Origin: a virus
Strand: one strand, 5' to 3'
Length of the DNA stretch: 31,997 nt
Virus record (IMG/VR): IMGVR_UViG_3300025849_001557
Span: 1-31,997 of that record
How positions within the stretch are numbered: position 1 is the stretch's first letter; the number at the start of each line of letters is the position of its first letter. The position numbers were made by a program, and so were the translations under genes. The notes beneath the pieces are model-generated. The model had not been told where the DNA came from, did not search any database, and saw only the letters and a program-made list of their open reading frames with translations. Positions 1-31,997 of this stretch are shown piece after piece.

Positions 1-1
1 T

Positions 2-208
2 GAGCCTTTTGTACCTTACGAAGATACTGAAGCTTTTGAAGCTGTAGTTATTGGATGGTTAGAAGGATCATTAGACGTGCCAGCAATACAAGCTAGCATA
101 GCCGCAAGTATAGAATCTCAAATTACACCTGTAAACGAAGACTTATACTTCACATGGCAAAATCCAACTCCACCGGTACCACCAGTAGAAGAGGAAGAAG
201 AAGAATAG
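2..208 (+). CDS. C-terminal part of a small conserved phage protein (DUF7936-like), 5' truncated by the window edge
   Basis: An open frame runs from the first bases to a TAG at 206-208, giving 69 residues with no start inside the window. The segment YEDTEAFEAVVIGWLEGSL, followed by a short helix rich in Ile, Ala and Gln, resembles the C-terminal half of a small protein common in marine phages (remembered as DUF7936). Members carry a pattern like 'PYEdlTEe.viGWv...lg' before an amphipathic helix. The protein ends in a proline-rich stretch and a run of five or six glutamates. Its role is unknown; relatives tend to sit near structural or chaperone-like genes. That the frame is coding is likely; the family name is from memory and less certain. 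Confidence 0.6.
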   Translation, partial: EPFVPYEDTEAFEAVVIGWLEGSLDVPAIQASIAASIESQITPVNEDLYFTWQNPTPPVPPVEEEEEE

Positions 209-244
209 GTAAATATTACTAAAAACAAGTGATAATACAAATAT

Positions 245-264
245 ACCCTGCTCGGGAAGAGCAT
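245..264 (+). promoter_or_regulatory. Small hairpin in the 85-base gap before the next gene
   Basis: TGCTC (249-253) can pair with GAGCA (259-263) around a GGGAA loop. An alternative CCC/GGG pairing (246-248 with 254-256) competes with it. The stem is only 5 bp and is not followed by a T run, so it is a weak candidate for a terminator or a leader structure. It is the only GC-rich patch in this gap. Confidence 0.25.
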
Positions 265-293
265 TAACCAATGTCTAACTAAAACCAAAACCA

Positions 294-584
294 ATGACAT
301 TTTATTACCAGACTAGTTCGTGGAATAGTCAACCACAAGTTACAGATGAAACCAAGAAAGTATGGGAGCATATAATTCAGAAAAAAAACTGGAGGATTGT
401 TCAACTACCAAATGGATTTTTTCAAACTGAATACCTTGATCCTAAAGAAGAAGATTCTTGGATCGACGTAACGAGACGTGAAACAATGGAAGGTGCAGAG
501 TCAGCAATTGACGCTTCAATTAACCATTATGAGAAAAAACTTTCTTATATTCGCGGACCACAAGTCGTTAAAACCTTTAAATAA
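294..584 (+). CDS. Hypothetical phage protein, 96 aa
   Basis: This is a soluble protein of 96 residues with no signal peptide or membrane segment. The central part has an alternating beta-like pattern (NWRIVQLPNGFFQTEYLDP). A helix containing ETMEGAESAIDASINHYEKK follows, and the tail is basic (VVKTFK). The helix-plus-strand layout resembles small phage proteins that pair a short beta sheet with one helix, but I recognise no family. The start ATG follows an A/C-rich leader (CCAAAACCAATG) without a Shine-Dalgarno box. The gene stands alone between the upstream fragment and the chaperonin genes, with only a 28-base A/T gap to groEL. Confidence 0.7.
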   Translation: MTFYYQTSSWNSQPQVTDETKKVWEHIIQKKNWRIVQLPNGFFQTEYLDPKEEDSWIDVTRRETMEGAESAIDASINHYEKKLSYIRGPQVVKTFK

Positions 585-592
585 AATAAATC

Positions 593-612
593 AAATTAAA
601 TTAAATTAAATT
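593..612 (+). repeat. Four perfect AAATT copies abutting the groEL start codon
   Basis: AAATT is repeated at 593-597, 598-602, 603-607 and 608-612, and the ATG starts at 613. There is no Shine-Dalgarno sequence. Similar A/T repeats precede other starts here (ATTAAATTAAATG before 24149, AATTAAATTAAATC before 6434). It probably acts as an unstructured A-rich ribosome entry leader of the Bacteroidota type. Confidence 0.7.
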
Positions 613-2187
613 ATGTCTGACAAAATAGTCAAAAACTTAAGCTTTGGTGACAAAGCTAAGTTTGAAGTATTTAAAGGAATAGAACAACTCACAAGTGCTG
701 TTGGCTCCACATTAGGGGCCAGCGGTAAATGTGTGATAATGGAGGACAGTAACGGTGATCCTATAATAACAAAAGATGGTGTTACAGTTGCTAATTCTAT
801 TATATTAAAAAATCCTATTCACAATATGGGTGCTACACTTTTAAAAGAAGCAGCACGTAAAACGGTAAAAGAAGCTGGAGATGGAACCACCACAGCAACA
901 ATATTAGCACACGCTATATTAGCTGAGGTTTATAACTCTAAGCAAAAAGATACTAGTATAAGAGTAACTAAACAAAACATCTTAGAAGCTGTTAATGACG
1001 TTATAAGTTATATAGATAAAAACAGTATTGAAGTGTCAGGTGACATGATAGATAATGTAGCAACTATATCAACTAATAACGATAAAGAGTTAGGTAAGTT
1101 AATAGCTGATGCTTTTAGAGAGGTTGGCACAACGGGTGTTGTAACAATGGAAGCCTCTGAATCAGGTAACACGGAAGTTGAAATACTAGAAGGCGTTGAA
1201 TATAATAGAGGTTATTCTCACGCAAACTTTACAACTAATAAAGAAAAGAAAACCGCTGAATTAGAAAATCCAGTTGTTTTAATAATGGAATCAAAAGTAG
1301 ATTCAATAAGGCAAATACAATCAGTTTTAGAACATGTTATAAAAAATAATAAATCATTATTATTAATAGCTGAAATAGAACCACCAGTGTTATCAGCTCT
1401 TATGATGAATAAAATGAAGGGTAATATAAAGCTTAATGTTATTGAGCCTCCTTCTTATGGTTTAAATAGAAAAACAATACTAGATGATTTAGCTTTGCTA
1501 ACAAATTCTACGATTGTAAATGAAGACCTAGGAGACGACTTAAGCGTTATAGACTTAGATTACTTAGGTCAATGCGTTAAAGCTTCTTCTGACAATGAAA
1601 GAACGATTATAACAGTAGATGATCTAAGTGACGAAGTGCTAGACATTATAAAAAGCATTAAAAAAGAATTAAAGCAGAAAAATAAACCACATACAATTAT
1701 AAATCTAGAAAGAAGATTGGCTAGATTGTCAGCTAAAGTAGCTATAGTTAAAGTTGGTGCTAATTCTGATATTGAATTAAAAGAAAAAACAGATAGAGTC
1801 GAAGACGCTATTTGCGCTACTAAAGCCGCAATAAAAGAAGGTATAGTACCAGGTGGAGGAATCGCCTTATTAAACGCTTCAAATAATTTAAAATCTAAAT
1901 CAATAGGCCAGCAGTGTTTATACAATGCTATAAAAGCTCCTTTTAATATGATACTAAGTAATGCAGGTTTGTCTTTAACTAAAAAACAAGATGATTATTT
2001 AGTTTCTAATGAAGGTTATGGTTTAGATGTGGTTACAGGAAATATGGTAAATATGGTAAAAGAAGGTATTATAGACCCTTCTCTTGTTACTAAAAGTGCC
2101 CTTATAAATGCGGCTTCTGTAGCTACAACTATTATGTCAACCGATTGTGTAATCAATAACGTAAGAGTAGATGAAAGCGCTAGGTAG
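613..2187 (+). CDS. groEL: Phage-encoded chaperonin GroEL (60 kDa family)
   Basis: This is a group I chaperonin that would form an ATP-driven folding chamber in the host cytoplasm together with the GroES encoded next. The 524 residues cover the full fold. Visible signatures are the ATP-site segments ITKDGVTVA (D55) and GDGTTTAT (from G89), EDA with D398, and PGGG with the glycines at 414-416. These match the E. coli catalytic residues D52, D87 and D398, so ATPase activity is expected. The C-terminal segment GIIDPSLVTKSAL is also canonical. The protein ends in VRVDESAR and lacks the GGM-rich tail of bacterial GroEL. In the apical domain, positions equivalent to the GroES/substrate groove differ from E. 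coli: RGYSHANF replaces RGYLSPYF, and LMMNKM replaces LVVNTM. Sequence divergence and phage gene context argue against a host gene on a misassembled contig. The end overlaps groES by 17 bases. Confidence 0.96.
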   Translation: MSDKIVKNLSFGDKAKFEVFKGIEQLTSAVGSTLGASGKCVIMEDSNGDPIITKDGVTVANSIILKNPIHNMGATLLKEAARKTVKEAGDGTTTATILAHAILAEVYNSKQKDTSIRVTKQNILEAVNDVISYIDKNSIEVSGDMIDNVATISTNNDKELGKLIADAFREVGTTGVVTMEASESGNTEVEILEGVEYNRGYSHANFTTNKEKKTAELENPVVLIMESKVDSIRQIQSVLEHVIKNNKSLLLIAEIEPPVLSALMMNKMKGNIKLNVIEPPSYGLNRKTILDDLALLTNSTIVNEDLGDDLSVIDLDYLGQCVKASSDNERTIITVDDLSDEVLDIIKSIKKELKQKNKPHTIINLERRLARLSAKVAIVKVGANSDIELKEKTDRVEDAICATKAAIKEGIVPGGGIALLNASNNLKSKSIGQQCLYNAIKAPFNMILSNAGLSLTKKQDDYLVSNEGYGLDVVTGNMVNMVKEGIIDPSLVTKSALINAASVATTIMSTDCVINNVRVDESAR

Positions 2188-2431
2188 AAATTTAATAATA
2201 GAAAAAATAAAAGAAGGAACTACCTCAACAAAAGGTGGTTTACTTTTAGCTGAATCACATAAAGATGACATTAGGTATTTAAAAGCCAATGTAATTAGTA
2301 TAGGTGATGAAGTTGAGGGATTGAATACTGGTGATGTTATATTTTACGACAGACATTCAGGTCACAAAGTAGAATTAAAAGATAAGTCGTACCACGTAAT
2401 AAAATTACAAGACGTGGTCGTTGTTTTATGA
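2171..2431 (+). CDS. groES: Phage-encoded co-chaperonin GroES (10 kDa family)
   Basis: The 86 residues have the cpn10 plan: an N-terminal strand (NLIIEKI), a mobile loop at about residues 15-32 with TKGGLLLAES, a second strand (KANVISIGDE), then GDVIFYDRHSG and the closing strand YHVIKLQDVVVVL. The loop tripeptide LLL replaces the usual IVL that docks on the GroEL apical groove. The stretch between VISIG and GDV is only about eight residues (DEVEGLNT). In bacterial GroES this is where a longer insert forms the roof beta-hairpin. A missing or short roof is known for T4 gp31, where it enlarges the cage. The start lies inside groEL (17-base overlap), and the stop overlaps the next gene by 4 bases (ATGA), so translational coupling is likely. 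Gene order groEL-groES is the reverse of most bacterial operons. Confidence 0.93.
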   Translation: MKALGRNLIIEKIKEGTTSTKGGLLLAESHKDDIRYLKANVISIGDEVEGLNTGDVIFYDRHSGHKVELKDKSYHVIKLQDVVVVL

Positions 2432-2877
2432 AAAAGCTATCAGCAAGTGATTTAAAAGATATAAACTTGCTTAAACATTACCGGATAATCCGCAAATGGG
2501 CTTCCAAAAACAACGACTTAAATGAAGCTGATTTAGAGTTGTTAATATACTTAGACTGTGTTGACTTATTTACAATTAAAGATTTCAAAAAAGGTGTTTA
2601 TTCTTATAGCTGGGATAACAGAAGGTGGAGTAGATTAATAAAAGATAATTGGATAGTTGTTTGGAGAAAAAGAAATAGAACTAATCAAACTTATAATATA
2701 TATAAGGTTTCTGTTAAAGGCAAACAATTAATTAGTAGGATGTATAGAATAATGCTACAAGAAGAAGAAATACCAACTAGCACTAGAAGAAATAAAATAA
2801 TGAAAAGAAAAACATATATGGATAAAGTATTGACTACATCTATAAATGATATAAACAAGGAAATAAATAAAAACTAA
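2428..2877 (+). CDS. Basic protein with possible winged-helix fold, coupled to groES
   Basis: The 149-residue product starts in an ATGA overlap with groES and is probably read by the same ribosomes. After a helical N-terminus there is a helix-turn-helix-like pattern: NEADLELLIYLD, then FTIKDFKKG, then WDNRRWSRLIKDNWIVVW. A strand pair and the segment YKVSVKGKQLISRMYRIML follow, which looks like the wing and last helix of a MarR-type winged-helix domain. The C-terminal third is strongly basic (STRRNKIMKRKTYMD). Nucleic-acid binding is therefore plausible, either as a regulator or as a packaged protein. The fold call is pattern inference only. Confidence 0.75.
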   Translation: MKKLSASDLKDINLLKHYRIIRKWASKNNDLNEADLELLIYLDCVDLFTIKDFKKGVYSYSWDNRRWSRLIKDNWIVVWRKRNRTNQTYNIYKVSVKGKQLISRMYRIMLQEEEIPTSTRRNKIMKRKTYMDKVLTTSINDINKEINKN

Positions 2878-2880
2878 ATT

Positions 2881-3099
2881 ATGCACGATTTAAAATACGA
2901 TCCATCAATGGAAAAATTAAAGCCAGGAAAACACGTAGGTATAGTAGGTGAATCTCACATATGGGATGGACCTCTAGATCAGTCAGGTAGAGCTCATGGT
3001 ATGGGTTCAAGTTCTGGTATAACTGGAATGCAAATATTAAAAGCGCCTATTTCTTACAAAGGAACAAGCCCTGTGATACTTGCACAAGAAGAATCATAA
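2881..3099 (+). CDS. Hypothetical small protein, 72 aa
   Basis: This 72-residue protein is rich in glycine, serine and proline (GRAHGMGSSSGITGMQ) with no membrane segment. It starts three bases after the previous stop, in an AAACTAAATTATG context. It has no cysteine pair or catalytic motif that I recognise. It lies at the head of a run of small, closely spaced genes between the chaperonin block and the holin, which suggests a minor virion component or assembly factor. No family is assigned. Confidence 0.65.
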   Translation: MHDLKYDPSMEKLKPGKHVGIVGESHIWDGPLDQSGRAHGMGSSSGITGMQILKAPISYKGTSPVILAQEES

Positions 3100-3111
3100 A
3101 AAATAAAAAAA

Positions 3112-3615
3112 ATGAGTACATACAACGCATCATTAACCGTTATACCCAGTGACGATTATAATTTACCTCAACCTGGGTTATTAAAAACTGGATCAGCGGC
3201 TGCGGGTTCTAATACTACAACTTTAATTGATTCATCTGCTGAGTTTACAAATGCTAAAACAAACGCATTGGGGTATAACATAAGCAGTGGTGATATTATA
3301 TATAACAAGACGCAGAGCAAATGCTATCAAGTTAAAAACGTAGTAAGTGACACAACTATAACTATAGCTACAGCAGGCGTTGCAATAGCAACCAATGATG
3401 TGTATGAAATATACAAAGGCAATGTAGCTGGTAGCGAGGGTTATTCTTTGTACTTTGGAACTACAGGTGATGTTAAAATTACAGATGTTTCAGGAAATAC
3501 AACAACTATAAATAATATTCCAGCTGGTAAAATACTTGATCTACAAGTGGTAAAAGTTTTTGCTTCTTCACCAACACCTCCTATTGACATAGTATTATTA
3601 GATAAATTAGATTAA
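3112..3615 (+). CDS. Hypothetical beta-rich, probably virion-associated protein, 167 aa
   Basis: The sequence is rich in Thr, Ser, Gly and Asn, with repeating short strands (TTTLIDSSAEFTN, DTTITIATAGVAIATNDVYEIYKG). This is typical of phage fibre, spike or decoration proteins. The central block 'SSAEF... GDIIYNKTQSKCYQVKNVVSDTTI' resembles a small beta domain seen at the front of many phage structural proteins, where a variable gains a value after a threshold phrase such as 'sGdivyn'. The C-terminal part has AGKILDLQVVKVFASS followed by a proline-rich segment. The leader is an A run (AAAAAATAAAAAAAATG). The structural role is inferred from composition. Confidence 0.7.
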   Translation: MSTYNASLTVIPSDDYNLPQPGLLKTGSAAAGSNTTTLIDSSAEFTNAKTNALGYNISSGDIIYNKTQSKCYQVKNVVSDTTITIATAGVAIATNDVYEIYKGNVAGSEGYSLYFGTTGDVKITDVSGNTTTINNIPAGKILDLQVVKVFASSPTPPIDIVLLDKLD

Positions 3616-3623
3616 AAAAAATT

Positions 3624-4172
3624 ATGGCATATAAACAAAACTTTGGCCCTTCAAGAAAATCTGGTAAAGCTGTATCCATGTGCGGTGTTTCAAGAATAAC
3701 CAACGAATCATATGGCGCTGAGATTGGTGGAGCTGCAGATAACGCATATTCAAATTACCAAGGAAAGGCAACAGAAGCTAATGCTTATGTGCAATCTGAC
3801 ATACCTACAGGTGGTATGACTATTGATGGTTCTACTGGAAAATCAAGTGGCGGTAAGAAGACTAGCATAAAAAAAGATAGTGACGGCGGTGTTACTAAGT
3901 TGGGTAGATTAAACAATAAAGTACAAAAAGTAAAAGATGGTGGAGGTAATAAAGCTAAAGAAGCTAGATTAAAAGGTAGAATAAATAGAACTGAAAAAAG
4001 ACAGTCTGAAAGAGCTGTACGAGTAGAGAAAAGAAACGAAAGAAAAATGGATCGTACTGTAAAAAGAGAAAAAACTAAAAACAAAATTCATAATTTCTTT
4101 AGTTCAGATAAATACGATATTAAAGAAACCAAACCAAAAAGCTCTGGTTATAAAGGTTGGGGAATGTTTTAA
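3624..4172 (+). CDS. Highly basic protein with the MAYKQNFGPSRK N-terminus, 182 aa
   Basis: The N-terminus MAYKQNFGPSRKSGK is almost the same as that of the 132-residue protein at 5541-5939 and is related to that at 4183-4677. Residues 1-80 are Gly/Ser-rich. From about residue 90 the chain is dominated by Lys, Arg and Glu with a helical, coiled-coil-like pattern (RINRTEKRQSERAVRVEKR), ending in GYKGWGMF. Such a charge pattern fits nucleic-acid contact or packing inside a capsid. The gene sits in a cluster of small genes with A/T leaders (TTAAAAAAAATTATG). Function is unknown; a packaged minor virion protein is the best guess. Confidence 0.75.
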   Translation: MAYKQNFGPSRKSGKAVSMCGVSRITNESYGAEIGGAADNAYSNYQGKATEANAYVQSDIPTGGMTIDGSTGKSSGGKKTSIKKDSDGGVTKLGRLNNKVQKVKDGGGNKAKEARLKGRINRTEKRQSERAVRVEKRNERKMDRTVKREKTKNKIHNFFSSDKYDIKETKPKSSGYKGWGMF

Positions 4173-4182
4173 AAAATAAATT

Positions 4183-4677
4183 ATGGCATACAAACAAAAA
4201 GGACATTACGGTAAATATAGCGGAAACGCTAAACACTCTAAACATCACATGGTTAATTCGTGGGAAGAAGAAGATGTGAAAAGAGGAAAACAGCAAATGA
4301 AAGAAGGTCACAAAGGCCACGCTGAAGCTTTATTTGATGATGCTCATGGTAGTTACAATTACGATGGTCATAACTCAACAGGTAGTGAATCACCTGCAAA
4401 TTTTCTTGGTGGAGTTTTTGGAGCTGCCGGAAAACTAGTTGGAAGAAAAGGTAGTAGAAGTAGACTGAGACAACACAGTGAAGTAATGGATGCTTTAGGT
4501 AGGATAGAAGGTGAACTTGGTGGTGGTGAAAGCGAATCTCTTGATCCACAACAACCGGTTCAAAATGAATTACCAACCCCACCGTCTCAAACAATGGCAG
4601 AAGGTATTGCTTCTTTAGGTACAGCTTTTTCAGACAATCCATCTATTGATCAAGATAAAATTGACGTAGATTTATAA
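4183..4677 (+). CDS. Hypothetical protein with MAYKQ N-terminus, His-rich front, 164 aa
   Basis: The protein begins MAYKQKGHYGKYSGNAK, sharing the MAYKQ start and the nearby basic, Gly/Ser-rich layout with the genes at 3624 and 5541. Residues 1-65 contain many histidines (HSKHHMVNS, EGHKGHAEA, DDAHGSYNYDGH), which could bind metal. The middle has a Gly/Ala stretch (NFLGGVFGAAGKLVGRKG) that could form a short amphipathic helix. The C-terminal third is acidic and proline-rich (DPQQPVQNELPTPPSQ). It starts 10 bases after the previous stop, at AAATAAATTATG. No family is recognised. Confidence 0.72.
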   Translation: MAYKQKGHYGKYSGNAKHSKHHMVNSWEEEDVKRGKQQMKEGHKGHAEALFDDAHGSYNYDGHNSTGSESPANFLGGVFGAAGKLVGRKGSRSRLRQHSEVMDALGRIEGELGGGESESLDPQQPVQNELPTPPSQTMAEGIASLGTAFSDNPSIDQDKIDVDL

Positions 4678-4709
4678 TAAACAGAGTAAACTGACAAATC
4701 AAAACAAAC

Positions 4710-4737
4710 ATTTAACATTTAACATTTAACATTTAAC
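4710..4737 (+). repeat. Four tandem ATTTAAC heptamers in the leader of the 97-aa gene
   Basis: ATTTAAC occurs at 4710-4716, 4717-4723, 4724-4730 and 4731-4737, perfectly repeated. An A run and GATTATG follow, leading into the start at 4750. At 72 bases the surrounding gap is one of the longest in the window. The repeat resembles the other A/T initiation leaders but has a unique 7-base period. It may be a translation enhancer, a protein-binding array or a slippage-prone tract. Confidence 0.85.
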
Positions 4738-4749
4738 AAAAAAAAGATT

Positions 4750-5043
4750 ATGGCAAATTACATTAAAATTAAAGCTACAGACGTAGACGTAACTAACGTA
4801 ACTTCTGATTTATTATTAGGAGAGATTGTATCAGTAGCACAAGGTTTAGCTAATGGTACTGGAGACGCAAACAAATTCACAGTTTACAACAGTATCGGAA
4901 AAAGCTTTCTATTTACTACAACTGGAAAAGCTAAACAATGGGCTGAAGCTGTTCAAAAAGCAATTACAGCTAATCCAGGTGGTATCATGTCAATTGTACA
5001 AAACAGTACAGGCGTTAAGATAACTGCATTAGTTATAGTATAA
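4750..5043 (+). CDS. Small, probably abundant virion protein, 97 aa
   Basis: This compact beta/alpha protein has strands at the start (NYIKIKATDVDVTNV), a central Phe/Thr strand (KSFLFTTTG), one helix (KQWAEAVQKAIT) and a closing strand (GVKITALVIV). It has no membrane or signal segment. Its codon choice stands out: ATT and ATC outnumber ATA for isoleucine and AAC/TTC/TAC are frequent. This is like the major capsid gene and unlike most neighbours, where ATA prevails. Together with its long leader this suggests high expression. A head decoration or small structural protein is plausible. No family is recognised, and the abundance is inferred. Confidence 0.75.
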   Translation: MANYIKIKATDVDVTNVTSDLLLGEIVSVAQGLANGTGDANKFTVYNSIGKSFLFTTTGKAKQWAEAVQKAITANPGGIMSIVQNSTGVKITALVIV

Positions 5044-5045
5044 CT

Positions 5046-5201
5046 ATGAAATCTAAGGGATTAGGCGACGATGTTGCTAAGTTTACAGAAAAAACAGGTA
5101 TTAAGTCCGTTATAGATAAAGTATCTAGCGGACTTAACCTTCCCTGTGGTTGTAAACAAAGACAAACAACGTTAAACAAAATGTTCCCTTATAAAGATTA
5201 A
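5046..5201 (+). CDS. 51-residue conserved mini-protein with CGC motif
   Basis: The ATG at 5046 opens a 51-codon frame ending in TAA at 5199-5201, two bases after the preceding stop and one base before the next start. The product reads KGLGDDVAKFTEKTGIKSV near the front and LPCGCKQRQTTLNKMFPYK at the end. I remember a similar short protein (GLGD...KATGIK..VDK, then CGC..R...LN..FPY) recurring in phages of Bacteroidota, including crAss-like ones, usually between structural genes. Cys34 and Cys36 form a CxC pair, with only two cysteines in all, so a zinc site would need a dimer. Function is unknown. Tight spacing and the recurrent motif make it a real gene. Confidence 0.8.
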   Translation: MKSKGLGDDVAKFTEKTGIKSVIDKVSSGLNLPCGCKQRQTTLNKMFPYKD

Positions 5202-5202
5202 T

Positions 5203-5532
5203 ATGGCTTTTAAAATGAAATCACCGTTTGCTTTATCTACTACTCCAGTATATGAAAGAGAATTACCGGAGGGTATATTAGGTAAAGGTAATAAAAATGG
5301 AACTATATTAATTTCAGAAGACATTACTAAAGATCCTGAACAAACTAAAAGTATAATTGATCATGAAGAAGTTCATATAGATCAAATAAAAAGAGGTGAT
5401 TTAGATTACGATAGTAAAAATGTCTATTGGAAAGGAAAAAAATACTCTCGATCTAAAATGAAAGAGGGCAATCCTAATTTACCTTGGGAAAAAGAAGCTT
5501 ACAGTAAAACTGATAATTATAACAAATATTAA
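5203..5532 (+). CDS. Minimal zincin-like protein with HEEVH motif, 109 aa
   Basis: Residues 54-58 are HEEVH, the HExxH zinc-binding helix of metallopeptidases, inside the hydrophobic context KSIIDHEEVHIDQIKRGDL. A later PWEKEAY (94-100) supplies Glu96 or Glu98 as a candidate third ligand, as in gluzincins. At 109 residues it is close to the smallest possible zincin domain. The front, MAFKMKSPFALSTTPVYERE, resembles the short basic tags on neighbouring proteins. There is no signal peptide. A role as a capsid maturation or virion-carried peptidase is possible. The protein may also be a non-catalytic remnant. The zinc site is visible; activity is inferred. It starts one base after the 51-residue gene ends. 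Confidence 0.78.
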   Translation: MAFKMKSPFALSTTPVYERELPEGILGKGNKNGTILISEDITKDPEQTKSIIDHEEVHIDQIKRGDLDYDSKNVYWKGKKYSRSKMKEGNPNLPWEKEAYSKTDNYNKY

Positions 5533-5540
5533 AAAATACA

Positions 5541-5939
5541 ATGGGATATAAACAAAATTTTGGTCCAAGTAGAAAAGGGGCTAAGCACGGAAAAGACATG
5601 ATTTCAAGAATCATGAGTAACACAGATACAGTGAGTCCATTAGATAACTCTGTTCAACATTTAAAAGGAATGAAAGGAGCTAAAGATGGTACTAAAGATT
5701 CAGGTATGTATAGAAAATCTTACATGAAAGGAGACTCTTACGCTGTACCAGCTGACAAACTAAAAGGTATACAAAAATCAGAAGGATTATCAAGAGAAGG
5801 TTCTAAGCCAGATTATATAGATATCGATGGTGATGGAAATAAAAAAGAATCAATGAAGTCTGCATCTGACGGAATGTCAAGACAAAAATATGGTGGTAAC
5901 AAAGGAGACTTAAGAAGATCTGCTAAAAAAGATTATTAA
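5541..5939 (+). CDS. Basic protein with MGYKQNFGPSRK tag and EF-hand-like loop, 132 aa
   Basis: The N-terminus MGYKQNFGPSRKGAKHGKDM repeats the tag of the gene at 3624. The rest is hydrophilic and rich in Lys, Gly, Ser and Asp. Residues near 94-103 read PDYIDIDGDGNKKESM. The D-x-D-x-D-G spacing fits the first half of a calcium loop (EF-hand or dockerin type), but the twelfth position is Met rather than Glu, so binding would be atypical. I recall similar 'PDy.DlDgDGnk.E.M' tails on small phage proteins of marine Bacteroidota phages. It is probably a minor virion protein, immediately upstream of the holin. Confidence 0.75.
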   Translation: MGYKQNFGPSRKGAKHGKDMISRIMSNTDTVSPLDNSVQHLKGMKGAKDGTKDSGMYRKSYMKGDSYAVPADKLKGIQKSEGLSREGSKPDYIDIDGDGNKKESMKSASDGMSRQKYGGNKGDLRRSAKKDY

Positions 5940-5945
5940 AATAAA

Positions 5946-6407
5946 ATGCCAAAAAAGAAGTTTTCCGAAACAAAAGTAGGTAAGTTTTTAGGTAGTGTTG
6001 CACCAGGAATATTAGGTGTAGCAAGTGACTTATTGCCAGACGCTGGCTTATTAAACGTTGTTAAAGGTTTAATAATAAAAGACGAAACTATCAAACCTGA
6101 AGACAAAGAAACTGCTTTAAAACTATTAGAACAAGATCAAGTAGAGATGCAAGAAGTGTCCAAGCGTTGGGCAAGTGACATGAAATCTGATTCATGGCTT
6201 TCTAAGAACACACGCCCAATGTCTTTGATATTTTTAACAGTATCTATGGTAATACTTATACTACTAGATAGTTTTAAAATAGAGTTTCATGTAGCTGAGG
6301 GATGGGTTTCATTATTGCAAACTCTTTTAGTTACAGTGTACGTTGCGTACTTTGGTTCACGGGGAGCGGAAAAATTCAAAAGTATAGGTAATAATAATAA
6401 TAAGTAA
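5946..6407 (+). CDS. Holin of the 3TM (GTA holin-like) family
   Basis: This would make holes in the host inner membrane at the end of infection. The 153 residues start with a soluble part containing a Gly/Ala-rich amphipathic segment (SVAPGILGVASDLLP) and a helix (ETALKLLEQDQVEMQEVSK). The segment RWASDMKSDSWLSKNTRPM (about 74-92) is a hallmark of the phage 3TM holin family. It is followed by two clear membrane spans at about 93-110 (LIFLTVSMVILILLD) and 119-136 (SLLQTLLVTVYVAYFG), and a short charged tail. No endolysin is seen nearby; it may lie outside the window. The start is seven bases after the previous stop. Confidence 0.85.
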   Translation: MPKKKFSETKVGKFLGSVAPGILGVASDLLPDAGLLNVVKGLIIKDETIKPEDKETALKLLEQDQVEMQEVSKRWASDMKSDSWLSKNTRPMSLIFLTVSMVILILLDSFKIEFHVAEGWVSLLQTLLVTVYVAYFGSRGAEKFKSIGNNNNK

Positions 6408-6433
6408 AATTAATAACAATTAAATTAAATCAA

Positions 6434-6691
6434 ATGAGTAAAGAAGTAAAAAAGATTACAGAAGAAGAATTAAAGAACATAAAAGAAGTTAGTTCTAAAT
6501 ACAATGGGATTCTAACAGAGATGGGTTTTCACCAACTAAGACAGTGCAGTTTATCTAAATTAGCTGAGGAAGAAATTGAAAAGCTAGATAAAGTTAAAAA
6601 AGATTTAGAAGAGAAATACGGTCCAGTTAATATTAATTTAGAAGACGGTACTTATTCTGAAATAGAATCACAGGAAGATAAAGGTGAATAA
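6434..6691 (+). CDS. Conserved phage coiled-coil protein, 85 aa
   Basis: This short acidic helical protein starts with KKITEEELKNIKEVSSKYNG and has heptad-like spacing through LSKLAEEEIEKLDKVKKDLE. It ends with EKYGPVNINLEDGTYSEIE. The closing 'eKYG..ninledGty' phrase is one I associate with small proteins found in many phages of Bacteroidota; their role is not known. The C-terminal end overlaps the next start by 8 bases. The leader AATTAAATTAAATCAAATG is of the A/T type. Confidence 0.75.
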   Translation: MSKEVKKITEEELKNIKEVSSKYNGILTEMGFHQLRQCSLSKLAEEEIEKLDKVKKDLEEKYGPVNINLEDGTYSEIESQEDKGE

Positions 6692-6911
6692 TATTATTAG
6701 AAAAATCAGTATTGGCTCTGATTATAAGAACGATGCAATGCATTATTCTTTAGGTCAGCAAGTGTATGGTGGTCACGTTATATCACATATATTAGAAGAT
6801 ACTGAAGATAATTCTTATAATATTCATATAAAGAAAGATGATGAAATATTGCCGTGGAAGAAGTTTAATTCTAACATGGCAATATCCATCGAGTACGACT
6901 TACAGTATTAA
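6684..6911 (+). CDS. Conserved phage protein of unknown function, 75 aa
   Basis: The 75-residue beta-rich protein has ISIGSDYKNDAMHYSLGQQV near the front, then a GGHVISHI strand, a Tyr-Asn-Ile strand pair and a closing WKKFNSNMAISIEYDLQY. I recall this 'DYKnaMHY.vGQ.v.gG' and 'W..Fn..mp.s.EY' pattern from small proteins in phages of Bacteroidota, without an experimental function. It overlaps the previous gene by 8 bases, and its last base is the first base of the next start (TAATG), so the three genes are coupled. Confidence 0.75.
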   Translation: MNNIIRKISIGSDYKNDAMHYSLGQQVYGGHVISHILEDTEDNSYNIHIKKDDEILPWKKFNSNMAISIEYDLQY

Positions 6912-7522
6912 TGAACTCATTATACGACTTTATAGTTAGACCTCTTGGAAAAGAATATTCTAACGATATAAATATAGGTGGCATAAAGTTAATTTTAAAC
7001 ACCAAGATAGAAAGTTTTAAGTTTGTAAATAACTTAGCTGTAGTTGTTTCAATTCCTCTAGCTTATAAAACACATATTAATGTTGGCGATATAATAGTTA
7101 TACATCATAATGTGTTTAGAACTTTTTACGATATAAAAGGTAAAAAGAAAAAAAGCAGATCTTGGTTTAAAGAGGATTTGTATTTTTGTTCTTTAGATCA
7201 AGTTTATTTATATAAGGATAAAAAAGACGATGATTTTAAATCTATAAACAATAGATGCTTTATAAAACCATTAAAATCAAAACGCAAGTTTAGCGTAGAT
7301 AAAGAGCAAAAGCTTATTGGTATATTAAAAATAGGTAATAGTTCGTTAGAAGCCGCCGGTGTGAGCGAGGGAGACCTTGTTGGTTACACCCCGTATGGAG
7401 AGTATGATTTTATTATTAATAATGAAAGATTGTACTGTATGAAATCAAATGATATTGTAATTAAATATGGAGATAAAGAAAACCAAACTGAATATAATCC
7501 AAGCTGGGCAAATAGCGGTTGA
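6911..7522 (+). CDS. Putative tandem GroES-like (double cpn10 fold) protein, 203 aa
   Basis: The protein appears to contain two cpn10-like beta barrels. Residues 5-100: YDFIVRPLG, then IGGIKLILNTKIES, a strand FVNNLAVVVSI and GDIIVIHHNVFR. This follows the order first strand, loop with GG, second strand, GDxV strand of GroES. Residues 113-187: NNRCFIKPL, LIGILKIGN, then SEGDLVGYTPYGEYDFIINN and ERLYCMKSNDIVIKYG. The last part follows the GroES end (GDIVIF..GYG, then EEVLIMSESDILAIV) closely. The second unit seems to lack a long mobile loop. It might partner with the phage GroEL, cap a ring as a pseudo-dimer, or use the barrel for another task in head assembly. The fold is inferred by eye. It sits in a coupled set just before the terminase genes. 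Confidence 0.65.
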   Translation: MNSLYDFIVRPLGKEYSNDINIGGIKLILNTKIESFKFVNNLAVVVSIPLAYKTHINVGDIIVIHHNVFRTFYDIKGKKKKSRSWFKEDLYFCSLDQVYLYKDKKDDDFKSINNRCFIKPLKSKRKFSVDKEQKLIGILKIGNSSLEAAGVSEGDLVGYTPYGEYDFIINNERLYCMKSNDIVIKYGDKENQTEYNPSWANSG

Positions 7523-7748
7523 TGAATTAATAAAGGTGGCTAAAGAACCTATTGTAGACTCTGGTGATGATATATCAGCAGATCGTTTAAAAAACGCAGC
7601 GGCAACAAAAAAACTAGCTATATTTGATGCTTTTGAAATATTAACAAGAATTCAAGAGGAGAAAGATATATTAAATGAAAAACCTAAAGAAGTGAAAGAA
7701 GAAAAAGCTTTTAAAGGTTTTGCTGAAGGAAGGTCTAAAAATGTATAA
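7467..7748 (+). CDS. Putative terminase small subunit, 93 aa
   Basis: The 93-residue helical protein lies directly before the large terminase. It reads NIIQAGQIAVDELIKVAKEP, then DDISADRLKNAAATKKLAIF, and DAFEILTRIQEEKD. That order (helix, Asp-rich turn, AAATKK helix, long charged helix) is remembered as common just upstream of terL in flavobacterial and crAss-like phages. Small terminases recognise viral DNA and regulate the motor, but there is no clear helix-turn-helix here, so the role rests mainly on position. The chosen start overlaps the previous gene by 56 bases. No nearer in-frame ATG preserves the first helix. Its last 8 bases overlap the terL start. Confidence 0.65.
   Translation: MEIKKTKLNIIQAGQIAVDELIKVAKEPIVDSGDDISADRLKNAAATKKLAIFDAFEILTRIQEEKDILNEKPKEVKEEKAFKGFAEGRSKNV
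7725..7733 (+). promoter_or_regulatory. Shine-Dalgarno-like box before terL
   Basis: GAAGGAAGG ends seven bases before the ATG at 7741. It is the only clear purine-rich box of this kind in the window, where other starts follow A/T leaders. It favours 7741 over the upstream in-frame ATG at 7720. The box also encodes residues of the preceding protein, so selection may act on either. Confidence 0.45.
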
Positions 7749-9957
7749 GCAAAGTTTATATAAAATATTAGATAATTATATTAACGCTAAAATTCTTAAA
7801 AGAAATAATAAGTACAAAAAGTGGGAGTATGGTTATAATGAAAAGCATGATATTGTTATAATATCCAAAGATGGTACTATAGGTGATGTATATGAAATAG
7901 ATAACTTAAAAATAGCATTACCATCTACTCCAGAAAAAGTTATTAATTTAGGTAATAAAAAATGGAGCAAGGTTGATCCACCTGTAGAATTTAAGAGTAT
8001 AAAAACAATATTCGACTGGGAGGATTACCCTATAGAGTTTAAAGAAAAATGGTATGATTACATCAATGATGAGTTTAATAAAAGAGAAAAAGGTTTTTGG
8101 TTCATTAATAAGGACATTCCTACTTATATTACTGGTACTCATTACATGTACTTGCAGTGGTCCAAGATTGATGTTGGGAAACCAGACTTTAGGGAATCAA
8201 ACAGATTATTCTTTATATTCTGGGAAGCTTGCAAGGCCGATATTAGATCCTATGGGATGTGCTACCTTAAGAACCGTAGATCTGGATTTTCTTTCATGTC
8301 ATCAGCTGAAATTGTTAATCTTGCAACAATATCCTCGGATTCACGGTTCGGTGTATTGTCCAAATCTGGACAAGATGCTAAGAAGATGTTCACTGACAAG
8401 GTGGTACCAATCTCTGTTAATTATCCGTTCTTCTTCAAACCCATCCAGGACGGAATGGACCGTCCAAAGACCGAGCTTGCCTACAGGGTCCCGGCCTCGA
8501 AATTTACCAGGAGACGACTCGATTCCAAGGATAGATCCAAGCAAGAAGCCCTTGAAGGTTTGGACACGACCATCGACTGGAAGAACACGGGTGATAACGC
8601 CTACGATGGGGAGAAACTTAAACTCCTCGTCCATGATGAATCGGGGAAGTGGGAAAGGCCGAACAACATCCTCGACAACTGGAGGGTTACAAAAACCACC
8701 CTTAGATTAGGTAGTAGAGTAATTGGTAAGTGTATGATGGGATCAACATCAAACGCTTTAGATAAAGGAGGAGATAATTTTAAAAAATTATACTACGATT
8801 CAGATGTTACAAAAAGAAACGCCAATGGACAGACTCGCTCAGGACTATATTCTTTGTTCATTCCTATGGAATGGAACTACGAAGGATACATTGATTCTTA
8901 TGGAATACCTGTCTTCGACACACCACAGAAAGCAGTTACAGATCCGCATGGCACGAAGATAAAGCAAGGTGTAATAGAGTATTGGCAGAATGAAGTTGAA
9001 GGATTAAAAGGTGATCAAGACGGTTTAAATGAATTTTATCGCCAGTTTCCAAGAACAGAGGAACACGCTTTTAGAGATGAAGCAAAACAATCTTTATTTA
9101 ATCTAACTAAAATATATGAGCAAATAGATTGGAACGGAGACTTGAGACATAGTAATTTAATAACTCAAGGTAATTTTCAATGGGAAAATGGAATAAGAGA
9201 TACTAAAGTTATTTTTGTCCCTCATAATAAGGGTAGATTTTATGTATCTTGGATACCATCACCACATTTGCAAAATAAAATTATAATAAAAAGAGGTTTA
9301 AAATACCCAGCTAATGAACATATGGGGGCTTTTGGTTGTGATAGTTATGATATATCAGGAACAGTAGACGGTAGAGGATCTAACGGAGCTTTACATGGTT
9401 TAACCAAGTTTAGTATGGAAGATGCTCCAGCTAACCACTTTTTTCTAGAATATATAGCTAGACCTCAAACTGCAGAAATATTTTTTGAAGATGTATTAAT
9501 GGCTTGCATATTTTATGGTATGCCTATACTTGCAGAGAATAATAAACCTAGATTATTATATCATTTTAAGAGAAGAGGATATAGAGGTTTTGCAATGAAC
9601 AGACCAGATAAACTTAAATTATCAGTAACAGAAAGAGAGATAGGTGGAATACCAAACTCTAGTGAGGATATAAAACAAGCACACGCTGCTGCAATTGAAT
9701 CATATATTGAAGATTTTATTGGCATAAAAAACAATGGTGAACACGGGGAAATGTATTTTCAAAGAACACTAGAGGATTGGGCCAAGTTTAATATTAATAA
9801 TAGAACAACACATGATGCTTCTATAAGCTCTGGTTTAGCAATAATGGCTTGTAATAAAAACAAGTATAGACCTGTAGCACGTCTAGAGAAAAAAGTTTTT
9901 GATCTAGGAATAAAAAAATACAGTAATAACGGTCTTATGTCAAAAATAATTGAATAA
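7741..9957 (+). CDS. terL: Terminase large subunit (ATPase and nuclease)
   Basis: This is the motor that cuts concatemers and pumps DNA into the prohead. With the start at 7741 it has 738 residues. The ATPase half shows a Walker A-like KNRRSGFSFM (177-186, an Arg-rich variant also seen in related phages), Walker B LLVHDE (295-300) and coupling motif GSTSN (334-338). The nuclease half has an RNase H-like first acidic cluster FGCDSYD (D534, D537), a downstream Glu-containing helix/strand region, and THDASISS with D692. An upstream ATG at 7720 would add seven residues. I prefer 7741 because of the purine box and the 8-base overlap with the small subunit. The stretch encoding roughly residues 160-320 is far richer in G+C than the rest; see findings. 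No frameshift is seen. Confidence 0.93.
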   Translation: MYKQSLYKILDNYINAKILKRNNKYKKWEYGYNEKHDIVIISKDGTIGDVYEIDNLKIALPSTPEKVINLGNKKWSKVDPPVEFKSIKTIFDWEDYPIEFKEKWYDYINDEFNKREKGFWFINKDIPTYITGTHYMYLQWSKIDVGKPDFRESNRLFFIFWEACKADIRSYGMCYLKNRRSGFSFMSSAEIVNLATISSDSRFGVLSKSGQDAKKMFTDKVVPISVNYPFFFKPIQDGMDRPKTELAYRVPASKFTRRRLDSKDRSKQEALEGLDTTIDWKNTGDNAYDGEKLKLLVHDESGKWERPNNILDNWRVTKTTLRLGSRVIGKCMMGSTSNALDKGGDNFKKLYYDSDVTKRNANGQTRSGLYSLFIPMEWNYEGYIDSYGIPVFDTPQKAVTDPHGTKIKQGVIEYWQNEVEGLKGDQDGLNEFYRQFPRTEEHAFRDEAKQSLFNLTKIYEQIDWNGDLRHSNLITQGNFQWENGIRDTKVIFVPHNKGRFYVSWIPSPHLQNKIIIKRGLKYPANEHMGAFGCDSYDISGTVDGRGSNGALHGLTKFSMEDAPANHFFLEYIARPQTAEIFFEDVLMACIFYGMPILAENNKPRLLYHFKRRGYRGFAMNRPDKLKLSVTEREIGGIPNSSEDIKQAHAAAIESYIEDFIGIKNNGEHGEMYFQRTLEDWAKFNINNRTTHDASISSGLAIMACNKNKYRPVARLEKKVFDLGIKKYSNNGLMSKIIE
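8221..8700 (+). other. GC-rich mosaic patch inside terL
   Basis: By hand count, 8461-8700 contains 125 G+C of 240 (52%), while 8701-8820 contains 36 of 120 (30%). The 60-base rows from 8221 to 8460 are between 35 and 47%. Inside the patch codons such as CTC, GTC, GCC, CCG and AGG appear, which are rare elsewhere. The reading frame is continuous. The patch encodes the Walker region and the segment between Walker A and B. Confidence 0.8.
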
Positions 9958-12339
9958 ATGAAAATATACACTAACTCAAATAGCGCATTTCCAAGTCAGG
10001 TAGTACCAGACGCAGAAAAAGCTACGTTTGAATACGGTTCGCAAGTAGCTTCTGCTATTGAGACAGAATGGTTTGGCGCGGGTAGAACTAACGGTAATAG
10101 ATACTTAACTAGTTTCAATAACTTTCATCATCTTCGTTTATATGCTCGTGGAGAACAGTCCGTTCAAAAATACAAGGATGAATTATCTATTAATGGAGAT
10201 TTAAGTTATTTAAATCTTGACTGGAAGCCAGTGCCAATACTTGCTAAGTTCGTAGATATAGTTGTAAACGGTATTTCTAGTAAAGAGTATGATATAAAAG
10301 CTTATTCACAAGATCCTGAGTCAGTAAAGAAAAGAACACAGTATGCAACTAATGTTGCTAAAGATATGTTTGCAGCCGAGCAAATTCAAAAAGCTCAACA
10401 AGATTTAGGTATAAACATGTCTTCATCTAATGTGCCAAAGGATCAATTACCTGAAACTAAAGAAGACTTAGAGCTACACATGCAGCTGTCATATAAACAG
10501 TCTGTAGAAATAGCAGAAGAAGAAGCTATCTCAACAACGTTAGCAAGCAATAAATGGGAGTTAACTAAAAGAAGATTAAATGAAGATTTAGTTGTATGTG
10601 GTATAGCTGCCGCTAAAACTAATTTTAATAAAGCCAACGGGATAACATTAGACTATGTAGATCCAGCTTATTTAATATACTCTTACACAGAAGATCCAAA
10701 TTTTGAAGATATATATTATGTTGGTGAGGTTAAGTCTATAACAATACCTGAACTTAAAAAACAATTTCCAGATATTTCAGAAGATGAATTACAAAGAATT
10801 CAAGAAATGCCTGGTAACAAACAGTATATAACTGGGTGGGGTAATTATGATAACAACACTGTTCAAGTTTTATACTTTGAATATAAGACTTATACTAATC
10901 AAGTTTTTAAACTTAAAAGAACTGACCAAGGATTAGAAAAGATAATTCAAAAAACAGACAAGTTTAATCCACCAGAAAACGATACATTTGAAAAGGTGTC
11001 TAGGTCTATTGAGGTTCTTTATTCTGGAGCTAAAGTTTTAGGCACAAATACAATGTTAAAATGGGAGCTAGCTGAGAACATGACTAGACCATCAGCTGAT
11101 ACTACTAAAGTGGAAATGAACTACACTATCTGTGCACCTAAAATGTATAAAGGTAGAATAGAATCATTAGTTGGTAGATGTACAGGTTTTGCTGACATGA
11201 TACAGATTACACATTTAAAAATGCAACAAGTTTTAGCACGTATGGTGCCAGATGGTGTATTTTTAGATATGGATGGTTTAGCTGAAGTAGACTTAGGTAA
11301 TGGGACAAACTATAACCCAGCTGAAGCATTAAATATGTATTTCCAAACTGGTAGTATAGTTGGTAGATCACTTACTCAAGATGGAGATCCCAACAGAGGT
11401 AAAGTACCTATACAAGAACTACAGACGTCAGCCTCTGGAGCTAAACTACAATCCCTAATACAAACGTATCAGTATTACTTACAAATGATAAGAGATGTCA
11501 CGGGATTAAATGAGGCTCGTGACGGTAGTATGCCTGATAAAGACGCGTTAGTTGGTTTAGCTAAAATGGCAGCTAACCAATCTAACATAGCTACAAAACA
11601 TATAAACAACGCTAGTTTATATATAGCTTTACGTATATGTGAAAACATATCACTAAAAATAACTGATGTATTAAACTTTCCTTTAACTGCTAATAGCTTA
11701 ATTGAAAGTATATCTCTTTATAATGTAGAAACATTAAGAGAAGTACAGTATCTAAACTTACATGACTTTGGTATATTTTTAGAACTAGAGCCAGACACAG
11801 AAGAAAAAGCTCAATTAGAACAAAACATACAGATCGCATTACAATCTGGTGGCATTGATTTAGAAGATGCTATTGATGTTAGACAAATAAAAAATCTAAA
11901 GTTAGCTAATCAACTCTTAAAACAAAAAAGAAAAAAGAAATACAAGAGAGATCAAGCAGCGGCTCAAGCAAATATACAAATGCAGGCTCAAGCAAATGCT
12001 AAAACAAATGAGCAAGCTGCGTTAGCTGAGGTTCAAAAACAACAAGCATTGACTGAGCAACACGTTAATTTAGAAAATGCAAAATCTCAGTTTGAAATAC
12101 AAAGGATGCAAGTAGAGCTAGAAGGTAAAAAGCATTTGATGGCTCAGCAATTCGAATACGATAGGCAATTAGCTGAGATTGAAGCTCAAACTAAAACTTT
12201 AAAAGAACAAGAAATAGAAGATCGTAAAGATAAAAGAATAAAGATGGAAGGTTCTCAACAAAGTCAATTAATAGATCAAAGACAAAATGATCTACTTCCT
12301 ATCGACTTTCAACAATCACAAGTTGGTGAAGGATTTTAA
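9958..12339 (+). CDS. Portal protein
   Basis: The 793-residue product is encoded immediately after terL (stop and start abut). It forms the ring at one capsid vertex through which DNA enters and leaves. The N-terminal region (GNRYLTSFNNFHHLRLYARG, then LNLDWKPVPILAKFVDIVV) is typical of the portal family in crAss-like and flavobacterial phages. The middle includes helical stem and clip segments (NEARDGSMPDKDALVGLAKM). From about residue 630 the chain becomes a long Gln/Lys/Glu-rich helix (KRKKKYKRDQAAAQANIQMQ and onward), probably a coiled coil reaching to about 770. This may form the barrel inside the capsid. The last residues (LLPIDFQQSQ) are a short unstructured tail. Confidence 0.88.
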   Translation: MKIYTNSNSAFPSQVVPDAEKATFEYGSQVASAIETEWFGAGRTNGNRYLTSFNNFHHLRLYARGEQSVQKYKDELSINGDLSYLNLDWKPVPILAKFVDIVVNGISSKEYDIKAYSQDPESVKKRTQYATNVAKDMFAAEQIQKAQQDLGINMSSSNVPKDQLPETKEDLELHMQLSYKQSVEIAEEEAISTTLASNKWELTKRRLNEDLVVCGIAAAKTNFNKANGITLDYVDPAYLIYSYTEDPNFEDIYYVGEVKSITIPELKKQFPDISEDELQRIQEMPGNKQYITGWGNYDNNTVQVLYFEYKTYTNQVFKLKRTDQGLEKIIQKTDKFNPPENDTFEKVSRSIEVLYSGAKVLGTNTMLKWELAENMTRPSADTTKVEMNYTICAPKMYKGRIESLVGRCTGFADMIQITHLKMQQVLARMVPDGVFLDMDGLAEVDLGNGTNYNPAEALNMYFQTGSIVGRSLTQDGDPNRGKVPIQELQTSASGAKLQSLIQTYQYYLQMIRDVTGLNEARDGSMPDKDALVGLAKMAANQSNIATKHINNASLYIALRICENISLKITDVLNFPLTANSLIESISLYNVETLREVQYLNLHDFGIFLELEPDTEEKAQLEQNIQIALQSGGIDLEDAIDVRQIKNLKLANQLLKQKRKKKYKRDQAAAQANIQMQAQANAKTNEQAALAEVQKQQALTEQHVNLENAKSQFEIQRMQVELEGKKHLMAQQFEYDRQLAEIEAQTKTLKEQEIEDRKDKRIKMEGSQQSQLIDQRQNDLLPIDFQQSQVGEGF

Positions 12340-12365
12340 ATTTTAACAATTAATTATATTATATC

Positions 12366-13577
12366 ATGTCAGAAACAAAAACAAATGAACCTGTTAAACA
12401 GGAAGGTGAGTTTAAATTAAAAAAGAAAACACCTAAAAAATTAGGGATTACCAATAATGATCCCGTTAAAGTAGATTTAACTAAACCAGAAGCAACAGGG
12501 GAAGTAGTTCCTGATGTTGTTAAGGTTGATATACCTAAAGACGATGCCATTCAAATCGGAGAAACAGAGAAAGTGGATGTGGGCGAACAAGCCGGAGATA
12601 GCACTAAAGTGGACAAACAAGTACAAGAGTCCACTGAAGATGCTCAAGAGTCTTCACCAATCCAAGAAATAATAGAAGAAGATAAAGATAAAGTAAAAGA
12701 GATTAAAAAAGAGATTGTTGAAGCTAAACAAGAGCAACAAATTCTTAATAAACCTTTACCTGAAAACATCGAAAAATTAATTGACTTCATGGAATCTACT
12801 GGTGGTACAGTAGAAGATTATGTAGCATTAAATAAAGATTACTCATCTCTTGATAGTGCACAGCTATTAAGTGAGTATTATAAAAAAACAAAACCACATT
12901 TAGATCAAGAAGAAATAAATTTTCTAATGGAAGATGCTTTTAACTTTGACGAAGATGTGGACGAAGCAAGAGAGATTCGTAAGAAAAAACTTGCATATAA
13001 AGAAGAAGTTGCAAAAGCTAAAAGCTATTTAGAAAGTTCAAAAAGTAAATATTACGAGGAAATCAAGTTGAAACCAAGTGCCACTGGAGAACAAAAAGAA
13101 GCTTTAAACTTTTACAACAACTATAAGCAACAACAAGAGCTTGCAACTAAATTACATGGTGATTTTAGAGACAATACTAAAAAATTATTTTCTTCAGACT
13201 TCAAAGGTTTTGATTTTAACGTAGGAGATAAAAAATTTAGATATGGAGTAAAAGACCCTGTTAAGGTTGGTGAAACTCAATCTGATGTACAAAACTTTGT
13301 TAGTAGATTTTCTAATGATGAAGGTCAAATTGTAGATCAAAAAGGGTATCATAAAGCAATGTATGCTGCGATGAACGCTGATAAACTAGCTCATCATTTT
13401 TATGAACAAGGGAAAGCTGATGGCATTAAAAATGTTATTAGTAGCTCTAAAAATCCTTCAAAAGACGGACCGAGGCAAGTTGCTGATGGAAATGTTTTTA
13501 TAAACGGGTTAAAAGTAAAATCAATTAGTGGTTTAGATTCATCAAAATTAAAAATCAAAACAAAAAAATTTAACTAA
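12366..13577 (+). CDS. Putative capsid scaffolding protein, 403 aa
   Basis: The gene sits between portal and major capsid protein, the usual scaffold position. The product is very hydrophilic, rich in Lys, Glu, Asp and Gln, and predicted to be mostly helical. The front contains KVD four times (residues 35-37, 53-55, 69-71, 81-83) in a disordered, alternating acidic/basic stretch. A long helical region follows (KDKVKEIKKEIVEAKQEQQI), then a domain with FDEDVDEAREIRKKKLAYKE. The C-terminal part is basic and ends in GLDSSKLKIKTKKFN, a common feature of scaffold C-termini that touch the capsid shell. No protease motif is visible. Scaffold identity is from position and composition. Confidence 0.78.
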   Translation: MSETKTNEPVKQEGEFKLKKKTPKKLGITNNDPVKVDLTKPEATGEVVPDVVKVDIPKDDAIQIGETEKVDVGEQAGDSTKVDKQVQESTEDAQESSPIQEIIEEDKDKVKEIKKEIVEAKQEQQILNKPLPENIEKLIDFMESTGGTVEDYVALNKDYSSLDSAQLLSEYYKKTKPHLDQEEINFLMEDAFNFDEDVDEAREIRKKKLAYKEEVAKAKSYLESSKSKYYEEIKLKPSATGEQKEALNFYNNYKQQQELATKLHGDFRDNTKKLFSSDFKGFDFNVGDKKFRYGVKDPVKVGETQSDVQNFVSRFSNDEGQIVDQKGYHKAMYAAMNADKLAHHFYEQGKADGIKNVISSSKNPSKDGPRQVADGNVFINGLKVKSISGLDSSKLKIKTKKFN

Positions 13578-13592
13578 TTAAAATTACAAATT

Positions 13593-15077
13593 ATGGCTTT
13601 AACTCCTCAATTTGGTTCGATAGTACCATCGCAAGCTCAACAAACTCTTGCGAGTAATTATCTACAATTTGACAATGGCACGAACGATTTCGCACAACAA
13701 TACTTACCTGAGCTTTATGAGCAAGAGGTAGAAAGATATGGTAACAGAACGTTATCAGGATTTTTACGTATGGTTGGAGCAGAAATGCCGATGACATCTG
13801 ATCAAGTTATTTGGTCTGAACAAAACAGACTACACATTTCATACGATAACTGTACAGTTGCTGGTGCTGCCGGTGCTGCTGCAACTATCACAATCCCTGT
13901 TACAGCTGCTAACGCTGCTGTACCAGTACTAAACGTTATTTCTCCACTATCAACTATTGTTGTAATGGATGACTTTGGAAACGAAGTAAAATGTTTAGTT
14001 ACTTCTTCTGACACACGCGCTGCCGGTGGTGGTGGTAACCCAGGAAGATTAATAGTTGAACCTTACCAAGGTGCTAACCTTGCTGCTAGCGGTATTGCTA
14101 ACGGTAATCCAGTTAAGATCTTTGTATATGGTTCTGACTTTCAAAAAGGAAGTAGTACGTTAAATGCTCCTCAAGGCGCTAACGTTGGAGCTTCAGCTGC
14201 TAACCCTATGGTTACTGTTGATCCTGCATTTACTACTTTTTCTAACTCTCCAATAATCTTAAGAAGCCAATACACAATCAATGGTTCTGACACTGCTCAG
14301 ATCGGTTGGGTAGAAGTTTCTACTGAAGATGGAACTGGAGGTTATTTATGGTATCTAAAAGCTGAGTCTGAAACAAGACTAAGATTTGAAGATTACTTAG
14401 AAATGGCAATGGTTGAAGGTGAACTTAACGCAGGCGCTGCTGGTGTACCAGCTGCTAATCCTGGAACTGAAGGTTTATTTGCTGCTATTCAAAATGGCGG
14501 TAACGTTGAAGTAGGTTTCACTGCTGCTGCTGGTTTAGATTCATTTGATGACATTCTTAAAAACCTTGACACTCAAGGAGCTATTGAAGAAAACATGTTA
14601 TTCTTAAACAGAGCCACTGCTCTTGATTTTGATGATATGTTAGCTGGTATCTCTGGAGGTTTTGCAGGTGGTGTAGCTTTCGGTTTATTCGAAAACTCTG
14701 AAGAAATGGCATTAAACTTAGGATTCTCTGGATTTAGAAGAGGTTCTTATGATTTCTATAAAACAGATTGGAAATACTTAAACGACGCTTCAACGCGTGG
14801 TGCAATGACTGGTCCTGCTTCTATCGAAGGAGTATTAGTTCCTGCAGGTACTTCTACTGTTTATGACCAAATCTTAGGTACAAACATTAGACGTCCTTTC
14901 TTACATGTAAGATATAGAGCTTCTCAAGCTGATGACAGAAGAATGAAATCATGGTTAACTGGTTCAGTTGGTGGTGCATTCACATCTTCATTAGATGCAA
15001 TGGAGGTAAACTTCTTATCTGAAAGATGTTTAGTAACTCAAGCTAGAAACAACTTTGTATTATTCAAAGGGATCTAA
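13593..15077 (+). CDS. Major capsid protein
   Basis: The 494-residue protein follows the scaffold gene and has the composition of an HK97-fold shell protein. Its N-terminus (QAQQTLASNYLQFDNG, then PELYEQEVERYGNRTLSGFL) resembles the major capsid proteins of crAss-like and flavobacterial phages. It has a large Ala/Gly-rich insertion near residues 88-105 and long beta stretches. The C-terminus ends MEVNFLSERCLVTQARNNFV. Codon use differs from most neighbours: AAC, TTC, ATC and GCT are frequent and ATA scarce, as expected for a very abundant protein. The leader is AATTAAAATTACAAATTATG. A strong hairpin with alternative forms follows the stop. Confidence 0.9.
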   Translation: MALTPQFGSIVPSQAQQTLASNYLQFDNGTNDFAQQYLPELYEQEVERYGNRTLSGFLRMVGAEMPMTSDQVIWSEQNRLHISYDNCTVAGAAGAAATITIPVTAANAAVPVLNVISPLSTIVVMDDFGNEVKCLVTSSDTRAAGGGGNPGRLIVEPYQGANLAASGIANGNPVKIFVYGSDFQKGSSTLNAPQGANVGASAANPMVTVDPAFTTFSNSPIILRSQYTINGSDTAQIGWVEVSTEDGTGGYLWYLKAESETRLRFEDYLEMAMVEGELNAGAAGVPAANPGTEGLFAAIQNGGNVEVGFTAAAGLDSFDDILKNLDTQGAIEENMLFLNRATALDFDDMLAGISGGFAGGVAFGLFENSEEMALNLGFSGFRRGSYDFYKTDWKYLNDASTRGAMTGPASIEGVLVPAGTSTVYDQILGTNIRRPFLHVRYRASQADDRRMKSWLTGSVGGAFTSSLDAMEVNFLSERCLVTQARNNFVLFKGI

Positions 15078-15098
15078 TTGATTCAACAAATGTAATTC

Positions 15099-15134
15099 TT
15101 ACCCTCGTTGTATTAACGGGGGTAATTATTACCC
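15099..15134 (+). terminator. Competing hairpins after the major capsid gene
   Basis: TTACCCTCGTT (15099-15109) pairs with AACGGGGGTAA (15115-15125) over a GTATT loop, giving an 11-bp stem with one T·G wobble. The 3' arm end GGGTAA (15120-15125) can instead pair with TTACCC (15129-15134) across a three-base loop. Both stems cannot form together. The DNA after them is A/T-rich but has no clean T run, so this could be a partial terminator, an RNA-processing site or a stability element. Confidence 0.6.
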
Positions 15135-15163
15135 TTATTAAAATTATTTAATTATATTATATT

Positions 15164-15934
15164 ATGAAAAAAACTAAAGAATTACCTAGTCATGAAAAAG
15201 GCTGGGAAATAAAGGATAGACATTATTATTTAACGGGTAACAAAAGTCCGTTGACATTAACTATACCTAGTAAGCATACAAAAAAACACGCTTTATTATT
15301 TTACGACGAGCAAAAAGGAATGCAAAGAGAGCTGCGTTACGCAACGAACCAATCCTCTGTTTTCGTAGATGAACAATTAGGTGAAGCCACTATGGGTCAC
15401 ATAACTTTTAAAGATGGTGTTTTAACTGTTAAAAAAAATCAACAGAACTTACAAAAAATGTTATCACTATATCACCCTTTATTAAATGGTATATATAGAG
15501 AACACGATAAAGTTGAAGTTGCAATAGATGAGTTAGCTAATATTGAGTTAGAAATAGATGCTTTAAACTCAGCTAAACAAATGGATATAGAACATCAAGA
15601 AGCTATATTAAGAGTAGAACTTGGTAGTCAAGTAAGTAAAATGAACTCAAAAGAAATTAAAAGAGATTTACTTCTATTTGCTAAACAAAACCCAAGCACT
15701 TTCTTAGCTTTAGCTAACGATGAAAATGTTCAACTTAGAAATTTTGCTATTAAAGCAACTGAAGTAAACATAATTAAATTATCTGCAGATCAAAGAACTT
15801 TCACATGGGGTTCCAACGGTAAAAAATTAATGACCGTTCCTTTTGACGAAAATCCATATTCAGCTTTTGCTGCATATTTAAAGACTGATGAAGGTGTAGA
15901 GATATATAAATCTATAGATAAAAAAATAAATTAA
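15164..15934 (+). CDS. Conserved phage protein, probably neck or tail assembly, 256 aa
   Basis: The product is a soluble alpha/beta protein of 256 residues. An early beta region (SPLTLTIPSKHTKKHALLFY) is followed by QRELRYATNQSSVFVDEQLG, and a helix-rich middle (NIELEIDALNSAKQMDIEHQ). The C-terminal portion carries FTWGSNGKKLMTVPFDENPY. I recall similar proteins just after the capsid gene in marine Bacteroidota phages, with the same 'F.DEq' and final 'WG..gkk...vP...nPy..fa.yL.tdeG' pattern. No function is known to me. Position suggests head completion or neck assembly. The gene is isolated between two strong hairpins, so its expression may be set separately from capsid and connector genes. 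Confidence 0.78.
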   Translation: MKKTKELPSHEKGWEIKDRHYYLTGNKSPLTLTIPSKHTKKHALLFYDEQKGMQRELRYATNQSSVFVDEQLGEATMGHITFKDGVLTVKKNQQNLQKMLSLYHPLLNGIYREHDKVEVAIDELANIELEIDALNSAKQMDIEHQEAILRVELGSQVSKMNSKEIKRDLLLFAKQNPSTFLALANDENVQLRNFAIKATEVNIIKLSADQRTFTWGSNGKKLMTVPFDENPYSAFAAYLKTDEGVEIYKSIDKKIN

Positions 15935-15976
15935 CAAGTGATTATAATAATAGGTGATCACTTGTGTGGTCACCTA
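15935..15976 (+). terminator. Strong 11-bp hairpin with an interleaved alternative stem
   Basis: TAGGTGATCAC (15951-15961) pairs with GTGGTCACCTA (15966-15976) over the loop TTGT, an 11-bp stem with one T·G wobble. A second inverted repeat, CAAGTGAT (15935-15942) with ATCACTTG (15957-15964), uses part of the same arm. The two are mutually exclusive, or form a pseudoknot if the larger stem is shortened. There is no T run after it. The next start codon is 21 bases further on. Confidence 0.65.
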
Positions 15977-15997
15977 ATATTAATACAATAATAACTT

Positions 15998-17215
15998 ATG
16001 GCAATTAACGTAAATACAGTATATACAACTGTCTTGTCTATTTTAAATAAAGAACAAAGAGGATACATAACGCCTGATGAGTTTAATAAATTAGCTACAC
16101 AAGTACAGTTAGAAATATTCGAAAACTATTTTGAGGATTATAATCAACTATTAAGAATACCACAGACTGACACAGAATACGTTAATAGACAAAGAAATTA
16201 TAATACAGCAATATCCATATTTAAACAATTTGGTACAACAACAAGTGTTCCTGTAGGATTAGTAAGATCACTAAGTATAACTAATGCTGGATCTGGCTAT
16301 TCAGGAGCAACAAATAGAGCTACCACAGATGTGGGTGCTGGTAGTGGTTTAACTGTTGATATTGAAACTGTAGTTCCAGGATTTTCAGTTATAAATGCGG
16401 GTCAAAACTATACTAACGGTATAAACTTAGCGACAACAACAGGTGGTGGTGGAACTGGCTTAACAGTGAATATAAACAGTGTTGGGGTTTCAGGTAATAT
16501 TACTGGTATAACAATAAACCAACCCGGTACAGGTTATGCTAATGGCAACGAAATATTAACTATAGTACAAGCTGGGCAAACAGGTACTCAATGTACTATA
16601 AAATTAAGCTCACCTAGTATTGGTGCTATACAAAACATAACAGCAAATAATGGTGGTAGTGGTTATAGCGTGGGAGATGTTATCGGTGTTACTGGTCCGG
16701 GAACATTAGCTACAGCTACAGTGACTTCTGTTAATACATCATTATACTTTCTTCCCCCGTCAAATACACATAGGATCGGTACTGTTATATTTAAAGATAA
16801 AGAAATACAAAGAGTTGATAGAAACGAACTTCTTTATTTAAACCTATCCCCAATAACAAAACCTTCCGAAACTTTCCCTATTTATACATATGAGCAGTCC
16901 ACTATTGGAACTAGCGGTGATGACACAGGTCAACAACATATATACGTTTATCCTGAATCTATAACAACAGCTAGTGACGTGACCGTAAGTTATATAAGAA
17001 AACCTAATAATGTTGTGTGGGGCTTTACCACTGGAACTTTAGGTCAATACATTTATAATAAATCTTTGTCAACTCAATTTGAATTATCTAATATAGAACA
17101 AACAGAGGTTATATTAAGAATATTAGCTTATGCAGGTGTTGTTATTAGAGATCCTCAAGTAGTACAAATAGCATCTCAAGCAATTCAAGCAGAAGAAACA
17201 AACTCTAAATCATAA
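15998..17215 (+). CDS. Head-tail connector/neck candidate with four inserted Gly-Tyr repeats, 405 aa
   Basis: The first 90 residues (EQRGYITPDEFNKLATQVQL, then EIFENYFEDYNQLLRIP) and residues from about 248 (SLYFLPPSNTHRIGTVIFKD) form the conserved core. I associate it with connector or ring proteins of flavobacterial and crAss-like phages. Between them lie four imperfect repeats, at about 91-126, 127-164, 167-207 and 208-246, each with a signature like ITNAGSGYS or NNGGSGYS followed by a Gly-rich turn and a short strand (GLTVDIETV, GLTVNINSV, QCTIKLSS, ATATVTSV). Such repeats also occur in fibre and surface proteins of marine phages. This looks like a surface-exposed domain inserted in a core structural protein. 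Confidence 0.75.
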   Translation: MAINVNTVYTTVLSILNKEQRGYITPDEFNKLATQVQLEIFENYFEDYNQLLRIPQTDTEYVNRQRNYNTAISIFKQFGTTTSVPVGLVRSLSITNAGSGYSGATNRATTDVGAGSGLTVDIETVVPGFSVINAGQNYTNGINLATTTGGGGTGLTVNINSVGVSGNITGITINQPGTGYANGNEILTIVQAGQTGTQCTIKLSSPSIGAIQNITANNGGSGYSVGDVIGVTGPGTLATATVTSVNTSLYFLPPSNTHRIGTVIFKDKEIQRVDRNELLYLNLSPITKPSETFPIYTYEQSTIGTSGDDTGQQHIYVYPESITTASDVTVSYIRKPNNVVWGFTTGTLGQYIYNKSLSTQFELSNIEQTEVILRILAYAGVVIRDPQVVQIASQAIQAEETNSKS

Positions 17216-17221
17216 TAAATC

Positions 17222-18481
17222 ATGGCAGGTAGCGTAATCAAACCTCAACCGCAAGACGGACTTATACAGGAAACTGGTCAACAATACTTTCAAGGTACTC
17301 AACCTTTTAAAGGTACTAACACTGCTGGTCAAGTATTAAAAACCACATTTAACACTGATTTAATTTTTTATGATTCTACGCCTGGTACAGAAAACTACGC
17401 GTTAAATAATTTTAAGATATACACTAGTTCGAGTGCAATTCCAGGAAGTTGGACAGAAAAAACAACTAATTATACTGTTAATGGTAATGATATAACATTT
17501 ACTACGGCAAGTTCTGACTACATAGTAGTACAATTAAAAATACTAGATGGTGGTAAGTATGGCAATACAGTTGATCAAAAAGCTTTTGGTCAAACAGTTG
17601 AAGATAACTATGGAGGTTATCAATATGTAAAATTGCAGGATATTGTAAATAATTTTATAGTAGCCTTTGTTGGTGAGGGAAAACTTATATTAGATGTAAA
17701 AAGAACTGATATTATTTTTCACGCAAAAAGAGCTATACAAGAATTTAGCTATGATACTTTAAAGAGTATCAAATCTTCTGAATTATCAATACCAAATAGT
17801 TTAACTTTAGTTTTACCACAGGATTATGTTAATTACGTTAAGCTTTCGTGGGTTGATCAACTAGGTGTTTTAAGACCTATATACCCAACAAATAACTTAA
17901 CTACAAGTCCTTACAATACTCAAATACAAGACTCATCAGGTATACCTACACAAGATAATTATGGTAATGATGTTGAAGGAACTTCTCAAACACAAGAAAG
18001 GTGGCATAATAGTAATATTGGTTTAATCAACGGTGATTTAAATTCAAACAATTTTACTAATGAAATGTGGGCTTATAATTGGGATTATGGTGGTGATTTC
18101 TTTGGCGGTAGCTGGGGACAAATGTTTGGTTTAGAACCACAGACTAGTCAAGTAAATGGTTGGTTTAACATGAATGAAAGAGAAGGTAAGGTTTCTTTTT
18201 CGAGTAACTTAAAAGATAAGTTAATTATATTTGAATATATATCAGATGGTTTAGCTACTGATATGGACACTAGAGTACCTAAGCTAGCTGAAGATGCTAT
18301 GTATTCATATATAACACATGCTGTAATAGCTAGCAGAATTGGTCAACCAGAATATATAGTACAAAGATTAAAAAGAGAAAAAAGTGCAAAGCTTAGAAAT
18401 GCAAAAATAAGATTATCTAATATTAAACTTGATGAGATAGTTCAAGTAATGAGAGGTAAGTCTAAATGGTTAAAACATTAA
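17222..18481 (+). CDS. Ring/neck structural protein of the crAss-like type, 419 aa
   Basis: The core from about residue 130 reads YQYVKLQDIVNNFIVAFVG, then DVKRTDIIFHAKRAIQEFSY and LVLPQDYVNYVKLSWVDQLG. These are strong signatures of a conserved neck or ring protein of flavobacterial and crAss-like phages. A Gly/Trp-rich loop region (about 280-310) precedes the closing helices, which are basic (QRLKREKSAKLRNAKIRL). The N-terminal part of about 120 residues (NFKIYTSSSAIPGSWTEKT) is beta-rich and may be an added domain. No membrane span or enzyme motif is present. It starts six bases after the previous stop. Confidence 0.8.
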   Translation: MAGSVIKPQPQDGLIQETGQQYFQGTQPFKGTNTAGQVLKTTFNTDLIFYDSTPGTENYALNNFKIYTSSSAIPGSWTEKTTNYTVNGNDITFTTASSDYIVVQLKILDGGKYGNTVDQKAFGQTVEDNYGGYQYVKLQDIVNNFIVAFVGEGKLILDVKRTDIIFHAKRAIQEFSYDTLKSIKSSELSIPNSLTLVLPQDYVNYVKLSWVDQLGVLRPIYPTNNLTTSPYNTQIQDSSGIPTQDNYGNDVEGTSQTQERWHNSNIGLINGDLNSNNFTNEMWAYNWDYGGDFFGGSWGQMFGLEPQTSQVNGWFNMNEREGKVSFSSNLKDKLIIFEYISDGLATDMDTRVPKLAEDAMYSYITHAVIASRIGQPEYIVQRLKREKSAKLRNAKIRLSNIKLDEIVQVMRGKSKWLKH

Positions 18482-18486
18482 ATTAA

Positions 18487-21400
18487 ATGGCTGAAGTTAA
18501 AAATGCTTTTATAGCTTCTAAAATGAACAAAGATCTTGATGCAAGACTTGTTCCGTCAGGAGAATACAGAAATGCAATAAACGCTCAGATTAGTAGATCT
18601 GAAGGAGCAGATGTGGGTGCTTTAGAAAACGTTTTAGGTAATCAGCTTAAAGTAGATTTTTCTTTATTAGTTTCTTTGCCATCAGGTACTTTAAAAACAA
18701 TAGGTACTTATGTAGATGAGATTAATAATTTTATATATGTTTTTTTAACTAACCACACAGGTAGCACTTATAGCACTACAGCTAAAAATTATATATTTAG
18801 ATACGATGTTTTAAGTGGTACATCTGTTAAACTTGTAGAAGGTGCTTTTTTAAATTTTTCTACACAAAATAAAATATACGGTATAAATGTCTTAGAAGAT
18901 TTTTTATTTTTTACTGACAATAGAAATCAACCTAGAAAAATTAATACAGTAATAGCGGCTGGATATGGAAATCCTTATGACAGTGAAGATACAATAAGTG
19001 TAGCTAAAATTAACCCATATCAACCAATACAGCTTTATCAAAAAATAACATCTAGCATAGCTAGTGAGTTTACGGCACCATCAACAGATCAAGCTATAAA
19101 TAGCTATCAAACTACTATGCAGAATGTTAGTGATGAAAAACTACCCGATGGCACTAGTAACAATCCTTATTATGATTCTAATTTTGTTGGTGATACAGAG
19201 TTATTAGATGACAAGTTTATTAGATTTTCTTATAGGTTTAAATTTAAAGACGGAGAATACTCTTTATTAGCTCCTTTTACTCAAGTAGCTTTTATACCTA
19301 AACAAGATGGTTATTTTTTATATGATGCTTCGGATAACATAAACGATATGAACGATGCTTTACAAAGTACAGTTGTTCAGTTTATGGAAAATAAAGTAGA
19401 TAAAATACAGTTAATAATTCCTATGCCATTAAATGAAGTTGGTGCTTCTTTAACAACCGGTACTATTAGTAGTTCTTTAGATATTGATGAAATAGATATT
19501 ATATATAAAGAATCTGGAAATTTATCTATACAACTAGTAGATACTATAACATCAGATCAACTAACGGGAACATCTACTTTTTATAATTATTCTTACAATT
19601 CTACTAAACCTTGGAAAACTCTTCCGCCATCAGAATTAACTAGAGTGTACGACAAAGTACCTGTTAAAGCTTTAGCTCAAGAAGTTACAAGTAATAGAAT
19701 TGTTTACGGTAATTATCAAAACAAACACACTTCTCCAGAGTCATTAGATTATAATTTAGCAGCAACATTTAAAAGTGCCTTCGCCGTGAATACAGGTGCT
19801 AATGAAGTAACTAATACCACTAGCATCGTAGAATATCCTAACAGTACTTTAAAGCAAAATAGAAATTATCAAGTTGGTTTTGTTTTATCAGATAGATACG
19901 GAAGATCTTCTTCTGTCATATTATCTAATGCTGATGACAATGTACAATCAGGTGGAATTAATTATGGTGGATCGACTTTATATTTACCGTATAGAGATGC
20001 TTCACTTCAAACCGAAACTTTTCCAGGCGATTCTTTAAAGGTTATATTAAATTCTTCTATAGGTCCAGCGGATCCTAACCCATCAACTAATTGGCCTGGT
20101 ATATATAACGGAGACAAAACAAGTTCTGATTATAATCCTTTAGGTTGGTATTCTTACAAGATAGTTGTAAAACAAACAGAACAAGATTACTACAATGTAT
20201 ATCTTCCCGGTGTTATAGCTGGACAACCTAAAACATCTGAAGACAATGGTGATGAAAATGAAAACACTTTATCTCATACCGTCTTGCTAAATGATAATAT
20301 AAATAAAGTACCTAGAGATTTAACAGAAGTCGGACCGCAACAAAAACAATTTAGAAGTTCAGTTCGTTTATTTCCAAGAGTAATAAACACAGACAAAGTT
20401 CCAACAAACAATACCGCTAATACTCAGTACACTATAGGTGAAGGTAACAAGCAATTTCAAACATCGCAAAAGGGTTTAACTGTTTCCACGATATCAAATC
20501 TTAGAGATTTATTTGATTACGATCCAATTAATCCACCCGTGCCAGATCAATTTCCTCAATTTTATTTATATGATTCTAATCCATTAATTGCTAGATTAAG
20601 TACAGAAAATAAATTAGGTGAATTAGCGGACTTTACGACTCCTTCCGGTAATAAGTCCTACGAGGCTGGTAGTACTATTTTTGGTACACCATTTTTTCCT
20701 TTAAGTACTAACTGTAATGATGGTGTTGTTGATGACACAACCTCTTATTTTGCATCATCAAACACACCAGCGTTTGTAACAGGTACACAGGGTCTACCAA
20801 CAACATATGTATCCACTAATCTTTTTGAGGCAAATTGGGTTGGTGGTCCAACAGGAATAAATATTTCTGGATGGAAACTAGATTGTACAGCCACTGGAGC
20901 TTCAACTAACCCTGCTGGTACTAATAAAAAGAATTGGTTATTGTTTGATGATGATACTCAAATACCTGTTGGAAAGCAAGTTAAAATAACTGGTAGACGT
21001 GGTGGTATAAACCCTGGAATACAGCAACTATCTGTAATGGAAACAGATGCTGTAGATTCTTTAATTGATATATACTATGAAACAACATCAGCTGGATTAA
21101 TAACAGATATAAACAACGTAACCGCTACAGACACTGGTGCGGCAACTGCTTTATCTGGATTTGTACCCGTAGGTTTTAATGAAGGAATTGCTCTTAATGC
21201 TAGTGTTTTTAATGCTAGTAGTGGTGTTAAAGCTTTAAACGCGGCAAATCAAGTTATACCTACTGCAGATACTACTCCATCTGGATCTAACACTGTTGTA
21301 TTTGCTATGACAAGCGTTATGAATAACGAATCAACACCAGCTAATGTAACAAGTTATTTTTCAAACTGGACTGGTAACCAAGCAACTGGTTTTACTGTAA

Positions 21401-22242
21401 CTATAAATCAAGATTTCTTAAACAATGTTTGGTATGGTAGCAATGTAGGTCAAAGAACTTTTATATTTAACTTTACTGTTTCTGTAAACGGCTTTAATAA
21501 CTCTACGTCATTTTCAAGAACTATAGACTTAGAAAATATAAATCCTATATTATGTCCTAATGGAAACGCTATAGACGTAAATTTAAGTGTATCAGCTAGC
21601 CAGATAACAAACATTGTAGCTAAAAACGGAGCAAGTCCTTGTGTGGCTAACGGTAATTTAAACTCAGGTAGAGATATCACATGGAGTATTATTTCAGCCG
21701 TAGGAGCCAACGGTAATAGTTATGTAAATAGATTTTCAATAGCTAGCACAGCTACAAATCTACAATCTACCGCTACGCTTAGTAGAAGTATGGGTGGTAA
21801 TTTTATTACTCAAAATTATACTGTAACAGTTAGAGCCAGTGATCCAGGTGGCTCAACAGATCAAGTAGTTAATATAACTATGGGTAACACGCCTCAATAC
21901 GTTAAAGACCATGTTTTAACATTAGTATTAGCAGGTGAAAGTCAAGGTGATGATTTCGAATGTACCATAATAAGTATAAATGATAGTACCACAGCAAATA
22001 ATGGGTGGTATATTTTTGATTACGAATGGGATACTTTAAATAACTCTAATCCAATATTACTAGATAGAACTAATGCTTGTACTGGTAATTGCTCTCAGTT
22101 TAGTGGTGAGTGGTTTTTTAGTTCAACAAGTCAATCTGATGCTTTAGACTTATGGGAGGCGTCTAAACCAAGCGGATCTTACGCTGGCTCAACTACTACC
22201 ACCATAAACATAGGATCAAACTATCAGTTTGCTATTGTGTAA
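18487..22242 (+). CDS. Large tail/muzzle structural protein, N-terminal-type half, 1251 aa
   Basis: Residues 13-30 (MNKDLDARLVPSGEYRNA) and the following EGADVGALENVLGN are the family signature of long tail or 'stabilisation' proteins in flavobacterial and crAss-like phages. The front half has repeated strands (NFIYVFLTN, NYIFRYDVLSG, DFLFFTDNRNQPRKINT) that fit a beta-propeller. From about residue 700 the sequence changes to Ser/Thr/Asn-rich, immunoglobulin-like beta domains (for example GINISGWKLDCTATG), ending in TTTTINIGSNYQFAIV. In the relatives I recall, the propeller is followed in one chain by the domain that here is encoded separately at 22663-24138. The stop overlaps the next start (TAATG), so the nucleotidyltransferase-like gene is coupled to it. 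Confidence 0.82.
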   Translation: MAEVKNAFIASKMNKDLDARLVPSGEYRNAINAQISRSEGADVGALENVLGNQLKVDFSLLVSLPSGTLKTIGTYVDEINNFIYVFLTNHTGSTYSTTAKNYIFRYDVLSGTSVKLVEGAFLNFSTQNKIYGINVLEDFLFFTDNRNQPRKINTVIAAGYGNPYDSEDTISVAKINPYQPIQLYQKITSSIASEFTAPSTDQAINSYQTTMQNVSDEKLPDGTSNNPYYDSNFVGDTELLDDKFIRFSYRFKFKDGEYSLLAPFTQVAFIPKQDGYFLYDASDNINDMNDALQSTVVQFMENKVDKIQLIIPMPLNEVGASLTTGTISSSLDIDEIDIIYKESGNLSIQLVDTITSDQLTGTSTFYNYSYNSTKPWKTLPPSELTRVYDKVPVKALAQEVTSNRIVYGNYQNKHTSPESLDYNLAATFKSAFAVNTGANEVTNTTSIVEYPNSTLKQNRNYQVGFVLSDRYGRSSSVILSNADDNVQSGGINYGGSTLYLPYRDASLQTETFPGDSLKVILNSSIGPADPNPSTNWPGIYNGDKTSSDYNPLGWYSYKIVVKQTEQDYYNVYLPGVIAGQPKTSEDNGDENENTLSHTVLLNDNINKVPRDLTEVGPQQKQFRSSVRLFPRVINTDKVPTNNTANTQYTIGEGNKQFQTSQKGLTVSTISNLRDLFDYDPINPPVPDQFPQFYLYDSNPLIARLSTENKLGELADFTTPSGNKSYEAGSTIFGTPFFPLSTNCNDGVVDDTTSYFASSNTPAFVTGTQGLPTTYVSTNLFEANWVGGPTGINISGWKLDCTATGASTNPAGTNKKNWLLFDDDTQIPVGKQVKITGRRGGINPGIQQLSVMETDAVDSLIDIYYETTSAGLITDINNVTATDTGAATALSGFVPVGFNEGIALNASVFNASSGVKALNAANQVIPTADTTPSGSNTVVFAMTSVMNNESTPANVTSYFSNWTGNQATGFTVTINQDFLNNVWYGSNVGQRTFIFNFTVSVNGFNNSTSFSRTIDLENINPILCPNGNAIDVNLSVSASQITNIVAKNGASPCVANGNLNSGRDITWSIISAVGANGNSYVNRFSIASTATNLQSTATLSRSMGGNFITQNYTVTVRASDPGGSTDQVVNITMGNTPQYVKDHVLTLVLAGESQGDDFECTIISINDSTTANNGWYIFDYEWDTLNNSNPILLDRTNACTGNCSQFSGEWFFSSTSQSDALDLWEASKPSGSYAGSTTTTINIGSNYQFAIV

Positions 22243-22637
22243 TGAAATTGTATAGTAAAAAAGAAATAGATATCTATATAAAAAAATTGTTACAATTAAA
22301 ATGGGCTAATTATGATGTATATTTAGTAGGTGGTGCAATTTATAAACAAGAAACAAAAGATATAGATATATGTATTGTTGGGTCTAGTGATTCAAATAAA
22401 GTTTCTAAATTAATAGAACAAAGTAGAAAGTTAGGTCCATTTGATATTTATTATTGTAATGAAGATCAAATAGGTAATCAAAAACCACGTGCTGCTAAAT
22501 CTTATGATAGAGGTCATATCAAAGCAAAACAAAGAAAAGGTGAATGGATTGATGGATTATTCTGGCAATATTTAGACTTTTCGTATAAAAAATTTAATCC
22601 AAAACCACTATTAATATATAAAGGTAGCGGAAGTTAA
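22242..22637 (+). CDS. Nucleotidyltransferase-fold (pol beta-like) protein, 131 aa
   Basis: The segment YLVGGAIYKQETKDIDICIV carries GG at 30-31 and the Asp-x-Asp pair D40/D42. This is the signature of the pol beta nucleotidyltransferase superfamily (GG, spacer, DhD). A third acid may be D68 in GPFDIYY. The chain is short for this superfamily, with no obvious second domain, so it would be a minimal enzyme that adds a nucleotide to a protein, RNA or small molecule. The C-terminal part (RGHIKAKQRKGEWIDG, FWQYLDFSYKKFNP) is basic and aromatic. It is coupled to the large tail gene by a one-base overlap and separated by 25 bases from the next tail gene. The substrate is unknown; it might modify a host factor or be non-catalytic. 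Confidence 0.68.
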   Translation: MKLYSKKEIDIYIKKLLQLKWANYDVYLVGGAIYKQETKDIDICIVGSSDSNKVSKLIEQSRKLGPFDIYYCNEDQIGNQKPRAAKSYDRGHIKAKQRKGEWIDGLFWQYLDFSYKKFNPKPLLIYKGSGS

Positions 22638-22662
22638 TAAAAAAATAAGTAACTATATTAAT

Positions 22663-24138
22663 ATGGCGGCTATAATAGAAGTAAAATATTTCAACTCTTT
22701 TCTATTGAAAAAGACTATTGGTAGTTCAAATAAATTACCTTTATGGAATGGCTCTAGAGGTATTCCTAAAGTTGGTAATATGCAGGGTGGTTATAGTCAA
22801 GTTGGAACAGCTTATAGTTCTACAGATAACTGGCTTGTAGAGGAATCTAGAATAAGAGGAGGTTATAATAATACTATCGTTGATTTAGGGCCTAGAGCTT
22901 TTTTAGTAGAAGAAGAATTAAACGGCGTGCAGAGAATTAACTCGTTGATATATTCTGGAATATTTAATTCTAGAACAGGTATAAATCAGACAAATGTTTT
23001 TCCAGTAGGTGAAGACATTAGCAAAAGTTTAGATCCTTCACAAGGTAGCATACAAAAGTTATTTGCTGAAAACACGAACTTAACTATATTTCAAGAAAAT
23101 AAAGTTAGCTATTCTTTAATAGATAAAGATGCTATATATACAGCTGAAGGTGGTGGTGTTCAAGTAAGTCAATTAAATTTAGTGTTAGGTCAGATAGTAC
23201 CTTACTTAGGTAATTTTGGTATAGGTAAAAATCCAGAATCATTTGCAACTTATGGATTTAGAAAATATTTTGTTGATCCAGATAGAGGTGCAGTATTAAG
23301 ACTGTCTAGAGATGGTATAACTGAAATATCTAATTACGGTATGTATGACTTCTTTAGAGATGAATTATCTAATGTAAACACTAATACTAGTTCTGGAAAT
23401 ATGCCAGGTGGTTGGGATATACACAACAAACAGTATGTGGTGTCTTTACAAAATACAGCTGACAGCAAGTTCAGCACATTATCTTTCGATGAGTCAGTAA
23501 GGGGTTGGACTAGTTTCTTTACTTACAAACCAGAGTTTATGGTTAGTTTAAGAAATGATTTTTACAGTTTTAATAACGGTATACTATATCAACACTATAG
23601 TGATTCTGTAAACAGAGGAAATTTTTATGGAGTAAATAATAATACATCTATAACATTTATATTTAACCCTAATGTTAGTATGTCTAAAAACTTTAAAACT
23701 ATAAACTATGAAGGTAGTAATGGTTGGAGAATAGACTCTATAGAATCTGATCAAACTGGACCTGATAATTATAACGGTGTTTATAGTAATGTTACAGATC
23801 TTACAGCTTCTATACCTAGTTATTTGGGGGGAGAATACATATTAAACCCAGTTACTAATGAGGTTGTTTACCCAGCACAGTATGGTACTGTATTTGGAAA
23901 TGATAATCCTCCATATAATAGAAGCTACGCTGGGTTTGTTAGAAAAGAAAACAAGTATGTTGCAAACCTAATTAATGCAACACCATCTACTCAAGGTGAA
24001 GTTATATTTGGTAACCAAATGAGTGGTATAAAAGGGTACTTCACAACAGTAACAATATCAACAGACGATGCAACAGCAGTAGGAGAAATTAAAGAATTAT
24101 TTGCTGTCTCTTCTGAATATGTGCAGTCGGCTTATTAA
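22663..24138 (+). CDS. Tail/muzzle structural protein, second-half type, 491 aa
   Basis: The signature EESRIRGGYNNTIVDLG (60-76), NSLIYSGIFNSRTGINQTN and LRLSRDGITEISNYGMYDFF are strongly conserved in tail-associated proteins of flavobacterial and crAss-like phages. Several short repeats of Tyr/Phe-rich strands fit a beta-propeller. The segment NFKTINYEGSNGWRIDS precedes a variable tail domain. In relatives as I remember them, this domain follows the region encoded at 18487 in one long polypeptide. Here the two are separate genes with the nucleotidyltransferase-like gene between. It begins 25 bases after that gene with an AATATG start. It is probably part of the tail hub or tail knob. Confidence 0.8.
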   Translation: MAAIIEVKYFNSFLLKKTIGSSNKLPLWNGSRGIPKVGNMQGGYSQVGTAYSSTDNWLVEESRIRGGYNNTIVDLGPRAFLVEEELNGVQRINSLIYSGIFNSRTGINQTNVFPVGEDISKSLDPSQGSIQKLFAENTNLTIFQENKVSYSLIDKDAIYTAEGGGVQVSQLNLVLGQIVPYLGNFGIGKNPESFATYGFRKYFVDPDRGAVLRLSRDGITEISNYGMYDFFRDELSNVNTNTSSGNMPGGWDIHNKQYVVSLQNTADSKFSTLSFDESVRGWTSFFTYKPEFMVSLRNDFYSFNNGILYQHYSDSVNRGNFYGVNNNTSITFIFNPNVSMSKNFKTINYEGSNGWRIDSIESDQTGPDNYNGVYSNVTDLTASIPSYLGGEYILNPVTNEVVYPAQYGTVFGNDNPPYNRSYAGFVRKENKYVANLINATPSTQGEVIFGNQMSGIKGYFTTVTISTDDATAVGEIKELFAVSSEYVQSAY

Positions 24139-24148
24139 ATTAAATTAA

Positions 24149-24556
24149 ATGGATTTTAAAACAAGAACATTACTAGAGGAAGACTATAGTATGTTAGAAA
24201 ACTGGTGGAAAGCTTGGGGCTGGCCAGCAGTAAGTAAAGATATACTACCAGACAATGGAACCGGTGGAGTGATGGTTGAATACAAAAATAAACCTATTGT
24301 AGCTGGATTTATATACTGGAGCAATTCTGGTTTATGTTGGTTTGATTGGGTCGTATCAGATCCTGAGGGCAACAAAAGAGCTAGACCTTTAGCTGTGAAA
24401 CTTTTGATTGAAACAGTAGAGCAAATGGTAAAAGATGCAGGTAAAAAATGTATTATGTCAATAAGCAGAAGTAACAGTCTGTTAAAGATACATAAAAAAT
24501 TAGATTGGGTTGTTGATGAAACACCTTCTCACGAAATGATAAAAAGAATAATTTAA
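24149..24556 (+). CDS. GNAT-family N-acetyltransferase, 135 aa
   Basis: The layout fits a compact GNAT domain: FKTRTLLEEDYSMLENWWKA at the front, central strands with VAGFIYWSN and CWFDWVVSDPEGNKRARPLA, then a helix VKLLIETVEQMVKDAG and strands KKCIMSISRSN and LDWVVDETPSH. The acetyl-CoA site would lie around PEGNKRARPLA, an atypical Q/R-x-x-G-x-G/A loop. I recall similar genes in tail modules of flavobacterial phages, with the same 'WW..W.wP' front and 'NGTGG' segment. Substrate and role are unknown; protein acetylation of a host or virion target is possible. The start is at an ATTAAATTAAATG leader, 10 bases after the tail gene. Confidence 0.78.
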   Translation: MDFKTRTLLEEDYSMLENWWKAWGWPAVSKDILPDNGTGGVMVEYKNKPIVAGFIYWSNSGLCWFDWVVSDPEGNKRARPLAVKLLIETVEQMVKDAGKKCIMSISRSNSLLKIHKKLDWVVDETPSHEMIKRII

Positions 24557-24568
24557 AACAATAAAAAT

Positions 24569-25246
24569 ATGGCAGTAGTATCAGCAGTAGCGGTAGGCGT
24601 AGGTATGGCAGCGACAGCAGTCGGTGGAGCCGTAGCTGCTAACCAAGCTAAGCAAGCGGCAAAAGGCTATAAGAATGAAAAAGAAAGAGCTAGGGCAGAA
24701 ATTGAACAAATAAAATCAGAGAGAACTCCTATAGTAAATCCATACGCTGGAGTTACTGATCTTAGTGGTATGGTAAGTAATCCATTCGCTAATTTAGGCG
24801 TTGCAACTCAAGCTGCTGAATTCCAAGCAGAACAAGCTGATATGTCTTTAGCTAGTAGTTTAGATTTATTAGCGGCAACAGGTGCTGGTGCAGGCGGTGC
24901 AACCGCTTTAGCTCAAGCTGCATTACAAAGTAAAAAAGGTATATCTGCTAGTATAGAACAACAGGAAGCTGCTAACGAAAAACTTAGAGCACAAGGTCAA
25001 AGCGAGGCTGATAAGCTAAAGATGAGTGAACAAATGAGATTACAACAAGCGGATGCCGCTGGAATACAGTATGAGTTTCAAGCTAGAGAAGCCAGAACAA
25101 ATGCTGATTTAGGTTTTGCCGCTGGTAATATGCAGCAAGCTGCACAAAATCAAGCAAACGCCAAAGCTGCTCAAGGTCAAGCTTGGGGTAATGCTTTAAG
25201 TGGAATAGGTGGTGGACTAATGGCTATTGGTGGAGCTGCAAAATAG
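24569..25246 (+). CDS. Alanine-rich internal virion protein candidate, 225 aa
   Basis: The first 25 residues form a Gly/Ala/Val helix (VAVGVGMAATAVGGAVAANQ) that could insert into membrane. It is followed by a charged helix (KNEKERARAEIEQIKSERTP). The middle, VNPYAGVTDLSGMVSNPFAN then AEFQAEQADMSLASSLDLLA, is a conserved stretch I associate with small virion proteins encoded just before the internal proteins in marine phages. GAGAGGATALAQAALQSKKG and a Gln/Ala-rich coiled coil follow. The pattern fits proteins that help eject DNA through the host envelope. No catalytic motif is seen. It begins 12 bases after the acetyltransferase gene. Confidence 0.75.
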   Translation: MAVVSAVAVGVGMAATAVGGAVAANQAKQAAKGYKNEKERARAEIEQIKSERTPIVNPYAGVTDLSGMVSNPFANLGVATQAAEFQAEQADMSLASSLDLLAATGAGAGGATALAQAALQSKKGISASIEQQEAANEKLRAQGQSEADKLKMSEQMRLQQADAAGIQYEFQAREARTNADLGFAAGNMQQAAQNQANAKAAQGQAWGNALSGIGGGLMAIGGAAK

Positions 25247-25265
25247 GTGTAAAAAATAAAAAAAT

Positions 25266-26945
25266 ATGAGCGCATACGATAACCCAAGAATAATAAACGA
25301 TCAATCTGCTATGGCTTGGGCTAACGCCTCTGCTAAGGTTACACAAACTATGCTTCAAGGCATACAAAATGTAGTAAAGTTTAGAAACGAGCAAAAAGCT
25401 ATTGCTGCCGCAAAGCAAGAAAAGTTCAATTCAGTGTGGACAGCAGCTTCACTTACTCAAAATAAAAACTTAACCGACGCTGTAACTACGGCTAAAGCTA
25501 ATCCTAATGCTGACAAAACATTAATAGAGCAATTCCAAAGAATACAAGAAACGTTGATGCAAGGTGGTGAGGGTGTTATGGGTTCTATAGAAGCTCAAAC
25601 TTTATTAATGACTAAATCTAATTTAAGTAGAGAAGAAAGAAACGAGTTACAAAATATAGTTAACAGGTCAAACACAAACATGGCTTCAATAGTTAATGAT
25701 GGTGGTAAAATAATGACTGATGTAGAGTTAATAAAGTCTTACGCTGGAAGCAGTGGTCCACAAAGAACTATGTTTTGGGAAGGTGGTAGCAATGGTGTTA
25801 CAGGTCAAATAGCATCTCAACTAGCTGGTATGAGTTTAAGTAACATAGCTATAGACGGCGTTAAATCAACTAAAAAAGCAACACATACTTCTGAAGGTAA
25901 TTTTGTAACAATAGAAAGTACATTAAAGAAAAGTAATGACTTAGTAAAAAATTTAGATCTTAATAAAGACTTTATAAAAGATAACGGAGACGGTACAGTA
26001 ACATTTAAGTGGCAAAAGAATATGTCACAGTGGGACGGCAATCTTCTTAACAAAACAGAAGATGGAACTGATTATGATAAAATAGCTAAAGAACAAGGTA
26101 TAGATGAAAATGGAGAACTAGCTAAGTCTTTTAGAACTCCATTAAACGCTATAACTTCAGTTGGTAAAGATGGTTATCAAAACGTTATAAGCAGAGAGTT
26201 TGTAGATACACAGGCGCTGGATAACAAGTTTGAATCTACATTGAAAGGTAGAGCTGCAAGCATTTTAGGCATGGATAACCCTGAAGCAATACAAGCGTAC
26301 TTAGAACAAAGACTAGGTATGGGTGAAGTTAATATAAAGAAGTTTTTAGAAAAAACACAAGCTGATAAAGTTAAAACTCTTACTGAATTAGAGATGGTTG
26401 CTATGCGAGAGCATTACGACTTAGTGCCTGAGGTAGATGGTATTGATGCTTTTGATAAAGAAGAGTTAAAAGATAAAATAAACCCTAAAACAGGTGTTAA
26501 ATATACAGAGCAAGAATTAGCTAACATGGCTACTATGGGTGATCAACCTGGATTTAAGTTAGTTGTTAGAAAATTAAGTCAAGAAGATGTTGATCAACTT
26601 AATGAAGCTGGTATAAACGGTTACTCAGAAGGTATGGAGGGTTATTTTTACGAAACACTTTCTACAAAATCTACACCAAAAAGTAACACTGGTACAACAA
26701 CTCAATATGATAATGTTTTTAATAAATTATTTAAAGATATTAAAATGGATAATGCCGAATTAGAAAGTATTTTTGCGGATCCTAAACCAACACCAGCTAC
26801 ATACGGTCAATCGGGATTAAAAATTTATTATGGGTATGATAAAGACAAAGGATATGTTCGTAAATATGCAAAAAATGCTGCAGGAATATATGAGTTTACG
26901 GGTAATGAAATACCTCAATCAGTACTAAAAACAATATATAGATAA
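25266..26945 (+). CDS. Internal virion/ejection protein candidate, 559 aa
   Basis: The protein is soluble and mostly helical. It opens with an Ala/Gln-rich helix (SAMAWANASAKVTQTMLQGI) and QEKFNSVWTAASLTQNKN, followed by long helices with regular charge. The middle includes a beta stretch with Trp-rich turns (DGTVTFKWQKNMSQWDGN). No metal or enzyme motif is visible. The C-terminal part has a Tyr-rich beta segment (KIYYGYDKDKGYVRKYAK). It lies between the alanine-rich protein and the giant protein, all with tiny gaps, typical of the ejection-protein group. No named family is recognised. The start lies in an AAAAAATATG context. Confidence 0.72.
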   Translation: MSAYDNPRIINDQSAMAWANASAKVTQTMLQGIQNVVKFRNEQKAIAAAKQEKFNSVWTAASLTQNKNLTDAVTTAKANPNADKTLIEQFQRIQETLMQGGEGVMGSIEAQTLLMTKSNLSREERNELQNIVNRSNTNMASIVNDGGKIMTDVELIKSYAGSSGPQRTMFWEGGSNGVTGQIASQLAGMSLSNIAIDGVKSTKKATHTSEGNFVTIESTLKKSNDLVKNLDLNKDFIKDNGDGTVTFKWQKNMSQWDGNLLNKTEDGTDYDKIAKEQGIDENGELAKSFRTPLNAITSVGKDGYQNVISREFVDTQALDNKFESTLKGRAASILGMDNPEAIQAYLEQRLGMGEVNIKKFLEKTQADKVKTLTELEMVAMREHYDLVPEVDGIDAFDKEELKDKINPKTGVKYTEQELANMATMGDQPGFKLVVRKLSQEDVDQLNEAGINGYSEGMEGYFYETLSTKSTPKSNTGTTTQYDNVFNKLFKDIKMDNAELESIFADPKPTPATYGQSGLKIYYGYDKDKGYVRKYAKNAAGIYEFTGNEIPQSVLKTIYR

Positions 26946-26946
26946 T

Positions 26947-29900
26947 ATGGAAGAAGTTTATATCATAGATGGTAATGAATATACTCTAGCTGAAATACAA
27001 GACTTTGCTTCAGCGGCGGGTTTAGAACTAGAAGATTATTTATCTAAAAATAACATAAGTAAAAAAGAAATTAAGAACGCTGAACAAGATTTTCAAAAGG
27101 GTGTTGTAGACAATGTGGATGCAACTGTAACACCCAAAGCTCCGGAAGCATCCGAGACTCCAAGTACTATGGAACAAGTTTTGGACGTTGGTTCTTTGGG
27201 CTCGTCATTAGCAAATCCCATACTAGGAATATCTAATTTATTTAGATTAGCTAAAAAATATGATAAAGGAGAAGAGGGTGATTTTAGTGTAACTGAAGAA
27301 CTAAAAGATATACCCCAAAGGGTTTGGGCCTCAACATTATCAGTGGGTGAGACTTTATCTAATGTACCTGGTTGGTTAAATAGACTACAATTCAATATTG
27401 CTAAATCTTTTGCTGACGAGGAGTTTCAAGAAAAGTTTGACGAAATGAGCGCACAAGAACAAGATGATCTTGTACAAAACATTTCCTCTGCTACAGCCGC
27501 TGCAACTCCTGGTGTTGGAGGTTTTATACCAGCTTTAGGTAAACCAGGAAGAGAAAAAGCAGCTGAACTTAAAGCATCTGCTGAAAAATGGAGAGAAGAT
27601 TTAGAAGAATATGATAAAACTATATTCCAAGCTTTTGCTCAAGGACAAGTAATAGAAGGTGTTACAAGAACTTTTGCTGGCGCTATGGAAACAATACCAT
27701 CAATAGCTCAAGCTATGATACCTTATGTGGGTATAGGTAGTATAGTAGCTGGTCAAGCCGCTCAAGCTGATGCTGAAAATATAGAAAAAGGTGAAAAATT
27801 AAATACAAAAAATTTAATATATTCAACAATTATAGGTGCTTCTGAAGGTTTATTAGAAATTACTACTAAAAAAATAGGTGGTAAAATGTTTAAGGATCTT
27901 GCTGGTAAAAGCAAAGAATATGTTAAGCAAACGCTTAAAGGTGTTACTCTAAAATTAAGTAAAGAAGCTGGATCAGAGGGTTTATCAGAGTCTGCTACGT
28001 TAACCATTAATAAAGCTGCTGATATGCTTATTATGGGTAATGAAAAAGCTTTTGAAAACTATTGGTTAGAACTGGCTGATACTTTTATAATAGGTGCTGC
28101 AACTGGTGGCGGTATGAGTGGTACAGGTACTGCTGGTATTATAATCAGGGATGCTCAAGCAAATAATTCTATGCGTAGAAGTATTGAAGATAGTCAATAC
28201 AACTCAATATTTGAGGCTTTTGATGGAACTGAAATTACAGATGATAAAATTAAATTAGCTGAAAATAAATTTGCTAATAGAAAATTAGAATTAGAATTAA
28301 AGCAAAAAGTATCATCAGGTGACTTAACAATAGAACAAGCTAACGATATAAAAATAAATTTTAGATCAACTCAAGGAGCAGTTAATATAGCTAAAAACCT
28401 AAAAATACAAGGTCCTTTATTAAAAGAAACAGTACAGTTATTGGAAGAAAGCTCTTTACTTAGAGCTGAAATAAAAAAAGCAGGTGACAACAAAGCTTTA
28501 GTAGATACACAAAAGAAAAAATTAGTAGAAATAGAAAATAGATTAGGGCAAATAAGTGCTGAAAATCAATTAGCTATATCTACAGAAACAATAACTGATT
28601 TATCTAAAGGAGTTGAAGGTTTAACTGTTTTCACGGTTGAAAATGCTAAAGAAGCTGAAACATTATCTAAGGACCCTAAGTTTGACAACGTTGACAAGAA
28701 AGCGTTTGGACAACAAGGTTTTATATTGCAAAATAAAGAAACTGGTGAACAAACTATAGTTATAAATAAAGAGCAATCAGCTAAAGATCTTGCTGTTGAT
28801 GTAGCAAATCATGAATTTCTACATGCTTTATTATTTAAAACATTAAAAAATAGTAAAGGTACTGCTATAAATTTAGGTAAGGAATTAAAAACAGAGTTGT
28901 TTAAAATTGAAGGTATAGAAAATACTGAGTTTGCAGCTAGGTTAGAACAATATAAAGCAGATCCTGAGTCAGTAAAAATGGAGGAAGTTTTGACTTTATT
29001 TTCTGGAGCTATACAAACAGGTGATATAAAATTTAACCAAGGATTTTTTACTAAAGTTGGTGATATAATAAGAAGATTTTTACAAAACGCTGGATTAAAA
29101 AACATTAAGTTTAACGAAGCTAAAGATGTTTATAACTTTATAAAAGATTATAATACAAGTCTAGAAAAAGGTAAATTAACAAAAGCTCAGGAAAAATTAT
29201 TTACTGAACGAGCTCAAGGTGATTTAGTTAAAAGAGAATATAAAACAAAAGATGATTCAACTGTTAAAGAGTCTAAATCTTTTTATGATAGCTTAACGCC
29301 TGAAGAGTTGGTTCAAATTAAAAAATCTCCATCAAGCCAACCATCTGAGATTTCAAAAGCAGATAAAGCTTTGTTAAATCAATTTGATTTATTAGCTTTA
29401 AATGCTTTAAATTATGATACACGTAAAGGTGATTTTAAAAGAGAAGATGTTTTATCTGCTGCTAGAGAATTTTTACCAGGTATAGTAGAAAGGTTTGATC
29501 CTAATACAGCTAAGTTTTCTACATTTGTAGACAACAATATGAGACCTAAACAACAGCAGATATACGAAGAGGTAAAAGGATTATCTCGTGAGGCTGATAG
29601 ACTTGATTCTCCTGAGGCTAAAGAAATTGTAGCTGAAGAAACCGTTGTAGAAGAAAAACCAGTTGTTAAAGAGACTAGAATTAATCCATTAAACTTTGAC
29701 AAAGTAAACAAAGCAGAGGTTGAAGCTGTAGTTGATATAAAAACAGAAGAGATACCTGGTTTGTCTTTTAAGGAGGTTTCTGATAGATATGCAGGTAAAG
29801 CTGCGTCAAAAATATTTAACGTACCAGAAGCTAAAATAACTGATCCGAAGAAAAACTTAACATATGCTAAGAAAATAGTAAATGGTATACCAGAACAATC

Positions 29901-31997
29901 AGAAGCTGGTAACATACAAGAGTTTTTTAGATCAGGGCAAAACGCTAGGAATTTTATAAGAATACTACCACCTGAAAATGTTAGTAGCTCTTCAGCAACT
30001 ATAGACGAACAAGGTGAGAATATAGATGTATCTAGAGACGTATTAGGTAGAGCTTTAGGTTTAAATAATAAACTACTTAATTATTTTTATAATAAAACAA
30101 ACAGAAGATCTAAAGGTAAATCATCTCAACCCACAGTGTGGGAGCTTAAAGAAGAATTTAAAAATCCTACATCAGAAATAGTAGACAAGTTTAAAACAGA
30201 GTTAGGTATAACACCAAGAGGTGAATTAAATCTATACGATAGAAACATAGGTCAATTATTGAAAGGTGCCGCTAAGTTACAAGGTCAAAATACAGCTAAT
30301 GTTATTGCTCGTGATAAAGTAAAACAATCAACTGTAAAAACCGCTAAGCCAACTAAACAAATACTAGCTGACGTCGCTTCAAGTAAGTCTAGAGTTATGG
30401 CTGCAAAAGCTAAACCAAAATCTTCCAAACAATTGTCTAATGATATTAAAAAATCAACTAAACAAATTAGAGCTTTTGATAAGGTATCTGTAACAAAAGC
30501 AAGAGATGGAGGTAAAAAGGGTAGGGCGTATGATAGAGACGCTAAGCTACCAGAAACTGTTAGAAGCTTTAAAGGTGAAACAATTATACAGGGTTTTAAT
30601 AGAACTTTAAATAATTTTTCTGAAAGATTTCCGGGATACAACTCATACTTTAAAAATGCTTTGGTATTTGGTGAAACAAGATCTCCATATGGTAAAGTTG
30701 ATAGGTTTAAACAAGGTGTTGTAAATAAAGGAAAACAAAAAGATATTCGTAGAACACCTATTACTAAAGATAGAAAAATAACTAATGCTTATGCCAAATC
30801 TATTTTTGAAACTGGCTACGTAGCGAAAGAAAAAGCTAAATTAAATGTGTTGAAGGATTTTTATTTAGCTGCAGAAGCTTATTTAAAAGATAATCCTAAA
30901 GATATTTGGGTGTTTGATGAAATTACTTCTGCTGCAACTAATTCTCAAAATGCTCCTAACAGAGCTTTAGCACCAGCCCTTATAGTTCAAGTTGATTCTA
31001 ATATGAAGCCTTTACAGGGTGTTAAAGGAATTGAAGAGCATACTGAGCCTCAAAACAACATAGGAACAATGTTAACACAGGCCGCAAAAGATGGTAATGT
31101 GAAACAAATCTGGCCTATAGTAGAAGCATCTTACATGCAGGGTTGGATAGATTTAGATAATAACGATTTATTAGATGTGGACTTTAAAACATCTATGCCT
31201 GAAGCATATTACAAAGGTGTTGAGCTTTATTTAGATGGTAAGTTAAAATTAGACCAAGGTTTACTATCTACAATAAGGTTAAGTGAGGCTGGTATAGATT
31301 TATCTAGTATGATGTATATACCTACTAAGCAAACCTTAGCTGAGTATTTTTTTGAAACAAACGAAGTTCCTGTAGAATTACAAAAAACTTTAATGAACGA
31401 TTTATTCTCTGGTAATAAAACATTGAGAGAAATAAAAGATGAAGCATTATTTAATAGAGATGTTACTAATAGAGAAAATGAAACATTTAAACCAGACGCT
31501 AAGAAAGTTGTAGTAAAAAATAACAAAGCAGATAAAGCTATGGCTAATGCTAGAAGTAGTATTAAGTATTCTAAAAACAAAAAGAAAGCTAGAGTATTTG
31601 ATTTCGACGACACGCTAGCTCAGTCAAACAGCAAGGTTATAGTAAACATGCCCGATGGTACTAGCAGAAAAATATCTGCTACAGAGTTTGCAACAGAGGC
31701 TCAAGCTTTATTAGACCAAGGTGCTGAGTTTGATTTTGTACAATTTAATAAAGTTATTGATGGTAAAAAAGGACCACTGTTTGAAGTCGCTAAAACAATA
31801 CAAGATAAAAGAGGATCTGAAGACTTGTTCATATTAACGGCAAGACCTCAAGCTGCAGCTTTAAATATTAAAGAGTTTTTAGAAGGACTAGGTCTTAGTA
31901 TACCTTTAAAAAATATAACAGGCTTAGCAGATGGAAGGCCAGAAGCAAAAGCAGATTGGTTTGTAGATAAATACGCTGAAGGTTATAATGATTTTTA
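26947..31997 (+). CDS. Giant multi-domain virion protein, 3' end outside the window (at least 1683 aa)
   Basis: The ATG at 26947, one base after the previous stop, opens a frame that stays open to the window end. Visible parts, by residue: an N-terminal segment with YIIDGNEYTLAEIQDFASAA (about 5-24); two Gly/Ala hydrophobic stretches that could touch membrane (about 249-275 and 379-400); charged helices; HEFLH at 622-626 with EEVLTLFSGA (679-688) supplying a likely third zinc ligand; a sigma-region-2-like stretch with FDPNTAKFSTFVDN (about 850-863); long basic linkers; and a HAD-like domain with DFDDT (1552-1556), LTARP (1630-1634) and K1668. The last HAD motif would lie past the window. Giant proteins of this make-up are common in podovirus-like marine phages and are probably packed in the virion and ejected. 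Confidence 0.85.
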   Translation, partial: MEEVYIIDGNEYTLAEIQDFASAAGLELEDYLSKNNISKKEIKNAEQDFQKGVVDNVDATVTPKAPEASETPSTMEQVLDVGSLGSSLANPILGISNLFRLAKKYDKGEEGDFSVTEELKDIPQRVWASTLSVGETLSNVPGWLNRLQFNIAKSFADEEFQEKFDEMSAQEQDDLVQNISSATAAATPGVGGFIPALGKPGREKAAELKASAEKWREDLEEYDKTIFQAFAQGQVIEGVTRTFAGAMETIPSIAQAMIPYVGIGSIVAGQAAQADAENIEKGEKLNTKNLIYSTIIGASEGLLEITTKKIGGKMFKDLAGKSKEYVKQTLKGVTLKLSKEAGSEGLSESATLTINKAADMLIMGNEKAFENYWLELADTFIIGAATGGGMSGTGTAGIIIRDAQANNSMRRSIEDSQYNSIFEAFDGTEITDDKIKLAENKFANRKLELELKQKVSSGDLTIEQANDIKINFRSTQGAVNIAKNLKIQGPLLKETVQLLEESSLLRAEIKKAGDNKALVDTQKKKLVEIENRLGQISAENQLAISTETITDLSKGVEGLTVFTVENAKEAETLSKDPKFDNVDKKAFGQQGFILQNKETGEQTIVINKEQSAKDLAVDVANHEFLHALLFKTLKNSKGTAINLGKELKTELFKIEGIENTEFAARLEQYKADPESVKMEEVLTLFSGAIQTGDIKFNQGFFTKVGDIIRRFLQNAGLKNIKFNEAKDVYNFIKDYNTSLEKGKLTKAQEKLFTERAQGDLVKREYKTKDDSTVKESKSFYDSLTPEELVQIKKSPSSQPSEISKADKALLNQFDLLALNALNYDTRKGDFKREDVLSAAREFLPGIVERFDPNTAKFSTFVDNNMRPKQQQIYEEVKGLSREADRLDSPEAKEIVAEETVVEEKPVVKETRINPLNFDKVNKAEVEAVVDIKTEEIPGLSFKEVSDRYAGKAASKIFNVPEAKITDPKKNLTYAKKIVNGIPEQSEAGNIQEFFRSGQNARNFIRILPPENVSSSSATIDEQGENIDVSRDVLGRALGLNNKLLNYFYNKTNRRSKGKSSQPTVWELKEEFKNPTSEIVDKFKTELGITPRGELNLYDRNIGQLLKGAAKLQGQNTANVIARDKVKQSTVKTAKPTKQILADVASSKSRVMAAKAKPKSSKQLSNDIKKSTKQIRAFDKVSVTKARDGGKKGRAYDRDAKLPETVRSFKGETIIQGFNRTLNNFSERFPGYNSYFKNALVFGETRSPYGKVDRFKQGVVNKGKQKDIRRTPITKDRKITNAYAKSIFETGYVAKEKAKLNVLKDFYLAAEAYLKDNPKDIWVFDEITSAATNSQNAPNRALAPALIVQVDSNMKPLQGVKGIEEHTEPQNNIGTMLTQAAKDGNVKQIWPIVEASYMQGWIDLDNNDLLDVDFKTSMPEAYYKGVELYLDGKLKLDQGLLSTIRLSEAGIDLSSMMYIPTKQTLAEYFFETNEVPVELQKTLMNDLFSGNKTLREIKDEALFNRDVTNRENETFKPDAKKVVVKNNKADKAMANARSSIKYSKNKKKARVFDFDDTLAQSNSKVIVNMPDGTSRKISATEFATEAQALLDQGAEFDFVQFNKVIDGKKGPLFEVAKTIQDKRGSEDLFILTARPQAAALNIKEFLEGLGLSIPLKNITGLADGRPEAKADWFVDKYAEGYNDF

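Follow-up and report, generated by a model that had tools for sequence, protein, structure and literature searches.

The phage genome fragment analyzed here carries a groEL and a groES gene in reversed, overlapping order and, directly 5' of the terminase gene, a further gene whose product resembles a second GroES-type lid. Taken as a whole, we consider it reasonably probable that these genes supply a phage chaperonin cage that acts in virion assembly and is closed by lids of two types. This reading is based on gene content, order and conservation, an intact ATP site, mobile-loop motifs and a phage-specific ancestry. The window, i.e. the whole stretch of DNA that was analyzed, corresponds to the entire IMG/VR record IMGVR_UViG_3300025849_001557 (31,997 bases). 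It covers part of the genome of a tailed phage, the genomes of relatives measuring ~60-77 kb. The phage group of the window includes Elemovirus, MW202828, Panino and the Cellulophaga phi38:1 phages; this is a large phage family, with marine and freshwater Flavobacteria-like bacteria as hosts. A scan of viral contigs yielded 113 relatives, the best 80 of which were kept.

Conservation of the chaperonin gene pair

The pair and the gene that follows it are located as follows:

613..2187, + strand: groEL (Cpn60), 524 aa; assigned by Pfam PF00118, phrog_5725 and ATP-site residues
2171..2431, + strand: groES (Cpn10), 86 aa; assigned by Pfam PF00166, mobile loop and profile matches
2428..2877, + strand: predicted MarR-like winged-helix protein, 149 aa; assigned by AF2, Foldseek and a profile match

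The initial annotation had described overlaps of 17 bases between groEL and groES and of 4 bases between groES and the next gene, and these coordinates are exact. Since short gaps and overlaps are frequent across the whole window genome, the overlap per se is unremarkable, and its special part is its conservation. GroEL and GroES overlap in all 81 clade loci (54 loci with 17 nt, 19 with 20 nt, seven with 4 nt and one with 1 nt), and the 4-nt overlap between groES and the third gene recurs in 77 of them. Such an overlap may couple the translation of cage and lid. The order GroEL then GroES, with a homologue of the third gene present, was found in the window, in the best 80 of the 113 relatives and in three reference phages.

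Of the 81 nearest loci from bacteria, 73 have GroES before GroEL and one has the two the other way round, while in seven GroES is out of view. The groES-groEL order, previously cited as the bacterial norm, thus holds for 73 of the 74 loci with GroES in view. The one exception comes from Candidatus Brocadia carolinensis, where GroEL comes first and a gap of 80 bp separates the two genes. For the Bacteroidota phages immuto and DAC16, groES was located directly 5' of groEL, while in Calle it is 5' of groEL with one gene between. The order in these three phages indicates that the reversed arrangement is a trait of a lineage that includes Elemovirus and Panino and not of phage GroELs generally. With respect to a promoter of groEL's own, matches to TANNTTTG and sigma-70-like matches were no more frequent than expected by chance, or fewer.

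The third coupled gene had been proposed to belong to the same chaperonin system, and this proposal found no support. The AF2 model of its product (2428-2877; pLDDT 84.7) matches almost exclusively MarR-family structures in Foldseek, with a probability of 1.00 but a best E-value of 0.032, which is weak; there is a profile match to TcaR (E 0.047) and no Pfam match. The gene is encoded on the strand opposite to groEL-groES in Elemovirus, MW202828 and Panino, and its homologue in phi38:1 is distant from groES. A chaperonin component is therefore unlikely, because the predicted fold and the strand switches indicate a DNA-binding protein. It is probably a regulator that moves together with the late genes.

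The cage and its single-barrel lid

By analogy with well-known homologues, the GroEL/GroES pair can be regarded with good confidence as a folding cage and its matched lid. The groEL product scores 193 bits against PF00118 (Cpn60; Pfam cut-off 34.3) with 488 of the 490 positions covered, matches phrog_5725 at an E-value of 4e-136 and aligns over residues 7-515 to solved GroELs, as expected for a full-length three-domain Cpn60 sequence. Its ATP-site residues D55, D90, T93, D398, G414-416 and D488 correspond to D52, D87, T90, D398, G414-416 and D495 of the E. coli protein. They are invariant across 32 non-redundant clade members save for G415 (31 of 32, with one G415A). Pfam and the alignment to E. 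coli GroEL thus bear out the claim of a full-length GroEL with an intact ATP site, and the protein would be expected to assemble into rings. The GGM tail is absent from the phage GroEL. All 32 clade members carry Q236 at the position of E. coli GroEL L234, a GroES-contact residue. This replacement counts against the proposed reading; it may reflect a mutual tuning of GroEL and GroES.

The groES product scores 48.1 bits against PF00166 (Cpn10; Pfam cut-off 21.1), and its profile matches solved Cpn10s and Cpn20. Its mobile loop contains a hydrophobic tripeptide (TKGGLLL in the window), and a GGLLL or GGLIL loop is present in 31 of 34 non-redundant GroES sequences. The mobile loop comprises 25 residues in the phage as compared to 22 in bacteria, and the phage roof loop, at 8 aa, is shorter than that of Bacteroidota (12 aa) and of most bacteria (17 aa). 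An enlarged cage arising from the short roof loop was considered, but the case is weak because the Campylobacterota roof loop also has 8 aa.

Phylogenetic placement was assessed in a maximum-likelihood tree of 124 GroEL sequences, including 32 window-clade and 81 bacterial rows, in which branches are long and the deeper joins uncertain. The 32 window-clade GroELs form one clade (SH-aLRT 100) outside all 81 bacterial rows, and this clade groups with Elemovirus and Panino (support 96). The best bacterial matches are ~40% identical to the window GroEL.

A predicted tandem-barrel protein upstream of the terminase

The remaining genes that bear on the proposed function are encoded further downstream on the same strand:

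6911..7522, + strand: tandem (two-barrel, Cpn20-like) co-chaperonin-like protein, as predicted, 203 aa; assigned by phrog_13932, AF2 and a Cpn20 fold match
7467..7748, + strand: 93-aa ORF between the tandem gene and TerL, with a conserved counterpart in MW202828 (47% identical)
7720..9957, + strand: terminase large subunit (TerL), phrog_6681 (E 1.5e-165); fixed downstream neighbor of the tandem gene
13593..15077, + strand: virion structural protein of 494 aa, probably the major capsid protein, phrog_13704 (E 6e-84)

The tandem protein, overlooked in the first reading of the window, matches PHROG 13932 'co-chaperonin GroES' (E 5e-24). AlphaFold2 predicts two beta-rich domains in succession (pLDDT 76.3, pTM 0.70), and the top PDB match by predicted fold is Chlamydomonas Cpn20, 7ekq_R (E 5.8e-5 over 205 columns, TM 0.53-0.55); comparison with the predicted cpn10 of phi18:3 gives a TM of 0.71. 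The C-terminal half is recognized as Cpn10 by profile (hhalign 97.8%, E 6.6e-13 against 70 bacterial GroES). Sequence comparison of the N-terminal half with Cpn10 was not significant (hhalign 12-27% with narrow and broad profiles, in local and global mode), so its identity as a barrel rests on the predicted fold. In 228 of 249 sequences, the N-domain has three consecutive hydrophobic residues at its mobile-loop site, and N-domain loops of outgroup proteins resemble classic GroES loops, e.g. GGVE, NGLIL and SGLEL. The mobile loop of the C-domain is short and devoid of the tripeptide in the window clade, so that the window protein does not carry a GroEL-binding mobile loop in each barrel; in the alignment, the C-domain loops of phi38:1, Calle and phi13:2 are longer.

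The genomic position of the tandem gene is fixed. It is directly 5' of TerL on the same strand in all 162 loci with both genes visible, at a distance of -4 to 307 nt, and the larger gaps may hold a small ORF, as in the window. The position of the window's own small ORF (7467-7748) suggests a small terminase or a helper; it has no PHROG match and no detectable match to the longer TerL N-terminus of Elemovirus and Panino.

The tandem gene was present in all 12 GroEL-bearing contigs that were searched whole. Conversely, of 12 contigs selected for carrying the tandem gene, 10 had GroEL and GroES, including all eight of at least 38 kb; the other two are 34-kb fragments. At least 600 pattern matches to the tandem protein were counted in IMG/VR. 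Among reference phages, GroEL, GroES and the tandem protein are all present in phi38:1, Calle, Elemovirus, Panino and MW202828, and all absent from Gundel_1. Phage phi13:2 (NC_021803) has a single GroES (30087-30311) and a tandem gene (40708-41310) while GroEL is missing, which makes it a natural example of a phage with lids and no cage. The tandem protein is thus not strictly tied to a phage cage, which suggests that it can work with host GroEL or has a GroEL-independent role. A host origin of the tandem protein was also considered and rejected, as no copy was found among 300 Zobellia-family genomes with the same model that recovered the phage copies at E-values of 1e-48 to 1e-104.

A holin-like gene is located at 5946-6407 (phrog_3427, E 7.6e-20), so that the chaperonin genes are followed, within one gene run, by a lysis gene. 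Two further observations concern the virion genes. At 18487-24138, two ORFs that lie apart both match one long virion protein family (phrog_14478, 1474 positions), and the 131-aa ORF that separates them is weakly nucleotidyltransferase-like; the virion gene thus seems to be split in the window lineage. At 26947-31995, the record ends inside a gene that encodes at least 1683 aa; its Elemovirus equivalent measures 11 kb.

Proposed function and alternatives

We propose that the phage makes its own group I chaperonin cage, in which GroEL would be closed by the matched single-barrel GroES lid encoded in overlap with it. The morphogenesis operon would contribute, from just 5' of the terminase, a second lid-like protein with tandem barrels resembling plastid Cpn20. 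Late in infection, the cage with one or both lids would fold or protect virion and packaging proteins of the phage, which would then not need to compete for the host GroEL and GroES. The 494-aa capsid-like protein, suggested as a client in the initial annotation, is a plausible guess with which its size is consistent.

The second lid is less certain than the pair. We lean only slightly toward the tandem protein binding GroEL and acting as a lid. The main competing explanation, which we regard as possible although clearly less probable than the proposed two-lid cage, accepts the pair as described and takes the tandem protein for a virion-assembly or packaging protein. It would have retained the GroES fold as a scaffold, as a portal or terminase partner or a structural part, and lost chaperonin binding. 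Its fixed place directly 5' of TerL and portal fits such a role, as do the short C-domain loop in the window clade, an N-terminal half too diverged for sequence recognition and the occurrence of the tandem protein without a phage GroEL in phi13:2. However, the hydrophobic residues of the N-domain mobile loop are kept in most sequences and the outgroup loops are GroES-like, the longer C-domain loops are kept in phi13:2, phi38:1 and Calle, and all checked reference phages with the tandem protein also have a single-barrel GroES.

It is unlikely that GroEL and GroES act as a general infection-stress helper or a modifier of host proteostasis instead of folding virion proteins. The gene neighborhoods of two relatives would agree with that: groEL of Calle adjoins DNA replication genes rather than structural ones, and groEL-groES of Elemovirus are encoded on the strand opposite to the late genes. 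In the window clade, however, the pair shares its strand with the lysis and structural gene run. Known phage systems likewise point to phage clients: gp31, a phage-encoded lid, acts on behalf of the capsid protein gp23 (PMC5780408), and a phage protein has been discussed as a client of the EL chaperonin (PMC7185714).

Contamination with host DNA, or a groE operon recently acquired from the host, was the simplest ordinary account beforehand, but nothing was found in its favor and it can be dismissed given the separate GroEL clade, the low identity to cellular proteins, a phage gene neighborhood identical in kind across all related loci and the reversed gene order. In particular, the GroEL tree and the flanking genes rule out contamination, for which placement within a host clade had been named as the sign. 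The claim of a phage-owned pair therefore stands: the two genes overlap and are conserved as a unit, and the GroELs form a clade of their own.

Relation to known chaperonin systems

The Flavobacterium phages elemoA-F of Elemovirus (e.g. NC_055853) resemble the window in the adjacent order of groEL then groES, in a cpn10-annotated protein directly 5' of TerL and in homologous TerL and virion proteins. They differ in the strand of the pair relative to the late genes and in a third gene that is convergent and not coupled, and their GroEL is only 40% identical to that of the window. Caudoviricetes sp. MW202828 (Manatee Spring) has the closest TerL (63.5%) and a groEL that overlaps groES in the same order, whereas its third gene, on the opposite strand, is annotated as 'repressor protein' and its GroEL is 34% identical. 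The trio of GroEL, GroES and tandem protein is shared with phi38:1 and Calle (Callevirus, Pervagoviridae); unlike in the window, the third gene is far away, and in Calle groES, 5' of groEL beyond one intervening gene, is beside replication genes.

The assertion in the initial annotation that few phages carry both genes is out of date. Some phages are described with both GroEL and GroES (PMC7185714), and the Panino paper notes both genes (PMC11590407). According to Nishimura 2017 (PMC5332604), GroEL occurs in 36 of 78 phi38:1-like environmental genomes, and in these marine phages it is the same kind of gene as that of the window. T4 gp31 is likewise a phage-encoded lid with the capsid protein as client (PMC5780408), but it is single-barrel and uses the host GroEL, whereas the window phage supplies GroEL as well. 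Phage EL gp146 is a phage-encoded GroEL relative with ATPase activity (PMC7185714); no GroES partner is known for the EL chaperonin, and E. coli GroES is not bound by it.

Chloroplast Cpn20 (Chlamydomonas, 7ekq) also has two GroES barrels in tandem within ~200 aa, as modeled for the phage protein, and coexists with single-barrel Cpn10 (PMC5780408) in the same way as the tandem protein with GroES. The two share ~13% identity, their likeness being one of predicted fold, and the C-domain loop of the phage protein is short. A doubtful extension of the proposed two-lid cage is that a chloroplast-like two-lid system evolved independently in these phages. GroES and the Cpn20-like tandem lid would act on one phage GroEL, mixed seven-barrel or alternative caps would set cage size and client choice, and the tandem lid would be dedicated to capsid and packaging proteins.

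The reversed pair is already known in kind, being annotated in the Elemovirus records; for the tandem protein, GenBank and PHROGs already use the labels cpn10 or GroES. Within a limited range of open literature, no description of a phage tandem co-chaperonin, or of its two-barrel form, was found. Marine et al. (2017, ISME J) reportedly examined virioplankton chaperonins and linked the gene order of the large and small subunits to GroEL phylogeny. On its own, the reversed pair adds little to the knowledge of chaperonins in virioplankton. If confirmed, the conserved combination of GroEL, GroES and a tandem co-chaperonin-like protein in this large and widespread phage group would provide a natural system for studying how a two-barrel lid fits a seven-fold cage, a symmetry problem already posed by plastid Cpn20 (PMC5780408), and for asking why two lids are needed by a phage. 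For Elemovirus and Callevirus, the hosts are in culture.
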